From: an uncultured Campylobacterales bacterium
GTDB lineage: Bacteria > Campylobacterota > Campylobacteria > Campylobacterales > Arcobacteraceae
Direction: 5' to 3'
Length of the DNA: 64,000 bases
NCBI GenBank assembly: GCA_947494995.1
Contig: CANLWY010000001.1
Location: 372,001-436,000 of the forward strand
A program made the position numbers and the translations under genes. Below are positions 1 through 64,000 of the stretch, one piece after another (position 1 is the stretch's first letter; the number at the start of each line of letters is the position of its first letter). The notes under the pieces are model-generated. The model ran no database searches and was not told where the DNA came from. It was given only the letters and a program-made list of their open reading frames with translations.

Positions 1-400
1 TGAAACTAGCTTTTTCATTTGCAATTACAAAGTCACAAGCAAGGGCAATACCAACACCAGCACCTGCTGCAACACCATTTACTTTACAAATAACAGGAAT
101 TTCAAGATTGTAGATAGTCTTAATTAGAGGATTATATTTTCTCTCAATAGACTCGCCTAAATCAAGTTTTTCATCACCATTGTTTACGGATCTATCATTT
201 AAATCTTGACCTGCGCAAAAGGCTTTTCCTTCCCCTGTTATTACTAGTACTCTAATTGTTTTATCTTTTTTTACTTGACCTAAAGCAGTTTTTAATTCTG
301 CATGCATTTGCTCATTTAATGAGTTGAATACTTCTGGTCTATTAAATGTAAGAGTAGCTATACCCTCATTTACTTCATATTTTATAGTCTCAAATGACAT
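1..400 (-). CDS. paaG: Enoyl-CoA hydratase/isomerase family protein, PaaG-like (3' end outside window)
   Basis: This is a crotonase-fold protein that runs off the left edge, so only about the first 133 residues are visible. The crotonase signatures are present: a FCAGQDL oxyanion-hole segment and a VNGVAAGAGVGIALACDF segment. In the phenylacetate pathway PaaG isomerises ring-epoxidised phenylacetyl-CoA to an oxepin. The protein starts at ATG 398-400, two bases after the stop of the upstream crotonase gene, so the two are cotranscribed. The PaaG assignment, rather than a general enoyl-CoA hydratase, rests on the AGAGVG segment and the paaN/paaY neighbours. It is a family-level inference. Confidence 0.75.
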   Translation of the reverse strand, partial: MSFETIKYEVNEGIATLTFNRPEVFNSLNEQMHAELKTALGQVKKDKTIRVLVITGEGKAFCAGQDLNDRSVNNGDEKLDLGESIERKYNPLIKTIYNLEIPVICKVNGVAAGAGVGIALACDFVIANEKASF

Positions 401-402
401 TT

Positions 403-1173
403 CTATTGTCCTTTAAAATTTGGTTTTCTTTTTTCTTTAAATGCTTTAATTCCCTCTTTTTTATCAACACTAGCTAAAGTGCCTGAAAAAAGAGTCTTTT
501 CATATTTTAATGATGCATTAAGTCCATTATCATATGATGCTAAAACAGCACTTTTTATAGCGCTTACAGCAAAAGGTGATTTAGAAGCTATAATTCTTGC
601 AATCTCTAGACTTCTTATCATTGTTGTTTCTACTGGGACTACTTCTGATACTAAATTTCTCTTTTGTGCAGTTTTAGCATCCATGAATGAACCAGTTAAT
701 AAAGCTAACATGGTATTTGATTTACCCATAGCTCTTACAGTTCTCTGAGTTCCCCCAGCTCCTGGCATAATTCCTAAGTTGATTTCTGGTTGACCAAACT
801 GTGCACTATCTCCGCTTATGATAATGTCACAATGCATTGCCAATTCACATCCACCACCTAAACAAAATCCATTTACCGCTGCAATAATTGGCTTCTTGAA
901 TTCTTTGATAGTTTCCCAATAAGATGTTCTTACATCATTTATAGATTCAATTGCTCCTTTTACTTCTAACTCATTTATATCTGCTCCCGCTGCAAATACT
1001 TTGTTCCCACCAGTTAGAATTACACATCTAATGTCATCACTTGAAGTTGTTAATACTTCAGCTATCTCTTTTAGTGTATTTGTACGAAGTGCATTGTAAA
1101 CCTTTGGTCTATCAATTGTAATTATTAAGATATTTTGATTTTCTACTTCAACTTTAATATCTTCGTAAGCCAT
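403..1173 (-). CDS. paaF: Enoyl-CoA hydratase, PaaF-like
   Basis: A complete crotonase of 256 residues. It shows KVFAAGADINE near residue 65 (oxyanion hole), VNGFCLGGGCELAMHCD near residue 105, and GIMPGAGGTQR near residue 135, the set typical of short-chain enoyl-CoA hydratases. In phenylacetate degradation PaaF hydrates 2,3-dehydroadipyl-CoA. I chose ATG 1173 because GGAGG lies six bases upstream. A longer reading frame exists but adds only four residues. It leads a leftward operon with the PaaG-like gene and diverges from paaN across about 200 bases. It could also serve general fatty-acid beta-oxidation. Confidence 0.8.
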   Translation of the reverse strand: MAYEDIKVEVENQNILIITIDRPKVYNALRTNTLKEIAEVLTTSSDDIRCVILTGGNKVFAAGADINELEVKGAIESINDVRTSYWETIKEFKKPIIAAVNGFCLGGGCELAMHCDIIISGDSAQFGQPEINLGIMPGAGGTQRTVRAMGKSNTMLALLTGSFMDAKTAQKRNLVSEVVPVETTMIRSLEIARIIASKSPFAVSAIKSAVLASYDNGLNASLKYEKTLFSGTLASVDKKEGIKAFKEKRKPNFKGQ

Positions 1174-1380
1174 ATTGCCCTCCAAATTTTATATCTATTT
1201 CAAAAAAACTTGAAAAATTCTAACAAATGTAATATTTATTGAAGCTTAAAAAAATATGCTATTTTATTGCTATTTTTCCTATAAAACTCCCATTTTTTAG
1301 GGATTAATGATTTTGTTTAATTTTTATTTAATATAAAAGATTATAAGATTTTCAAAATTATATTACAAAAAAGGATAAAA

Positions 1381-3039
1381 ATGAGTCTTTTTGAGAAGCA
1401 TAATAAAACTCTTGATAGAGCATTAGAAGAAATTAAGAATAGAGGCTTTTGGTCACCATACTTTGAAATACCTAGTTCTAAAGTATATGGAGAAGGGAAA
1501 AAAGAAGAATCAATAAACAATTTTAAGGCACAACTTGGAAACAAATTTGAAATTAAAGGTTTAGATTCTGATAAATATATTGGAGCTGAAACATCACCTT
1601 ATGGTTTTGAATTAGGTATTACATATCCATCAATTAAAGCTGATGATTTAGTACAAAGATCAAAAGAAGCTATGAAGCAATGGCAAAAGCTATCTTTAGA
1701 TGAGAGAGCTGGTATTTGTTTAGAGATTCTTGATAGAATTAATAAAAGCTCTTTTGATATAGCTAATTCTGTTATGCATACAACAGGACAACCATATATG
1801 ATGGCATTTCAAGCTGGTGGACCGCATGCTCAAGATCGAGGATTAGAAGCTTTAGCTTATGCATATAAACAACTTGCAGATATTCCGACAAATGCAGTAT
1901 TTGAAAAACCAATGGGTAAAGATAAGCCACCAATTGTTGTAAATAAGAAGTTAAAAGTAGCTCCAAGAGGAATATCTTTAATTATTACTTGTTCTACATT
2001 TCCAACATGGAACTCTTATTCGGGTCTTTTTGCCTCTTTATTAACTGGGAATTCTATTATTTATAAACCACATAGAAATGGTATATTACCAATAGCTCAA
2101 ACAGTGAAGATTACTAGAGAAGTACTAGAAGAAAATGGTATAAATGCTGATTTAATTACTATGATTATGAGCGATGATAGAAAAGAGACTCAAGGTTTAG
2201 TAAAAAATAAAGCAGTAAAAGTTATTGATTTTACAGGAAGTACTACTTTTGGTGATTGGTTAGAAGATAATGCACCACAAGCAAGTGTTTATACTGAAAA
2301 AGCAGGTGTGAATTGTTTGATTGTTGATAATTTTGATGATCTAAAAGCAATGAGTAGAAATATGTCAATGGCACTATCTTTATACTCTTCTCAAATGTGT
2401 ACAGCTCCACAGAATATATTTATTCCAAAAGATGGTGTTACTTCAAATGGAGAAAAAGTAAGTTTTGATGAGGTAGCAAAAATTATTGCAGGTGCAGTTG
2501 AAAAATTACTAAGTGTAGATGAAAGAGCTGTTGAGATTTTAGGTGCTATTCAAAATGCTGATATTTGTAAAAGAGTTGAAGAAGCATCATCTTTAGGGGA
2601 AGTAATTTTAGAATCAAAAGAGATTGCACACCCAATGTTTAAAGATGCAACTATTAAGACTCCTGTGATAATAAAAATATCAGCAAAAGATAAAGATAAG
2701 TATCATAATGAACATTTTGGTCCTGTAATTTTACTAATTGAAACAGAATCAAGAGAAGATACTTTAAATGTATGGCAAGAAACGATAGAATTACATGGAG
2801 CAATTACTGCTGGAGTATATAGTAGTGATGAAGAGTATTTAGAAAAAGTAGAAGATATTGCTATTGATGAGAAAGTTAATTTATCTGTTAATTTAACTGG
2901 ACATGTTCTTATGAATCACTCTGCTGCATTTACTGATTTCCATGCAACTGGAGATAATAAAGCAGCAAACTGTGCCTTAGCAAATGATAACTTTGTATCT
3001 GGAAGATACTCAGTTGTTACAATCAAAAGGGATGCATAG
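1381..3039 (+). CDS. paaN: Phenylacetate degradation aldehyde dehydrogenase-type protein PaaN
   Basis: A 552-residue aldehyde-dehydrogenase-fold protein. It resembles the stand-alone PaaN family of about 550 residues rather than the longer PaaZ fusion with an enoyl-CoA hydratase. Visible ALDH elements include an NAD-binding segment KVIDFTGSTTFGDWL near residue 280, SSQMCTAPQNIF near residue 338 with the likely catalytic cysteine, and HFGPVILLIE near residue 440. The family oxidises the semialdehyde formed on ring cleavage of oxepin-CoA. An ATG preceded by AAAAAAGGA fixes the start. The stop overlaps the paaY start by one base. Family recognition is by eye from motifs and length. Confidence 0.83.
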   Translation: MSLFEKHNKTLDRALEEIKNRGFWSPYFEIPSSKVYGEGKKEESINNFKAQLGNKFEIKGLDSDKYIGAETSPYGFELGITYPSIKADDLVQRSKEAMKQWQKLSLDERAGICLEILDRINKSSFDIANSVMHTTGQPYMMAFQAGGPHAQDRGLEALAYAYKQLADIPTNAVFEKPMGKDKPPIVVNKKLKVAPRGISLIITCSTFPTWNSYSGLFASLLTGNSIIYKPHRNGILPIAQTVKITREVLEENGINADLITMIMSDDRKETQGLVKNKAVKVIDFTGSTTFGDWLEDNAPQASVYTEKAGVNCLIVDNFDDLKAMSRNMSMALSLYSSQMCTAPQNIFIPKDGVTSNGEKVSFDEVAKIIAGAVEKLLSVDERAVEILGAIQNADICKRVEEASSLGEVILESKEIAHPMFKDATIKTPVIIKISAKDKDKYHNEHFGPVILLIETESREDTLNVWQETIELHGAITAGVYSSDEEYLEKVEDIAIDEKVNLSVNLTGHVLMNHSAAFTDFHATGDNKAANCALANDNFVSGRYSVVTIKRDA

Positions 3040-3632
3040 TGCAAATTTATGAACTTGATGGATTAGTGCCTGTTATTAGTAAACAGGCATTTGTCCATGA
3101 GACAGCTGTTATTATTGGTGATGTTTTTATAGAAGAGGGTGTGTATATAGGTCCAAATGCTTCATTAAGAGGTGATTTTGGTCGAATTATTATCAAAAAA
3201 GATGCCAATATACAGGATTGTTGTGTTTGTCATTCTTTCCCGAATATTGATGTAATAGTTGAAGAAAAAGGACATATTGGACATAGTGCAATACTTCATG
3301 GCTGTCACGTAAAATACAATGCTATGGTTGGGATGGGTTCAGTTATAATGGATGAAGCAGTTATTGGAGAAAACTCAATAATAGGTGCAAGTTCATTAGT
3401 CCCCACTAAAACAGTAATACCTGATAATCATTTAGCTTTTGGAAACCCTGCTAAGGTGAGAAGAGAGTTAAGCAAAGAAGAAATAGAGTGGAAAAAAGCA
3501 GGTAGCCAAGAGTATACAAATCTTGCATATAACTGTTTAGATAGTCTAAAAAAATGTGAACCTTTAGACCAATCTGATGAAAAAAGAGATGCTCTTAGGT
3601 GTCAAATGAAGTATAAACCAAAACATAAGTAG
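3039..3632 (+). CDS. paaY: PaaY-like hexapeptide-repeat (gamma-carbonic-anhydrase-fold) protein
   Basis: A 197-residue left-handed beta-helix protein. Hexapeptide repeats run from about residue 25 to 140, for example the stretch around VIIGDVFIEEGVYIGPNA. Metal-binding histidines of the gamma carbonic anhydrase fold are visible in VCHSFPN and GHIGHSAILHGC. PaaY proteins are thioesterases that relieve dead-end CoA adducts in phenylacetate catabolism. The start is GTG, overlapping the paaN stop TAG by one base, which implies translational coupling. The C-terminal tail after residue 150 is charged and helical, as in PaaY. A general YrdA-type protein is the alternative, but the context favours PaaY. 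Confidence 0.82.
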   Translation: MQIYELDGLVPVISKQAFVHETAVIIGDVFIEEGVYIGPNASLRGDFGRIIIKKDANIQDCCVCHSFPNIDVIVEEKGHIGHSAILHGCHVKYNAMVGMGSVIMDEAVIGENSIIGASSLVPTKTVIPDNHLAFGNPAKVRRELSKEEIEWKKAGSQEYTNLAYNCLDSLKKCEPLDQSDEKRDALRCQMKYKPKHK

Positions 3633-3637
3633 TAGAT

Positions 3638-4060
3638 ATGTATACAGAAATAATCAACCCAAGATTTAATGAAACAGATGCTTTTGGACATATAAATAAT
3701 ACTGTTTATTCTATCTGGTTTGATGCTTGTAGACAACCTATTTTAAAACATTTTGCTCCATCTTTAGAACCTAGAGATATGCATTTGATTTTAGCTCATA
3801 CGAGTACTGATTTTTTAAGAGAAGTTTTTTATGGAAAAGATGTAATCGTAAAAACAGCCTTGGAAAAAGTGGGTACTTCTTCAATGCACTTTACCCATGG
3901 ACTTTATCAAAATGGTGAGCTTTGCACTACTGGAAAAGCTGTGATGATTCATTTTAATCATAGTACAAAACAGTCAATGGCAATACCAAATGATATAAAA
4001 GAAGAGTTAGTAAAGCATGTATGTACAAGTAGTTGGACAAGAGCATTAAAGTCTATATAA
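3638..4060 (+). CDS. Hot-dog fold acyl-CoA thioesterase (4HBT family)
   Basis: A 140-residue single hot-dog domain. The N-terminus NPRFNETDAFGHINNTVY carries the D-x-x-G-H-x-N motif of 4-hydroxybenzoyl-CoA-type thioesterases, where the aspartate is catalytic. It lies five bases after paaY in the same operon and so probably hydrolyses acyl-CoA intermediates that accumulate during aromatic degradation. The YbgC/FadM style of N-terminal motif differs from classical PaaI, so no gene symbol is given. It is the last gene before the tRNA-Arg gene used as an integration site. Confidence 0.8.
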   Translation: MYTEIINPRFNETDAFGHINNTVYSIWFDACRQPILKHFAPSLEPRDMHLILAHTSTDFLREVFYGKDVIVKTALEKVGTSSMHFTHGLYQNGELCTTGKAVMIHFNHSTKQSMAIPNDIKEELVKHVCTSSWTRALKSI

Positions 4061-4194
4061 GCACTAATAAAAGAAGATTGTTTTCAGAGCTTTTTAAAGA
4101 AAATCAGAGTATCATTCGCATTCTGTAAAATACATAATCTAATATAGTAGAGTATTTTAATAACTAATATTAGCCCAATATAAAGGGCTCAAAC

Positions 4195-4271
4195 GCGTCT
4201 GTGGCTCAACTGGATAGAGCACTGGGTTTCGGCCCCGGTGGTTGTGGGTTCGAATCCTACCAGGCGTACCA
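4195..4271 (+). tRNA. tRNA-Arg, anticodon TCG, encoded CCA
   Basis: The cloverleaf can be folded by hand. The acceptor GCGTCTG pairs with CAGGCGT with wobble pairs. The anticodon stem CTGGG/CCCGG closes the loop TTTCGGC with anticodon TCG. The T arm is GTGGG-TTCGAAT-CCTAC, followed by discriminator A and CCA. The 3' 42 bases are repeated at 32033-32074, which marks this gene as the attachment site of the integrated element. The gene at the left junction stays intact after integration. Confidence 0.93.
4226..4267 (+). repeat. Left attachment core (attL) inside tRNA-Arg
   Basis: Forty-two bases from the anticodon stem to the end of the acceptor stem are identical to 32033-32074. The next base differs (A here, G at the right copy) and CCATT then matches again. 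The 3' end of a tRNA is the classic target of tyrosine integrases. Confidence 0.93.
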
Positions 4272-4340
4272 TTGGAAGCTCGATATATAGGCTTTTGTAG
4301 AGTTTTTATGTCGGGCTTTTTTTATGCCTGAAAATTAAAG

Positions 4341-4360
4341 TGCCACCTATATGCCACCTA
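4341..4360 (+). repeat. Left copy of paired TGCCACCT sites
   Basis: TGCCACCT occurs at 4341-4348 and again at 4352-4359, eleven bases apart (one helical turn). The same pair occurs at 31886-31904 with one base different between the two units. They lie 70-90 bp inside the left junction and about 130-150 bp inside the right one. This fits arm-type binding sites for the integrase, by inference. Confidence 0.7.
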
Positions 4361-4484
4361 TTTATAAATTTTGAAATTTTGTTTTTCAAAAGCTGTGAAT
4401 TCTACAAATCAAATTCCATTTTATATATTTTTTCTTAGAATAGAAATATCTCCTAAACTTTTATTTTTTAAACTTAAATTATTA

Positions 4485-4712
4485 ATGAAAAAATTTTATA
4501 CTTCAATAACTAGTAAAGATGTTTCAAAAGATAGTCCATATTATAAAATTATAAAGAAGGAAGAGGCTAAAGAAAAAGCAAAATGGAAAGATGTAAAAAT
4601 CTTTCTTTGGTTTTTATATCAATTTGTAAGGATTTTTGTATTTCTTTTTAAATTAAAAAACAAATTAAAAGATATTTTATTTATGGAAATAAAATTACCT
4701 AAAGAAAAATAA
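4485..4712 (+). CDS. Small hypothetical protein with a membrane segment
   Basis: A 75-residue protein I do not recognise. Its N-terminal half is charged and lysine-rich (MKKFYTSITSKDVSKDSPYY). A hydrophobic stretch IFLWFLYQFVRIFVFLF near residues 44-60 could be one membrane helix, followed by a basic tail. I chose ATG 4485 over an upstream in-frame ATG at 4371, because the extra 38 residues have no clear ribosome site and look like leader sequence. It is the first gene inside the left end of the element, and nothing near it points to a function. Confidence 0.4.
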   Translation: MKKFYTSITSKDVSKDSPYYKIIKKEEAKEKAKWKDVKIFLWFLYQFVRIFVFLFKLKNKLKDILFMEIKLPKEK

Positions 4713-4754
4713 GGTTAAGGTTTAAACTGAATACACAATAAAAACCTTAGAGAA

Positions 4755-6086
4755 TTAATCGTTAGGGGAATGTTCAAAATTTAAATTAAATACATATTTT
4801 TTAGGCTTTGATGAAGAAAAGTTATGAAAAGTCCATTTTTCAACAGAGGAATAATGCTTAAAAAATTTCCAAAAAATTTCATAATCATTACTATTAATGA
4901 AATTTCTATTATCTTTTTTTGAAAAAGGAATTATAAATACATAAATTAAACTTTTAAATTTAAATTCTCCTACTATATGAGGTATTGAATAGTCATTGTC
5001 TTTTCTAACATAAAAAGATAAAAAAGGAACATCTGTGTACATCTCATTTGAAAGGAGATTCGCTACTTTTGGTAATTCATAATCTTTTTTTTCTATATTA
5101 TTAATCCAATCTATAGTATTTGTTAAAAATTGAAGTTCTTTAGAATCAACTAATCCTATTACCATTTTACATAACGCTTTGTATATATTAACTTCTGATA
5201 ATTTATCAAATGATTTAAGTTGAATATTAAGGTTTTTGCTTTCTTCATCAAATTTTACATTTTGAGAAGAAATTACTGTTAACCTTTCTGTGTCAATTAA
5301 ATCATTTTTTTCTATTTCTTTTTTTAATATATTTTCCATAGTTGTCATATCATCATATTTAATTTTAGGTACTCCATTTTTCCCAGAAATGCCATAAAAA
5401 ACTCTATATACATCTAAATAGGATATTAAATCTTTTTCAATACCTTTACCAAATCTATGATTACATTCATCACACTCTTCATTTGAAACTAAACCTTTAT
5501 TTCCTAATGCTTCAGGAATGGAATGTGATTTTTCATCAAAAGTAACACTCTTTTCACTATCTACACTACTATTGCAAAATCTACACACTCGTTTCTGTCT
5601 ATCGAATTCTCCTACAAACTTTCTTATTGATGAATCAAAAGCTGATACTTCATATTTAGAAAGTATATCTCCAAATAATTCATTAATCTTTTCATAATGA
5701 GATTTAAATAAATTTGCTCTTTCTTTATCACACTCTGTGTGATTACTCACAGTAATTAATTGTCTTATAAATATTATTTCTTCAGTTGTGTGTTTTGATT
5801 TATTACTTAAAAAGAAATATTTATCATCTTCTATTTTATCAAGCTTTTGTTTTAAACGATTCAATTTAGGGTTTTTTTCTTTATATTTATTTATATAAAA
5901 AGTATATCCCTCTCTAATATCAGCATTCATTTTTACTACAGGATTAATATTTAAAGCACTATTCTTCAGTTCACCAAATATTGATAATAATTCCATATAT
6001 GCAGTAACTGCTTCTTCTGAATCATTGTTTATTTCAATAGCAAAGTCTCCATTTTCTGAATATACATAAAAAACTAATTGTTCCAA
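4755..6086 (-). CDS. HNH-type endonuclease domain protein
   Basis: A 443-residue protein with a zinc-binding HNH-like core around residues 167-215. CRFCNSS supplies the first cysteine pair, HSIPEALGNKG the central histidine, and NEECDECNHRFG the second cysteine pair and the asparagine. This arrangement is found in HNH nucleases of mobile elements and conflict systems. The flanks (residues 1-150 and 230-443) are not recognised and may bind a target or sense invasion. It faces left near the element's left end, transcribed in the same direction as the membrane/J-domain/coupling-protein genes upstream of it. A defensive role is an inference from location only. Confidence 0.6.
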   Translation of the reverse strand: MEQLVFYVYSENGDFAIEINNDSEEAVTAYMELLSIFGELKNSALNINPVVKMNADIREGYTFYINKYKEKNPKLNRLKQKLDKIEDDKYFFLSNKSKHTTEEIIFIRQLITVSNHTECDKERANLFKSHYEKINELFGDILSKYEVSAFDSSIRKFVGEFDRQKRVCRFCNSSVDSEKSVTFDEKSHSIPEALGNKGLVSNEECDECNHRFGKGIEKDLISYLDVYRVFYGISGKNGVPKIKYDDMTTMENILKKEIEKNDLIDTERLTVISSQNVKFDEESKNLNIQLKSFDKLSEVNIYKALCKMVIGLVDSKELQFLTNTIDWINNIEKKDYELPKVANLLSNEMYTDVPFLSFYVRKDNDYSIPHIVGEFKFKSLIYVFIIPFSKKDNRNFINSNDYEIFWKFFKHYSSVEKWTFHNFSSSKPKKYVFNLNFEHSPND

Positions 6087-6126
6087 TCTTTTTCCTTCTC
6101 TTATTTAATTTAATAACATATTAAAC

Positions 6127-6468
6127 CTAAAGCTTAATCCCACCAAAAGCAACAGCTTCTAAAAATAGTATAAACCATGATATTAAAACACTTTTAAATG
6201 GATATTCTTTCACATAATTTATTTTAAAGACAAAGAATGAAAGTATAAATGAAATTATTGTTGCTATTCCTTCTTGAATATCAAAAATAAAACTTATTGC
6301 TAAAGCTAATACAACACAAGTTCCTATAAATATAAACCAATAACAAAGTATTCTTAATAAAAAGTTTCCTGCACCTTTTACTATTGCTTCATTTTTTCTT
6401 CTTTGATACTCTTCATATCTTTCAATATCTCTAAAATCATCATCTGTAAACTTATTTCTATTAAACAT
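6127..6468 (-). CDS. Small membrane protein of the mobilization operon
   Basis: A 113-residue protein. After a charged N-terminus rich in D, E, R and Y it has two or three hydrophobic helices between residues 35 and 110, for example LLRILCYWFIFIGTCVVLAL. I do not recognise a family. It lies nine bases after the J-domain gene, which itself overlaps the coupling-protein gene, so all three belong to one transcript. A role beside the coupling protein at the membrane is a guess from context. Confidence 0.5.
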   Translation of the reverse strand: MFNRNKFTDDDFRDIERYEEYQRRKNEAIVKGAGNFLLRILCYWFIFIGTCVVLALAISFIFDIQEGIATIISFILSFFVFKINYVKEYPFKSVLISWFILFLEAVAFGGIKL

Positions 6469-6477
6469 TATTTTTCC

Positions 6478-7311
6478 TTAGTTATGAATCTTTTCTAATT
6501 TTGCATATGCAATATTTATGTTTCCCATAATTTCATTATAAAAATCAAATTCATTTGGGTGTAAATCAGGATGAAACTCTCTAGCTAGTTTTCTGTATAT
6601 CTTTTTGATGGTTTTAAAGTCATCATCTACATTTACTCCTAAAACTGTATAGGCACTTTGACTAAAATATTGTTCAAATCCATTTCTTTCATCTTTAGTT
6701 TCTTGTTTTGGTTCTTCTTGGTAAGTTTGTCTCTGTTCTTTATATGAATTATTAGAGTTTTCATTATAAGAATATGATTCTTTCTGCTTATCTTCTTTTT
6801 GTTCATAAGAGTAACTTCTCTCTTGTGATTTTTCTTCATGTCTTTCATATGAGCTATAATCATCTTTATTTTCATATGTTTTTTGATCTTGTGAATATGT
6901 TTGCTCTTTTTTTGAACCTAAGTTACTAAAAAAGATTTGGATAGTTTCGTAACTTGATTTAATCCAGTTGATAAATCTAACTATTTTGTAGTAAATAGTT
7001 AAGAAAAAATAAAACGTATTTACACTTGCCATTTTTATAGTTTCAATAATGCTTTTTACAAAATATATTATAAATCTAATTTGAGGTAACACTAATCCTA
7101 ATCCAACAAGCATTTTTAAATCATATAAAACTCTTGGGTCATGCATCGTAAGAAGCATATAAATTCCAATAACAGAAAATATCACTCTTAGAAATTCTGC
7201 ATCTGCTTTTTTTGAAAAAAGAAAGGGTATATAGAAAAATAAAAATATAACTATGAAGTTTCCTAAATCCATATTTGATACTTCATAACTTAGCTGTTCA
7301 AAAAATCCCAT
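6478..7311 (-). CDS. Membrane-anchored J-domain protein
   Basis: A 277-residue protein. Hydrophobic segments fill roughly residues 15-125, then a repetitive low-complexity linker rich in Y, S, E, K and Q spans about 135-215. A C-terminal J domain (about 220-277) carries the hallmark HPD tripeptide in REFHPDLHPNEF. J domains stimulate Hsp70 (DnaK) ATPase, and this one would recruit DnaK at the membrane. Its start overlaps the stop of the TraG-like coupling protein, so it may help load or unfold conjugation substrates. The J domain is certain; the partner is inferred. Confidence 0.8.
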   Translation of the reverse strand: MGFFEQLSYEVSNMDLGNFIVIFLFFYIPFLFSKKADAEFLRVIFSVIGIYMLLTMHDPRVLYDLKMLVGLGLVLPQIRFIIYFVKSIIETIKMASVNTFYFFLTIYYKIVRFINWIKSSYETIQIFFSNLGSKKEQTYSQDQKTYENKDDYSSYERHEEKSQERSYSYEQKEDKQKESYSYNENSNNSYKEQRQTYQEEPKQETKDERNGFEQYFSQSAYTVLGVNVDDDFKTIKKIYRKLAREFHPDLHPNEFDFYNEIMGNINIAYAKLEKIHN

Positions 7312-8834
7312 TACTCACTCCAATCTATATTTTCTAAATTAACATATTCAATAAAATCACTAGTATCTAATTTTTTAATTTTGTATGGCTTCATTTTTGA
7401 AAAAGAGTTATACATCATATCTTTATAGTATGGCTTAACAGATAGCTTTAAAGGCTTTTTATTCGAGTTTATAAGTAAGGCTTCATTATCATTCATTGTT
7501 CTAATATCGCTTACACTCATTACATTTACTTTATCAATGTAATAGTCACCATTTGGATTTTGTTTAGTGACATCTTTTATTCCAAACATTTTTTCTAATC
7601 TAGTTGCTAAGTCTAAATCAGCACCACTATAAATAAGTTTTGTTGCTATACCACCTTCTAAAATGGTTTTAGCTTTATTTTGAGAGTATGTTTCTTCCAG
7701 TTGACTAACATTTTGTAAAATGATTGAAATAGATACTTTATATTTTCTAATGGTTGTAATTATAGATGGAAATTTAGGAATATTCATATTCCCAAATTCA
7801 TCAAGTAAACAATAAATTGGTAAGTCATTTTTTGCAGGGATTTTATCTAGCATTTTATTAAATAGTTGTGTGTAAAATAGGTTTAGTAAAAAACTATATT
7901 GCTCTTGATATTGTTGTTCTACTCTAATATATACAACTGATTTCTCGGTTCTTATCTTTTCAAAGTCAATGGTATTTGAATAAGTTAATTTTTCTAAATT
8001 GTCATTTATTCCTATAGGACTTAATGCAATATTTGCAGTTGTAATAAAAGATTGAATAGTTTTTTCATTACCATTTACAAAGCCATTAAATTCATTTAAT
8101 GTTTTGTCCTCTGCATATCTTTTAACAAATTCATATAAAGGTTCTCCATAAGTTCCAAAATGATTTAACATATATCTAACATTAGCTAGATTTATATATT
8201 TTTTGTCATTAGTTCCTTTTAAAACTTTAATTAGTATTGATAAAAAGTTTTTAGCCCCATCACTCCAAATTCTATCTTCTGCCTTTTCTCCTTTTAAACC
8301 TGATGAAGCAATTAATGTTTCACTAACCATATCAATTTGTGTTGAGTTGTTTGCATACTCTAAAGGATTGTATCTAACTGACTCTTCAAGCTTTGAAGGA
8401 TCAAGCACATATATCTTAAAACCTTTCTTTTCTAGGTAACCACTTGTTTTATCAAAAATCTCTCCACTTAAATCTGTGATAACCATTGAAGATTTTTCTT
8501 CTGATAGTTTGTAAATGTTTGGAAGAACATACGAGGTAGTTTTACCACCACCTGTTCTACTTATTAAAGCTAAGTGTTTACAACTTTCATCTTCTGAAAG
8601 CCTTTTCTTTTTTCCATCAATTAAAAGTCCTGAATTAAATCTTGAAAAAAGTTTTAATTCTTCTTGTCTGTTCATCATTCCATCATCTTTTAATGGTGGA
8701 CTTGTGAAGTAAGATATTAATATTGATATTGGATTTAAAAAACCAATACCCATATTTCTATAAAGTTTATTCATAAATTGTATAGCTATAAAACTAAATA
8801 TTAAAAGTAAAATTAGTGAGCCTAGAGATTCCAT
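7311..8834 (-). CDS. VirD4/TraG-type conjugative coupling protein
   Basis: A 507-residue type IV coupling ATPase. One or two N-terminal hydrophobic segments (residues 5-45) are followed by Walker A SRTGGGKTT at residues 92-100 and Walker B YCLLDEFGNMN near residue 345. Such proteins dock the relaxase-DNA complex onto a secretion channel at the inner membrane. A shorter length than typical VirD4 (about 600) is common in mobilizable elements. It shares one base with the downstream J-domain gene. No VirB channel genes are visible in the window, so a helper system would be needed. Confidence 0.88.
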   Translation of the reverse strand: MESLGSLILLLIFSFIAIQFMNKLYRNMGIGFLNPISILISYFTSPPLKDDGMMNRQEELKLFSRFNSGLLIDGKKKRLSEDESCKHLALISRTGGGKTTSYVLPNIYKLSEEKSSMVITDLSGEIFDKTSGYLEKKGFKIYVLDPSKLEESVRYNPLEYANNSTQIDMVSETLIASSGLKGEKAEDRIWSDGAKNFLSILIKVLKGTNDKKYINLANVRYMLNHFGTYGEPLYEFVKRYAEDKTLNEFNGFVNGNEKTIQSFITTANIALSPIGINDNLEKLTYSNTIDFEKIRTEKSVVYIRVEQQYQEQYSFLLNLFYTQLFNKMLDKIPAKNDLPIYCLLDEFGNMNIPKFPSIITTIRKYKVSISIILQNVSQLEETYSQNKAKTILEGGIATKLIYSGADLDLATRLEKMFGIKDVTKQNPNGDYYIDKVNVMSVSDIRTMNDNEALLINSNKKPLKLSVKPYYKDMMYNSFSKMKPYKIKKLDTSDFIEYVNLENIDWSE

Positions 8835-8889
8835 ATATAACCTTATTTTATATTTATTTATTCTATTTAAAATAAGGTTATTTTTGACT

Positions 8890-9054
8890 TTATAAACAAA
8901 AGAAAGGTTGTATAAAAAATAAATCTATTTCTTTTTCTTGAGAGTATTTTCTTATCTCTTTAAGAGTTCGTTTATGTTCCTGTTATTTCTTATATTTTTG
9001 TTTTGCATACTCTTTTTGTCTACCTATCACTCTTGTTTTTCTCTTTGAATCCAT
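8890..9054 (-). pseudogene. Short basic reading frame interrupted by a stop
   Basis: A start at 9054 gives 23 lysine/arginine-rich residues (MDSKRKTRVIGRQKEYAKQKYKK) before TAA at 8983-8985; the first 20 are MDSKRKTRVIGRQKEYAKQK. The same frame then continues for 30 more codons to a second TAA at 8890-8892 with similar basic content (QEHKRTLKEIRKYSQEKE). It lies between the relaxase and coupling-protein genes. It may be a decayed small mobilization accessory gene or a genuine 23-residue peptide. Evidence is weak. Confidence 0.25.
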
Positions 9055-9075
9055 TATAATTTTCCTCCTATTTTT

Positions 9076-9894
9076 TCATCTCCCAAAACTTCTAGCTTCT
9101 TTACTTTTTGCCCGTCTTTGTTCTCTTTCAAATATTTTTTCTAATCTTTTAATCATTGATTCATACTCTTTATCAAGTCCTAAAGTTTTAAGTCTATAGT
9201 ATTTATTATCATAAGATACACCTATAGCTCTTCCTCTTTGATAAATCTCATAGCCTTTATTTTTTAGATGGTTTTCTAAATATGTTTTTGAAGTGGCTGT
9301 TTTAAAAACCTTTTGTAAATTCTCTTTAATTTGCTCTTTGGTTGGTTTAACTTTTCTTTTATGTTTTATCTCTTGCTCTTTTTGTTTAGATTTTGAGAGG
9401 TCTTTTTTATCTTGATAAAACTCTGATTTTGTAAGCTCTAAATACTTTTCATTTTTATAATGTTCTAAAGTAGCCTGTATGGAAGCAAGTTCTTTTTTAG
9501 ATAGTCTTACTCTTCTTTCTCCCTCTAATTCATTTGCACTTATCATTAGATGAAGATGAACATTGTCTTTATCTGTATGCAGAACACAAAAAGCTAAATG
9601 GTTACTTGCTCTTAGCTTCAAAAACTTATTGGCTAAATCTATAAGAATTTCTTTTTGTCTTTTAATTGATAGATTGTTTTCTTCAAGTGATAATAACTCA
9701 TGATACAAATAGTTTTTACCTCTAGCTCTTGTTAAAAAGTCACTATTTGTCATAAACTCTTTTATTAGCTCTTCTTTATTTTTTGGATTTGAGTAGGCAT
9801 TTCTTGTAAAGCAAGATGAGTTTTCATCTCTCATTAAATAGTCATAGAGTTGTGAAAATGACTTACTGCTACGGCTCATAGATTTTATTATCAT
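9076..9894 (-). CDS. MOBP-type relaxase (MobA/VirD2 family)
   Basis: A 272-residue relaxase. The three-histidine metal motif is HTDKDNVHLHLM at residues 106-117. Candidate nicking tyrosines are Y17 and Y19 in the N-terminal SQLYDYLM segment. The basic C-terminal half, rich in K, E and R, is probably a DNA-binding or helical extension without a primase domain. It would nick oriT and pilot the strand. Its start is three bases from the MobC-like gene stop, giving the usual mobC-mobA order. The basic C-terminus keeps the family call at MOBP level only. Confidence 0.88.
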   Translation of the reverse strand: MIIKSMSRSSKSFSQLYDYLMRDENSSCFTRNAYSNPKNKEELIKEFMTNSDFLTRARGKNYLYHELLSLEENNLSIKRQKEILIDLANKFLKLRASNHLAFCVLHTDKDNVHLHLMISANELEGERRVRLSKKELASIQATLEHYKNEKYLELTKSEFYQDKKDLSKSKQKEQEIKHKRKVKPTKEQIKENLQKVFKTATSKTYLENHLKNKGYEIYQRGRAIGVSYDNKYYRLKTLGLDKEYESMIKRLEKIFEREQRRAKSKEARSFGR

Positions 9895-9897
9895 AGT

Positions 9898-10260
9898 CTA
9901 TACTTTTGAAATAAACTTTTTAAACTCATCTTCGTAAGTTTTAAGAGAAGATATTAAAATATTGATATCAATTGTCTCATTGATATTTGTTTTATGTGCT
10001 ATTTGATTTATGTTATTAGCAATTCCTCTTGATATATGTATATAGTCTCTTATTAGCTCTTTTTGTTCAGATGTCAGAGTTTTTAAAACATTGTTATTTA
10101 AAAACTCTGTTGTAATATGCTTTGCATAAGAGTTTGGTTTTATATCAAGAATTATTGCTCTTCTTTTTAGTTCAGTATAAAAAGCATTTGATAATGGGAA
10201 AGTTACAATTTTGTTCTTCTCATTATATTGCTTCTTATACTCTTTTTGATAGTTACTCAT
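9898..10260 (-). CDS. MobC-like relaxosome accessory protein
   Basis: A 120-residue protein. Its N-terminal half (FPLSNAFYTELKRRAIILDI) fits a ribbon-helix-helix DNA-binding domain. The C-terminal half has GIANNINQIAHKTN, close to the G-N-N-L-N-Q-I-A-x-x-x-N signature of the MobC family. Such proteins bind oriT and help the relaxase open the duplex. It lies directly upstream of the relaxase gene and 15 bases after the small HTH gene, which places all three in one operon. Confidence 0.8.
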   Translation of the reverse strand: MSNYQKEYKKQYNEKNKIVTFPLSNAFYTELKRRAIILDIKPNSYAKHITTEFLNNNVLKTLTSEQKELIRDYIHISRGIANNINQIAHKTNINETIDINILISSLKTYEDEFKKFISKV

Positions 10261-10274
10261 AACTAACTCTTTAA

Positions 10275-10502
10275 TTAATAAGTTTGTACTACTTGTGTGT
10301 AATATTTTGCAAGTTCTGTTAATGGGTAGAAAATATCTCCATTACCTTTTTTGATATATGCACATCCAACACCTAATTTTCTCAATCTATCAAGGGTAGA
10401 AATAGATTGTCCAGTCTCTTGTGACATCTCCTTTTTTGAAAGGGCTACCTTATTATGTTTTGCATAAAGTACTTCAAATAAAACTCTTTCATCACTACTC
10501 AT
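10275..10502 (-). CDS. Small winged-helix/HTH protein
   Basis: A 75-residue protein with a predicted helix-turn-helix around residues 20-45 (LSKKEMSQETGQSISTLDRL). It has a C-terminal segment FYPLTELAKYY typical of small DNA-binding proteins on plasmids and mobile elements. It is the first gene of the mob operon and probably regulates it. The start ATG 10500-10502 is preceded by AAGGAG. The specific target is unknown. Confidence 0.6.
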   Translation of the reverse strand: MSSDERVLFEVLYAKHNKVALSKKEMSQETGQSISTLDRLRKLGVGCAYIKKGNGDIFYPLTELAKYYTQVVQTY

Positions 10503-10678
10503 AACTAACTCCTTATTTGATATATACTAATTTTAAACAATTAAAACTTATAATTTAATAATAAATACTAAGTATTAATTAATAAAAACTAATAAAAAAT
10601 AGATTTGACTAGATTTAAATAGTTTAAATATAATAATTTAATATTTTTTGATATATAATATCCCAATAAGGAATATTT

Positions 10679-10909
10679 ATGAGCGATGAATTAGAACAAA
10701 GAAGAAATAGAAATGTTGGTCGTCCTAAAATTGAGGACAAAGAACAAATCAGAGATAAAAAGGTTATGATGTCTTTTACTCAAGCTGAATACGATGAGTT
10801 AAAAAGAATGCAGAAGCTTTTAAATAAATCTACTCTTACTTCTACTATTTCATATTTTATTGAAAGAGGTAGGGAAGCAGTAAGAGAAGATTTTACAAGA
10901 GAGAGATAA
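10679..10909 (+). CDS. Ribbon-helix-helix-like mobilization/partition regulator
   Basis: A 76-residue protein. The segment KKVMMSFTQAEYDELKRMQK and the following helices match the pattern of a ribbon-helix-helix domain (a beta strand with alternating residues, then two helices). The N-terminus (RRNRNVGRPKIEDKE) contains an AT-hook-like GRPK. The start has AAGGAA upstream. It diverges from the mob operon across about 175 bases, so it may repress or activate that operon or bind oriT. No close family was identified. Confidence 0.6.
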   Translation: MSDELEQRRNRNVGRPKIEDKEQIRDKKVMMSFTQAEYDELKRMQKLLNKSTLTSTISYFIERGREAVREDFTRER

Positions 10910-11314
10910 AACACTTACTTTTATTTTTATCTTTCTCTTTAAGAGTAAACTTTTAGTTTACGCTCTTCATAAAAAACTAACCACTTACAAATTTATTTCA
11001 CTAAGTTTTTTATTTTTGATATGGGTTTTTAGGGATAACTTTTTAAAGTTAATTTCCCTAAACAAGTTTCGCATTTGCTTGAATTCTTAAGAATTCTAAA
11101 GCATATGCAAACTTGCTCTATTGGTAAAACCAATAGATGAACTTCTTAAGATTTCTTAAAAAACTACTTGTTATATAAATAAAATAATACTATTTTACAT
11201 TTCTATATTTTTAATTTAATTTGTTAATTAATTATTTCTTAAATATATTTTTAATACTACTTAATACATAATTATCTTTATTATTACATAAAATCTATTT
11301 AAAAAGGTGGAAAA
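10910..11314. other. Noncoding 405 bp with strong dyad symmetry, candidate oriT region
   Basis: No reading frame of note. It contains an imperfect inverted repeat at 11063-11115 whose arms read CAAGTTT...GCAT...TGCTT and the reverse, centred on the perfect 16 bp palindrome GAATTCTTAAGAATTC at 11081-11096. A perfect 9 bp hairpin follows at 11117-11137 (TCTATTGGT/ACCAATAGA). The position between the mob genes and the cargo suits an origin of transfer or a strong transcription boundary. Confidence 0.5.
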
Positions 11315-11908
11315 ATGGAAAAGAGTAAAGATACAATTCTACTGGATGAATTTGAATTAAGTATCGTAAAAGATGAAATGTCTAATAGAAATATGATGTT
11401 CAATGAAAGTAAAAATGAATATACAATGGAAGAATTAAATTCTATTGGTATAGTTCGAGAATCCTATTCTATAGAAGAATTACACCAAAAAGATTTTGAT
11501 ACTCAGGGAATTATAACAAGTTTTGATGATGTTGCAAAAATGGCAGAAGAAAAACTTGTTGTAGGAGCTCCTTTTGCTAAAGGAGTCAAGAAGTGGCAAT
11601 TACCAATTGATTTAATTGGATTTAAAATTATAACAACAGTTTTTCCTCCTAAAACAACGGTATTACCTCATGTACATTCAGTTTTAGATGAAAATGTAAA
11701 AAGTGGTGGATTTAGAATGGTTGTGAGTGGGTCAATTACTTTTAACGGAAAAAAATATTTACCAGGTGATTGGTTCTTTATACCAAATGGAATCCCATAT
11801 TCTTTTACTACAGATGAAAATATTGAAACTAGAGAAAATTATTGGTATGGACATAGACATAGAGAAGGTGCGGTCAGAATTTCAAGCCCTAAAGCAGTGA
11901 ATGAATAA
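11315..11908 (+). CDS. Cupin-domain protein
   Basis: A 197-residue protein with one cupin barrel in the C-terminal half. The metal-binding first motif is PHVHS near residue 126 with a glycine-rich follow-up (KSGGFRMVVSGS). The second is GDWFFIPNGIPYSF near residue 160. The N-terminal 70 residues are not recognised. Cupins of this kind are small-molecule dioxygenases, isomerases or binding proteins; the substrate cannot be told. AAAAAGGTGG before the ATG is a good ribosome site. It stands alone on the plus strand beside the first TGA-recoded gene, with a hairpin separating them. Confidence 0.6.
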   Translation: MEKSKDTILLDEFELSIVKDEMSNRNMMFNESKNEYTMEELNSIGIVRESYSIEELHQKDFDTQGIITSFDDVAKMAEEKLVVGAPFAKGVKKWQLPIDLIGFKIITTVFPPKTTVLPHVHSVLDENVKSGGFRMVVSGSITFNGKKYLPGDWFFIPNGIPYSFTTDENIETRENYWYGHRHREGAVRISSPKAVNE

Positions 11909-11913
11909 ATAAC

Positions 11914-11945
11914 ATCTAATCCAATATATATATGTTGGATTAGAT
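11914..11945. terminator. Hairpin between cupin gene and convergent gene
   Basis: ATCTAATCCAA and TTGGATTAGAT form a perfect 11 bp stem with a ten-base loop, followed by a T-rich stretch on the plus strand. It separates the cupin gene from the leftward gene ending at 11971 and could act in both directions. Confidence 0.7.
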
Positions 11946-11970
11946 AATAATTTTACTTTTTACAAAACAC

Positions 11971-12405
11971 CTATAGATATTCTCAATATGAGTTTTTCTT
12001 CCAAATTTTTAACTCTTTAATTTCTAAGTTCGAGTTTCTCAAAACTTTTAAATCAATATTATCGATACAGATAAATTTTTTATCTTTTGATTTATGGAAA
12101 TAAAAAACTTTTGGTTTTTTATTCATTTGCATTGAGTTTATTACATCTTTAAAGGTCACTATCTCGATATGCTTTGTTTCTCTTTTATATGCTCTATTGA
12201 TTACTTCTTGAATTAATTTTCTATTTTTGGGTCAAGTAAGATTGAAGCCATTTATATAAAAAGAATGTTTCTTTTCATCATAGTAATATGTAAAAAATCT
12301 TCATGCAGATTTTCACTTCCTTGTTAAATCTCTAACATAAACAGCTCTTTGAGATAGATTTTTTCTGCCAGTTTTTATTTCAAGAAGTGATTCAAAAATA
12401 TTCAT
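11971..12405 (-). CDS. Hypothetical protein readable only with TGA as glycine (144 aa)
   Basis: Under the standard code this stretch has no gene. Reading TGA as glycine (translation table 25) gives 144 residues from ATG 12405 to TAG. There are four in-frame TGA codons in contexts such as NLT-G-PKNRK and TRK-G-KSA-G-RFF, and two ordinary GGC glycines. The single tryptophan (KIWKK) is TGG. The protein is basic and I do not recognise a family. In a standard-code cell it would stop after 31 residues. It is the left-most of five such genes in the element. Confidence 0.6.
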
Positions 12406-12595
12406 AGAATTTTTCTTTTAATTTTAAAAATATGTGTCATTGCAATAACAATTTAATCTAAACATATTATTAAAAGAAAAGTCAAAAAAATAGCACTTTT
12501 TGCCTAATTAATGCTAAATTAATGCACCATCATTATAATGGATGGCTTTAAATTTTTAAATGGTGTTTTTTTGTATAAAAAGCTTATACAGAAAA

Positions 12596-12919
12596 TTAAA
12601 TAGTTGGTTGCTTTTTTACAAAATCACTAAAAATTTGTTTAGCTTGATTCTCAGATATTATATTTTCATTAAAGACCATATAAAATGAGCCTTTCAGAGG
12701 AAAATAATTTGATATTTTAGAAATATTAATATCACTAAGTACTATGTTAAATTTATCTGCAAGAAAATGAAATATTTCTTGATCCATTGATTCAAGTTGT
12801 GTACTTGAAAATAAATTATTGTCTCCATCTATTAAATAACCAGTATCTTCAAGTTCATCTTTTAATATAGTAAATTTATTAATATCAAAAGATTTTTTAC
12901 ACTCATCATATTTTGACAT
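12596..12919 (-). CDS. Hypothetical acidic protein (107 aa)
   Basis: A 107-residue protein with no family I recognise. It starts with MSKYDECKKSFDINKF and ends in VKKQPTI, and is rich in N, D, I and F. It contains no TGA codon and only four glycines, all GGN, so its genetic code cannot be decided. It lies between two TGA-recoded genes on the same strand and so may have come with them. The start ATG follows AAGGGC, a weak ribosome site. Confidence 0.5.
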   Translation of the reverse strand: MSKYDECKKSFDINKFTILKDELEDTGYLIDGDNNLFSSTQLESMDQEIFHFLADKFNIVLSDINISKISNYFPLKGSFYMVFNENIISENQAKQIFSDFVKKQPTI

Positions 12920-13000
12920 CTTTGCCCTTATTTATTAAAGTTCTTAATATATTACAATATTTTATATTAAATAATATTAGTTAATATAAAAAAGAAAAGT

Positions 13001-13333
13001 CTAGTAAAACTTTTCAAATTCAGTTTGAACTTTTTCAGATACAAACCATATATGACTATCCATATAATTAGTATAAATTTCAAACTCTTCAATTTCAGTT
13101 TCAAATAGTTTAGAGTTTGATTCAATGAATTTATAAGCTATTTGGTTTAAAGCTTCATAGATGAAGTAGTTAATATCAGTTATAAACTCAGTTCAAAAGT
13201 TGAACTTGATATTTTCTGATATTTCATCAGTATCAAGATTATGTTCTTCAATAAGCTCAACAAGAAACTTAACATCTAAATATCAAGCTCCAAGAGTATT
13301 TCTTGTAAAATCTAAAAGTATATCTGTATTCAT
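13001..13333 (-). CDS. Hypothetical protein readable only with TGA as glycine (110 aa)
   Basis: With TGA read as glycine the frame from ATG 13333 to TAG gives 110 residues, mostly acidic and helical. Two in-frame TGA codons occur, in LGA-G-YLD and FNF-G-TEF. The tryptophan in SHIWFVSE is TGG. The codon periodicity and lack of TAA or TAG over 330 bases support a real gene. No family is recognised. Under the standard code only 17 residues would be made. Confidence 0.55.
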
Positions 13334-13501
13334 AATCACAAATATTAAAAAATAAAGTGACCTGTGAACAAAAAACAACTACTTAAAAAAAATCAAGGTG
13401 GAGATTTATACTACCTTGATTTATTTGGTTTGTTTTTTATAATTGCTGATTTTTATTTTACTTAAATAGAAAAAGAAATAATTATTTAGAACTTGTGATT
13501 T

Positions 13502-14305
13502 CTATTGAATATCTCGTGCCGTGTAAAACTCTATTCCCATTTCATAATCAAGTAGGTCATTATTTGATAATTCTCCTATTTCACCTATGCCAAATGTATT
13601 AGGTATACATTTATTTCGAAACTTATCCCATTCATTAGTATTTGAATAATTAACAAATGGATATATATCCCCATAATCAACTCCTGTTGAATTGTACCCA
13701 AGGTAGTAATTATGATAATTACCTATACTACCTAAATATAGATATTCTGCATATCCATAATGTCTTGCTGTTAAATAACTATAGATATGAGTCATACCAT
13801 TTCCATATTCGCTAAATGTATGCTTTCCAAGAGACATATTAAACCCTGGTATTATTGGATTGAAGTTTTTATTCTTTGAAGTCAAAGAATAAAATTGAAC
13901 TTCACCCCTTGAGTTATATAAAAACTGTAAATAAAAATCATCAAAAGAATAGTTTGTTTCAATGATATTCTGTCTTGCATGCTTAATATCTATAATTGGT
14001 ATTCCAAATAAACTTTCAATATATTTACGACCTGCACCAATAAAAATCTTTTCTAACTTCTCCTTTTCATCAACTTTATCTTTATCATTACTATTTACTG
14101 ATTTACTTTGATTGTATATATTCACAGTATTTATATTCTGTTGAGTAATTGAATTATTGTTAGAACCTTCAACTTTTATTGTATTATTATTTGAATTATC
14201 TACTTTTTCACTGTTCTCTGCATTTGCAAAATAACTAAGAACAGTAAATAATGCTCCTACAATTGTTGCGAACCCTATAAGTTTTTTGTTTTTCCATAGC
14301 ATCAT
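13502..14305 (-). CDS. Membrane-anchored protein with N-rich linker, possibly ETEC_3214-like
   Basis: A 267-residue protein. An N-terminal membrane anchor (residues 9-28) is followed by an asparagine-rich segment at about 40-72 (VEGSNNNSITQQNINTVNIY). A globular C-terminal domain from about 85 is rich in aromatic residues and includes YGNGMTHIYSYLTARHYGYA. I think it resembles the ETEC_3214 domain family, but only weakly. It uses only GGN codons for about 20 glycines and no TGA, so it follows the standard code even though it sits between two TGA-recoded genes. The N-rich segment is similar in style to linkers seen in bacterial conflict proteins. Confidence 0.5.
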   Translation of the reverse strand: MMLWKNKKLIGFATIVGALFTVLSYFANAENSEKVDNSNNNTIKVEGSNNNSITQQNINTVNIYNQSKSVNSNDKDKVDEKEKLEKIFIGAGRKYIESLFGIPIIDIKHARQNIIETNYSFDDFYLQFLYNSRGEVQFYSLTSKNKNFNPIIPGFNMSLGKHTFSEYGNGMTHIYSYLTARHYGYAEYLYLGSIGNYHNYYLGYNSTGVDYGDIYPFVNYSNTNEWDKFRNKCIPNTFGIGEIGELSNNDLLDYEMGIEFYTARDIQ

Positions 14306-14363
14306 AAAGCCTTCTATAATATTTTTCGTGATTATATCATCATAGAAGAAAAAAAACTTATTT

Positions 14364-15956
14364 TTAAGTTTTGTTTTCCAAATTCTTTCTTATTTTGCTT
14401 ATATTCCATCATAAATTACCTAAAATTCAGGATTTAATAAAATCATTTTTTAGGTTAGTAGGGTTTACTACTCATATACCATTTGAGATTGATTCAATTG
14501 ATAAAGGTTCATTTATATCTCATGATATAATTTTATTTAAAAATTTAACTATATTTCTTTTTGCTTCAATATTAATTCATCAGTCTTTATCAATAAAGGC
14601 TCAAAGTTCTCAAAAATGACCATTTTCAAGATCAAAATTATTTCTATCAAGTTCTAATCATGGAATAGTAAATTGATTAGCTTTATAGTCGTTTATTAAC
14701 TTGTTAGATATTTCTTTAGGAAGTAAGTCATATCATGAATCATTTAAAAACTTTAATACTTCAACTTGTTTTTCTTTTGATTCTTCTTTTCTTGATAATA
14801 ATTCTTTTACATCTACTTTATGCTCTTTTAAAACTGTCTCTCTTTTTTCAATAAGTTGCTTTTTTAGTTCAGTAATTTTTTTATTTATATTTTCTACTTT
14901 CAACCTAAGTGCATCTTCTGATTTAACATCTGTTAGACTTAATATATCAAACTCATTTAATTGAAAATTTGAATCAATTTTTAATGTCTCATAAACTTCA
15001 TCAAGATTTCAAAATATATCTTTTGGAAAGTTTGAAACTGAAGTTTTTAAATTCTTTTCAAAATGTTCTTTTCACCAATGTTTTCAAATTTGGTTTAATA
15101 AACCATTGAAAGAAGTATTTATTCCCTTGAGAACGGCGAAGCCGTTTTCAATCTCTGTCATTTTATTTTTATGGCTGTTTTCAAGTTCTCCAAGAGCTTG
15201 TTTATCAATCTCTTTTTCAAAACTATATTTACTTCATTCTAGGCTCAATTTTGAAGTAGGTGTTTTTGAATTTAAATCTATAGTTTCAAGTCATCAAGAC
15301 TCATTTTCTAATTCACTTACTATATCATTTGTATTTATTGGAGCTATGTATTCAAGTTCATTAAAAATAGTTTCAAAACTAGAATCTATTCCAATTAAAC
15401 TATTTTTGAACTCTTGATATTTAGGATTATCTTTATTAGCTCATCATAAGTCATCAACTATTGATTTAAGTTTTCAAGGTTGTTTTAGGAGATTTAGAAT
15501 TTCATCTATAGTATTCATATTCTCTCATTCACTTCTTTGTAAATCAAAAGAATTGATTAATTTTTCAATACTAGGATTTTTACTTAGAATCTCTGGTGTA
15601 AAAGTACTTTTGATTTTTGATATTTTTGAGTTTATATTTTCACTTTTATCTAAATGTTTTTCTTCTTCTGTGGATTTCTCAGTTTTTCTATTATTTAATA
15701 AAAAAGATTGAATCTCTTGTTTTGATTGTTTTGAAAGTTTAATTAGTGTTTTATCATCTTGTTTATCTAAAATGGTTCTAAACTTTTCCTCAATGTTATC
15801 GGGAAAATCAAGTACATTTAAAACATCATTTACTTTTTGTAAATGATTTGAGTATTCAATATCTTCTCATACTTTTTGTATGTCCTCTGAACTTGCTTGT
15901 TTTAGTTTTGGAAGGTCATCATTTTGTTCAAAATTACCTCATGGTATTTCAGACAT
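14364..15956 (-). CDS. Large protein readable only with TGA as glycine (530 aa)
   Basis: A 1.6 kb stretch without a standard-code gene opens fully when TGA is glycine: 530 residues from ATG 15956 to TAA. About 22 glycines are TGA and nine are GGN. TGA contexts are glycine-like, for example FIDKD-GG-INIEA, SNGI-G-VVNPT and ILGNL-G-WNI. The tryptophans in KHW and GW are TGG. The protein is mainly charged and helical, with a probable coiled coil at about 330-380 (NKKITELKKQLIEKRETVLK). The C-terminal 100 residues look more globular. No family is recognised. Its start lies 15 bases after a TATAAT-like box, so a very short leader is possible. In a standard-code host it would stop at codon 6. Confidence 0.8.
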
Positions 15957-16038
15957 TTTTTCATAGTTTAGAATTATAAGTTATTTTAGGAGATATTTAA
16001 ATTTTATCACACTTTCAAAAGTAGTGCAAAAAATAGAA

Positions 16039-16257
16039 CTATTTATCTGCTCCAATAGTTTTTGCAAGTTCATCAACCTTTTTTTCAAGTTTTTCTAAAG
16101 CTTTTGTCTTTGCTTTTGCCTCTTCTACTTCTTTATCTAGTTGCATGAATTGTTTTAAAAACTCTTCATCTGTCATGGTAGTTTGTTTTTTTGTTTCATT
16201 GCTTAGAAGTGAAGTTGAGAGTAGTGAGATTAGTAGAATTGATAGTAGGGGTTTCAT
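16039..16257 (-). CDS. Small exported coiled-coil protein
   Basis: A 72-residue protein. An N-terminal signal peptide (MKPLLSILLISLLSTSLLSN) is followed by a charged helix with heptad-like spacing (LDKEVEEAKAKTKALEKLEK). It is probably periplasmic. I chose ATG 16257 because AAAGGA precedes it; an upstream ATG would add ten residues that would mask the signal peptide. The codon style matches the host rather than the TGA-recoded neighbours. Its promoter region overlaps repeated motifs shared with the divergent HTH gene. Confidence 0.6.
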   Translation of the reverse strand: MKPLLSILLISLLSTSLLSNETKKQTTMTDEEFLKQFMQLDKEVEEAKAKTKALEKLEKKVDELAKTIGADK

Positions 16258-16283
16258 AATATTTTTCCTTTCATTATAGAGAT

Positions 16284-16347
16284 ACATATATCGTTGAGTA
16301 ATTTTAACGAATCTTATATTATTGAAATATTAAACATATATATCGTT
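16284..16347. promoter_or_regulatory. Direct repeats upstream of the HTH gene, candidate operators
   Basis: ACATATATCGTT at 16284-16295 and ACATATATATCGTT at 16334-16347 are near-identical and lie in the space between the small exported-protein gene and the HTH gene. AACGA, the reverse complement of part of the motif, occurs near 16307. These are likely binding sites for the neighbouring XRE-type regulator. Confidence 0.5.
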
Positions 16348-16356
16348 AGGAATATT

Positions 16357-16599
16357 TTGAATACGAGTGAACTAGAAGATTTTTCAGAAGAAATACTTGA
16401 TATTGTCTCAAAAAATGTTGCAAAATACCGAAAAGAAAAAGGCTACTCGCAAATGCAATTAGCCTTAGAAATTGGTATGAGTGGTGGAGCTTATCTTGGT
16501 CGTGCTGAAATAAGAAAAGATGGACATCATTTCAATATCAAGCATTTAGCAAAAATTTCTAAAGTTTTGAATGTTGATATATGTAATTTTTTTAAGTAG
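16357..16599 (+). CDS. XRE-family helix-turn-helix regulator
   Basis: About 80 residues with an XRE helix-turn-helix: VAKYRKEKGYSQMQLALEIGM followed by RAEIRKDGHHFNIKHLAKIS, the typical order of helices 1-5. I prefer the TTG start at 16357 because AGGAA precedes it. The same frame runs 21 codons further upstream, but that part covers the repeated motif and has no ribosome site. It diverges from the small exported-protein gene and probably represses from the repeats at 16284-16347. Its stop overlaps the end of the convergent phosphoesterase gene by eight bases. Confidence 0.65.
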   Translation: MNTSELEDFSEEILDIVSKNVAKYRKEKGYSQMQLALEIGMSGGAYLGRAEIRKDGHHFNIKHLAKISKVLNVDICNFFK

Positions 16600-17296
16600 T
16601 AGATTCATTAAGAATCTCTTCAATTAATACATATCTATTTTCTTCACAATATGCTGGAATATTGTAAAATCTTACTCCTTCATAGTCTATTGATTTTCCT
16701 GAATGCAAATGTCCTTCAATAATAATATTGAAATTACTGTGTTTTCTTTTGTACTTATCAATTCTAGATAAAGCAAAGTCATTAAAATTGATACTTTTTC
16801 TTTTATATTTCTTATTTTTATTTGCATAGAATTTATAAAAAAATTCAATTATCCAAGTGAAATTTTTTAGTAATTTATATTTTCTTTTAGTCCTAAAATG
16901 AAAAAGGAAACTACTTTCAGGATAAATATCTCCATGTGAAATCAAAATAGTTTTACCATTATATTTTGTATATAGAGGTTGTTCACTATTAGAAATAAGA
17001 GTAATGTTTGGGAATAATTTTTTTAAATAAAAATCTCTATTTCCTTCAAGATATATTATTTCTTTTTTTATTGATAGTTCATTCAGCTTATTTATCAATT
17101 CTCTATTTTTATTTATAAGTAAAGTGACATCACCTATTAGTAAATCAAAAATATCACCTACTAAAAAAATTTGACTTATTGTTTCATCTTTTTGGATTTT
17201 TTTTAAATGAAAAAGTACTGTTTTTCTATTTATATTATTGAAATGAACATCAGCTATAAAAATAGCTTTTTTATGTATTTTTAATAGCTCGCTCAT
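16592..17296 (-). CDS. LpxH-like calcineurin-fold metallophosphoesterase
   Basis: A 234-residue metallophosphoesterase. All the metal-binding blocks are visible: FIADVH (D, H) near residue 15, GDIFD near 47, GNRD near 100, SHGD near 130 and EGHLHSG near 197. The order and spacing resemble UDP-2,3-diacylglucosamine hydrolase LpxH. However, the location in a mobile element, downstream of the VGRD-motif protein by 30 bases, argues for a cargo role. It could be a nucleotide or nucleic-acid phosphodiesterase in a conflict system. The fold is clear; the substrate is unknown. Confidence 0.75.
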   Translation of the reverse strand: MSELLKIHKKAIFIADVHFNNINRKTVLFHLKKIQKDETISQIFLVGDIFDLLIGDVTLLINKNRELINKLNELSIKKEIIYLEGNRDFYLKKLFPNITLISNSEQPLYTKYNGKTILISHGDIYPESSFLFHFRTKRKYKLLKNFTWIIEFFYKFYANKNKKYKRKSINFNDFALSRIDKYKRKHSNFNIIIEGHLHSGKSIDYEGVRFYNIPAYCEENRYVLIEEILNESTT

Positions 17297-17326
17297 GTAT
17301 TAATATCATCTCTAATAAAATCATCG

Positions 17327-18973
17327 TTATAAATTATCAAGTAAAAGTCTTTCAATACCTTTTAAAGGTTCATTATTCTCTAAAATTGCTTCTAGAAGTT
17401 CATGAATTGTAACATTAATGATTGTTATGTCTCTATTTCCTTTTAGTTTTTGTAAATTTAATTTATAATTAGATTTGGTAACTATAAACATGAAGTTAGT
17501 TACTTGTGAATTTATATTTCGAATTTCTTTCAGAAGTTTTTCTATATGGTCAGTTTTATTGCTATTAATACTAGTTATAAATAATTTTGGTTTTAATGTA
17601 GAAATAAAACCACTTTTTATATCATGGACTACATAAAAAGATCTAGAACCTTTTCTTACTGGAGAACTTTTAACAAAAGGGAATATGTTAATTAACTCTA
17701 ATAGTGTATTATCAAATTCATCATCTGCTAGTGAATTATTATTTATAACTTTTTTAAAACTTGTATGTCTAATCTGTCTTGCAACAATTTCAGTTATAAA
17801 TTCATGTAAAAAAGAAATGTTTTTCCATGAAGAATAAACTTCTTCTTTTGTTAGGTTTCCTTGCTGTATTAATGGTTTCTTTTTAATTTGATTATTTAGT
17901 TTTTTGTAAAAATTTTCTAATGTTAGATTAAGTTTTTTTAAGTCACTCTTCATATTTTCAATATATGAATATTTTAATAATAAATCTAACTTGTTATCTC
18001 TTAATTTTGTTATATAAATCATCAAATTATTTAAAGGAGCATTGATACCACAGCCAATATGTAAATTATAATAAGATAGTATAGTAGCACAAGCATGATA
18101 TATATATTCCTCTATATGCAACTTTATACCTTTTGAACTTTTATTACTTTCCGAAAACTCTATGATTGCTTGAGTATGCTTAAGATATTGCTTATAATTG
18201 TACTCAAGAATGTGATTTGGTGAGTCTTGTTTAATGAACCATGGGTGAGGAGGTTGCGTTACTAGTTCTTCTACTAGAACTACTAAACTATGATAGTGGA
18301 TTCTATACAAATTTAGAGATAATATTGTTTCTTTAATTTCTTCTACCATAGTTCTTTTTTGTGTATTACTTACTACAAGTTCGTCAGATGTAAACTTAAT
18401 GTTATTATCTATTCTTTCAAACACTTCTTCAAGAAGTGTTTCTCTTAAAAATACTGAACTAAGCTTTTCTGTTGAATCATCATTTAAAATAATTTCTAAT
18501 TGTTGTTCTGGATCACCATATCTTCTAACATATTTATCTCCCCAGTTTTCTATTTCTTTTAAAGTGTAATATGATTCATTCATAGAATATATTGAATCAG
18601 CTATTATTTTTCTTATATCATTTGTTGTTAAAATATCAATGAAATCTTTATTTTCTATAATTTCTTTTAAAAAATTTTCTATTATTTCGATACTAACTTT
18701 AATTGGTATCCCAATTTTCCCTAAAGATAAAAGAATTTTTTCAGTACTAAAAGAAGTTTTAGTATTACCTTTCATTGATAAAATTTGATCTGAAAAATTT
18801 TCAGTTATTATTCTATCAGACTTCTCAATTATTTTATTAATACTTTGTAAGGCATCCCTACTAAGCATATTTGAATGTATATCATACAAATGTATATTTG
18901 TGTAGTTATCTCTTCCTACAAAATTATTTGCATTAATACTTTTATTTTCAGTATTATTTGTTTTATTATTCAC
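17327..18973 (-). CDS. Large protein with N-terminal NNFVGRD motif
   Basis: A 548-residue protein I cannot place. It opens with an asparagine-rich segment ending in NANNFVGRDNYTN (residues 15-28). The same HDFVGRD motif ends the small membrane protein encoded immediately upstream. The middle is helical. The C-terminal 120 residues have alternating strands and helices (KPKLFITSINSN, NFMFIVTKSN, DITIINVTIHELLEAI) suggestive of an alpha/beta effector or nuclease-like fold, which is a guess. The start is GTG 18973, directly after the TAA of the upstream gene. It forms a probable operon with the phosphoesterase downstream. Confidence 0.6.
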   Translation of the reverse strand: MNNKTNNTENKSINANNFVGRDNYTNIHLYDIHSNMLSRDALQSINKIIEKSDRIITENFSDQILSMKGNTKTSFSTEKILLSLGKIGIPIKVSIEIIENFLKEIIENKDFIDILTTNDIRKIIADSIYSMNESYYTLKEIENWGDKYVRRYGDPEQQLEIILNDDSTEKLSSVFLRETLLEEVFERIDNNIKFTSDELVVSNTQKRTMVEEIKETILSLNLYRIHYHSLVVLVEELVTQPPHPWFIKQDSPNHILEYNYKQYLKHTQAIIEFSESNKSSKGIKLHIEEYIYHACATILSYYNLHIGCGINAPLNNLMIYITKLRDNKLDLLLKYSYIENMKSDLKKLNLTLENFYKKLNNQIKKKPLIQQGNLTKEEVYSSWKNISFLHEFITEIVARQIRHTSFKKVINNNSLADDEFDNTLLELINIFPFVKSSPVRKGSRSFYVVHDIKSGFISTLKPKLFITSINSNKTDHIEKLLKEIRNINSQVTNFMFIVTKSNYKLNLQKLKGNRDITIINVTIHELLEAILENNEPLKGIERLLLDNL

Positions 18974-19150
18974 TTACTTTTTATCTCTTCCCACAAAATC
19001 ATGTGCTTGAATATCAGTATTTATTGTATTATTATTACCCTCATTAGTAATTTTTTTTATTTTACAAATAAAAAAACCAAAAAATAAGCCAATCATTAAG
19101 CTAATAATACTAGCAATACTTCCAAAGTCTGAGAGTGTTAAAGTTTCCAT
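18974..19150 (-). CDS. Small membrane protein with VGRD tail
   Basis: A 58-residue protein. It has an extracytoplasmic N-terminus, one membrane helix (IASIISLMIGLFFGFFI, about residues 12-28), a basic stop-transfer patch, and a tail ending in IQAHDFVGRDKK. The tail motif recurs at the N-terminus of the next protein (NNFVGRDNY), which suggests the two interact or share a recognition element. The stop TAA touches the GTG start of that gene with no gap. ATAAA before the ATG is a weak ribosome site. Confidence 0.6.
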   Translation of the reverse strand: METLTLSDFGSIASIISLMIGLFFGFFICKIKKITNEGNNNTINTDIQAHDFVGRDKK

Positions 19151-19319
19151 AATTTATCCTTTATTTATGCTGATATTTTAAAATTTGATATAATATAATT
19201 TTATATTCTATTATATCTCTTCTTTATCTTAATTTTTAAATCAATCAAATAATAAAAAATATTGATTATTATATTTTTTTAAGTAAAATCGAAACATATT
19301 TTAAATTCTTGTATTATAT

Positions 19320-20216
19320 ATGGATAATTCAATGGAACTTAATAGTATAAACTCAGTTTGTACTACACCTACAGAACTAATTAAGTCAAATGATTTTCTT
19401 AAATGAATCTCTATTATTTCAACAAAATCAATAGAGTTTGAGGAAGAATATATTATATCACTGTTTATAAAATTACAAAATTGAAACTTTTTAGAAGATA
19501 AAGAGAAGAAAGACTTAAACTCATTTTTAAATAATAAAATGGTATCTCAACTATGACAGGAACTATTGTGTACTCTCAAAAATATTTCAATAAATATAAA
19601 AGCTTTTAAAACCGACGAGCTATTTGATTTTTCAGAATTATTAAATGATATATTTAAGGAAGAATGATTTGTAAAAATAAAATCATGCATATTAGAGGTA
19701 ATAAATTCAACAGAGTGAATTTTAACTGAATATAAATGATTTACGAAAATCTCAATAAATGTTAATAATGAAAAAAAAGAAGTATTTTTAGAAAATGAAA
19801 ACTTAAGAGTAGAAAGTAGGAACTGGATAAAACAAGAGCTTTGATGAGTAAAAGTAAAAATAAATGAAGAATGAGATATTACAGAATATATAGAGTGAGA
19901 ATTTGCATGAGAACAATTGTTTACATGGGATTCTGCTATGAGAGAAGCGAAAAAGCAATGAAAAAGAATACCTAATATAACTGAACTTAAGTCTATTATT
20001 TCTAAAGTTTGAGCAAAAAAATTTATTAAACAATCTCTTGGTTATCGTTATGAAGATTTAAGTGGTTTTTGAAATAGAGAAGCTGAAGTTTATTATTGGG
20101 GATCTTCTTCAGGTATAGAACTTGCAGAATCAATAAGCTTTGATGAAAATTCTGAATTCAGTATTACACATTTTAATAAAGTTTGTGGATTATCTGTTCG
20201 TTGTATAAAAAATTAA
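19320..20216 (+). CDS. Protein with C-terminal lectin/FGE-like domain, readable only with TGA as glycine (298 aa)
   Basis: With TGA as glycine this frame gives 298 residues from ATG 19320 (or ATG 19332) to TAA. About 14 glycines are TGA and five are GGN, while three tryptophans are TGG. The C-terminal third has EGEFAGEQLFTWDSAMREA, KKQGKRIPNITEL, LSGFGNREAEVYYWGSSS and a closing GLSVRCIKN, in which most of the glycines are TGA. This layout matches the FISUMP/DUF1566-like, C-type-lectin-related domains whose proteins end in G-x-S-V-R-C. The N-terminal 170 residues are acidic and unrecognised. A standard-code host would stop at codon 26. Confidence 0.82.
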
Positions 20217-20247
20217 TGAAATATTTATAACTAAATTTAGGTTCTTT

Positions 20248-20275
20248 AAAATAGCAGGATTTAACCTGCTATTTT
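20248..20275. terminator. Bidirectional terminator between convergent genes
   Basis: AAAATAGCAGG and CCTGCTATTTT form a perfect 11 bp stem with a six-base loop, ending in a T run on the plus strand. It serves the TGA-recoded gene on the plus strand and overlaps the stop of the J-domain gene on the minus strand. Confidence 0.85.
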
Positions 20276-20725
20276 TCCTTTTTTCTTATCTTTAAAAGTC
20301 TTACTTCCATACTTAGATTTAATTTCATCCATAGATTTAGGATTAGGATTTTTTGCTTTCATTTCTCCGTAATACCACATCTTCTTTTTACTAGCCCATT
20401 TAAAACCAAGCTCTTTTAATTTATCTTTTATCTCTTTAGTATTTCCACTAACCCAAATCCAAGAACCTACAAGCTCTATGGTAATATCTTCATAATGTAA
20501 AATTTTACTTATAATCTTCTCTAACTCAATATCAATTTTACTATCATTTGAAAAATGTATTTTATGCTCTATAAAATCATTATATACAGCATTTAATATT
20601 TTAAACTCTTCATCACTTCCACCAACATCAGGATGAAGTTTTTTTGCTAATGTTTTATAAACCTTTTTAGCTTCATTTATACCTACTACATCTCTAAACT
20701 CATTTTCTATTTCTAACCTTGTCAT
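20261..20725 (-). CDS. J-domain protein with C-terminal small domain
   Basis: A 154-residue protein. The N-terminal J domain (about residues 1-60) contains the HPD motif in KKLHPDVGGSDEEFK. The C-terminal part has WIWVSGNTKEIKDKLKELGF followed by KWASKKKMWYYGE, a short domain often fused to J domains on plasmids and phages. It would act with the host DnaK. It is the second J-domain protein in the element. Its operon context is monocistronic, with AAAGGA upstream of ATG 20725. Confidence 0.75.
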   Translation of the reverse strand: MTRLEIENEFRDVVGINEAKKVYKTLAKKLHPDVGGSDEEFKILNAVYNDFIEHKIHFSNDSKIDIELEKIISKILHYEDITIELVGSWIWVSGNTKEIKDKLKELGFKWASKKKMWYYGEMKAKNPNPKSMDEIKSKYGSKTFKDKKKGKIAG

Positions 20726-21280
20726 TTCAAATCCTTTAAAAGTTTTTGCCTTTTTTGAAGATTCTGAGGGTTTAACTCTTCTTTTTAAATTTTAAGAAAA
20801 GAGAAACTAAACTCTTTTTCTTTTTTAGGCTTTTGCCTCTTTAGTTAGTTCATCGGGCTTTTTTCAAAGAGAAATGAAATAGCTTTTTGCTTGGTATAAA
20901 ATTAGAATTTGAAGTTGTGAAAATTTAATTTTAAAGTCAGTAAATAAGATATTAAAATGTAGCGACTAAAAAGCCTATTGAACTATTGAGTTTGCAAAAT
21001 CTAACAAAAGATATGTTTAGTGTTTTTTATTCTGTTATGAAATAAAAATTTAAAATAGAAGAGTGTATTTACTCCGTAGGATAGCCCTGATAGTAGTGTA
21101 GTGAAATCTTTGATTTTATTTTAAATGGATAGCAGGTATTAGCTAAAAAGAACTAATGCCTTGTAGTTGTTGGCTCATCCACGACTTACAAATAGCTTGT
21201 AAGCTTTCGCAGTGAGCAAAAGTATATTAATTTAGGGATTTTTTTGTAATATAAATCATGATAAAAAAATGGACTAAATA
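20726..21280. other. Noncoding 555 bp with hairpins, possible structured RNA
   Basis: No convincing reading frame in either genetic code. Short hairpins are visible: AGGC-TTTT-GCCT near 20830, an AGGTATTAG/CTAATGCCT stem near 21135-21162 with one G-U pair, and CTTACAA-ATAGC-TTGTAAG near 21184-21202. Base composition is higher in GC at 21060-21220 than in the surroundings. This could be a small RNA, a leader or an attachment/replication site. I do not recognise it. Confidence 0.3.
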
Positions 21281-21562
21281 ATGAGCATATTTAAATTTAA
21301 TGATAAAGATAGTTGTTATAAAGCTGTTGGTGCTGTATATAAAAAAGCAAAAGAGTATCAATCTCAACCAAAGCCAAAAGGTGTAAAATGTAATTTATTA
21401 ATCTTTGAAATTTATGATAGTAATGATAATATAGTTGAAACAGGAAGTATAAATAGTGAAGAAAAAAGAAAAAACTTTACAAAATTAGTTTATAAAACAG
21501 GAATAGGTTATATAAAAACTTCATATACAGAACATCCAATCCCTTGTTTTATGCTTTCATAG
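21281..21562 (+). CDS. Hypothetical protein (93 aa)
   Basis: A 93-residue protein, basic, without a family I recognise. It opens with MSIFKFNDKDSCYKAVGAVY and ends in YTEHPIPCFMLS. The body has the alternating pattern of a small alpha/beta protein. There is only a weak ribosome site. It converges with the 148-residue gene that ends at 21571. All glycines are GGN, so it reads normally under the standard code. It may be a cargo gene of the mobile element. Confidence 0.4.
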   Translation: MSIFKFNDKDSCYKAVGAVYKKAKEYQSQPKPKGVKCNLLIFEIYDSNDNIVETGSINSEEKRKNFTKLVYKTGIGYIKTSYTEHPIPCFMLS

Positions 21563-21570
21563 GATTTATT

Positions 21571-22017
21571 TTAGATTTTCATTATAAGCCTATAATCAGG
21601 CTCTCTACCTAATTGGTGTTTTAAATCTATATTTTCAAGGATTAATCCTAGTTTTGTGGGAACATAGTCTTCTAAAATAATACTATCATCAAGATCTAAC
21701 GCTTGTTTTGCAATATTTTGTACAGTTGGACTATTTCCAAGTTTTTGATTAAAACTTTTTTTGTCATGTCTTGTTCCATCGTCATTCCAAGACACTTGCT
21801 TTGTTTTTGCATTTATATGTTTATCTTTTGCAATATGCACATGTAATTTTTGAGTATGATTTGTAGGTTTATCAATTCTTATTTTATATCCTTTTTTATT
21901 AGAGTCAACCCACCGACCTTCATTTAATAAAAATGATTTTTTTATTGATTCAATAGGAATATCAATCAACAAATAATTAATTTTTTCTTCAATAAGGAAT
22001 TCTTTAAATCTCCCCAT
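21571..22017 (-). CDS. Hypothetical basic protein with histidine motifs (148 aa)
   Basis: A 148-residue protein. It has GRWVDSNKKGYKIRID near residue 36 and then HTQKLHVHIAKDKHINAKTK near residues 54-73, a histidine-rich patch that could bind metal or nucleic acid. This is followed by VSWNDDGTRHDKKSF. The layout, with a short all-helical C-terminus (IAKQALDL), resembles small toxin-like or DUF6367-type proteins, but I am not certain. The start ATG follows AAGGAT. It diverges from the gene preceding the methyltransferase. Confidence 0.45.
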   Translation of the reverse strand: MGRFKEFLIEEKINYLLIDIPIESIKKSFLLNEGRWVDSNKKGYKIRIDKPTNHTQKLHVHIAKDKHINAKTKQVSWNDDGTRHDKKSFNQKLGNSPTVQNIAKQALDLDDSIILEDYVPTKLGLILENIDLKHQLGREPDYRLIMKI

Positions 22018-22160
22018 AATTATAATCCTTTGTATTTAATTTTAATAGTAGATGTTAGCTTATTTTATAATAAATTTACAAATTTATATTTTTTGTGACG
22101 CGAAATGTGACGTAAAAATTGTAAAATGATTAAATAAAGAATTTTAGGAGATAATTTATA

Positions 22161-22448
22161 ATGACAGATATATCAAAAGTAACAAAATGGCTAAGAGAAA
22201 ATACTGAATTATCTTGGACTAGAACAGATGGAGATAGTCCAGCTACAAAGCAAGATAGCTATTATATAAATAGAAGTGAAGCATATGAGTTTAGAGATTT
22301 AATAATGGATTTTTACTCGGAATGTAATTTGACACATAAAGATACAAACTATGAAATCACATATAAAAAAATTCTTAATTATAGAAAAGGTGATAAAGTA
22401 AAGCGAAAAGAAATGTTAGAGTATCTAATTAGTAGTTCAAAAAAATAA
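22161..22448 (+). CDS. Hypothetical protein upstream of the methyltransferase (95 aa)
   Basis: A 95-residue protein, not recognised. It has TELSWTRTDGDSPATKQDSY near residue 15 and a helical, basic C-terminus (YRKGDKVKRKEMLEYLI). It precedes the DNA methyltransferase by about 125 bases in the same direction and could be an accessory or control protein of that system. It does not show an obvious helix-turn-helix of the C-protein type. A GGAG ribosome site lies upstream of ATG 22161. Confidence 0.45.
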   Translation: MTDISKVTKWLRENTELSWTRTDGDSPATKQDSYYINRSEAYEFRDLIMDFYSECNLTHKDTNYEITYKKILNYRKGDKVKRKEMLEYLISSSKK

Positions 22449-22573
22449 TCACTTCAGTATTATTTGAGAGAAAAGTAATAAAATGTACGATAAAATATTT
22501 CAATATGCAATAATCCTGGACAAATAGTAAAAATTTGGATAAAATATTGTCAAAAAAACAGTATAGGAAAACA

Positions 22574-23755
22574 ATGTATATAGACTTATTTTCAGGATGT
22601 GGAGGTCTTGCTTTAGGATTACATAAAGCAGGATGGCAAGGACTATTTGCTATTGAAAAAAGTAAAGATGCTTTTTCAACAATTAAACATAATCTTTTAA
22701 ATGAAAACTCTAACTTTTTATGGCCTGAATGGTTACCTAAAAAAAATCATGATATTAATAATATTATTGAAGAATATGAAGAAAATTTAAAATCTTTACG
22801 TGGAAAAATTTCTCTTGTTGCAGGAGGGCCACCTTGCCAGGGGTTTTCTATGGCAGGTAGAAGAAAAGAAAAAGATGAACGTAATGAACTTATTGATTCT
22901 TATGTAAAATTCATTGAGTTAGTTCAACCAAAAGTTTTATTCTTTGAAAATGTAAAAGGCTTTACTATAGGTTTTAAAAAAGGAAATAAAAGAGGTCAAG
23001 CTTATTCTAATTATGTATTAAAAAAATTAAAAAAGTTAGGATATAACGTACATGGAGAAATAGTAGACTTTTCTGAATATGGAGTTCCTCAAAAAAGACA
23101 AAGATATATATTAGTTGGAATAAAAGATGGTGAAGCAAATAGTTTTTTTGAATCAATAAAAGAAAATAGAGCTAATTTCTTTAAATCAAAAAAACTTAAT
23201 GACAATACCTCTTTAAGTGAAGCTATCTCTGATTTATTAAAGTCTAATGGAACAAAAGAATCTCCAGATACTAAAAACTTTCAAGCCGGTGTTTACAATA
23301 GTTCATTAAGCTCTTATCAAAGATTAATGAGAGAAGGTAAATACTTAAAAAATAAAATTGCAGATAGTCATAGGTTTGCAAATCATAAAAATGAAACAAT
23401 AGAAAAATTTGATTATATACTTAAAAATGCGAGAGCTAATAAAAATATACCTGATAGTATAAAAGAGAAATATAATCTTAAAAAAAGAACTATAGTTCCT
23501 TTATGTAAAGAGTCTCCAACCCCTACACTAACTACACTCCCTGATGATTATATTCATTATTGTGAACCAAGAATTTTAACAGTAAGAGAATATGCAAGAA
23601 TTCAATCCTTTCCAGATAGTTATGAATTTAAAGGTGGCTATACAACAGGTGGTGAAAGAAGAAAAATTGATGTGCCTAGATATACTCAGATAGGTAATGC
23701 AATACCTCCTCTTTTTGCAGAACAAGCAGGTATTATATTAAAGAGAATGGCTTAA
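22574..23755 (+). CDS. C5-cytosine DNA methyltransferase
   Basis: A 393-residue methyltransferase. Motif I DLFSGCGGLALGL binds AdoMet. Motif IV GGPPCQGFS carries the catalytic cysteine at about residue 88. Motif VI is FFENVKG, motif VIII QKRQRY, and motif X YTQIGNAIPPLFA. A target-recognition region lies between motifs VIII and IX (about 190-310); its sequence target is unknown. I chose ATG 22574 because AGGAAAA precedes it and family members start just before DLFSG; a TTG 39 bases upstream is the alternative. The stop overlaps the next start (TAATG). No restriction enzyme of a known type follows. Confidence 0.92.
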   Translation: MYIDLFSGCGGLALGLHKAGWQGLFAIEKSKDAFSTIKHNLLNENSNFLWPEWLPKKNHDINNIIEEYEENLKSLRGKISLVAGGPPCQGFSMAGRRKEKDERNELIDSYVKFIELVQPKVLFFENVKGFTIGFKKGNKRGQAYSNYVLKKLKKLGYNVHGEIVDFSEYGVPQKRQRYILVGIKDGEANSFFESIKENRANFFKSKKLNDNTSLSEAISDLLKSNGTKESPDTKNFQAGVYNSSLSSYQRLMREGKYLKNKIADSHRFANHKNETIEKFDYILKNARANKNIPDSIKEKYNLKKRTIVPLCKESPTPTLTTLPDDYIHYCEPRILTVREYARIQSFPDSYEFKGGYTTGGERRKIDVPRYTQIGNAIPPLFAEQAGIILKRMA

Positions 23756-26295
23756 TGAAAACTACTCAATGGGAAAATGTATATTTTTTATCGCATGTCA
23801 ACATAAAAAACATTATCGGTAAAGAACTTATTAATGATGATAATGTTGCAGTAATGGAACTTGTAAAAAATTCTTATGATGCAGGTGCTAAAAAAGTAAT
23901 AGTTGAATTTAAAAACTTAATAAGTCAATATAAAAAAGACCATCAACTTATTATATCTGATGATGGAACAGGTATGTCAAAAGATGATATATTACATAAA
24001 TGGCTAAATCTTGCATATTCAATTAAAAGAGTACAAAGTGCACAAAATCAAAGACTCCAAGCAGGGAATAAGGGAATAGGTCGTTTTTCTTGTGACAGGC
24101 TGGGTAAAAAACTGGATATTTATACAAAGCAAAATCAAAAAGCATACCATTTAAATATAAATTGGGAAGACTTTGAAGATGTGCTAGACTATAATATTCA
24201 GATTAATGAAATTCCAATGAAATTAAGAGAGATTTCTGATACTGAAATAAAAGAAGAAACTTCTTATGAAATTGATAAAAGTGGAACAATTATCAAAATA
24301 TCATACTTAAGAGCTAAATGGATTAAGTTCAATGATGAAAGTTTATTTAATGAAGTGTTGAATTATCAAAAATTTGTTTCTCTTAAATCAACCCTTGAAA
24401 AACTTATTAATAAAAGTCAGGTTGAAAGTGACAACTTTAAAATTTTTCTAAAAGTGAAAGAAATAGATGATAAAAAAGAAGAGTCTTATAATAAAAAAAT
24501 AAATGGAGAAATAAAAAATAAGTTTTTTGAGAAACTTGATTTTAATACAACTTATATTCATTCTGCAATTAGTGATGATGGGAAATATATTATTACTAAA
24601 TTAAAAGATAGAGATAAGACTGTCTTTAAAACTATGGAAAAAAATATAGAGTTTCCTGATTTAAAAGGCATCAAAATAATTTTAATGCATTTAAATCCAT
24701 ATGGGAAAGTATATTTTGACAAACAAATGGGAGTTAGAGGTGTAGATTTTGGTTCAGTATATCTATTTATTAATGGATTTAGAATACCACCTTATGGAGA
24801 TATAGATAACGACTCTTTTGGTATAGAAATGAGAAAAGGTCAAGGGCAAAGAAGATATCTAGGTGGAAGAGATATTATTGGTAGAGTAGAAATTGAAGAT
24901 CGAAAGAATCAATTTAAAGTCATATCTAGTAGAGAAGGAATTGTTCAAAACGAAGTTTATAGACAACTTATTCATAAATCAACGAAATCAACTAAAAAGC
25001 AAATCAAGAATAATGGATTTTTTTATAAAACACTAAGGAAACTTGAAAAATATGTTGTTGATGGACTTAAATGGGATAGTGTTTCTAGGGGTTTAACAGA
25101 AACTAAAATTAAAGAAATGATAAATCAAAGATATTGGAAAGAAAGTAAAGAAATTTATCTTATTTCTAGAGAAGAGAAACTTAATAATATAAGTAAAAAA
25201 ATATTTTCAATAATGGGAATAGATTCAAAAAGTATTGTTGATTTATTTATTAATGATAATATATTACCTCATTTAGTAGAGGATAATACACTTCGAACTC
25301 AAAAAAATATAACTCAATTTTTAAGAGAAGTAAGTAGAATTCCAAATTATGCATTAGATGAAAGACTAAAATCAAGTATTCATAAATTAACTAAAAAAAT
25401 CAAAGATGAAAAATTATTGAAAAAAGTTGATTTTGTTTTAAATAATAGTTTGACAGAAATTGATGAGATATTTGATAAAGAAGAAAAATATAATCAATTA
25501 GATAAAAAAATAAAAATTCTTGAAACAGACCAAGAAGATTTAAAAAAAGAATTAGTTGAAAGCCAAAAAGAAACAGAGACATTAAAAAAAGAAAATAAAA
25601 AAATAAATCAACAAGTATCATATCTTAAATCAATTACAACAAAAGAAATTAAAGAATTAGTAGCTTTTCAACATCATATTGGGTTATATGCAAAAACTGC
25701 AAAAAACTTTACATTAGATACAATAGATTTAATTACAGATGGTGATTCTTCGGATGAAGAGTATTTAGAAAATCTTCAAGAAGTAATTCTTGAATTAGAA
25801 AAAATAAAAACAATAAGTAAGTATATAACAAGAGATGACTTTTTATCAACGGCAAAAAAAGTAAAAACTGATTTAGTAGAGTTTACTTTTAATTACGTTA
25901 AATCAATTTATGAAGTAACAACAAATAAAGAGTTTGAAATAGAAATTAATACAAATAATGTTGTACATATTTGTAGTTTTGAACCTATTAAAATAAATAT
26001 TATAATTGATAATCTACTAAATAATTCAAAAAAAGACTCTATCAATGCAAAAAAAGTAAAAATAAACTTTTTAAAAGAAGATGATAATTTACTTATGGAA
26101 TATATAGATGATGGTAATGGGATAGATGATTCAATTGTTGATGAAAATTCAATTTTTGAAATGGGTATAACAACTACAGATGGTTCCGGTCTTGGTTTAT
26201 ATCATATAAAAGAATTATTATCAGAAATTAAATCAGAAATATCAGTAGAAAGGCAAAAAAAGGGCATAAAGTTCCTAATAAGGTTTAAGATATGA
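23755..26295 (+). CDS. Double GHKL ATPase (MORC/histidine-kinase-like)
   Basis: An 846-residue protein with two GHKL-type ATP-binding sites. The N-terminal one has the N box MELVKNSYDAGA at residues 35-44, G1 DDGTGM at 69-74 and G2 GNKGIGRF at 104-111, as in MORC, Hsp90 and MutL relatives. A coiled coil spans about 590-650. The C-terminal one resembles histidine-kinase CA domains: NIIIDNLLNNSKKD, YIDDGNGI and TTDGSGLGLYHIKELL. No clear phosphoacceptor histidine box is seen. The gene overlaps the methyltransferase stop and the next gene start, so the three act together. GHKL ATPases of MORC/MutL type linked to restriction-modification genes are known, but the role here is unproven. Confidence 0.88.
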   Translation: MKTTQWENVYFLSHVNIKNIIGKELINDDNVAVMELVKNSYDAGAKKVIVEFKNLISQYKKDHQLIISDDGTGMSKDDILHKWLNLAYSIKRVQSAQNQRLQAGNKGIGRFSCDRLGKKLDIYTKQNQKAYHLNINWEDFEDVLDYNIQINEIPMKLREISDTEIKEETSYEIDKSGTIIKISYLRAKWIKFNDESLFNEVLNYQKFVSLKSTLEKLINKSQVESDNFKIFLKVKEIDDKKEESYNKKINGEIKNKFFEKLDFNTTYIHSAISDDGKYIITKLKDRDKTVFKTMEKNIEFPDLKGIKIILMHLNPYGKVYFDKQMGVRGVDFGSVYLFINGFRIPPYGDIDNDSFGIEMRKGQGQRRYLGGRDIIGRVEIEDRKNQFKVISSREGIVQNEVYRQLIHKSTKSTKKQIKNNGFFYKTLRKLEKYVVDGLKWDSVSRGLTETKIKEMINQRYWKESKEIYLISREEKLNNISKKIFSIMGIDSKSIVDLFINDNILPHLVEDNTLRTQKNITQFLREVSRIPNYALDERLKSSIHKLTKKIKDEKLLKKVDFVLNNSLTEIDEIFDKEEKYNQLDKKIKILETDQEDLKKELVESQKETETLKKENKKINQQVSYLKSITTKEIKELVAFQHHIGLYAKTAKNFTLDTIDLITDGDSSDEEYLENLQEVILELEKIKTISKYITRDDFLSTAKKVKTDLVEFTFNYVKSIYEVTTNKEFEIEINTNNVVHICSFEPIKINIIIDNLLNNSKKDSINAKKVKINFLKEDDNLLMEYIDDGNGIDDSIVDENSIFEMGITTTDGSGLGLYHIKELLSEIKSEISVERQKKGIKFLIRFKI

Positions 26296-27233
26296 AGTTA
26301 AAATATAAAATACTATGGATTGAAGATGAGCCAAAGTCAATAAAAAGAGAAGCCACAAAAGTCAAAAAATATTTAAATGATGATTATGGTTTTGAATGTA
26401 AAAATGATGATATAACCATAAAAAATTATGAAGAATTTCAAAGTGAATTTATTGATACAGATGGAAAAGTTAAATCAAAGATTGAAGAATTTGATCTTTT
26501 ATTAGTTGATTTTGATTTAGGAGAAGAAGAACATACTGGTGATATATTAATAGATATTATCAGAAAATCTGTATATTCAGAAATTTTATTTTATTCTTCA
26601 AATTATGAAGAACTTAGAAGTAAATTAGACCAACATTTTATAGATGGTGTTTTTACTTCAAATAGAGATGAATTAGAAGAGAAAGTTAAAAAGCTTATTA
26701 ATGTAACCATAAAAAAAGTTCAAGACGTTAATAATTTAAGAGGCTTAATAATGGCAGAAGTTGCTGAATTAGATAGAATAAAAGAAAGAATTATTTCTAA
26801 TGCTTCTTCAAAAGTATCAGGGAAAAAACTTGAAAGATATATTTTGAAAAAAATCAAAAGTTCTGGTAATACTACTAAAAACCAAGCTGAAGGACATTTA
26901 GAAGATATAAGTAATGTATCATTTAATGGTCTGTTTTCAAAAATAGGATTTGTTGATAGTAATAAGAAGGCAATGACAATAGGTGAAGTTTTAAAAGAAT
27001 GTAATATTAATAATCCTGTATGTAAAGATACTTTTTTTAGACCTTATAAAGAAAAAATATTGGATAGAAGAAATATCTTTGCCCATGTTGAAGAATGTGA
27101 TATTTCTGATGAAAATGGAAATACATGCAAATTCATAAATGATATTCCATTCACAGAAGAAAAATGTATAGAAATTAGAAAAGAAATTAAAGACTACAAA
27201 AAAATTTTAATTGAAATTGAAAAACAATTATAA
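26292..27233 (+). CDS. Receiver-like protein with C-terminal HEPN-type motif
   Basis: A 313-residue protein. Residues 5-130 resemble a response-regulator receiver: acidic pair E11 D12 in ILWIEDEP, a candidate phosphoacceptor D73 in LLLVDFDLGE, and S102/S103 in ILFYSSN. The invariant lysine near residue 122 is missing. The C-terminal half contains LDRRNIFAHVEE, in which R260-N-I-F-A-H265 matches the R-X4-H catalytic motif of HEPN ribonucleases. It overlaps the GHKL gene by four bases. The arrangement suggests the ATPase controls a receiver-HEPN effector. The HEPN call is by motif only. Confidence 0.72.
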   Translation: MKLKYKILWIEDEPKSIKREATKVKKYLNDDYGFECKNDDITIKNYEEFQSEFIDTDGKVKSKIEEFDLLLVDFDLGEEEHTGDILIDIIRKSVYSEILFYSSNYEELRSKLDQHFIDGVFTSNRDELEEKVKKLINVTIKKVQDVNNLRGLIMAEVAELDRIKERIISNASSKVSGKKLERYILKKIKSSGNTTKNQAEGHLEDISNVSFNGLFSKIGFVDSNKKAMTIGEVLKECNINNPVCKDTFFRPYKEKILDRRNIFAHVEECDISDENGNTCKFINDIPFTEEKCIEIRKEIKDYKKILIEIEKQL

Positions 27234-28790
27234 TGAGTTCCAATTTCTCTTGATAAAGTCCACCATTAAAGATTTCGACCTTTTTCATATTGAAAAAGCC
27301 TGATAGATAAGGGAAAAAGTAGGTGTTCCAACCTGCTTTTTTTCGTTTATAGGAATTCACTTAGGAAAGATATTTTTTATAAGAGCCTTCTTATTTTCCA
27401 AGTCACTACTTTTCCATATATTTAAGCTATTTCTTACTAATCTCATTTTTCTTTTTAGAGGTGTTCCAACATTTATAGTCTCTTTTTGTAAATTTTGTGA
27501 AATTTGTTCTTTTTGAGTCTTTAAATTTTCTATCTCACTTTCATAATTTTCAATTATTAAGTCACTTGCAGTTTTTCAAATTCTTTCAATGAACCTTGAT
27601 ATTTTTTTATCTATAGCCTTTGATTCTTTTTTTAATTCTTCTTTATATTCATTAAGTTCTGTATTTTTGTCTTTTGAAAGTTTTTTCAATGTTTCTTCAA
27701 AGGCTTTTACTAACTCTTCTTTAGGCTGTATTTCTTTTAGAAGTTTCTCAAAATGTAAATGTAATTGATCTTTATTTATAGATTTTCACCACATAGGGGA
27801 TTTTCTAGGATATTGATAATATGGAAATTTACCACTTTTACCAGTACTCCATGAAGCAGTAATCATTTGCTTTGATTTTTCACAATACAAAAATCATCTT
27901 AAAGGGAAGTCTATAGTTCTATCAACTCTATTTAAATTGGATTCAATTTTAGCAACTATACTTTGAGGAGTAGTACTTATTTTCTTTTGAATTTTTTCAA
28001 AAGTTTTTAGAGATATAAGAGCTTTATGTTTAGCTTTTCTTCTATCAACTCACCATTTAGGAAATTCTAAATATCATGCATATAAAACATTTTTTAACAT
28101 TCTAGAAGCTAAATTTGAATTATATACTTTTCAGTTTTTTATAGTTCAAACTTTTATTCCTTTCTTATTTAAGAATTTTACTACATCATTGATAGATTCA
28201 AGCTCATCATTAGAATACTTTTCTAAAGCTAGTCTAACAGGTCTATAACTTTCTTCATCAAGTAAAATTTCTTTTCATCATTTTGAATTTGTACTAAACT
28301 TATATCAAATAGGAACTTTAAAGCACCAATAACCTTGTTCTAGTCTAGCTTTCATTCTATCATTTACTCTTTGTTTGTTTTTATCCTTCTCATATTGTGC
28401 CATTGATACACTCATATTTTCTCTAAAGGTTCATTCTGGGCTATCTTCAAATTTAAAATTTGGACTTGCTAATTCAACTCATCTTTTTTTAAATTCTGCT
28501 TTTAACAAGTTATGAACTTGTATATCTCTTGATAATCTATTTAAATCTTCAAAAATAACCATATAGTTTGATGATTTATTTTTATCTATGTATTTAAATA
28601 GTTCTATAATACTTTTTCTTTCAAATACTCATCAACTAGCTCATTCTTCATTAAAAACCTTTTCTACGTCAATTCAGAGGGTATTATTTGCATAATCTCT
28701 ACATCTTTTTTCTTGTGAAGATAAACCATTTCATTCATTCACTTGTTTTTTTGAAGAAACTCTACAATATATAAGTCATTTTAGTTTCAT
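27228..28790 (-). CDS. Large serine recombinase, readable only with TGA as glycine (520 aa)
   Basis: With TGA read as glycine this frame gives a complete large serine recombinase from ATG 28790. The resolvase domain has YCRVSSKKQ (catalytic serine about residue 12), EGNGLSSQEKRC and FNEEGASGGVFERKSI. The recombinase domain has EDSPEGTFRENMSVSMAQYE, VPIGYKF, LYAGYLEFPKWGV and DFPLRGFLYC. Around 20 glycines are TGA and seven GGN. The TGA codons fall on glycines conserved in the family, and tryptophans (GYW, KWG, ASW, MWG) are TGG. The zinc-ribbon cysteines are mostly missing. A tail of 43 residues after a TGA at 27357-27359 may be attachment-site sequence rather than protein. Its end overlaps the stop of the convergent HEPN gene. 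Confidence 0.95.
27314..27343 (+). terminator. Terminator-like hairpin after the methyltransferase operon
   Basis: AAAAAGTAGGT and ACCTGCTTTTT form an 11 bp stem with one U-G pair and a six-base loop, followed by more T on the plus strand. It lies 80 bases after the HEPN gene and inside the 3' end of the recombinase reading frame. Confidence 0.6.
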
Positions 28791-28807
28791 AAATAAATAG
28801 TTTAATA

Positions 28808-28948
28808 TTAAGATAGGGAAGAGGAATTATCCTCTTCTTTTATATTTAAATATATATTTGCTAAATCACTTAGCAATTTCATTATTTCTTTTTTTTCTTC
28901 TTCTGTATAGTAAGAGGGAAGAAGAGATTTAATTTCTTTTGTATCCAC
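28808..28948 (-). CDS. Small acidic protein upstream of the serine recombinase (46 aa)
   Basis: A 46-residue frame starting at GTG 28948: VDTKEIKSLLPSYYTEEEKK in its first twenty residues, followed by a helix and an acidic serine-rich end. It ends 17 bases before the recombinase start and runs in the same direction. It has no glycine codon, so its genetic code cannot be judged. Small helical proteins encoded beside large serine recombinases may be directionality or accessory factors; this role is inferred from position. Confidence 0.5.
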   Translation of the reverse strand: MDTKEIKSLLPSYYTEEEKKEIMKLLSDLANIYLNIKEEDNSSSLS

Positions 28949-28969
28949 TTATAGATAATTGTTTAAATT

Positions 28970-29335
28970 TTATTTTTTCCACAAGTTCTTTTTATATTCT
29001 CCAGTTAAAAACTGCTGTTTAGTTTCTTCTAAAAGCTTTTTAATTTTCTCTTGCTCTAGTCCTTGCTTTTCTAGAGAACTTGTATCTTGAACTAAGGAAA
29101 CAACTTGTAAAGCTTTTTCTTCTGCTCTTTTTTCTTTTAGAGTTTTAATATCAACTATTTCATTTCCAAAGTTATCTAGTCCTAATAACTCTAGGAGTTT
29201 TATAGATTTATTTGAGTTTAGAATATTCTCAATATTTTTATTTGAGATATTTAAAAAAGTATTTATATCCTCAATTGATATTTTTAGTTCTTTTTGTCTA
29301 GTGTAAACTTTTGCTATAAAATCTTTATCTCTCAT
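28970..29335 (-). CDS. HTH-like protein paired with the AAA ATPase
   Basis: A 121-residue protein. The N-terminal half resembles a helix-turn-helix (VYTRQKELKISIEDINTFLN, then ISNKNIENILN). The C-terminal half is a charged coiled-coil helix ending in TGEYKKNLWKK. I chose ATG 29335 because it lies five bases after the ATPase stop; a longer frame starting inside the ATPase gene exists. It may be an antitoxin or regulator for the upstream ATPase and could bind the 22 bp repeats upstream of that gene. Neither role is demonstrated. Confidence 0.55.
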   Translation of the reverse strand: MRDKDFIAKVYTRQKELKISIEDINTFLNISNKNIENILNSNKSIKLLELLGLDNFGNEIVDIKTLKEKRAEEKALQVVSLVQDTSSLEKQGLEQEKIKKLLEETKQQFLTGEYKKNLWKK

Positions 29336-29340
29336 AATTA

Positions 29341-30591
29341 TTAAATTAATACCCTTAAAGGAATAGCCCAAAATTGATATTCTTCTAATTTAAATGGCAA
29401 GATTTTATCTCCACCATATAGAACAATACCTTTAAAGTTTTTCTTTTTTATTGTTTTTGCTAAAGCTAATATCCCTTTAAATTGTTCTTTTTTGATACTT
29501 GAACCTGATTTAATTTCTAGTGCTACAATATCTCCTGCACTTGATTCAATAACAAAATCTACTTCTCTACTTTGTTGGTCTCTATAATGGTATATTTCAA
29601 CATTTTCATCTGAATAGGATTGATGTTTAATTAATTCACTATAAACAAAGGTTTCAACTAAATTACCTAAGTGTTCATTTTTACCAATTAAAGAAGATTT
29701 AATATCTGAATTAAGTAAAAAACTTGCTAATCCTGAATCTATAAAATGTACTTTTGGACTTTTAATAACTCTTTTTAACATATTATTTGAATAAGCAGGA
29801 ACAAGGTTTACAATATATAAAGCTTCTAAAAGTCCTATATATTTCCTAACTGTTTTATCTGTTAAACCTATTGCTTGGGCTATATTAGTGTAATTTACTA
29901 ATGAACCAACTTGAGAAGCTAAAACTTTTAAAAGTTTGTCTAAATGTATAATTTTTTCAATTTGTACATTTTCAAAATCGGCAATATCTTTTGTAATTCT
30001 TGATTTTATATAAAATTCGTACCAAGCTTTTTTAGCTTTTAGTGGCAACTCATAAACTTCAGGGTAACCTCCATTTATAACTGCTTCGATAAAAGATTCC
30101 CTTGAAGTATCTTTATATACTTCAAGATTGTTAAAATCGTCACTAAATAGTTTATCTATAATGTTTATATCTCTTTTATTTATCTCTGCATAAGACAGAG
30201 GAAATAAATTAAAACTTGCCATTCTTCCTGCTAAAGACTCTTTAATCTTTGAGTTTTTGAACATATCAGAAGAACCTGTTAATAAAAACATTCCTTTTCT
30301 ATTCTCATTATCTACAGCCATTTTTATTGCAGGTATTACTCTAGGTATCATTTGCACTTCATCAATAGCTACATTTTTTTCTTTTGATATATAGTCGATA
30401 AACCCATTTGTATCATTTGTTACAGTTTCAAATGTTTCACTATCATCAAAAGTATAATAGTCCATCTTTTTATTTTTAACTATTTTTTTTTGAAGAGTTG
30501 TTTTTCCTGATTGTCTTGGCCCATTTATTGCAACAACCCTAAAATATTTTAGCATTTCAATTATTGTTGATTCTATTTTTCTATGTACCAT
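29341..30591 (-). CDS. AAA_14/DUF4143 ATPase
   Basis: A 416-residue ATPase of the AAA_14-DUF4143 family. Walker A is GPRQSGKTT near residue 24, Walker B is VAIDEVQMIP near 95, and sensor I is LLTGSSD near 125. The C-terminal DUF4143 part has VDFVIESSAGDIVALEIKSG, a restriction-endonuclease-like D...ExK pattern (D and EIK near residues 342-360). Family members are widespread on mobile elements and in variable genome regions and their function is poorly known. It is preceded by six phased repeats at 30619-30768 and followed by a small HTH protein. Confidence 0.85.
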   Translation of the reverse strand: MVHRKIESTIIEMLKYFRVVAINGPRQSGKTTLQKKIVKNKKMDYYTFDDSETFETVTNDTNGFIDYISKEKNVAIDEVQMIPRVIPAIKMAVDNENRKGMFLLTGSSDMFKNSKIKESLAGRMASFNLFPLSYAEINKRDINIIDKLFSDDFNNLEVYKDTSRESFIEAVINGGYPEVYELPLKAKKAWYEFYIKSRITKDIADFENVQIEKIIHLDKLLKVLASQVGSLVNYTNIAQAIGLTDKTVRKYIGLLEALYIVNLVPAYSNNMLKRVIKSPKVHFIDSGLASFLLNSDIKSSLIGKNEHLGNLVETFVYSELIKHQSYSDENVEIYHYRDQQSREVDFVIESSAGDIVALEIKSGSSIKKEQFKGILALAKTIKKKNFKGIVLYGGDKILPFKLEEYQFWAIPLRVLI

Positions 30592-30618
30592 AATATAACC
30601 TTTTATAAAATACTTATT

Positions 30619-30768
30619 ATAATTTTCCGAATCTACAATAAATATATTCCGGATTTACAAGACAAATAATACGAATTTCTTACTTAAAAGCAAATTTTAT
30701 TCTGTTCATTCCGAAAATTCAAAGCAATTATTCCGAAATTTCACTACCTCAAATACGAAATATCCACA
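30619..30768. repeat. Six ATTCCGAAATTT-type repeats with 22 bp phasing
   Basis: Six copies of a motif close to ATTCCGAAATTTC. Their central G bases fall at 30629, 30651, 30673, 30713, 30735 and 30757, that is at steps of 22, 22, 40, 22 and 22. Three carry CCGAA, one CCGGA and two ACGAA. They fill the whole space between the integrase stop and the ATPase start. Two-turn spacing suggests cooperative protein binding: an operator, an iteron-like replication site, or recombination accessory sites. Confidence 0.75.
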
Positions 30769-31881
30769 TTATTTATACAATTCTTGTATATACTCTTTCC
30801 CACTATCAGGACTTAGTTTTGCATACCTCATAGTTTGCTTTATATCTTTGTGATTCATTAATTTTTGAATTGTAAATATAGGAGTGCCATTAATAGCTAG
30901 ATGTGAAGCAAAAGTATGACGTAAAGTATGTATTACAACTCTATTTCTAGTATCTTTTATATCTAAATCTTTGTTAAAAAGTTCATCTAAAATAGGCTTC
31001 ATTTTTCTGCTTATGTAGTCATCAAGGTTACCAATAACCTTTGTATCATACATTAAAATATAATCATTACTTCTTAATTTTGAAGCTCTTTTTTTTAATA
31101 TATTAACTATATCATCTTGTAGGAATCCTCTGTAATATGATTCATTTTTATAATCACGTAATGATACTATTTTATTTTCTAAGTCTAAGTCTTTCTTTTT
31201 TATTGTTGTAATAGCTTTTAATCTTGCTCCTGTATTTAAAGCTAGTCTTGTAAACAGATATAATTGTTCATTGTCTTTTAATTCATCATATAGTTCTTTA
31301 ATCTCTTCTAAACATAAATATCTAAGTCTTTCATTATTTGTTTTAAACTTTTTTACAAGTCTTGTTGGACTAGGAATTTTAATTATATCTCTATTAAATG
31401 CATGGTTATAAATAGTACCTATTGCTTGAACTAGATGATTAATTGTTTTTAGTGCGAGTTTTTTCTTTTTATCTTGCATCATTTTTTCTATTAGTTCAGG
31501 TGTAATTTCATCAATAGCTAAATCTCTTGTATATGGCTTTATATGTTTTTCATATCTTGCACGTTGGTTTTTGTAATCTTTATTATGAACTTCACTATAT
31601 TCAAAATAAATTTCAGCAATTTCAGCGAATAGCTTTTCTTTTTTCTTTGTGTTTACAACTGGGCTATCATCTCCAAATTTTATATTGTTGATTGCTTCTA
31701 TTCTTTTTTGATGGCAAAATGCTTCTGTTATTCCTTCACTCTTTTTTCCTATTTGAATTCTTACATGTTTATCTTTTAATTTATAACTGATATAATAACT
31801 TTTATCATTGTTTTTTAATACTTTATGAAGTACTCCAGTATACCTTTTAGATTTTATAAAACTAGACATTTTCTTCTCCAT
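30769..31881 (-). CDS. Tyrosine site-specific integrase
   Basis: A phage-type integrase of about 370 residues. The catalytic set is visible: R in LNTGARLKAITTIK, HTLRHTFASHLA (H-x-x-R), LMNHKDIKQTMRYAKLSP (H and nucleophile Y). The N-terminal arm-binding region and the SAM-like core-binding domain precede it. I chose ATG 31881 because AGGTGG lies just upstream; this ribosome site is itself part of the TGCCACCT pair, so integrase binding there could repress its own translation or transcription. It lies about 150 bases inside attR and reads inward. It is the likely driver of insertion into tRNA-Arg and uses the standard code. Confidence 0.93.
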   Translation of the reverse strand: MEKKMSSFIKSKRYTGVLHKVLKNNDKSYYISYKLKDKHVRIQIGKKSEGITEAFCHQKRIEAINNIKFGDDSPVVNTKKKEKLFAEIAEIYFEYSEVHNKDYKNQRARYEKHIKPYTRDLAIDEITPELIEKMMQDKKKKLALKTINHLVQAIGTIYNHAFNRDIIKIPSPTRLVKKFKTNNERLRYLCLEEIKELYDELKDNEQLYLFTRLALNTGARLKAITTIKKKDLDLENKIVSLRDYKNESYYRGFLQDDIVNILKKRASKLRSNDYILMYDTKVIGNLDDYISRKMKPILDELFNKDLDIKDTRNRVVIHTLRHTFASHLAINGTPIFTIQKLMNHKDIKQTMRYAKLSPDSGKEYIQELYK

Positions 31882-31885
31882 TTTG

Positions 31886-31905
31886 TGCCACCTGTATGCC
31901 ACCTA
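31886..31905 (+). repeat. Right copy of paired TGCCACCT sites
   Basis: TGCCACCT at 31886-31893 and 31897-31904 repeats the pair at 4341-4359 in the same orientation, with a single base difference. It covers the leader of the integrase gene. Candidate arm-type integrase sites. Confidence 0.7.
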
Positions 31906-32032
31906 AAGTGCAAAAATATAACTTTTTTTGCTAAAATTTGAATAATCTAATTATATCAAAAAATACCGATAAAAAGGGCTTTGTATGTGATTTGATAAGC
32001 TTTGAAGAGATATGAAAATAATGTTTTTTTCT

Positions 32033-32074
32033 GTTTCGGCCCCGGTGGTTGTGGGTTCGAATCCTACCAGGCGT
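32033..32074 (+). repeat. Right attachment core (attR)
   Basis: Identical over 42 bases to the 3' part of tRNA-Arg at 4226-4267. The following base is G instead of A, then CCATT matches. Only this tRNA fragment is present; there is no 5' half, so it is not a second tRNA gene. Confidence 0.93.
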
Positions 32075-32217
32075 GCCATTTTTATTCCCTGTAAATAGGT
32101 ACTATATATTAATAAAAAATCAAATTGTGCTAAAAAATATAAATAACGCTGTTAAATAATCTTAAAATATATATTTAGCTAGAATGTGCCGTTAAAATAT
32201 ATTTTAAAAGAAGAAAT

Positions 32218-33120
32218 ATGATACTAAAAGAAATAGATTCAAAAGAAAAAGAAATTAAAGTTTTAGAAAGATTATTAAAAGAGTCTACAAATGATAAGCA
32301 AAAAGTACTAATTAAAAAAGATTTAGATAATTTAAAAAATGGCTATATAAAAGAAAAGGAAAATTCCTATCTACTAGACTTTGAATATAAAGATAATGAA
32401 AATATTCATGTTATACATGATATAAGATTAGAGTATAAAGGTAGAACGGCTCAAATTGACCATATTTTACTTACTAGATTAGGTATTGAAGTTTTAGAAT
32501 CTAAAAGTTTTAGTGGTGAAGTAACTATAAAATCTGATAATTCTATAGAAGTTCAATATAAAACAAGAAAAATTGCTCAATAAAACCCTTTAGAACAATC
32601 AAGAAGACATGAACTAGTTATAAAAGATATATTGGATGATGAAGGTTTACTAACTAATAAAATTGGCCAAGAGCTTTATATTTCTTCAAAAGTTCTATTT
32701 AATCCAAAGACAATAATAACAAATGACCCTTTACCAACTGATTTTGTTAAAGCTGATAGCTTTGTAAAAGAAAGAAATAAAGAAATAGATGATACTAGTT
32801 TTTTTACTGTACTTAAATTTGCAAAAGGTCTACAAAAAATCGATAGTATTAAAAAAATTGCTGACTTCTTGATTTCTCAACATAAACCAATCAATTTTGA
32901 CTATGAAAAGAAATATAGAATTAAGAAACTTAAAGAAGAAAAAATTGCAGATAAAGAAGAGGATACTTTTAAAGAAAATGATTCGTGTCCTAGATGTAAA
33001 GAAGGAATTTTAATTAAAAGAGAAAGAAAAAATAAGAAATACGAAAATAAGTTTGAAAGTAGTATTTTTTTAGGTTGTAATCAATTTCCAAAATGTAGGT
33101 TCTCATCCACAATAAAATAA
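32218..33120 (+). pseudogene. NERD-domain protein with C4 zinc finger, interrupted by TAA
   Basis: One frame runs for 300 codons but carries a TAA at 32581-32583 (codon 122). The first part is a NERD nuclease-related domain: EYKGRTAQIDHILLTRLGIE and VLESKSFSGEV. The second part continues without loss of frame (NPLEQSRRHELVIKDIL) and ends in a topoisomerase-type zinc finger, CPRCKEGIL...GCNQFPKC. A change of one base (for example CAA to TAA) would explain it. It lies just right of attR. A separately translated C-terminal product is possible but less likely. Confidence 0.8.
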
Positions 33121-33132
33121 TAAATCCTTGTG

Positions 33133-33172
33133 CTAAGAGTGCGATAATTATAACTTAGCTTAACACTCTTAG
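33133..33172. terminator. Inverted repeat after the NERD pseudogene
   Basis: CTAAGAGTG and CACTCTTAG form a perfect 9 bp stem around a 22-base loop. There is no long T run after it, so it could be a terminator or a binding site. Confidence 0.35.
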
Positions 33173-33355
33173 TAAGAAATACAAATGTTAGAAACGCCTT
33201 TTTTAGGTCATTTGTAGTTTTTATATATTGTATTAGCCGAGTCCTACCAGTTTATTGAAAAAAATCTCAATTAATTATAAAATAATATATAATTGAGTTA
33301 ATTATGAGACATTGTTTTTATATACTTTATTAATTAAATGATTAAGGAGCTTATC

Positions 33356-34273
33356 ATGGAATTAAGAAGTCTTTTCAAAATCATATTTATTACTACATTT
33401 AGTATATTTATGTTTACAGGTTGTTTTACATCCGTAAAATCATATAAAGTATCTCCTGATAATAAAGATGTAAAAGGTGGGTTACCATATTTCTTGCCAA
33501 AGGCTGTTATATTAGTTAAACAACCAATTGAGGTTAGTAGAGAGGAAACTATACATGCTGTAATATCATTAGGTGGGTTAGAAGAATTTATGTATGAGCT
33601 TAACTCTTCAAATATGAATGATTCAATATCTAAATTAGAAGGTTTAATTGGTAAGGGTATAAAACTAGAGTCTTTTAAAACTAGTCCTATATATTTATCT
33701 AAACAGACTATCCAAATAGACGCGAATAAAAAAAAGGATCATTCTTATACTGCACTAACAATAGCTTCTAAAACTGCTAATGCTGAAGTTAATGCAATTA
33801 TTCCAACAGATTTAGATAAAGCAATTAAAATCATTACGGTTCCTAATTATGATGAGAAATATGAACTTGTATTGGGATATCCTTGGTTTTCTACTGCAAA
33901 ATTAAATATTACACTTTCAGACGGATGGAAACTTGATAAAATTGAAACAGATATAGGAGAAAATCAATTAGTAGATGCAGTCAAAGAGATAGTCTCAACT
34001 ATTCTTGAAAATAAACAAGCTTTGAAAATTGCAAAACTTGATGATAAGAACCAAATAAAATTAAAAGAAATGGAATATCAATCTAAAAAAGATGAGGAGA
34101 ATAAATCCTTAAATAATAAAAAAGTTGTAGTAAAAATAAAAGGTTATGTAAAGAAAATTAAAATAAAACAGGTTCAACCTGGTGTTTATGATTTTAATAC
34201 ATTATTGAAGAGTGATAATCAGTTTTTCTTTAAAACTATAAGTTCTGAATCAATTGTACCAATTCATTTTTAA
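33356..34273 (+). CDS. Lipoprotein of unknown function
   Basis: A 305-residue lipoprotein. The signal peptide ends in the lipobox IFMFTGC with the lipidated cysteine near residue 24, so it is likely membrane-anchored. The body has a mixed alpha/beta look without motifs I know. A basic charged segment near residues 245-285 (KEMEYQSKKDEENKSLNNKK) could be a helix. I chose ATG 33356 because AGGAG lies seven bases upstream; an earlier ATG at 33338 would place extra residues before the signal peptide. It stands alone. Confidence 0.65.
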   Translation: MELRSLFKIIFITTFSIFMFTGCFTSVKSYKVSPDNKDVKGGLPYFLPKAVILVKQPIEVSREETIHAVISLGGLEEFMYELNSSNMNDSISKLEGLIGKGIKLESFKTSPIYLSKQTIQIDANKKKDHSYTALTIASKTANAEVNAIIPTDLDKAIKIITVPNYDEKYELVLGYPWFSTAKLNITLSDGWKLDKIETDIGENQLVDAVKEIVSTILENKQALKIAKLDDKNQIKLKEMEYQSKKDEENKSLNNKKVVVKIKGYVKKIKIKQVQPGVYDFNTLLKSDNQFFFKTISSESIVPIHF

Positions 34274-34391
34274 TCTATTAATCTAAAAGATAATTTATCT
34301 ATCATTATTAATATATGGACTCTTTTTAAATTCGGATTTTATTTTTTTTATAATAAGATTTCAAAAAATTTGAATTTTATTTAGGATTATT

Positions 34392-35342
34392 ATGAACGTT
34401 GTTGTTATTGGAGCTGGTGGGATAGGTGCATTTTATGGAATGATTTTACATGAAGCTGGATGTAGTGTAAAGTTTGTAGCTCGTGGTGAAAATTTACAGT
34501 ATTTAAAAAACAACAAGATGAAAGTAACTCATCCTGTTTATACTATTGAAGATAAAATTGATACTTATTCTTTAGATGAACTAACCCAAGCTTATAAACC
34601 AGAAGAGATTGATGCGATATTTATTGTTACAAAAGCTATGGCAACAGAGGCTATTTCTAAACAACTTGCTCATTGGGTAAATAAAAGTAAAAAAATACCA
34701 TACTATATATCTTTGCAAAATGGCGTTGAAAATGAAGACATAATGCAAAAGTATTACGATAAAGACTATGTAATAGGTGGACTTACAAGACTAATTGTAT
34801 CTCATACAGTAGAGTTGGGTCATGTTCATTGCGAAGGTTCTGTTGAGACATTAATAGGTGCTTTAAATCCAAATGAAACAAATTCTAAGTTTTTAGCTGC
34901 TTTAAAAACAATACTTGATAAGACTCAAACAAAAACTATTATTTGTGAAAATATAAAATTAGAGCTTTGGAATAAACTGATTGTAAACAATGGAGTAAAT
35001 GCAATATGCGCTCTACTTGAAGAAGAATCTGGCCCTTTAATTAGAGATGAAAAAACTTCAAAACTAATTTATGGTCTTATGAGTGAAGCAGCTAAAGCTT
35101 CAAATGCAGCAGGTGTAAATCTTACACAAGAAGATGCAGATAAAATGTTTAAACTCTATACAAAGTTCCAGTCTGTAAAACCATCTATGTGGGTAGATAA
35201 AGAGAACAATAGAGATTTAGAACTAGAACAAATCTGTGGTATAGTAATTAAGAACTGTGAAAAGTTAGGCGTAGATGCACCTTATACCAGAACAGTTTCA
35301 ACTATACTAGAGTTTATTTATAATAGACAAAGAAATAAATAG
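34392..35342 (+). CDS. panE: 2-dehydropantoate 2-reductase family protein (ApbA/PanE)
   Basis: A 316-residue dehydrogenase. The N-terminal Rossmann nucleotide site is VVIGAGGIGAFYG. The family pattern is seen in ISLQNGVENED near residue 116, GGLTRLIVSH, and ELWNKLIVNNGVNAICAL near residue 195, including the catalytic lysine. It reduces ketopantoate in pantothenate synthesis, or a related 2-ketoacid. Many bacteria carry several ApbA homologues, so the panE symbol is provisional. ATTAGGATTATT precedes the ATG. Confidence 0.75.
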   Translation: MNVVVIGAGGIGAFYGMILHEAGCSVKFVARGENLQYLKNNKMKVTHPVYTIEDKIDTYSLDELTQAYKPEEIDAIFIVTKAMATEAISKQLAHWVNKSKKIPYYISLQNGVENEDIMQKYYDKDYVIGGLTRLIVSHTVELGHVHCEGSVETLIGALNPNETNSKFLAALKTILDKTQTKTIICENIKLELWNKLIVNNGVNAICALLEEESGPLIRDEKTSKLIYGLMSEAAKASNAAGVNLTQEDADKMFKLYTKFQSVKPSMWVDKENNRDLELEQICGIVIKNCEKLGVDAPYTRTVSTILEFIYNRQRNK

Positions 35343-35349
35343 TTTTTAA

Positions 35350-35613
35350 TTAGTCATATACAGAATTCATATCAAAGTCATCATTATCTCTTCTATTATT
35401 TGGAATAGATTTTAATGACTCTTCATTAACTTCTGCTTCTTTTAGATCATATTTTTCCCCGTGATAAAAGGCTTGTTCTTTTTTATATTTTGCTTCTTTT
35501 TCAAGTTGTTCTTTTATGTTTTTTTTTGTTAAATCATCATTTTTAGTTTCAGCATTACATATTGTAAAGAATATAGAACTAAGTAAAAGTATTAAGATTA
35601 AAGGTTTTTTCAT
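35350..35613 (-). CDS. Small exported protein (87 aa)
   Basis: A signal peptide (MKKPLILILLLSSIFFTICN) followed by a charged, helix-forming segment (KKNIKEQLEKEAKYKKEQAF) and an acidic tail ending in DMNSVYD. It is probably periplasmic. No family recognised. The start follows AAGGAGAAATT, a strong ribosome site. It converges with the panE-like gene, separated by seven bases. Confidence 0.6.
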   Translation of the reverse strand: MKKPLILILLLSSIFFTICNAETKNDDLTKKNIKEQLEKEAKYKKEQAFYHGEKYDLKEAEVNEESLKSIPNNRRDNDDFDMNSVYD

Positions 35614-35760
35614 AATTTCTCCTTATTTAAAACCAAATATAATTATAATTTTATCTAATGTTATATCTTTTTGTATTTGACCTCCATCAAAAAAATGAAA
35701 GAGTATTCACTTTTAGTTAAATACTTATATTGATTTTCTAATTCTTAAATAGCTTATCTA

Positions 35761-35790
35761 ATACTAAAAAATAAAAATATTTTTTAGTAT
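35761..35790. terminator. Perfect AT hairpin upstream of glk
   Basis: ATACTAAAAAAT and ATTTTTTAGTAT form a perfect 12 bp stem with a six-base loop. It lies between the divergent small exported-protein gene and glk, so it may be an operator or attenuator rather than a terminator. Confidence 0.35.
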
Positions 35791-35881
35791 AGTTTCCCTA
35801 TAATCCTTTTACATTTTGAACTCACTATTTAGGACAAAGTACTGTAAAACCTGATTAGTGTAATTCTATTGAGGAGTAGTC

Positions 35882-36877
35882 ATGGTATTAGCTGGAGATA
35901 TTGGAGGAACAAAAACAAACTTAGCTTTGTATGCATTAGAAAATAAAGAGTTAAAAGTAGTATCTTCAAAACAGTTTGCAAGTAAAGATTATGAAAACTT
36001 TATGGACTTAATAGAAGATTTTCAAAAAAAGAGTTCAGTATCAAAAATAGATGCCCTTTGTATAGGAGTAGCAGGTCCAATTATAAATGAAAGATGTATA
36101 ACAACGAATCTTCCATGGGATATAAAAGCTGAGGATTTAAAAGAACACTTTGGTATTGAAAGTGTAAGACTTTTAAATGATTTAGAAGCAACAGCTTATG
36201 GAATGTTATATTTAAAAGACGAAGAGTTTGTAGAACTTAATCCAATAGAAAAAGAAAGCAAAGGAAATATTGCTGTGATTGCAGCAGGAACAGGACTAGG
36301 TGAAGCTATTTTATATTTTGATGGAAATTCATATCATCCAATTGGAACGGAAGGTGGACATAGTGATTTTGCTCCCATCTCTTCTATGCAAGATGAGTTA
36401 TTGATTTGGTTAAGAAGAAAGTATCCTGATCATGTAAGTTACGAAAGAGTTGTTTCTGGAAAAGGAATCAACTATATATATGAATTTTTGTGTGAAACAG
36501 GTTTTGCAAGTGAAGCTAAAGCTATGATAAATATAGCTGATAAAGAAGACAAAAGTGCAATGATTAGTAAGTGTGCTTTAGAGCAAAAAGATCCATTATG
36601 TATGGAAGCCCTTAGACTTTTTGCAGAAATTTATGCAGCAGAGGCTGGAAATCTAGCTTTAAAATCTATGTCTTTAGGTGGTGTTTATATTGGAGGTGGT
36701 ATTGCACCAAAGATATTGCCAGTTTTAAAAAGTGACTATTTTTTTAATGCTTTCGCACGTAAAGGAAGGTTTGAAGAACTTTTAAGAACAATACCAGTAA
36801 AAGTATCTTTAAATCAAGAAACAGCACTTCTAGGTGCAGCAAGATTTGCTTTTGATAAATTAATAAAAAAGAGTTAA
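35882..36877 (+). CDS. glk: Glucokinase
   Basis: A 331-residue kinase of the ROK/Glk type. The phosphate loop is LAGDIGGTKTNLAL at the N-terminus. NDLEATAYG near residue 100, AAGTGLGEAI near 138 and GTEGGHSDFAP near 160 carry the glucose-binding and catalytic aspartate/glutamate pattern of bacterial glucokinases. It phosphorylates glucose with ATP. GAGGAG precedes the ATG. It ends seven bases before the helicase gene, so the two may be cotranscribed. Confidence 0.88.
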   Translation: MVLAGDIGGTKTNLALYALENKELKVVSSKQFASKDYENFMDLIEDFQKKSSVSKIDALCIGVAGPIINERCITTNLPWDIKAEDLKEHFGIESVRLLNDLEATAYGMLYLKDEEFVELNPIEKESKGNIAVIAAGTGLGEAILYFDGNSYHPIGTEGGHSDFAPISSMQDELLIWLRRKYPDHVSYERVVSGKGINYIYEFLCETGFASEAKAMINIADKEDKSAMISKCALEQKDPLCMEALRLFAEIYAAEAGNLALKSMSLGGVYIGGGIAPKILPVLKSDYFFNAFARKGRFEELLRTIPVKVSLNQETALLGAARFAFDKLIKKS

Positions 36878-36883
36878 GTACTT

Positions 36884-39649
36884 TTGAATAAATTAATTAC
36901 AAATAATGAAACTTCAAATTTTTATAATCATCTAACTGAACTTTTAAAAGAGTGTGAATCATTTATTTTTAATGTAGCTTTTATCAATTTCTCAGGAGTT
37001 CAGCTTCTTTTAGACTCATTAAAGCAATGTCATAAGAAGGGTATAAGGGGTAAAATATTAACTTCTACATATTTAAATTTTACACAACCAAAAGCTTTAG
37101 AGAAGTTACTTGAGTTTGAAAATATAGAGCTTAAAATCTTTGATTCTAAAGAGAATATTGGTTTTCATTCAAAGGCATATATTTTTGAATTTGAAGAAGA
37201 GTATAAGGTTCTTCTTGGTTCATCAAATATCACATCAAGTGCTTTTAAAACAAATATTGAATGGAATATAAAAAGTATCTCAAAAAAAGAGGACTCCTTC
37301 ATATCTTCCATACAAGAAGAGTTTTTAAAACTATGGAAAGATTCATTTTACGTAGATGAAAACTTTTTAAAAGAGTATAAATCTTTTCATTCAAATAAGT
37401 TTACAAGAAGCTTTGAATATAACAAAGAGTTGACCCCAAACTCTATGCAAGAAAAAGCTTTAGAAAGATTGCAGTTTTTAAGAAACAAAGATCAGAAAAA
37501 AGCATTAGCAATAGCAGCAACAGGTTCTGGGAAAACTTATTTAGTTGCTTTTGATGTGAAAGCCTTCAATGCGAAAAGGGTTTTGTTTATAGTTCATAGG
37601 GAAAATATTTTAATAAAGGCTAAGCAGAGTTTTGAAAGTATAATCAAAGATTTTTCTTGTGGTTTATTTACTGGAAATAAAAAAGAGTTAGCGTGTGATT
37701 ATATTTTTGCGACTATTCAAACTTTAAATTCCTCATTAGAAAAGTTTAAAAAAGATGAGTTTGATTATATTGTAGTTGATGAAGCACATCATATTACAAG
37801 CCCTAGCTATAAAAAAGTTTGCGAATATTTTAATCCAAAATTCTTACTTGGAGTTACTGCTACTCCAAATAGAATGGATAAAGAGTCTATTTATGAAGTA
37901 TTTGATGAAAATATTGTTTGTGATATTAGATTAAATGATGCCTTAGAGGAGAGTTTAATTACTCCTTTTCATTATTATGGAATAAGTGATATTAAAACAG
38001 AGTATGAAGATATTGATTTAGATGACATTAGAAAACTCTCAAAAGTCTTGATGATAAATAGAAGAGTTGATTTTGTTATTGAACAGATGAATTTTTATTC
38101 TTATTCAGGAAGTAAAAGAAGGGTTCTTGGGTTTTGTATCTCCAAAGAACATGCAAGTTTTATGGCTGAAGAGTTTAATAAAAAAGGAATAAACTCAATC
38201 TCACTAAATAGTGAAGATTCTATTGTAAATAGAGAAGAAGGCATAAAGAAACTTGAAGATGAAAACAATAGTTTAGAAGTGATTTTTACAGTTGATATTT
38301 TCAATGAAGGTGTAGATATCCCTTCAGTAAATACAGTTTTAATGCTACGACCTACAAACTCTCCTATAGTTTTTATTCAACAATTGGGACGAGGGTTAAG
38401 AAAATTTAAGGGAAAAGAATTTTTAACTCTTCTTGATTTTATAGGAAATCATAAAAAAGCATATCTTATTGCCCTTGCATTAGTAGGAAACAGAATGTTA
38501 GATAAGGAGAGTATTAAATTAGCTTTACTAAATAACTTTGCAAATTTTCCAAATGCTTATATTCAGATGGATAAAATCTCAAAACAAAAAATTTTAGAAC
38601 AAATTGATGAACAAAACTTTAATAATATAAGATATCTAAAAGAGCAGTATTTTGAGTTTAAATCAATTTTAGGAAATAGAATACCAAGCCTTGAAGATTA
38701 TATAAATTATGATGAATTTATATCTCCTTTATCTTTTATTTGGGATTCTAAATCATATTTAGAGTTCATACAAAAAGTTGAAAAAAAAGAAGAGTTAAAA
38801 AAAATTTGTGAAGATGCAGAGTTTTTAAAAGCATTAAGATTTTTACAATCACAGCTACCTGTAAAAAGAGTTTATGAATTTGTAATATTAAAATACTTAG
38901 TTGAAAACGATTCTTGTTCGGAGGAGAGAGCTTTTGATCTTTTATCAAAATATTTAAAGATAGTTCATAGAGATACGCTAACGCACTCTTTTTTATATTT
39001 AAATCAAAGCTTTTTTGATAGTGCACAAAAAAGAAGATTTCTAAAACTTGTGGAACTAAAAAATAAAAAACTTTCAAAGACTAAAGAGTTTGAAAGAATA
39101 TTAAAGAATAAGCAAAAAAAAGAGTTTATTGAAGATAGTTTAAACTATGGAATAATTACTTATGAAAAATCTTTTGGAACAGAAAGCTACGGAATGCCTT
39201 TTTTTAAACTTTATGAAAAATACAATATGTTAAATATTGCACAGCTTTGTAACTTCAATAAAATTCATAGCTCTTTTAGGGGAAGCGGATTTTTAAAGTT
39301 TCAAAATGATTTTTTTCTTTTTATAACTTTAGAAAAAGATAAGTATTCAAAAGCTGCAAACTATCATAATGTTTTTTTAGATAAACAAACTTTTACCTTT
39401 ATAAGTAAGCCAAGCCATTCTTACGAAAAAGGTGATGGACAAAAACTTTGTGAGAATAGAAAACATAAAATAAAACTGCATATTTTTGTAAGAAAATGTT
39501 CTCATATGGATAAAAAAGTTCAGCCTTTTATATATCTTGGACTTGCTAATACAAATAAATATAAGGGTAATAAGCCAATAGAATGCGAGCTAAAACTTGA
39601 AGTATCACTTAAAAATAAACTTTTTGAAGAGTTTGTTAAAATAGTATAA
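36884..39649 (+). CDS. PLD-type nuclease domain fused to superfamily 2 helicase
   Basis: A 921-residue protein. An N-terminal phospholipase-D-like domain (about 1-170) has an H-x-K motif in FHSKAYIFEF followed by LLGSSNITSSAF. A DEAD-type helicase core follows with Walker A AATGSGKT near residue 212, DEAHH near 305, GVTATPNR, and motif VI QLGRGLRK near residue 505. The C-terminal 300 residues resemble DUF3427. Proteins of this layout are often part of restriction or DNA-repair systems. The start is TTG 36884. No modification gene lies next to it, so a solitary defensive or repair enzyme is the best guess. Confidence 0.85.
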   Translation: MNKLITNNETSNFYNHLTELLKECESFIFNVAFINFSGVQLLLDSLKQCHKKGIRGKILTSTYLNFTQPKALEKLLEFENIELKIFDSKENIGFHSKAYIFEFEEEYKVLLGSSNITSSAFKTNIEWNIKSISKKEDSFISSIQEEFLKLWKDSFYVDENFLKEYKSFHSNKFTRSFEYNKELTPNSMQEKALERLQFLRNKDQKKALAIAATGSGKTYLVAFDVKAFNAKRVLFIVHRENILIKAKQSFESIIKDFSCGLFTGNKKELACDYIFATIQTLNSSLEKFKKDEFDYIVVDEAHHITSPSYKKVCEYFNPKFLLGVTATPNRMDKESIYEVFDENIVCDIRLNDALEESLITPFHYYGISDIKTEYEDIDLDDIRKLSKVLMINRRVDFVIEQMNFYSYSGSKRRVLGFCISKEHASFMAEEFNKKGINSISLNSEDSIVNREEGIKKLEDENNSLEVIFTVDIFNEGVDIPSVNTVLMLRPTNSPIVFIQQLGRGLRKFKGKEFLTLLDFIGNHKKAYLIALALVGNRMLDKESIKLALLNNFANFPNAYIQMDKISKQKILEQIDEQNFNNIRYLKEQYFEFKSILGNRIPSLEDYINYDEFISPLSFIWDSKSYLEFIQKVEKKEELKKICEDAEFLKALRFLQSQLPVKRVYEFVILKYLVENDSCSEERAFDLLSKYLKIVHRDTLTHSFLYLNQSFFDSAQKRRFLKLVELKNKKLSKTKEFERILKNKQKKEFIEDSLNYGIITYEKSFGTESYGMPFFKLYEKYNMLNIAQLCNFNKIHSSFRGSGFLKFQNDFFLFITLEKDKYSKAANYHNVFLDKQTFTFISKPSHSYEKGDGQKLCENRKHKIKLHIFVRKCSHMDKKVQPFIYLGLANTNKYKGNKPIECELKLEVSLKNKLFEEFVKIV

Positions 39650-39665
39650 AATGGAAATTTATTGA

Positions 39666-41452
39666 TTAAGACTCTTCTGCTATGGGAAGAGTGATTTTAA
39701 AGAGTGCTCCATTTTCAGTATTATTTACTTCTAGTTTTCCATTTAGATGTTTTTCAACAATAGTTTTGCTCATATATAAACCTAATCCCGTCCCTTGAAA
39801 TTGATGTTTAGTTGTAAAGTATGGATCAAATACTTTTGAGATATTCTTTTTAGCTATTCCTTTTCCATTATCTTCAATAGAGAGAATAATTACATTTTTA
39901 AACTCTTTAAGAGATATCTTAATCCATCCTTCCTTAATCTCTTTATGGGTAATTACATCTCGTGCGTTATTTAAAATATTTATTATAACTTGTGAAAGTT
40001 CTTCTTTAATCATATATATTCTTATTGGATTGTTAGATTCTATATCCTTTTGTATTGTTATATGATGGTTTTCAATAGATGCTTGCACTATTTTTAAACT
40101 TTCTTCTATTACATCTTGAATTAAAACAAGCTTTTTCTCTTTATCATCTTTTATATAGTCTCTGAAGGTATCAATTGTTTCAGAAAGATATTTTGTATTT
40201 CTTACAATAATATCCATATACTCAGGGATATCTTCATTTTTTAAAAGTTTAAATTCATAATTTAGTTTTATACCACTTGCAACTGTACTAATAGCGCTTA
40301 AAGGTTGTCTCCATTGATGGGCGATATTACCAATCATCTCTCCCATTTGAGCCATTTTTGCTTGTTCTAAAAGCTGTTGATCTTTTTGCATCATTTTTTG
40401 CATAGTCTCTTTATCTTTTAGAGTTTTTATTTTTTGTTGTAAAAAGAGCAATAGGATTGTAAGGTATAAAAATATAAAAAGGAAAAGAATAGTAAAGTAG
40501 TTATTATTTAAAATATCTATAGTTTTCCCTTTACTTAATATAGCAATAAAACCTTCACGTTTGTTACTGATATTATGGATTATAGGTATTGTAGTTACAA
40601 TAATATTTAATTTATCAACAAAGAGTGATTTAGCATTGTTTCTCATCCCTTGTTTGTAAAGAAGCTTTGAGATTTCATCAGAAGGTTTTAAAGAGGCAAG
40701 CTCTTTTCTTGATTCACTTTTCAACTCTTTTAAAATCTCTTTGTTATGTAAAAAACCTTTTTGTCTTGCTGGTATATAAATTGATGTAGATTTTAAATAC
40801 TCTTTTGAAAAACTTTTTTCTAGAAGTATGAAGTTACTTAATATATGATATTGTTTCATCAAAGAAGAGGTAATAGCCTGGTCGTTAAAAGTTATTGATA
40901 TTATTCCTAAATAGTTATCATCTTTGATAAGAGGGTATGTAAATTTAAATCCTGCTCCATCTTCTTCTATTTCAAAACTACTTATTGATTTTTTATGTTT
41001 TTGAGTATGATTGACAATAACACTTTTTTTATCTGTTTTTCCCCCATAATCCAAAGGTTTTTCCATTTTTAAAAATATTGTATTATCAGGTAAAATATAG
41101 TCTATATTTTTGATTTTTTTTGATTTAAGGGCATTAAATCTTTGAATAGTTTGAAAGTATAGTTCTTGTCTAATTCTTTCTTTTTCAATTGCAGATTTTT
41201 TTTCGATACCGTTAAGTTTTGAGTCAACTTTTGCAAGTTTTAAAAAGCCTGAAAAAATTACATCAGCTAACTCTTGATATTGATTATATATAGTATTATA
41301 TGCTTTTGAGTAAGTTTCTGTTACTTGAGTTAAGTGAATCTGTCTATTACTATTGGCAATAAAGTTAAGAATAAAGTATGTCCCAAAACATAGGATTATG
41401 AATGCTATAGTAAAGTTGATTTTTAGTTCTAATACTCTTTTTTTTGTTTCAC
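39666..41452 (-). CDS. Membrane sensor histidine kinase, probable frameshift near its start
   Basis: The uninterrupted frame from ATG 41066 encodes 466 residues: sensor part, a membrane helix, coiled coil, HisKA box GNIAHQWRQPLSAIS (phosphoacceptor H), N box IINILNNARDVI, G1 DNGKGI and G2 GTGLGLYMSK. Upstream of that ATG the same frame continues through another 120 codons with a membrane helix (INFTIAFIILCFGTYFIL) but has no ATG, GTG or TTG start. A GTG at 41452 opens in a neighbouring frame, and the two would join if the run of eight A (41438-41445, as T on the plus strand) had nine. It is either a recent frameshift, slippage or a sequence error. The full protein would have two membrane helices flanking a periplasmic sensor. 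Confidence 0.75.
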
Positions 41453-41501
41453 TATTAATAATAAAGCCTTCTGCAAGTAGTGTTTATTATATCATAAGTA
41501 T

Positions 41502-41846
41502 CTATTTCTTTCCATAAGATATTCTTTTGCCATCTTTATCAATAAGAGGGTATTTTCTTTCATTCATTTTCATTTTTTCAATTATCGCTTCTTCTAAATC
41601 TATATTTAAGTGCATACACATTCTTATAAGATAAACAGCAATATCTGCAATTTCTTGTTTAGCATGTTCTCTCTTTTTTTCATCTAGATTTTCAGATTGT
41701 TCTAAATCTAACCATTGAAAAATTTCAAGAAGTTCTGATGCTTCAACAGAAAGTGCCATTGATAGATTTTTTGGATTATGAAATCTTTCCCAATCTCTTT
41801 GTTCTGAAAAGTTTTTAATTATTGCTTGGATTTTTTCCATATCCAT
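41502..41846 (-). CDS. MazG-like nucleotide pyrophosphohydrolase
   Basis: A 114-residue all-alpha NTP pyrophosphohydrolase. Metal ligands sit in SVEASELLEIFQW (ExxE) and KQEIADIAVYLIRM (ExxD), and the DWERFHNPKNL segment is typical of the RS21-C6/dCTP-pyrophosphatase branch. It probably removes non-canonical or excess dNTPs. It diverges from truD by about 60 bases. A start at MEKIQ, two residues in, is also possible. Confidence 0.85.
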   Translation of the reverse strand: MDMEKIQAIIKNFSEQRDWERFHNPKNLSMALSVEASELLEIFQWLDLEQSENLDEKKREHAKQEIADIAVYLIRMCMHLNIDLEEAIIEKMKMNERKYPLIDKDGKRISYGKK

Positions 41847-41877
41847 TTATAAGCCTTTGCATAAAGATAAAACATTA

Positions 41878-41883
41878 TATAAT
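41878..41883 (+). promoter_or_regulatory. -10 box for truD
   Basis: TATAAT at 41878-41883 lies 26 bases before the truD ATG within the short divergent spacer. No conserved -35 is seen, as is usual in Campylobacterota. Confidence 0.55.
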
Positions 41884-41908
41884 ACCAAAAATTTAAAAAA
41901 GATATATA

Positions 41909-42910
41909 ATGACTAAAAGAGAATTTCTACAAACCCATAAACCTATAAACTTCAAGTTCTATCAAAATATAGATGATTTTATAGTTGAAGAACAAGGAAT
42001 AAAGTTTTCAGGACGAGGTAATTTTATAATTGCAAAAATAAAAAAACAAAGTCTTGGAACTTGGGACTTGATAGATGTTCTTGCCCGTGGTCTTAAAGTT
42101 TATGAAAATGAATTAGGTTATGCAGGATTAAAAGATAAAAATGCAACAACAACTCAATATATCTCTATTCCTAGAAAATATGCAAAAGATTTACAAAAGT
42201 TTAGACATCCAAAAGTCAAGATTTTAGAAACTTTCTTACATGGAACAAAATTAAATATTGGTGATTTAGAAGGAAACTCTTTTGAAATAAATCTACACGA
42301 TGTAAATCAAGAAGATGTAGGAAAAATTGAAAAGATTTTAAAAGAGGTTTCAAAAATAGGAATGCCAAACTATTTTGGTTTTCAAAGATTTGGATATGAA
42401 GGAAGTGAAAACCTAGAGAAAGCTAGACGTTATATTTATGAAGATTTGATTATCAAAGATAAAAAGATATCTAAAATGTTAGTGGCTCAATACCAAAGTG
42501 ATTTTTTCAATAGATGGCTTGTTGAAAGATTAAAATTTTCAGAAACTAAATTTAAAGTTCTTTCGGGAGATGTTTTTAGAGTCTATAAAACTGATAAATA
42601 TTTTACTCCAAAGAATTTGACAGAAGTGATGTTAAAAGATTTTGAAGCGAAAAAAATAGTTCCAACAGGACTGCTTCCTGGAAGAAAAGCATTTAGAGCA
42701 ATGCATAAAGCAAGAGAAATAGAAGAAAAATATGATGATACATATATTCAAGAAAAAGGCTTTAGAAGAGATGCTATCATTTACCCCAAAGATATATCTG
42801 TAAAGTATAACAAAGAGACGAAGAAGTGTAAACTAAAGTTCACACTCCCTAAAGGTTCTTATGCAACAGTTCTTATAGAAAATATTGCAAATAGGAATTT
42901 AAAAGTTTAG
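41909..42910 (+). CDS. truD: tRNA pseudouridine synthase D
   Basis: A 333-residue pseudouridine synthase. The family signature GYAGLKDKNATTTQYIS near residue 71 contains the catalytic aspartate. PNYFGFQRFGYEGSENLEKA near residue 155 is the second TruD block, with the insert domain between. It modifies U13 of certain tRNAs. The length matches the family in Campylobacterota. Its stop overlaps the end of the convergent thioredoxin-like gene by four bases. Confidence 0.93.
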   Translation: MTKREFLQTHKPINFKFYQNIDDFIVEEQGIKFSGRGNFIIAKIKKQSLGTWDLIDVLARGLKVYENELGYAGLKDKNATTTQYISIPRKYAKDLQKFRHPKVKILETFLHGTKLNIGDLEGNSFEINLHDVNQEDVGKIEKILKEVSKIGMPNYFGFQRFGYEGSENLEKARRYIYEDLIIKDKKISKMLVAQYQSDFFNRWLVERLKFSETKFKVLSGDVFRVYKTDKYFTPKNLTEVMLKDFEAKKIVPTGLLPGRKAFRAMHKAREIEEKYDDTYIQEKGFRRDAIIYPKDISVKYNKETKKCKLKFTLPKGSYATVLIENIANRNLKV

Positions 42911-43923
42911 ATTTTATCAGAGATATCTATATTGATTCCTGCATCTAAAAGTTCTTGTTGTCTAGGTCTTAGATAATCTAAAAAAGTAGGGTACTTTGAA
43001 TAGTATCCACCACTTACATATCTTACTAATTCTTTAAAGTGAAAGCTATATAAAAGTGCATCAATTCTTACAATCTCTTTTTTCTTATCAAAAAGTACAA
43101 ATCCTGGTCTATAATCTAAAATCATCTCTTTAGACCAATCATAAGGAGTTGTTTCTTTTCCATCAGGGGTTATAATTTTTTCTTTTGACATTGCATCAAA
43201 TCTTACAACTGTAACTTTTGAAAGTTCTTCTTGTACATCTTTATTTTTCAATGTTGTATTGTGTAGATAATCACATTGTGTACAAGAACCATCTTCAAAT
43301 GCAACTGCAAGTGGTCCATCTATTTTTGATAAGTCAGTAATGTTTTTAAATAACTTGTTTTCTTTTAGAGTATAAAAAGTTTTATTTTTAACTTTATCTA
43401 AATAATCAGTTAGACTCATGTTTTTGTACTCTTTATTTTTGACAAAATCAAGTACTAATTTAAAGTTCTCTACTGATCTATATCCATTTAGTCTTACAAC
43501 TACTTCATTTTTTTGATTCATAAAAAGAATTGTTGGTGTATATTGAACTTTTAAATAGTCAGCAAATTCTTTTTCAGTCATTGATTTATCTTCATTTATG
43601 GCAAGTTCTTTTTGTCCTTTAATATTTATACCAATAACATCAAAATTTTCTTGGATATATTTTTGGTTTTTTGCACCTTCGATAAAGTTATCATTTAACA
43701 TTTTTGTACAATATGGACAAAATTTTAGTGTCATAAACAATATTACATGTTTGTCTTCTTCTTTTGCTTCTTCCACATCTTCTGCAATATCTAAGAAACT
43801 CTCTTTAAACCATTCTGGCATCTCATGGTTTTGACCACCAGTAAACTTACCTTTTTCTTGTGCATTTACATTCGTAAATAAAATTGAAAGTATGGCTATT
43901 AGGCCTAGTATTTTTTTATACAT
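42907..43923 (-). CDS. Periplasmic protein with two thioredoxin-like domains (SoxW-like)
   Basis: A 338-residue exported protein. After a signal peptide (residues 1-21, ending in VNA) there are two thioredoxin-type domains. The first has FCPYC near residue 72. The second has CTQC near residue 225. This layout resembles the SoxW/thioredoxin-fold thiol-disulfide proteins of Campylobacterota. It likely keeps a periplasmic protein reduced. It is not in a sox cluster here, so the partner is unknown. AAGGAGAGAG precedes the ATG. Confidence 0.8.
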   Translation of the reverse strand: MYKKILGLIAILSILFTNVNAQEKGKFTGGQNHEMPEWFKESFLDIAEDVEEAKEEDKHVILFMTLKFCPYCTKMLNDNFIEGAKNQKYIQENFDVIGINIKGQKELAINEDKSMTEKEFADYLKVQYTPTILFMNQKNEVVVRLNGYRSVENFKLVLDFVKNKEYKNMSLTDYLDKVKNKTFYTLKENKLFKNITDLSKIDGPLAVAFEDGSCTQCDYLHNTTLKNKDVQEELSKVTVVRFDAMSKEKIITPDGKETTPYDWSKEMILDYRPGFVLFDKKKEIVRIDALLYSFHFKELVRYVSGGYYSKYPTFLDYLRPRQQELLDAGINIDISDKI

Positions 43924-44034
43924 ATAATCTCTCTCCTTATTATAAATATGAGGAGATTTTACTTAAAAACTTTTTTCTTGTAAAGAAAAGTTGTAGTTTG
44001 TTTAATAGAATTTATTATAAGTTGTATAAATGTA

Positions 44035-44343
44035 TCACATTTTTAGATATATAAGATTTTCTTCTATTTTTGTTTCGTAAATATTAGTACAACCAGTGTC
44101 ATTTCCTAAAGCTTCACCTGTTGCTAAATCAACATCCCAATTGTGAAGAGGACATGTTACTATATGCTCATGAACAAGCCCTTCACTTAAGTTTCCTTGT
44201 TTGTGGGGACATACATTGTTAATTGCAAAAATTGAACCATCTTTTGTTTTAAATATAGCAATTTCAGTTTCCCCTACAACTATTTTTCTTGAACCCATTT
44301 TAGGGATATCTTCTACTGGCACTAATTTAACCCAAGTTGTCAT
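44035..44343 (-). CDS. nirD: Assimilatory nitrite reductase small subunit (Rieske type)
   Basis: A 102-residue Rieske-fold protein. The cluster ligands are in CPHKQGNLSEG and CPLHNWDVDL (C-x-H and C-x2-H). NirD is the small subunit of the NADH-dependent siroheme nitrite reductase. I chose ATG 44343, which lies one base past the nirB stop region, rather than an upstream in-frame ATG inside nirB. GGAGAT precedes it. It is cotranscribed with nirB. Confidence 0.9.
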   Translation of the reverse strand: MTTWVKLVPVEDIPKMGSRKIVVGETEIAIFKTKDGSIFAINNVCPHKQGNLSEGLVHEHIVTCPLHNWDVDLATGEALGNDTGCTNIYETKIEENLIYLKM

Positions 44344-44344
44344 T

Positions 44345-46807
44345 TTATATCTCCTTTGCTTCATAGTTTGGTAAATCTTGTGTATCAATTACAATTGGAT
44401 TAAACTCTTTTGTATATCCATCTTCAATTGATTTTGCCCAAGGGTCAACTTGTGCTGATTTTTGTGATTCATCAAATAAGGCTGCGTACATTTTTCTTTT
44501 TTCATCATTAAACATGACTTTTTTTATATACTCTAATCCAACTCTTTCAATCCAATGAGCAGTTCTTTCTAAGTAGTATGCATCTTCTCTATAAAATTGC
44601 ATATAAGCTTTTGTGTATTCAAACAGTTCTTCATCTGTTTCAACTTTACAAAGAAAATCAGTAACTCTAACTTTTATACCACCATTTCCAGCAATATGAA
44701 TCTCCCATCCAGAGTCAACACCAATGATTCCAAAATCTTTGATTGTAGCTTCTGCACAGTTTCTAGGACATCCTGATACAGCAATCTTATATTTATGTGG
44801 TGTCCATGAACCCCATGTTAGTTTTTCTATATCAATACCCATTTGCATTGAGTCTTGAGTCCCAAATCTACACCATTGATTTCCAACACATGTTTTAACT
44901 GTTCTAAGACCTTTTGCATAGGCTTGTCCTGATACAAAACCAGCATCATTTAAATCTTTCCACATGGGTTCTAACTGCTCTTTTTTTACACCAAGCATAT
45001 CAAGTCTTTGACCTCCAGTAAATTTTACTGTTGGAACATCATATTTAACTGCAATATCTGCCATATCTTTTAGCTCTTGAGCTGATGTTAAACCACCCCA
45101 GATTCTTGGGACTACGGAATAAGTACCATCTTTTTGGATATTTGCAAATACTCTGTCATTTACAAGTGCAGATCTTTTATCATTTTTGTATTTATCATCA
45201 TTGTATTTAACTAATAAATAGTAGTTAATAGCTGGTCTACATTTAGCACAACCATCTTGGGTTTTCCAATCAAGGGCCTTAAATACTTCATAAACATTGT
45301 TAAAATCATTTGTATTTACACTCTCTTTAATCTCTTTATGTCCTACATCACAACAATCACAAATTCCCTCAACTCTGTCTTGATATTCATCTCCTAAAGT
45401 AGTTACTAAAATTTGTTCAACTAATCCTAAACATGAACCACATGATGCTCCTGCTTTTGTACATGATTTAACATCTCCTAGTGTTTTTAAATCTCTGTCT
45501 TTAATTGCATTTACAACACAAGCTTTTGTAACACCATTACATCCACAAACCTCTTCATCATCACTCATAGAATTTACATCATCTCCACCATGGCCTGCAT
45601 CACCTAAAAGTACTGATTTCCCAAATAAGATTTTTGTTCTTAAGTCACTTATATCTGTATGTTCTTTTAGAAGTTTTAAATACCATGAAGCATCTGCTGT
45701 ATCTCCATAAAGTACAATACCTATAATTTTGTTTTCATAAATTACAAGTTTTTTATAAACCCCTGCTTTTTCGTCTAGCAAGATTATTTCTTCTGTTGTT
45801 TCATCACCTAAATAATCTCCTGCACTAAATAAATCAACCCCAGAAATTTTAAGTCTTGTTGATAGAGTTGAACCATTATAACCTTCAACATCATGTCCTG
45901 CTAATTTTTTTGCTAGTACCTTTGCTTGTTCATATAAAGGAGCAACTAAACCATATGTATTTCCTTTATGTTCCACACATTCACCAATAGCAAAAATTGA
46001 GTCATCACTTGTTTTCATAAAATCATCAACTAAGATACCTTTTTTAGTATCAAGGTTAATGCTATTTGCAAGCTGTGTATTTGGCATAATACCTGTGGCA
46101 AAGACTACAATATTTGAGTCTAGTTTACTTCCATTTGTAAAAGATACAGCCTCTACTTCATTTGAACCTTCAATCTTTTCAATAGTAGTATTTAGCTTAA
46201 ACTCAATACCGTAACTTTCTAGATTTTTTTGTAAAAGTCTTCCCCCTGTAGAATCTAACTGTTGAGAAAGTATAGAGCCACTTCTATGAACTAAAATTGT
46301 TTTAATTCCATGCATTGCTATTCCATAAGCTGCTTCAAGACCAAGAAGTCCACCTCCCACAACTACAGCAGTTTTGTTTTTATCAATTGTATCTATTATA
46401 GTATCTACATCATGTTTTGTCCTAAATGAAATTACATTTTTTAAATTGCTTCCTGTAGTTTTAGGTATAAAAGGTTTTGAACCAGTAGCTATTAAAAGTT
46501 TATCATATGAAACTTCTTTACCACTTTCACTTTTAATGGTTTTTAGGTCTTTATTAATAGCGATTATTTTATCACCTTTATTTAATGTAATATTATTTTC
46601 ATCATACCACTCTTGATGATTAATAATAGTATCTTCAAAAGTTTTTTCTTGTGATAGAATATAAGAAAGCATGATTCTATTGTAGTTTACATAAGGTTCT
46701 TCACCAAAAATAGTAATATCATACTTCTCTTTTGTAATATCTAATAAATCTTCAATTGTACGAAGACCACTCATTCCATTTCCAATTACTACTAATTTTT
46801 CTTTCAT
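44345..46807 (-). CDS. nirB: NADH-dependent siroheme nitrite reductase large subunit
   Basis: An 820-residue multidomain reductase. The N-terminal FAD/NADH domains have VVIGNGMSGLR and VVVGGGLLGLEAA. A [2Fe-2S] BFD-like domain follows near residues 420-465 (CGCNGVTK...CTKAGASCGSC). The C-terminal nitrite/sulfite reductase half binds siroheme and [4Fe-4S] with TCVGNQWCRFG and SGCPRNCAEA. It reduces nitrite to ammonium in the cytoplasm for assimilation. It leads the leftward nirB-nirD operon, downstream of a 140 bp spacer, and is about 1.7 kb from the nitrate reductase genes. Confidence 0.94.
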   Translation of the reverse strand: MKEKLVVIGNGMSGLRTIEDLLDITKEKYDITIFGEEPYVNYNRIMLSYILSQEKTFEDTIINHQEWYDENNITLNKGDKIIAINKDLKTIKSESGKEVSYDKLLIATGSKPFIPKTTGSNLKNVISFRTKHDVDTIIDTIDKNKTAVVVGGGLLGLEAAYGIAMHGIKTILVHRSGSILSQQLDSTGGRLLQKNLESYGIEFKLNTTIEKIEGSNEVEAVSFTNGSKLDSNIVVFATGIMPNTQLANSINLDTKKGILVDDFMKTSDDSIFAIGECVEHKGNTYGLVAPLYEQAKVLAKKLAGHDVEGYNGSTLSTRLKISGVDLFSAGDYLGDETTEEIILLDEKAGVYKKLVIYENKIIGIVLYGDTADASWYLKLLKEHTDISDLRTKILFGKSVLLGDAGHGGDDVNSMSDDEEVCGCNGVTKACVVNAIKDRDLKTLGDVKSCTKAGASCGSCLGLVEQILVTTLGDEYQDRVEGICDCCDVGHKEIKESVNTNDFNNVYEVFKALDWKTQDGCAKCRPAINYYLLVKYNDDKYKNDKRSALVNDRVFANIQKDGTYSVVPRIWGGLTSAQELKDMADIAVKYDVPTVKFTGGQRLDMLGVKKEQLEPMWKDLNDAGFVSGQAYAKGLRTVKTCVGNQWCRFGTQDSMQMGIDIEKLTWGSWTPHKYKIAVSGCPRNCAEATIKDFGIIGVDSGWEIHIAGNGGIKVRVTDFLCKVETDEELFEYTKAYMQFYREDAYYLERTAHWIERVGLEYIKKVMFNDEKRKMYAALFDESQKSAQVDPWAKSIEDGYTKEFNPIVIDTQDLPNYEAKEI

Positions 46808-46948
46808 TGTTTTACCTTAAATATCTTCTAAGATAATTATTGCAAAATTGTAGATTTTTTGATGAAATAAAATGTATATAAAATATTCAATAATATGAAT
46901 ATCTTATATTGTTGATTCTCTGATAGTTTTAAATATATAAAATAAGTG

Positions 46949-47170
46949 TTAAATTTTTACTTGCCATTTTTCTAAATTACTTGGACGTTCAAGTTCTTTA
47001 TTTGAGTCCCACTCTTCAAAACCAGAAGTACCTTCATAAACTTGTTGTGCTAAATCTTCTGCTTTCTCTGACCAGTTTATAACATCATCATTAATAATTA
47101 GATTATATCCACCATATGGGGCACTTGATATAAAGAAGATTCCAAAGGGTGTTTTGAAGTAGTATTTCAT
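46949..47170 (-). CDS. Hypothetical protein near nirB (73 aa)
   Basis: A 73-residue protein, not recognised. It starts MKYYFKTPFGIFFISSAPYG and ends in SNLEKWQVKI. It has no signal peptide or membrane segment. AAAGGAATC lies upstream of ATG 47170. It is between nirB and the nitrate reductase cluster, in the same direction as nirB but more than 140 bases upstream of it. A link to nitrogen assimilation is only positional. Confidence 0.45.
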   Translation of the reverse strand: MKYYFKTPFGIFFISSAPYGGYNLIINDDVINWSEKAEDLAQQVYEGTSGFEEWDSNKELERPSNLEKWQVKI

Positions 47171-47749
47171 TTTGATTGATTCCTTTTTTTGGTAATAGAT
47201 TTTAGCAGAATGTTTCTTTCTTCTCTTGAAGAACAGAAGTTCTTCGCTTCTTTACTTTTTAGTGGCAAAAAGTAAAACAAAAAGCCACCAGCCAAGTTGT
47301 TAAAGGCGGAGCTTCCCTACAGTTTGTAAATAAATTTCTGACCTGCGAAACTCAATCCAAAAGTGACATTTAGTCACTTTCTTCTTTCAAACATTCTCGG
47401 TCTTTTCCGAAATTTATTTAAAAACCTTCGGCTTTAACAAAGGCTGGACTCCATGAAAATGTAAACTTTCTTATGCTGAATGAGTATTTTGAATAATACC
47501 CCACGTTTGTAGAAGCTTTTGATTTCTAAAATTTTACGATAACAAGTAAGGACTGTCTGAGCGTAAAGAAATGTGACTAAATGTCACATTTTAGCGAGTT
47601 CCGCAACGCAGTAAATATTTTATAAACCAAAAGGAAGCTAAAGGCCTTCGAAACTTATGTGGGTTGTTTTTGCACTACTTTTTTCAACAAAAAAGTAGTA
47701 GTATAGAAAAATTAAAGAATAAAATTTATAAAAACATTATATAATACAA
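47171..47749. other. Noncoding 579 bp with palindromes, repeat-element-like
   Basis: No gene in either genetic code. AAAGTGAC-ATTTA-GTCACTTT at 47360-47380 and AAATGTGAC-TAAAT-GTCACATTT at 47569-47591 share the same palindromic core with reverse-complementary loops. A perfect 11 bp hairpin ACTACTTTTTT-CAAC-AAAAAAGTAGT lies at 47674-47699, just before the downstream promoter. GC is higher than in neighbouring spacers. It looks like an intergenic repeat element rather than a simple promoter. Confidence 0.45.
47740..47745 (+). promoter_or_regulatory. -10 box that fixes the start of the coiled-coil gene
   Basis: TATAAT at 47740-47745 places the transcript start near 47752. The ATG at 47750 therefore cannot be used, and ATG 47768, preceded by AAAAAAGGA, is the start. 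Confidence 0.6.
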
Positions 47750-47767
47750 ATGGAAAAAAGGAATAAA

Positions 47768-48463
47768 ATGAATAATTATATAGATGAAAAATTAATACAT
47801 AATGATATTGAAAATCCTGTAATGCATTTAGAGCATTTATTAGACTCTCTTTTGAATAGTTTATCTGGAAAAGCAGATGCAAATGTTAATAAGAAGGAGT
47901 TAATTAGAGCATTTCACATTATAAATTCATTTTGCAATACATATGAATTAGAAGAAATTTCTTTTTCAAATATAGGATTGACAGCAACCCTTAGTCAATT
48001 TAGACAAAATGCTACGCAACGTTTAAATAAAATCGTAATGACTGATCAAAAAACTATGTATGTCGATTTATTTAAAAAACCAGAGAATTCTATGAGTGAT
48101 GAAGATTATGAACAAATTCAAAATATGATAAATAGTTTGAAGGTAAAATTGAAAAAAGCTACTGATTTTGATAAAGATTTACAGAGAAGGGTTCTTGATA
48201 AAATTAATAAACTTCAATCTGAAATTGATAAAGATATTAGTAGTTTAGAACTTGCGAAAGGTAGGTTAATAACAATTGCCGATACATTAAGTTATGTTCA
48301 TAATAAAGCATTAAAACCAATTAAAGATTCAACAATCGAGATTATAAATACTATTAGAGGAATAGAAGCTAAAAATAATGGTGTTTCAGTAAATAATCAA
48401 ATAGAATATCAAGAAGAAATAGAAGATGTTGAAGTTGTAGAAACTAATCAATTAGAAGAATAA
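47768..48463 (+). CDS. Coiled-coil hypothetical protein (231 aa)
   Basis: A soluble, helix-rich protein with no family I recognise. A helical N-terminal domain (residues 15-75, HLEHLLDSLLNSLSGKAD) is followed by a long charged coiled coil from about 95 to 200. It ends in an acidic tail (EEIEDVEVVETNQLEE). No signal peptide or membrane segment. Its own promoter and terminator make it a single-gene unit between the nitrite and nitrate reductase genes, though the position does not show a functional link. Confidence 0.55.
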   Translation: MNNYIDEKLIHNDIENPVMHLEHLLDSLLNSLSGKADANVNKKELIRAFHIINSFCNTYELEEISFSNIGLTATLSQFRQNATQRLNKIVMTDQKTMYVDLFKKPENSMSDEDYEQIQNMINSLKVKLKKATDFDKDLQRRVLDKINKLQSEIDKDISSLELAKGRLITIADTLSYVHNKALKPIKDSTIEIINTIRGIEAKNNGVSVNNQIEYQEEIEDVEVVETNQLEE

Positions 48464-48478
48464 AATATTTTATAAAAA

Positions 48479-48509
48479 GAAAGAGAGTAGAGTAGACTCT
48501 TTCTTTTTT
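48479..48509 (+). terminator. Terminator after the coiled-coil gene
   Basis: GAAAGAG and CTCTTTC form a 7 bp stem followed by six T on the plus strand. It lies 15 bases after the coiled-coil gene and just before the end of the convergent nitrate reductase gene. Confidence 0.6.
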
Positions 48510-48512
48510 AGG

Positions 48513-50819
48513 TTATACTTTATCTTTATTGTAAATTTCATTTACAAAAACACTCTCATCTTTTACAACCATATGCTCCAACTCCCCAGCAACTTGCCTT
48601 TCCTCCATCTTAATTCCCTCAGGAACCTTAACACTATGCAACTGAATAGCGCACTGTTTATAATTTGGCTCAAAAGATTTAGGGTCAAAATCAGCTATTG
48701 TGATTTTATTTATTAGTTGTTCATTAAAATGAAATGGCACAAAGACATTTCCTTCTCTTACATTTTGAGATTCTTTTACTATGATGTTTTTAATCTTTCC
48801 TCTTGAAGAAGAGATATCCATTCTATCTCCACTTTGCACCTTTAGTTTTAAAGCATCTTTTGGATTTATTTCAATCCACGCTTCGGGTGCTAGGTCATTT
48901 AGTATAGATATAGTTTTTGTTTTTGTTCTTGTATGCCACTGTTCAACTGTACGTCCGGTGTTTAATATAAATGGAAATTCACTGTTTTCTGATTCTACAA
49001 GTGGTAACCAATCAAGGGCTAGTAAGTTTGCTTTTCCATCTGCTGTTGGGCAAGGCATATTTTCACCATATAGTCTTGCCGTTCCTTTTGGATTAGCTTT
49101 ATTACATGGCCATTGTATTCCTCCAAGTTTTTCTATTAGTTCATATGTCATACCTGTATAATCACAAAGTCTTCCATCACTTAATTTCTTCCACTCGTTA
49201 AAAGCGTCTCTTGGCTCTTTCCAATTTGGATATAGTTTTTCATTAAGGTCAAAGTATCTTGAAAATTCAAGTATAATATCAAAGTCACTTTTTGTCTCTC
49301 CTAATGCTTTGACGGCTTTTTTAGCATAATTACATCTTCTTTCACTATTTGTATAAGTTCCCTCTTTTTCACTCCAAGTTGCAGCTGGAAATACTACATC
49401 TGCTTTTAAAGCTGTTTCACTTTTAAAGGCATCTTGAACTACAAGTAAATCTAGTTTTCTAAGCGCTCGTCTTAGTTTATTTTGATCGGGAAATGAAACT
49501 AATGGATTAGTTGCAACTAGCCATAGAGCTTTTATTTCACCTTTTTCAATTGCATCTATAATCTGTGGATATGAGTAACCACGTGAAGTGGGTACATCTT
49601 CTACTGGAAGATTTACAATATTTGCATACTCTTGTCTATCAGTTTGGCTTGAAAAGTTTCTATATCCAGGAATTGAGGATGTAAACCCAGTCTCTCTTGT
49701 ACCCATAGCATTACATTGCCCTGTAATAGAAAGTGCTGTTGCTCCTTTTCTTCCAAGGTTTCCAGTAATTAGTGCAAGATTACATATTGTACTTACTGTA
49801 TCAGTGCCAATTGAGCTTTGATTTACTCCCATAGTCCAAGCAGACATAGCCGCAGGAGACTTTGCATAAATCTTTGCAAGTTGATATAAATCTTTTACAT
49901 CAATACCTGTGATTTCTGCCACATCTTGAGGTTTATAGTTTGCCATTATGTGTTTTCTAAACTCTTTATATCCGGTAGTTCTTTCTTTAATAAATTTTTC
50001 ATCTTCCCATCCTTGTTCTAGAATGATGTAACACAATCCATTTATTAAAGCTAAGTCAGATCTTGGTTTTAAAGGAACATAAATATCTGCCATCTTTGCA
50101 GTTTTTGAAAATCTTGGGTCAATTACAATTATAGTTGGTTTTTTACTTGTAATTTTTTTATTTTTAGCAATATGAAGTTTTAAAATAGGGTGATTATCTG
50201 CTATATTTGCACCAATTAGTACAATAGTATCTGCATAAGAAAAATCTTCATAACAACCAACTGGCCCATCACTTCCAAAAGTCTGTTTATATCCCATAAC
50301 TGCACTTGCCATACATAGAGTTGTATTTCCATCATAGTTGTTTGTTTTAAGACCCATTTGTACAAATTTACCTAGTGTATAAAACTCTTCAGTTAAAAGT
50401 TGGCCTGTTGAAATACAAGCAATTGCTTTATTTCCATACTTTGATTGAATATCTTTAAATTTATCACTTGTAGTTTTAAAAACTTCATCCCATGAAGAAT
50501 CAATTAATTGACCTTCTTTCCTAATCATAGGTTTTGTAAATCTATTATCACTTTGAACCATTTCATGTTCACTTAAACCTTTTGGACAAAGTGTTCCGCA
50601 GTTTACAGGATGTGCTGGGTCTCCTTTTGTATATGTAGGTTTTCCATTTTGTACTCCAATATATAAACCACAACCAACACCACAATATCCACAAGTTGAA
50701 CGAACCCAATTATCGGGAGCTTTTTGTTTAGCAATTTTACCAAAGGTTTTATCATCACTTAAAGAGTATTTTTCTTCTTTTATATCATTGTTTATGATTT
50801 TTTTTATAAAGTTTATCAT
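48513..50819 (-). CDS. nasA: Assimilatory nitrate reductase, molybdopterin catalytic subunit
   Basis: A 768-residue molybdopterin oxidoreductase. The N-terminal [4Fe-4S] motif is CGYCGVGCGLYIG...CGTLCPKG (about residues 43-85). Mo-bisMGD-binding blocks include NHPILKLHIAKN, PRFSKTAKMAD and GRTVEQWHTRT near the C-terminus. The length and the lack of a Tat signal fit cytoplasmic NasA rather than periplasmic NapA. It reduces nitrate to nitrite, which NirBD then reduces to ammonium. It lies 15 bases downstream of the FeS/DmsC fusion gene, its likely electron donor. Confidence 0.88.
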   Translation of the reverse strand: MINFIKKIINNDIKEEKYSLSDDKTFGKIAKQKAPDNWVRSTCGYCGVGCGLYIGVQNGKPTYTKGDPAHPVNCGTLCPKGLSEHEMVQSDNRFTKPMIRKEGQLIDSSWDEVFKTTSDKFKDIQSKYGNKAIACISTGQLLTEEFYTLGKFVQMGLKTNNYDGNTTLCMASAVMGYKQTFGSDGPVGCYEDFSYADTIVLIGANIADNHPILKLHIAKNKKITSKKPTIIVIDPRFSKTAKMADIYVPLKPRSDLALINGLCYIILEQGWEDEKFIKERTTGYKEFRKHIMANYKPQDVAEITGIDVKDLYQLAKIYAKSPAAMSAWTMGVNQSSIGTDTVSTICNLALITGNLGRKGATALSITGQCNAMGTRETGFTSSIPGYRNFSSQTDRQEYANIVNLPVEDVPTSRGYSYPQIIDAIEKGEIKALWLVATNPLVSFPDQNKLRRALRKLDLLVVQDAFKSETALKADVVFPAATWSEKEGTYTNSERRCNYAKKAVKALGETKSDFDIILEFSRYFDLNEKLYPNWKEPRDAFNEWKKLSDGRLCDYTGMTYELIEKLGGIQWPCNKANPKGTARLYGENMPCPTADGKANLLALDWLPLVESENSEFPFILNTGRTVEQWHTRTKTKTISILNDLAPEAWIEINPKDALKLKVQSGDRMDISSSRGKIKNIIVKESQNVREGNVFVPFHFNEQLINKITIADFDPKSFEPNYKQCAIQLHSVKVPEGIKMEERQVAGELEHMVVKDESVFVNEIYNKDKV

Positions 50820-50834
50820 TCTTTATCTCCCTTA

Positions 50835-52433
50835 TTAAGTACGCTGATTTCCAGCAAAAAAGTTACCTGCAAGTCCTTGTGCTACAGCAGTTTTATAAAA
50901 TAGAAGCCTAGAAATTATTTCACTTGAAAAAGAAACTATAATAGCAAGGCTTAATACAAATGTTGCATCAGTATAATCACCTGCTGCAAGTAAAAGTATT
51001 GCGAGTAATGGCAAGCCTAGACTTCCTATATATAAAGACATTTCTCGATAATCATTATATTTTTTAAACTCTTTTTCATATAAAAATTTTGTTTTATTTA
51101 GTTGATAAAAATGCTTATGCTCTTCATCTAAATTTTTATAAAAATCATTCTGTTGTGTAAACTCTTTATATTGAAAAAATGCGATAAAAAATGCGACAGG
51201 TACAACAACACTTGCACTAGAATAGTGACCATTTAATACTAATATAAGTCCTATTAGTAAAATACCTATATATGAAACATTGAAGAAAATATTTGTAGTC
51301 TCCTTCTTATTCCAAGATGGTCTCGCTTTAATTCTATAAATCATTGATTGTGCATATATACCATATACTCCAATAATTAAAATCACTAATTCAAATAAAA
51401 GTTTAAAAACTTGATTAAACTCAAAGTAGAATACAGTAATAAGAATTGTTAATCCTACTGTATAAGCGCCAAGTGCCAAGGCTTCTCTACTTAACCATGA
51501 TGTCTTAATATTCTTCATAGCTGTATGAGCTAACATAGGACGTCCTAAATGTAGAGCTGAAAGTGGTAATCCAATAGCAGCTGGTAGAAATACTGCAATA
51601 ATCATCCAAGTGTTTGGACTTGTTAGATTAAATCCAAATAAACTTATTAACTCTCCTGCAAAAATAGCTGCAAATCCACCAATAGATATTTGTGTTAAAA
51701 CTGTCATAAATACAAGTGGCCATTCTGAGTGATTTGGTTTTATAATGTGCGCATCTGCAGGAGTAACTTTTTCATTTTTTTCAGTTTCATTTATTGTATA
51801 TCTAGTTGTAGGTTTTGTAATTTCAATATCTGGAAGATGAGGTGCAATACCTTCTTTCTCTAATCCCTCTTCTAACCATTCTTTAGTGTTTACGACTTCA
51901 ATCTCAATAGCACCTGCTGGACAAGCTTGCACACATGCAGGAGTTTGTCCAATATCTAGTTTTTCATGGCACATATGACATTTTGTAACTATTCCTCTAT
52001 CTTCGTTAAAAATTGGAACTTCATAAGGACAGTTCCATGTGCAGTATTGACACCCAATACAGGTATCATCATCATGAAAAACTATTCCATTATCAAATTT
52101 TATATAAGATTCTGTAGGACAACCTTTTAGACACTCTGGATCAATACAGTGGTTACATGACATTGAGTTAAAATGGTTTGATACATTGGGAAAAGTCCCA
52201 CTTTGTGTCTCACCAACTCTTCTCCACTTTATATCTGAAGGATTATTGTTTTGTTCATTACATGCAACTTCACAACAGTGACAACCAACACAAGCAGTTG
52301 CATCAAAGTGAAATCTGTACTGTTCTCCTTCTTTTGGTTTTGGTATATCAATATTGTAGTTGCCACACTGCATTCCTGTTTTTGCTTTGTGATTTAAAAA
52401 GTTTTCCAAGGGAGTTATCTTTGTAATATTCAT
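50835..52433 (-). CDS. Fused FeS (DmsB/NrfC-like) and DmsC-like membrane protein
   Basis: A 532-residue fusion. Residues 1-200 are a four-cluster ferredoxin unit with CVGCHCCEVACNEQN, CNHCIDPECLKGCP, CIGCQYCTWNCPYE and CHMCHEKLD...CVQACP. From about 240 the protein has eight or more membrane helices of the DmsC/NrfD type (LVFMTVLTQISIGGFAAIFA). It would take electrons from menaquinol and pass them to the nitrate reductase gene product next to it. The fusion of DmsB and DmsC in one chain is unusual. It is the first gene of the leftward nas operon. Confidence 0.85.
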   Translation of the reverse strand: MNITKITPLENFLNHKAKTGMQCGNYNIDIPKPKEGEQYRFHFDATACVGCHCCEVACNEQNNNPSDIKWRRVGETQSGTFPNVSNHFNSMSCNHCIDPECLKGCPTESYIKFDNGIVFHDDDTCIGCQYCTWNCPYEVPIFNEDRGIVTKCHMCHEKLDIGQTPACVQACPAGAIEIEVVNTKEWLEEGLEKEGIAPHLPDIEITKPTTRYTINETEKNEKVTPADAHIIKPNHSEWPLVFMTVLTQISIGGFAAIFAGELISLFGFNLTSPNTWMIIAVFLPAAIGLPLSALHLGRPMLAHTAMKNIKTSWLSREALALGAYTVGLTILITVFYFEFNQVFKLLFELVILIIGVYGIYAQSMIYRIKARPSWNKKETTNIFFNVSYIGILLIGLILVLNGHYSSASVVVPVAFFIAFFQYKEFTQQNDFYKNLDEEHKHFYQLNKTKFLYEKEFKKYNDYREMSLYIGSLGLPLLAILLLAAGDYTDATFVLSLAIIVSFSSEIISRLLFYKTAVAQGLAGNFFAGNQRT

Positions 52434-52599
52434 ATAAAAAATCCTAAGTTTTAAAAGTAATTAAAAATAGTGTAACTAGAAAAAAGTCTAAAGTCTGTTT
52501 AAAACTATATAAAAAATATACAATTTAAAAATATTTTATAAACTTTTTGAAAGGTTATAAAATATACAGATAAAAATAAAATAAGTTTTTTTTCACTGA

Positions 52600-52605
52600 T
52601 ATAAT
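52600..52605 (+). promoter_or_regulatory. -10 box of the nitrate transporter operon
   Basis: TATAAT within TGATATAATGCTC, an extended -10 with TG, lies 40 bases before the nrtA-like ATG. The ribosome site AAGGAGAG follows. The 211 bp spacer is shared with the divergent nas operon. Confidence 0.65.
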
Positions 52606-52644
52606 GCTCTGTGTAAAATTTAACAATTAAATTAAGGAGAGTAG

Positions 52645-54021
52645 ATGTTAAAACAAATATTAAAAATTGGTTTAGGTGTTTCAGTTGTGACTTCAACTTT
52701 ATTAGCAGCTCCAGAAAAGACAAAATTAAAGATTGGTTTTATTGCATTAACTGATTGTGCTCCATTAGTAATAGCAAAAGAGAAAGGTTTTTTTAAAGCT
52801 GAAGGCTTAGATGTTCATGTTACAAAAGAAGGTGGTGGATGGCCAGGGATTCAACAAAAAGTAATCTCAGGTGAATATGATTTTTCTCATGCACTTGCTG
52901 GTATGCCAATTGCTGCAACACTAGGAATCAATGGAAATGCACATTTACAAGCTTTATTATCACTAGATTTTAATGGTAATGCAATTACATATGGTAATGA
53001 TATTATAAAAGAGATGGAAAAATATGGTCTTGATAAAACTAAAAGACCTGTATCAGCTGAATCATTAAAAAAGTTTATTGATGCAAAAAGAAAAGCTGAA
53101 GGGGACAAATACCAACCTCTTAATTTTGGTATGGTTCATCCAGTTTCAACTCATAACTATGAGTTAAGATATTGGATGGCAGCTTCTGGAATCAGGCCAG
53201 ATCAAGATTGCACAATTAAACCATTCCCTCCACCAACTATGCCATCAAACTTGATTGCTGGAAATATTGAGGGTTATTGTGTTGGTGAGCCATGGAACTC
53301 AAGAATTGTACTTAAAGGTAAGGGGAGTGCACTTGTAACAAACTATGATATTTGGAATAATAATCCAGAAAAAGTTTTACAAGCAAGAGCGGATTTTGTT
53401 AAAAAATACCCAGAGACTACAAAAGCAGTTATGAGAGCAGTTATTAAAGCTCAAAAATGGTTAGACTCATCTTGGGAAAATAGAGAAGAAGCGATAGCTT
53501 ATTTAGCTAAGAAAAACTATGTAAAAGCTCCTAAAAATGTACTTAGAAAATCTATGTCTGGAACATTTCTTTATAACAAAGGTGTAGATTCAGCAAATCC
53601 AATGTTTAACGTATTTGCTAACAATTATGCAGCATATCCATACTATTCTCATGGTATGTGGTTTATTACTCAAATGTATAGATGGGGACAACTTGATAAA
53701 CCAATTGATATGAAAGCTTTAATTGAAAAAGTTTATAGACCAGATTTATTTGCTCAAGTTGCAAAAGAAGTTGATTATAAATTACCTCCAAGTCCATGGA
53801 AAAAAGATGGTGTTGATGAATATAACAAATTTTTAGATGGAAAAGTTTGGGATCCAAATAAAGCAGTTGATTATATCTTTGATTTTAAAGTTCAGAACTC
53901 TTTAGTATCTAAAGAAGAATTAGCAAAAGCTAATTCATGGAAAGTTGAAACTAAGCAACCAGGTTATGTATGTCACTACGGACCTGCAGGGTGTGCTGAT
54001 CCAAAATATATTGTTAAGTAA
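52645..54021 (+). CDS. nrtA: Nitrate ABC transporter substrate-binding protein
   Basis: A 458-residue exported binding protein of the NrtA/CmpA family. After the signal peptide (residues 1-21) the core is typical: KIGFIALTDCAPLVIAKEKG, then GGGWPGIQQKVISGEYDFSH and GEPWNSRIVLKG. It captures nitrate or nitrite in the periplasm for the permease and ATPase encoded next. It diverges from the nas operon, so uptake and reduction are encoded back to back and likely coregulated. The NrtA versus cyanate or bicarbonate assignment relies on that context. Confidence 0.88.
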   Translation: MLKQILKIGLGVSVVTSTLLAAPEKTKLKIGFIALTDCAPLVIAKEKGFFKAEGLDVHVTKEGGGWPGIQQKVISGEYDFSHALAGMPIAATLGINGNAHLQALLSLDFNGNAITYGNDIIKEMEKYGLDKTKRPVSAESLKKFIDAKRKAEGDKYQPLNFGMVHPVSTHNYELRYWMAASGIRPDQDCTIKPFPPPTMPSNLIAGNIEGYCVGEPWNSRIVLKGKGSALVTNYDIWNNNPEKVLQARADFVKKYPETTKAVMRAVIKAQKWLDSSWENREEAIAYLAKKNYVKAPKNVLRKSMSGTFLYNKGVDSANPMFNVFANNYAAYPYYSHGMWFITQMYRWGQLDKPIDMKALIEKVYRPDLFAQVAKEVDYKLPPSPWKKDGVDEYNKFLDGKVWDPNKAVDYIFDFKVQNSLVSKEELAKANSWKVETKQPGYVCHYGPAGCADPKYIVK

Positions 54022-54054
54022 GTCGCAGTAAATAAAAAATTAAAGGTTAAATTT

Positions 54055-54864
54055 ATGAATAAAGAGACAGTAAAAAAGATACTACTTCCATTTATTGTAT
54101 TAGTATTGATAATACAAATATGGTCAGGTATTGCAGCTGTTGTTGAGGACTTCCCAACACCAAGCGATACTTACTCTTATGCTTTTGGTGGTGTAACGTC
54201 TGAGGGTGATGAATTAGAAGGGGTTTTATCAGATCCTTTTTATATTGAAAATCAAGATGATAAAGGAATTTTTTGGCAAATTCTTGCCTCTCTTCAAAGG
54301 GTATTTGCTGGTTTTATATTGGCAATACTTGTTGGTGTTCCAGTAGGTTTATTAGTTGGTATGAGTAAAGATATTCAGTATGCATTAGATCCTTTTATTC
54401 AAATTTTTAAACCAGTATCACCACTTGCATGGCTTCCTTTATTATTGTTTGTTTTTCAAGATATCAATACAACGGCAGTTTCGACAATCTTTATTACATC
54501 AATTTGGCCTATTATTATAAACACAGCCTTAGGTGTTAAAAATGTAAATCAGGACTATTTAAATGTTGCAAAAGTTTTACAGTTTACTCCTCTTGAAAAT
54601 ATTACAAAGATTATTTTGCCTGTGGCTGTTCCATATATCTTTACAGGGATGAGATTGTCATTAGGGATTGCATGGCTTGTAATTGTTGCAGCAGAGATGT
54701 TAACAGGTGGGATTGGTATTGGTTTTTGGATTTGGGATGAGTACAACAATTTAGCATATCATAATATTATTATTGGGATTATAGTTGTAGGTGTGATTGG
54801 TTTTATTCTTGATATTATCATGGGTAAAATTGCTGATTATTTTGATTATAGAAGAAATATGTAG
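54055..54864 (+). CDS. nrtB: Nitrate ABC transporter permease
   Basis: A 269-residue permease of the NrtB/SsuC family with about six membrane helices. The EAA loop that contacts the ATPase is visible near residue 165 (NVNQDYLNVAKVLQFTPLEN). An N-terminal helix and an unusual hydrophilic periplasmic insert (about residues 35-75, SDPFYIENQDDKGIF) come first. It lies 33 bases after nrtA and 10 bases before the ATPase gene. Confidence 0.88.
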   Translation: MNKETVKKILLPFIVLVLIIQIWSGIAAVVEDFPTPSDTYSYAFGGVTSEGDELEGVLSDPFYIENQDDKGIFWQILASLQRVFAGFILAILVGVPVGLLVGMSKDIQYALDPFIQIFKPVSPLAWLPLLLFVFQDINTTAVSTIFITSIWPIIINTALGVKNVNQDYLNVAKVLQFTPLENITKIILPVAVPYIFTGMRLSLGIAWLVIVAAEMLTGGIGIGFWIWDEYNNLAYHNIIIGIIVVGVIGFILDIIMGKIADYFDYRRNM

Positions 54865-54874
54865 GGATAAATTG

Positions 54875-55672
54875 ATGAGCAAGAATAATTTTTTAGAACT
54901 AGAGGGTATTAGAAAGGCTTTTCCTCTTCCAGGAGGAAAAGAGTATGTAGCAGTTGTTGATGTTGATGTTAAAATTGCAAAAAATGAGATAATTTCAATT
55001 ATTGGACATAGTGGTTGTGGTAAATCAACTTTACTTAATATGGTCGCTGGACTAGATATTCAAACAGAAGGAAATATTTTCTTAAATAATAAGGAGATTA
55101 AAGGACCAGGTCCAGAAAGAGCTGTTGTTTTTCAAAATCATTCACTCCTTCCTTGGTTAACTGTATATCAAAATATAGAAATGGCAGTGAAAAAAGTAAT
55201 GCCATATTTAAATTCAAAAGAGTTAAAAGAAAGAGTTGATAAGTTTGTATCAATGGTAAACCTTGATCATGCTAGGGATAAATATCCTGGTGAAATTTCA
55301 GGTGGTATGAAACAAAGAGTTGGTATTGCAAGAGCCTTATCAATTAAGCCAGAAGTTCTACTTATGGATGAGCCTTTTGGTGCTCTTGATTCTCTAACAA
55401 GAGCAAATTTACAAGAACATTTAATGAGAATCCAACAAAAAATTCAAAATACTGTAATAATTATTACTCATGATATCGATGAAGCTGTTTTATTAAGTGA
55501 TAAAGTAATTATGATGACAAATGGTCCGGAGGCAACTATTGGTGAGATATTAGAAGTAAATCTTCCTCGACCTAGAAATAGAGTTGAACTTCAAAATGAC
55601 CCAGAGTATATTAGATGTAGAGAATCAATATTAAGTTTTCTTTACGAAAAGTTTGCAAAAGAGGATGAATAG
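54875..55672 (+). CDS. nrtD: Nitrate ABC transporter ATP-binding protein
   Basis: A 265-residue ABC ATPase. Walker A is GHSGCGKST near residue 45, the Q loop VFQNHSLLPW, the signature ISGGMKQR near residue 145, Walker B VLLMDEPFG and the H loop ITHD. The length fits NrtD rather than NrtC, which carries an extra binding domain. ATG 54875 with AGGGA upstream is preferred to an upstream ATG inside nrtB. A strong terminator follows. Confidence 0.88.
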   Translation: MSKNNFLELEGIRKAFPLPGGKEYVAVVDVDVKIAKNEIISIIGHSGCGKSTLLNMVAGLDIQTEGNIFLNNKEIKGPGPERAVVFQNHSLLPWLTVYQNIEMAVKKVMPYLNSKELKERVDKFVSMVNLDHARDKYPGEISGGMKQRVGIARALSIKPEVLLMDEPFGALDSLTRANLQEHLMRIQQKIQNTVIIITHDIDEAVLLSDKVIMMTNGPEATIGEILEVNLPRPRNRVELQNDPEYIRCRESILSFLYEKFAKEDE

Positions 55673-55687
55673 AAATTATTGGATATT

Positions 55688-55723
55688 AAAAAAGGGGAGA
55701 TATTAATTCATCTCCCCTTTTTT
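55688..55723. terminator. Strong bidirectional terminator
   Basis: AAAAAAGGGGAGA and TCTCCCCTTTTTT form a perfect 13 bp stem extended by a T-A pair. It ends the nrt operon and lies next to the end of the convergent BamB-like gene. Confidence 0.92.
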
Positions 55724-55741
55724 GTATTTATATAATAGTTT

Positions 55742-56716
55742 CTATTTTAAAACCATATACTCATCATTGTAATAGATTGTGTCTTCTAAGGCAATTACTT
55801 TTTGTTCATTGTCAAAGTCAAAATCATAAATAGTATCAGATTTAAAATCATTTGAGATATTGATTAAATAACCTTGAGATTCTAGAGCATAAAGTGAACT
55901 TCCATAAGCTAAAGCATAGATTTTTGCGTATGTATACTTTCTTCTATCCATAATATTTAAAGAGATATCTGTTTTAATGATTTGTCCATCAATTGTAGCA
56001 ATATAAATGTTACTCCCATGTGAGATAATATCTCTTACATTGTAGTCTTTAAGGTTTAAAACCCCTTCTCCAACAGAGATTACTTTATTTGCAGTAGCTG
56101 CAACTAGTGTATCTTCAATTACATCTAAGAAAATGATATTATTAAATTGTCCATCTGCATCAACAACAATGTTTTTAATAACTTGATTATTTGCAGTTGA
56201 AACAATAACAATTCTTCCATCTAAAGTTGGGAAAAGAATAATATTACTCATAAAATGAGGATTCGCTATTCTTGTATCATTTACAAAAGAGTGAGTAAAA
56301 TACTCTCTTAATAGAGTTTTATCAAGACTTAAATCATAAAGCTGAATAGAGTTATCAGAAAAAAGCATTGCAAGTCTGTCATCTTTTACAGTAGCTGCAA
56401 CTACAACTCCCTCAACTTCAATCTCTCTTTTATCAACTAAAACTTTATCTTTATAGTTAGAAGCAATAACTTTATTATCACTTATATTTAAAAAAGAGTA
56501 ACCTTCTGGAAGTTTAAATTTTGATAAACCTCTTTTTGTGATGATTTCACCACTGTCAAGTGTTGCTCCATCTTTGTTCATAGAAACTATATCAGCATTT
56601 AATGATGCTTTTGTGTTTTCATAATCTCCAACTGTATCTTCAGGTTCATAATACTCTTTTCCTGCACAACCTGCAAGAATAAAAACTACACTCGCTAAAA
56701 GAAGTAGGTGTTTCAT
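55742..56716 (-). CDS. BamB-like beta-propeller lipoprotein
   Basis: A 324-residue lipoprotein. The lipobox is FILAGC with the acylated cysteine near residue 17. The rest consists of repeated four-strand blades (for example VIASNYKDKVLV, LFPTLDGRIVIVSTANNQVI) as in a beta propeller. The gene next to it is YfgM-like, and in gamma-proteobacteria yfgM and bamB are also neighbours, which supports a role in outer-membrane protein assembly. Sequence similarity to BamB is low, so no symbol is given. Confidence 0.7.
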   Translation of the reverse strand: MKHLLLLASVVFILAGCAGKEYYEPEDTVGDYENTKASLNADIVSMNKDGATLDSGEIITKRGLSKFKLPEGYSFLNISDNKVIASNYKDKVLVDKREIEVEGVVVAATVKDDRLAMLFSDNSIQLYDLSLDKTLLREYFTHSFVNDTRIANPHFMSNIILFPTLDGRIVIVSTANNQVIKNIVVDADGQFNNIIFLDVIEDTLVAATANKVISVGEGVLNLKDYNVRDIISHGSNIYIATIDGQIIKTDISLNIMDRRKYTYAKIYALAYGSSLYALESQGYLINISNDFKSDTIYDFDFDNEQKVIALEDTIYYNDEYMVLK

Positions 56717-56725
56717 TTTTCTTCC

Positions 56726-57307
56726 TTATTTTGTCACTAAATAGTGTTTTAAGACATTAACTAAATCATTTACTTTTGAATCTGCTGGGATAAGCTTTAA
56801 TGTTGCTTTTGCATCTTCAAATTTTCCTTGCTCTGTTTGTATTAATGCTTTATTAAAAATTGCAAACTCTTTTAATAAAAAGTCATTTTGCATAGATACT
56901 GTATTTAATTCATTTGTATTTTTTGCTGCCAATGCTTTTTGGTACTGTGTTAAATCCTTTAAGTATTTAACTTGTACATCAGTATTTTTACCTTCTTTAG
57001 TTGCATTGATATATTCTGCAATTTGAAAAAGTTGCTGATTTTTTTCTTTTAAAGTTGCCATTGCAGCACTATCTTTTGGATTATCTAAAAATTTATTGAA
57101 TGCAATATTTGCTTCAAGTTTATTTTGACCCTGAAAATATTTTGTTGTATAAAATCCAATAAGACCAACAACGACGATAATAACAGCTGCGATAATTAAC
57201 ATTTTGTATTTTTTGTAAAATCTTTCTGTTTTTACAAAACCTTCTAAAAATTTTTCTTCACTACTTATTTCATCTTTTACGTAGTTTACATTCTCTTTTA
57301 GACTCAT
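56726..57307 (-). CDS. YfgM-like membrane-anchored tetratricopeptide protein
   Basis: A 193-residue protein. A cytoplasmic N-terminus (about residues 1-32) is followed by one membrane helix (MLIIAAVIIVVVGLIGFY, about 35-53). A helical periplasmic part follows with TPR-like repeats (FLLKEFAIFNKALIQTEQGK, FEDAKATLKLI). The size and layout match YfgM, an ancillary factor of the Sec translocon and periplasmic chaperones. It lies ten bases upstream of the BamB-like gene, in the same transcript. Confidence 0.72.
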   Translation of the reverse strand: MSLKENVNYVKDEISSEEKFLEGFVKTERFYKKYKMLIIAAVIIVVVGLIGFYTTKYFQGQNKLEANIAFNKFLDNPKDSAAMATLKEKNQQLFQIAEYINATKEGKNTDVQVKYLKDLTQYQKALAAKNTNELNTVSMQNDFLLKEFAIFNKALIQTEQGKFEDAKATLKLIPADSKVNDLVNVLKHYLVTK

Positions 57308-57381
57308 TAAAAAACCCTCTTAAAAAATTAGACATTATAATACAAAAAAAATGATAAAACCTTACTTTTATATAATTTTGA

Positions 57382-57387
57382 TATAAT
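57382..57387 (+). promoter_or_regulatory. -10 box for ctpA
   Basis: TATAAT within TGATATAATACATG lies 44 bases before the ctpA ATG. A TG precedes it, as in extended -10 promoters. Confidence 0.55.
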
Positions 57388-57430
57388 ACATGCTCTTAAT
57401 ATAATATATAAAAATATAAAAGGCAAATGA

Positions 57431-58720
57431 ATGAAGAAGTTATTTTTAGTATCGTCATTACTGTTACTTTTATCTCAATCAATTATCGCTAAAGAAGAAG
57501 TAAAAGAGACAAATCAAACAAGGTTCGAATCTTTATCAAAATTAACGCAAGTTATTGGTACAGTTGAAAAGTATTATGTTGATGATGTAAAACTTGAAGA
57601 GATTGTTAATAAAGCACTTAAAGGTTTAATGCAAGAGTTAGATGCTCATTCAACATATCTTGATAAAAAATCTTCAAAAGAGATGACCATTCAAACAAAA
57701 GGTGAGTTTGGAGGACTTGGTATTACAGTTGGTATGAGAGATGGTGCTTTAACTGTTATTTCACCAATTGATGATACCCCTGCATTTAAAGCAGGAGTTG
57801 AAGCTGGAGATATTATCTTAAAAATTGATGATAATTCAACTCTAAATATGACACTTGATGAAGCAGTTTCTTTAATGAGAGGTAAGCCAAAAACGCCAAT
57901 TGTTTTAACAATTGTACGAAAAGGCGAGAATAAACCAATTAAAATTGATATTGAAAGAGACATTATAAAAATCCAATCTGTTTTTGCAAAAGCGATTGAA
58001 GGTGAAGATTTCCTTTACTTAAGAGTTTCAAGTTTTGATAGAAAAGTTACAAATGCATTAAAAAAAGCAATCAAAGATAAGCCAAAGACTAAAGGAGTTA
58101 TTTTAGATTTAAGAAATAATCCTGGAGGACTTTTAACACAAGCAATTGGAGTTGTAGACTTATTTGTAGATAATGGTGTAATTGTTTCTCAAAAAGGAAG
58201 AAATATTGCTGATGAAGAAAAATTCCATGCAAAACCTATAAATACTATTACAGATATTCCTCTTGTTGTACTTGTAAATGGAGGTTCTGCTTCAGCTTCT
58301 GAGATTGTATCAGGAGCATTACAAGATCACAAAAGAGCAATTGTTGTAGGAGAAAAAACTTTTGGTAAAGGTTCAGTTCAAGCTGTACTACCTATAACTC
58401 AGGATAGAAAAGAGAATATTAAATTAACTATTGCAAAATACTATTTACCTAGTGGAAGAACTATTCAAGCTAAAGGAATTACTCCAGATGTAATCTCTTA
58501 TGCGGGAGAAGCAGTTGCTGAAAAAAATTCTGAGTTTAAAATCAAAGAAGCAGATTTAAAGAAACATTTAGAAGAAGAATTAGATAAAGATGATGTTAAA
58601 AAGAAAGAGAAAAAAGATCCAGAAACTAAAAAAATAGTTACAAAAGAAGATGTAGCAAAAGATAATCAGTTAAATACTGGAATTGGAATCTTAAAATCAT
58701 TAATTATTGTTAAGAACTAG
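57431..58720 (+). CDS. ctpA: Carboxy-terminal processing peptidase (S41)
   Basis: A 429-residue S41 protease. The signal peptide occupies residues 1-20. A PDZ domain lies at about 90-180 (GLGITVGMRDGALTVISPID). The catalytic serine is in NGGSASASEIVSGAL and the lysine in VVGEKTFGKGSVQ. The C-terminal tail is lysine/glutamate-rich and variable. It trims periplasmic or membrane proteins at their C-termini. It ends 14 bases before purC. Confidence 0.92.
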   Translation: MKKLFLVSSLLLLLSQSIIAKEEVKETNQTRFESLSKLTQVIGTVEKYYVDDVKLEEIVNKALKGLMQELDAHSTYLDKKSSKEMTIQTKGEFGGLGITVGMRDGALTVISPIDDTPAFKAGVEAGDIILKIDDNSTLNMTLDEAVSLMRGKPKTPIVLTIVRKGENKPIKIDIERDIIKIQSVFAKAIEGEDFLYLRVSSFDRKVTNALKKAIKDKPKTKGVILDLRNNPGGLLTQAIGVVDLFVDNGVIVSQKGRNIADEEKFHAKPINTITDIPLVVLVNGGSASASEIVSGALQDHKRAIVVGEKTFGKGSVQAVLPITQDRKENIKLTIAKYYLPSGRTIQAKGITPDVISYAGEAVAEKNSEFKIKEADLKKHLEEELDKDDVKKKEKKDPETKKIVTKEDVAKDNQLNTGIGILKSLIIVKN

Positions 58721-58734
58721 TCGGAGGAGAATGA

Positions 58735-59688
58735 ATGAAAATAAGTGACATTGTTGCACTTGGTCTTTGGCCCCAATCAAAGAAAACAACAACAAAAAAA
58801 GGTTTAGATGAACTTGAAGAGTTAGGATATAACCTATTTTATATAGGTAAAAATGCTGACCTTTATACTTGTCCTGGAGATGAACCAAAAGTATTACTTG
58901 TGAGAAGTGATAGATGTTCTGTATTTGATATTCCATTAAATCTTGAAATTGAAGGAAAAGGTGTTTCTCAAACAACAATTTCAAACAATGGAGCTGATTT
59001 TGCAAAAGTGGCTGGAATAAGAACAGCAATATTATCCGAAAAAATTGATAGTTCTTTAGCTATTGCTCCTAGATGCCAGATGATGGAACTTTGTAAACCA
59101 TTAGAAGCCGAGATCGATGGAGATATTGTTCAGTTTGAATTTATTTTTAGAAACTATTTAACAGGTTCTTTATTTGAAGCTATTCAAAATGGAAATGATC
59201 CATATGGTTTAGAGTTAAGTTCTGATTTAAAACAGTGGCATAAGTTTGAAACACCACTTTTTACTCCTACAACAAAAGGAGTTAAAGATATTCCTTTAAA
59301 CTCTTTAATGGTTAAGGAAAAATTTCCAGAGATTATCTCTAGTATGGAAAACTTATTTAAAGATTTCACAAAATATGCATATGATAATGGAATAGTTGTT
59401 GTTGATACAAAGTTTGAAATTTTTGTTAATTCAAAAGGAGAGTGGGTTTTAGGTGATGAAGTTTTAACACCTGAGAGTTCAAGGTTTATTTCATTAGAAG
59501 ATTTTGAAGCTCAAAACTATATCTCTATGGATAAACAAATTTTAAGAGATTTTGGAAAAGCAAACAACTGGAAAGAACAATCAAAAAGTTTAGAAGCTGG
59601 TCAGAAGTTAGATGTTGTTGTCCCACAAGAGATAAAAGATAGCATCTTAAATGGTTATACAACAATTTTAAATAGGTTAAGTAAATAG
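58735..59688 (+). CDS. purC: Phosphoribosylaminoimidazole-succinocarboxamide synthase
   Basis: A 317-residue SAICAR synthase for purine biosynthesis. The family blocks are visible: KVLLVRSDRCSVFDIPLNLE near residue 45, FEFIFRNYLTGSLFEA near residue 128, and KFEIFVNSKGEWVLGDEVLTPESSRF near residue 222, split by the catalytic region. It is about 80 residues longer than the short PurC form. GGAGGAG precedes the ATG. A hairpin follows at 59694. Confidence 0.9.
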   Translation: MKISDIVALGLWPQSKKTTTKKGLDELEELGYNLFYIGKNADLYTCPGDEPKVLLVRSDRCSVFDIPLNLEIEGKGVSQTTISNNGADFAKVAGIRTAILSEKIDSSLAIAPRCQMMELCKPLEAEIDGDIVQFEFIFRNYLTGSLFEAIQNGNDPYGLELSSDLKQWHKFETPLFTPTTKGVKDIPLNSLMVKEKFPEIISSMENLFKDFTKYAYDNGIVVVDTKFEIFVNSKGEWVLGDEVLTPESSRFISLEDFEAQNYISMDKQILRDFGKANNWKEQSKSLEAGQKLDVVVPQEIKDSILNGYTTILNRLSK

Positions 59689-59693
59689 TGAAG

Positions 59694-59724
59694 AAAATTG
59701 CTATAAGGCAATTTTAGATATAAT
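59694..59724 (+). promoter_or_regulatory. Hairpin and -10 box between purC and purS
   Basis: AAAATTGC-TATAAG-GCAATTTT makes a perfect 8 bp hairpin at 59694-59715, directly followed by TATAAT at 59719-59724. This suggests partial termination after purC and an internal promoter for purS-purQ. Confidence 0.5.
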
Positions 59725-59752
59725 CGCAAAAACATAAAATAGAAGGTAATAA

Positions 59753-59998
59753 ATGAAAGCAATTGTAAACGTAGCACTGAAAAAGGGAGTTTTAGATGAT
59801 CAAGGTAAAGCAACACACCATGCTTTAGATACTTTAGGTTTCAAAGAAGTTGTTAAAGATGTTAGAATTGGAAAACAAATTATCATGGAACTAAATGCTA
59901 AAAATGAAGAGGAAGCTAAAGCTGAAGTTGTTAAAATGTGTGAAAAACTTCTTGCGAATACTGTAATTGAAGATTACGAAATTGAAATTATAGGTTAA
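59753..59998 (+). CDS. purS: Phosphoribosylformylglycinamidine synthase subunit PurS
   Basis: An 81-residue protein with the PurS signature: KGVLDDQGKATHHALDTLGF and KDVRIGKQIIMEL. It bridges PurQ and PurL in the three-part FGAM synthase. GAAGGTAAT precedes the ATG. It ends four bases before purQ. PurL is not in the window. Confidence 0.93.
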   Translation: MKAIVNVALKKGVLDDQGKATHHALDTLGFKEVVKDVRIGKQIIMELNAKNEEEAKAEVVKMCEKLLANTVIEDYEIEIIG

Positions 59999-60002
59999 TA
60001 TT

Positions 60003-60674
60003 ATGAATGTAACTGTACTACAATTTCCAGGTACTAACTGTGAGTATGATACACAGTATGCTTTTGAAAAATTAGGTTGTGATGTAACTATCGTTTGGCA
60101 CAAAGATTCTAAGCTTCCAGAAAATACTGAGCTTTTAGTAATCCCTGGTGGATTCTCATATGGAGATTATTTAAGATCTGGAGCAATTGCAAGATTTGCA
60201 AATATTATGGACTCTGTTCAAGCATACGCAGCAAAAGGTGGAAAAGTTTTAGGTATTTGTAATGGATTCCAAATTCTTTTAGAAGCAGGACTTTTACCTG
60301 GAGCAATGAAAAGAAATGATTCTTTACACTTTATCTCAAAGTACAATAATTTAAAAGTTGTAAATAATGACAATATCTTTTTATCAAGACTTAAAAAAGA
60401 TGAAGTTGTAAATATCCCTGTAGCTCACCATGATGGTAACTATTTTATTTGTGATGAAGGACTAAAAGAGTTAGAGCAAAATGGTCAAATTCTTTTAAAA
60501 TATTGTGATGAAAATGGAAAAGAAGAGAACTTGAATGGTTCTGTTTCACAAATTGCAGGAATCTGTAATAAAGAGAAAAATGTATTTGGTCTTATGCCTC
60601 ACCCTGAAAGAGCTATGGAAGATCTACTTGGTTGTGATGATGGTGTTATTATGTTAAAAGGGTTTTTAAAATAG
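60003..60674 (+). CDS. purQ: Phosphoribosylformylglycinamidine synthase subunit PurQ
   Basis: A 223-residue class I glutamine amidotransferase. The nucleophile is in GKVLGICNGFQIL, and the catalytic histidine and glutamate in LMPHPERAME. The N-terminal block VTVLQFPGTNCEYDT is family-typical. It supplies ammonia for FGAM synthesis. Its stop overlaps the GTG start of the next gene by one base. Confidence 0.94.
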   Translation: MNVTVLQFPGTNCEYDTQYAFEKLGCDVTIVWHKDSKLPENTELLVIPGGFSYGDYLRSGAIARFANIMDSVQAYAAKGGKVLGICNGFQILLEAGLLPGAMKRNDSLHFISKYNNLKVVNNDNIFLSRLKKDEVVNIPVAHHDGNYFICDEGLKELEQNGQILLKYCDENGKEENLNGSVSQIAGICNKEKNVFGLMPHPERAMEDLLGCDDGVIMLKGFLK

Positions 60675-61825
60675 TGATACGAATATTAGCAGTTTTTTTA
60701 ATCTTTGCAATATCACTTTTTGCAAATGAATTAGTTAGTAAAGAGAGTTCTGCTTTTGGAACTCCTATTAAAAAGGAAACTGCTAAGCCTATTAGTGCAA
60801 AAAAATATTATGGAAAAAATTTATACCTTTCATATTTAAGTTATCCAAAACATCTGTATAAGAATCAAAGGTTTCAAATTGAAGTTAAGGCATTAATTAC
60901 TAGAAAGAACTTTGATTCTATTCAAACAAGGTTTTTAGGTGGCAAAAATATGACTCCTTTAAATCCTAATCAGATATGGGCAAAATCCACAAGTAAAACA
61001 AATGTATATACAAACAAGTTTTATTTTAAGGCAAATGATAAAAATTTTAAAATGCCTACTATTGAAGTAAAACTTTATAAAGGTAATACTTTAATAGAAA
61101 GAAGACAAATTTCAGGAAATGATATTTCTTTTTCAGAAATTGCGAAGAGTGATGAAAGATTTACAAATGTAATTGCAAAAGAGTTTACGTTAATTGCATC
61201 AAAGACAAAACAGTATACAAATAAAGAGGCTTTAACAATTATTGATATAAAAGCCAATGATTCAAATCTTGAAGACTTTTATTTAAAAGGAATAGAGGAA
61301 CAAGGTTTTACTGTAATTGAAGATAATTATCCAAATCAACATATCATATATTATATGGTAATACCAATTCATAAAAAATCTATTGTTTTTAACTATTATA
61401 ATACTACAAAAAGAGCTTTTGAAAAAATTGTAGTTCCAGTAGTTTTAGAAGAGGAACTAGTAAGTACTCAAACAGATTTAAATCCAAATAATTCGAGTTT
61501 TGAGTTTTATAAGAAAATAGCAGTAGGTGTTTTAGCACTTCTTCTTCTAATTCTATTTATTTGGAAAAGAAAGATATATATATTAGTACTATTTTTAATA
61601 GTTGCAATAGTATTTGCTTTTTTTGCTATGCCTAATAGAAGCGTTAAGTTAAAAGAAGGAACAGTAATATATATTTTGCCTACAAAGAATTCTACAATTT
61701 TTCAAAAAGTTAACAAATCTATAGTTGTAGAAGATATGAAAAGAAAAAGTGGTTTTGTTAAAATTATGTTTGGCAATGGAAATTATATAGGATGGGTGAA
61801 AGAAGAAGATGTTATCAAGAATTAG
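60674..61825 (+). CDS. Membrane protein with C-terminal SH3-like domain
   Basis: A 383-residue protein. A signal-type helix at 1-17 is followed by a periplasmic beta-rich region to about 280. Two close membrane helices follow (IAVGVLALLLLILFIW and IYILVLFLIVAIVFAFF). A C-terminal segment (KLKEGTVIYILPTKNSTIFQ, then FGNGNYIGWVKEEDVI) looks like a bacterial SH3 domain. The N-terminal part resembles BatD-type proteins only loosely. The GTG start overlaps purQ. Its end overlaps plsC by 17 bases. Confidence 0.6.
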   Translation: MIRILAVFLIFAISLFANELVSKESSAFGTPIKKETAKPISAKKYYGKNLYLSYLSYPKHLYKNQRFQIEVKALITRKNFDSIQTRFLGGKNMTPLNPNQIWAKSTSKTNVYTNKFYFKANDKNFKMPTIEVKLYKGNTLIERRQISGNDISFSEIAKSDERFTNVIAKEFTLIASKTKQYTNKEALTIIDIKANDSNLEDFYLKGIEEQGFTVIEDNYPNQHIIYYMVIPIHKKSIVFNYYNTTKRAFEKIVVPVVLEEELVSTQTDLNPNNSSFEFYKKIAVGVLALLLLILFIWKRKIYILVLFLIVAIVFAFFAMPNRSVKLKEGTVIYILPTKNSTIFQKVNKSIVVEDMKRKSGFVKIMFGNGNYIGWVKEEDVIKN

Positions 61826-62489
61826 AGGTTTTATCGTTTTAATACAGTTCTCAATTACTGTAGCTATTGTAATTGCGTTAATGTATACTTTTAGGAATCA
61901 TACACATAAAATCATAAAAGCATGGATGAAAATTCAGATGACTCTTTTAGGTATCACACTAGAAGAAAAAGGAAAACTTGATGAGTCTTGTGATTTAGTT
62001 CTTATGAATCATCAATCTTTACTTGATATTATAGTAATGGAACATATTCATCCTAGAGATTTAGCATGGATTGCAAAAAAAGAGATAACTAATCTATTCT
62101 TTTTTGGACACATAATTAAAGCTCCAAGAATGATTTCTGTTGATAGAGAAAATAAAGCTGGAATTATTCATTTATTAAAAGAGGTAAAAGATAGATTATC
62201 TAAAGATAGACCAATTGCAATGTTTCCTGAGGGAACTAGAAGTGATGGAACAAAACTATTAAAATTTAAGTCTGGTGCTGCAATGGTTGCAAATAAACTT
62301 AATTTAAAAGTACAACCTGCAATTATTATAAATACAAGAACAATTTTAGATTCTAAAAAATTAACTGCAACTCCAGGTGTTGTTAAAGTAATATATCTTG
62401 ATCCTATACAAGCTGAAAAAAATACAGATTGGTTTGAGACATTAGAAAAAAACATGAATGAAGTTTTTGAAAAAGAGATAAACTCTTAA
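61809..62489 (+). CDS. plsC: 1-acylglycerol-3-phosphate O-acyltransferase
   Basis: A 226-residue membrane acyltransferase. The catalytic HX4D is in LMNHQSLLDIIV, block II in FFGHIIKAPRMISVDR, and block III in MFPEGTRSDG. An N-terminal hydrophobic helix anchors it. It makes phosphatidic acid from lysophosphatidate. Overlap with the preceding gene and a one-base overlap with crcB show a tight operon. Confidence 0.9.
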   Translation: MLSRIRGFIVLIQFSITVAIVIALMYTFRNHTHKIIKAWMKIQMTLLGITLEEKGKLDESCDLVLMNHQSLLDIIVMEHIHPRDLAWIAKKEITNLFFFGHIIKAPRMISVDRENKAGIIHLLKEVKDRLSKDRPIAMFPEGTRSDGTKLLKFKSGAAMVANKLNLKVQPAIIINTRTILDSKKLTATPGVVKVIYLDPIQAEKNTDWFETLEKNMNEVFEKEINS

Positions 62490-62875
62490 TGTCTATTTCT
62501 TGGCACACTATACTTGCAATTGGAGTAGGGGGATTCCTTGGTGCAATTGCTAGAGCATATAGTGTCCATATGACTAATAAAGTTGTTCCTTTAGAGTTTC
62601 CTTTAGGAGTTCTTTTGGTTAATATTGTAGGAAGTTTTATTATTGGTGCACTTTTTGCAATATTTGCTCATTATACAGTAAGTGAACCTTTTAAAGCTTT
62701 TTTAACAACTGGCTTTTTAGGTGCTTTAACTACATACTCAACTTTTGCAATTGAAAGTTTCTTTTTACTTCAAACCTCACTTGTTTTAGGAGTTTCTAAC
62801 ATGATTTTAAATGTATTAGGAACTGTTCTTGCTGCAGCAAGTGGTTATAAATTATTACATTTCTTTATAAAATAA
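62489..62875 (+). CDS. crcB: Fluoride exporter CrcB/Fluc
   Basis: A 128-residue protein with four membrane helices. The family signatures GGFLGAIARAY at the N-terminus and GFLGALTTYSTFAIESF near residue 72 are present. Fluc channels export fluoride as dual-topology dimers. It is the last gene of the plsC operon. No fluoride riboswitch is visible upstream, which would be within coding sequence. Confidence 0.92.
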   Translation: MSISWHTILAIGVGGFLGAIARAYSVHMTNKVVPLEFPLGVLLVNIVGSFIIGALFAIFAHYTVSEPFKAFLTTGFLGALTTYSTFAIESFFLLQTSLVLGVSNMILNVLGTVLAAASGYKLLHFFIK

Positions 62876-62932
62876 TCTTTTTTTAAGTCAATTAATCTTG
62901 ACTTGAATCATACTCTTTAAGCTTCAAATAGA

Positions 62933-62938
62933 TATAAT
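62933..62938 (+). promoter_or_regulatory. -10 box for tatA
   Basis: TATAAT in GATATAATAATTG lies 34 bases before the tatA ATG, which has TTAAGGA upstream. Confidence 0.55.
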
Positions 62939-62971
62939 AATTGCTAAAAATTTAAACATTAAGGATTTAAT

Positions 62972-63202
62972 ATGGGTATGCCAGGTGGTATGGAATGGGT
63001 ATTAATCGCTTTAGTAGTATTACTATTATTTGGTGGAAAGAAGATTCCAGAGTTAGCTAAAGGTTTAGGTAGCGGGATTAAAAACTTCAAAAATGCTGTA
63101 AAAGAAGATGAAGAAGTAGCTTCTACAGATAAAAAAGAAGAGATTGAAAAGAAAGCTGAAACAAAAACAGAAGATGATAAAAACGAAACAAAAACTGTAT
63201 AA
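62972..63202 (+). CDS. tatA: Twin-arginine translocase subunit TatA
   Basis: A 76-residue protein. The N-terminal helix [20 protein letters not shown], with the [20 protein letters not shown] hinge and amphipathic helix, is diagnostic. The C-terminal half is charged and disordered. It forms the Tat pore for folded exported proteins. It ends nine bases before argS. TatB and TatC are not in the window. Confidence 0.94.
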
Positions 63203-63211
63203 GAGATAATA

Positions 63212-64000
63212 TTGCAAAAAGTAATTAAAGATTATATAGAAAAAGTTTTAGAAAAAGAGGTCGTTTTAGAAAAACCTAAAGATATCTCTTTAGGTCATTT
63301 TGCAACGCCTGTTGCTTTCTCTTTAGCAAAAGAGTTTAGAAAATCTCCACTGATTATTGCAGAGGAGTTAGCTTTAAAGTTTAATGATTCTGAAATATTT
63401 GAAAAAGTTGAAGCTGTAAAAGGTTTTATAAACTTCAAATTATCAAATGGTTTTTTAGAGAAGTTATCTAAAGAAGCATTAAGTCTTGGTGAGAATTTTG
63501 CTAAAGAGGATACAAAAAAAGAGTCAATTCTTTTAGAGTATGTTTCTGCAAATCCAACTGGACCTTTACATATTGGACATGCACGAGGAGCAATCCTTGG
63601 TGATGCACTTGCTCGTGTAGGTAAACATCTTGGGTTTGAGATTACACGAGAGTATTATGTAAATGATGCTGGTGCTCAAATGGATATGTTAGGTCTTTCT
63701 GTATCTTTAGCTGGACGAGATTTCGTTTTAAATGAAGATGTGGACTATCCAGAAACTTACTATAGAGGCGACTATTTAATTGATATTGCCAAAAAAATCT
63801 ATGAACTTCATGGAGCAGATATTTTCCATGATGAGACAAGATTTAGAGAAATGGCAGTCTTCGCAAAAGATATTGTTATTGAAATCATTACTAATGATTT
63901 AAAAGATGCTGGAATAGAGTTTGATAATTTTGTTTCAGAGGCTTCTTTATATGATGCTTGGTTAGATACAAAAAAAGTACTTCTAGATAATGGTTCTTTA
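63212..64000 (+). CDS. argS: Arginyl-tRNA synthetase (3' end outside window)
   Basis: The first 263 codons are present. The N-terminal ArgRS domain is followed by the class I signature SANPTGPLHIGHARGAI (HIGH motif, about residues 112-128) and REYYVNDAGAQMDMLG. It charges tRNA-Arg. The start is TTG 63212, which has AGAGATAA upstream, and begins MQKVIKDYIEKVLEKEV when read as methionine. It is cotranscribed with tatA. The frame stays open to the window edge. Confidence 0.93.
   Translation, partial: MQKVIKDYIEKVLEKEVVLEKPKDISLGHFATPVAFSLAKEFRKSPLIIAEELALKFNDSEIFEKVEAVKGFINFKLSNGFLEKLSKEALSLGENFAKEDTKKESILLEYVSANPTGPLHIGHARGAILGDALARVGKHLGFEITREYYVNDAGAQMDMLGLSVSLAGRDFVLNEDVDYPETYYRGDYLIDIAKKIYELHGADIFHDETRFREMAVFAKDIVIEIITNDLKDAGIEFDNFVSEASLYDAWLDTKKVLLDNGSL

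What the first reader, a model, noticed from the sequence alone, without database searches (positions are those of the whole stretch)
30619..30768. Six repeats at exact 22 bp phasing between the integrase and AAA ATPase genes
Six ATTCCGAAATTT-like units have centres at steps of 22, 22, 40, 22 and 22 bases and fill the whole spacer. Two-turn phasing suggests a protein lining one face of the helix. Candidates are an operator for the ATPase/HTH operon, iterons for autonomous replication, or recombination enhancer sites.
Basis: seen in the sequence. Interest (0 to 1): 0.72.

Follow-up and report, generated by a model that had tools for sequence, protein, structure and literature searches.

The report
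ATPase-nuclease reads phased promoter repeats
The six evenly spaced repeats are one copy of a DNA-binding array found in many bacterial phyla in front of one of the commonest but untested candidate phage-defence genes (PDC-S01), and sequence co-variation indicates that the ATPase-nuclease encoded there binds them itself, most likely to switch itself down.

Summary
In detail: six units with CG centres at steps of 22, 22, 40, 22, 22 (a triplet repeated at +84 bp) between an integrase gene and an AAA_14-DUF4143 ATPase gene. The array belongs to the ATPase (PADLOC PDC-S01), not to the integrase or the small HTH gene. Arrays with period 22/23 (score >=26) lie upstream of 39% of 122 homologues (all 11 above 40% identity), against 0.07% of 2898 control windows and none of 117 downstream windows. 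They cluster in one clade spanning about eleven phyla. The shared motif, ATTCCGAATT(G/T)GACG, is antisense to the gene in the window's clade and sense in most others, so it acts as double-stranded DNA. Wherever a strict three-unit pattern matches in the genomes scanned, the match is at this promoter. Motif divergence tracks one protein region, the winged helix of the ATPase (best of 389 windows, p~0.0025). Lys246 goes with C at motif position 5 (28/28 Lys; 2/14 others), and all nine distinct held-out plasmid and viral loci agree (one loosely aligned). Best reading: an autoregulatory, probably autorepressing, operator bound by a STAND-like AAA-wHTH-nuclease. Binding and the sign of regulation are inferred, not shown.

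The parts
30623..30682 (-). Core operator: three phased units (30623-30638, 30645-30660, 30667-30682; period 22) between the ATPase start codon and its candidate -10; the unit motif reads ATTCCGAATTTAC on the + strand
   Evidence: equivalent units conserved in position in Campylobacterota orthologues
30707..30766 (-). Distal triplet of units 30707-30722, 30729-30744, 30751-30766, an 84-bp-shifted copy of the core triplet; a degenerate remnant is present in the closest relative (L033)
30666..30693 (-). Candidate promoter TTGCTT-16-TATTAT (30693-30688 and 30671-30666); the -10-like hexamer touches unit 3
   Evidence: TATTAT/TAATAT present in all seven aligned upstream regions; not called by the consensus scan, so inferred
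29341..30591 (-). AAA_14-wHTH-DUF4143 ATPase-nuclease (PADLOC PDC-S01), 416 aa; proposed binder of the array
   Evidence: co-variation
29821..29859 (-). Recognition helix of the ATPase winged helix (protein residues 245-257; Lys246 the putative specificity residue)
   Evidence: AF2 model
30769..31902 (-). Tyrosine recombinase (integrase) of the host island; neighbour, not part of the module
28970..29335 (-). Small HTH protein; neighbour; homologues elsewhere are unlinked to the ATPase
4268..32074 (.). Integrative mobilizable island in tRNA-Arg (4195-4271), 42-bp att repeat 4226-4267 / 32033-32074, that carries the module

Best explanation
The repeats are an autoregulatory operator of the ATPase gene. 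The winged-helix domain between the AAA module and the DUF4143 (PD-(D/E)XK-type) domain of the ATPase recognises each ~15-bp unit; protomers occupy successive units 22 bp (about two turns) apart and probably contact one another, as STAND/AAA proteins do when they oligomerise. Because the core units run from the -10 region to just before the start codon, the most likely effect is repression of its own transcription, keeping a potentially harmful nuclease low. Shown by computation: the array, its conservation, its restriction to this promoter in the genomes scanned, and residue-base co-variation with the ATPase's own HTH. Inferred: physical binding, cooperativity, the sign of regulation, and what relieves it.
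For: 22/23-bp arrays upstream of 39% of 122 homologues versus 0.07% of control windows and 0% downstream; all 11 homologues above 40% identity have best lag 22. Common motif across phyla. No conserved neighbour gene near the array-bearing ATPases, so the ATPase is the only shared protein. A three-unit pattern matches only at this promoter in G000 and only at the ATPase promoter in five relatives. Partial correlation of motif divergence with protein divergence peaks at residues 232-257, the HTH, permutation p about 0.0025 to 0.0075. Lys246 with C at motif position 5: 28/28 Lys, 2/14 non-Lys, Fisher 8e-9, next best column 1e-4; the rule holds in all nine distinct held-out plasmid and viral loci (one, L179, only loosely aligned to the motif). 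AF2 model pLDDT 90 with canonical winged helix. First unit starts at a median of -96 and the last ends at a median of -18 from the start codon; unit 3 overlaps a conserved TATTAT.
Against: No experiment. Many homologues, including almost all of a sister clade of 31 rows and most of a second Campylobacterota group, have no array, so this is not a property of all PDC-S01 proteins; two Azotobacter plasmid copies also lack it. The co-variation tests use related sequences; local-swap permutations reduce but do not remove shared ancestry. The promoter is inferred and the consensus scan did not call it. Activation instead of repression is not excluded.
Confidence: 0.77

Rival explanations
1. The ATPase binds its own promoter array but as an activator, or as a parking site for the nuclease (an oligomer stored on DNA and released by a trigger such as phage infection), not as a simple repressor.
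For: Binder-identity evidence is the same. STAND proteins with solved structures near this fold assemble on a trigger (AVAST5, NLR resistosomes). Some arrays have 5-7 units, more than plain repression needs.
Against: Core units in the window group lie at and downstream of the candidate -10, a repression geometry; no data on triggers.
Confidence: 0.2
2. Operator for the small HTH protein encoded downstream.
For: The HTH gene starts a few bases after the end of the ATPase gene, so the two may be co-transcribed.
Against: No homologue found in G098, G100, G084, G136, G077 and G028, which have arrays; where it exists it is unlinked to the ATPase, and in G011 it lies behind an integrase without array. 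The motif co-varies with the ATPase HTH instead.
Confidence: 0.03
3. Iterons or a centromere-like site: the ATPase is an Orc1/Cdc6-like initiator or a partition ATPase acting on the array of the mobile element.
For: AAA plus winged helix with arrays of direct repeats resembles initiators; Foldseek lists ORC subunits and DnaA among weak hits; two 3-unit blocks around a promoter resemble the layout of some partition sites; several copies sit on plasmids.
Against: The same single-gene module occurs in chromosomes, islands, plasmids and viral contigs with no conserved partner; only 3-4 units in 38 of 43 arrays, tied to one promoter.
Confidence: 0.06
4. Integrase arm-type or recombination enhancer sites.
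For: Adjacent to an integrase gene in the window and in G020 and G011.
Against: The array is 1.3 kb from the att core; TGCCACCT pairs 11 bp apart at 4341/4352 and 31886/31897 are better arm candidates; 28 other integrase homologues lack the array; ATPase arrays occur without any integrase.
Confidence: 0.02

Closest known systems
PADLOC PDC-S01 (AAA_14-DUF4143 ATPase)
   Same: The gene behind the array is a clear member (PDLC04790, 457 bits); described as an ATPase fused to a PD-(D/E)XK-superfamily domain, fourth commonest defence candidate in prokaryotes (PMC12988326)
   Different: In the passages read no DNA target, operator or regulation is mentioned; the word DUF4143 occurs in one paper of the library. 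The array marks one large clade, not all of PDC-S01
MalT and other STAND transcription regulators
   Same: ATP-dependent STAND proteins that act on DNA sites as oligomers (MalT: PMC10427625, abstract only; its direct-repeat sites are from memory)
   Different: MalT uses a separate C-terminal LuxR-type HTH and activates other operons (from memory); here the winged helix of the STAND core itself appears to read DNA, at its own gene only
SSO1545 / PABY2304 archaeal STAND ATPases (PDB 2fna, 2qen)
   Same: Closest solved folds over residues 1-294 (Z 13.9 and 15.6)
   Different: No phased array was examined for them; 13-15% identity
Plasmid iterons / partition sites with direct repeats
   Same: Short direct repeats at about two-turn spacing next to the gene of the proposed binder
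   Different: Single target promoter, 3-4 units, no replication or partition partner

Membership tests
PDC-S01 (AAA_14-DUF4143) | Match to the family profile over the whole protein | tested here: met
   PDLC04790 residues 1-415, E 1.6e-137; Pfam AAA_14 and DUF4143 above cut-off
PDC-S01 (AAA_14-DUF4143) | Walker A/B and PD-(D/E)XK-type catalytic residues | tested here: met
   GPRQSGKTT, D77 E78, and E343 D345 E359 K361 invariant in 22 diverse members
PDC-S01 (AAA_14-DUF4143) | Antiphage activity | not testable with these tools
   No experiment; [quoted passage not shown]
STAND-type AAA ATPase | P-loop core followed by winged helix, similar to NLR/SSO1545 structures | tested here: met
   VIA-align Z 13-15.6 to 2qen, 2fna, RPP1 and CED-4, aligned over residues 1-294 for the best
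Autoregulatory operator | Sites for the gene product in its own promoter, conserved with the gene | tested here: met
   Conservation and residue-base co-variation; binding itself not measured
Autoregulatory operator | Expression changes with the regulator | not testable with these tools
   Needs a reporter assay
Tyrosine-recombinase arm-type sites | Repeats shared by both ends of the element near the att core, and kept with the integrase | tested here: not met
   Array 1.3 kb from the att core and absent behind 28 other integrase homologues; TGCCACCT pairs fit instead
Replication iterons | Array next to a replication initiator in an autonomously replicating element | tested here: inconclusive
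   No Rep gene among the island genes scanned (not every ORF was scanned); the ATPase is only remotely ORC-like

The most novel reading that the evidence does not exclude
A whole clade of the abundant but unexplained PDC-S01 proteins are STAND nucleases whose NLR-like winged helix reads a phased DNA array at their own promoter; oligomers assembled on the array both silence the gene and hold the nuclease inactive until an invader disturbs the ATP state or titrates the protein, so that array and enzyme together form a one-gene sensor.
Probability: 0.2. Interest if true: 0.88.

Novelty: new variant of a known kind. Interest (0 to 1): 0.73.

Why it matters
PDC-S01 is reported as the fourth commonest defence candidate across prokaryotes, with nearly 40,000 copies counted (PMC12988326), and its mode of action is unvalidated. 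A DNA target that co-varies with one residue of its winged helix gives a concrete handle: it says that the protein binds specific DNA, where, and through which residue, and it supplies a ready substrate for biochemistry. It also suggests that the winged-helix domain of STAND ATPases, usually discussed as a structural switch in NLR-type immune proteins, reads DNA sequence in this bacterial branch.

Tried and rejected
Integrase arm sites: rejected. HTH protein as binder: rejected. Genome-wide regulon: none found with a three-unit pattern. RNA-level function: no Rfam match, and the motif is antisense to the gene in one clade and sense in others. Transposon-like array at both ends of the gene: no array downstream in 117 loci. 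Conserved partner gene: none. CRISPR-like array: units of about 15 bp with 7-bp spacers; not pursued. The first genome-contig scan with a single protein found nothing. Simple mutual information without correction for relatedness gave a mixed list of columns and was replaced by the partial-correlation test. 22-bp signals of score 24 in AT-rich Campylobacterota group-2 homologues (L049, L050, L051) were treated as composition noise. The sequence search of solved structures gave only P-loop matches.

Full report
Observation. Six units lie between the integrase stop (30769) and the ATPase start (30591, minus strand). CG centres are 30628, 30650, 30672, 30712, 30734, 30756, steps 22/22/40/22/22. 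The layout is a triplet repeated at +84 bp. Lag 22 is the best of all lags 14-49 in the region upstream of the ATPase.

Setting. The window carries an integrative mobilizable island in tRNA-Arg (4195-4271): a 42-bp tRNA 3' repeat occurs at 4226-4267 and 32033-32074, with the integrase next to the right end, a relaxase, a coupling protein and other cargo. The integrase's own likely arm sites are TGCCACCT pairs 11 bp apart at 4341/4352 and 31886/31897, unrelated to the array.

Whose array is it? Orthologues of the ATPase at 67-81% identity in seven other genomes all carry the array just upstream, in varied surroundings: behind an integrase in G011 and G020 but in other contexts elsewhere, and without the downstream HTH gene. 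The HTH homologue in G011 lies elsewhere, directly behind another integrase and without array; in the window the array+ATPase cassette therefore looks inserted between an integrase and its usual HTH neighbour (inference). Twenty-eight other integrase homologues have no array behind them.

How far does it go? I gathered 122 homologues from whole-genome searches and from a scan of GTDB contigs and scored three-copy similarity at each lag in the 200 bp upstream. With score >=26, 39% have lag 22 or 23; among 2898 other windows of the same loci 0.07% do, and none of 117 windows after the stop codon; other lags show no such excess. A tree puts 45 of 48 array-bearing proteins in one clade of 60 that includes named members of Pseudomonadota, Campylobacterota, Acidobacteriota, Actinomycetota, Gemmatimonadota, Spirochaetota, Chloroflexota, Thermodesulfobacteriota, Myxococcota, Armatimonadota and Bacteroidota (many are MAGs, so single phylum assignments could be binning errors). 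Loci not used to build the motif also show it: four of six named plasmid copies and six of twelve viral-contig copies, that is six of the eight most similar.

The motif. Aligning the units of all loci on either strand gives ATTCCGAATT(G/T)GACG. In the window's clade the motif is antisense to the gene, in most others sense. A function in RNA would not survive that flip, so the element acts as double-stranded DNA. Arrays have 3-7 units (38 of 43 have 3-4), period 22 in 37 and 23 in 6, and end a median of 18 bp before the start codon. In Campylobacterota the first core unit abuts a conserved TATTAT/TAATAT, a candidate -10 (the consensus scan does not call it).

Who binds? There is no conserved neighbour gene, and in the eight genomes searched with a strict three-unit pattern the only matches are at the ATPase promoter (G062 and G136 gave none, as their units deviate from the pattern). 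The remaining candidate is the ATPase. Its AF2 model (mean pLDDT 90, pTM 0.91) shows an AAA core, a winged helix (helices 215-226, 234-241, 245-257, strands 261-264 and 280-283) and a C-terminal domain with invariant E343/D345/E359/K361. If it binds, motif changes should track that winged helix. In a sliding-window test over 389 windows, corrected for whole-protein divergence, the top ten windows fall in residues 232-257 (best r 0.40 against a median of 0.03); the same window is best within the sense-motif subset and within the antisense subset. Permutations, including swaps only among near relatives, give p 0.0025-0.0075. The single best protein column for motif position 5 is residue 246 at the start of the recognition helix: Lys in 28 loci, always with C; non-Lys in 14, with C in only two, one of them Arg (Fisher 8e-9, next column 1e-4; Fisher ignores relatedness). 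The rule was then applied to loci not used in building it: four plasmid and six viral loci (nine distinct, two being identical; L179 only loosely aligned) all agree, and six of eight weak-array loci agree.

Mechanism. Best supported: the ATPase's winged helix reads each unit, copies line up two turns apart, and the gene is autoregulated, most likely repressed, since units cover the -10 to leader region. Binding, cooperativity and sign are inferred. The closest folds are STAND proteins: archaeal 2qen and 2fna, NLR resistosomes, CED-4, AVAST5, several of which oligomerise; MalT is a STAND regulator of transcription (PMC10427625).

Known context. The protein is PADLOC PDC-S01, reported as the fourth commonest defence candidate in prokaryotes, with a PD-(D/E)XK-type domain and no validated mechanism (PMC12988326). 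The term DUF4143 occurs in one paper of the library, and a combined search for an array of this sort found none. Absence from an open-access library is not proof that it is undescribed.

Limits. Not all PDC-S01 proteins have the array; sister clades mostly lack it. No experiment was done. The helical geometry argument is weak by itself, since 22 bp is 2.1 turns.

Noticed in passing
4226-4267 and 32033-32074: A 42-bp direct repeat of the tRNA-Arg 3' part delimits a 27.8-kb integrative mobilizable island with relaxase, type IV coupling protein, DnaJ-domain and HNH genes.
   Followed up: partly
4341-4360 and 31886-31905: TGCCACCT direct-repeat pairs 11 bp apart near both island ends: likely integrase arm-type sites; the right pair overlaps the called integrase start.
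   Followed up: partly
22535-27233: C5 DNA methyltransferase next to an 846-aa protein with a BbrUII-like/HATPase_c_3 N-terminus and a histidine-kinase-like C-terminal ATPase domain, then a 313-aa protein without Pfam match: looks like an unusual restriction or sensor module.
   Followed up: no
32218-33120: A NERD-domain gene just outside the island end is split into two frames (32218-32583, 32632-33120), with a topoisomerase-type zinc ribbon on the second part: possible pseudogene.
   Followed up: no
L186 1391-1501 (G011:C61): Between a related integrase and the HTH gene there are TATGACATA / TATGTCAGTTATGACATA inverted repeats, a candidate operator of that HTH protein itself.
   Followed up: no
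L104, upstream of 774: The Oceanicaulis MAG copy has at least seven near-identical 22-bp units (ATTCCGAATCTGCSG), the longest array seen.
   Followed up: no
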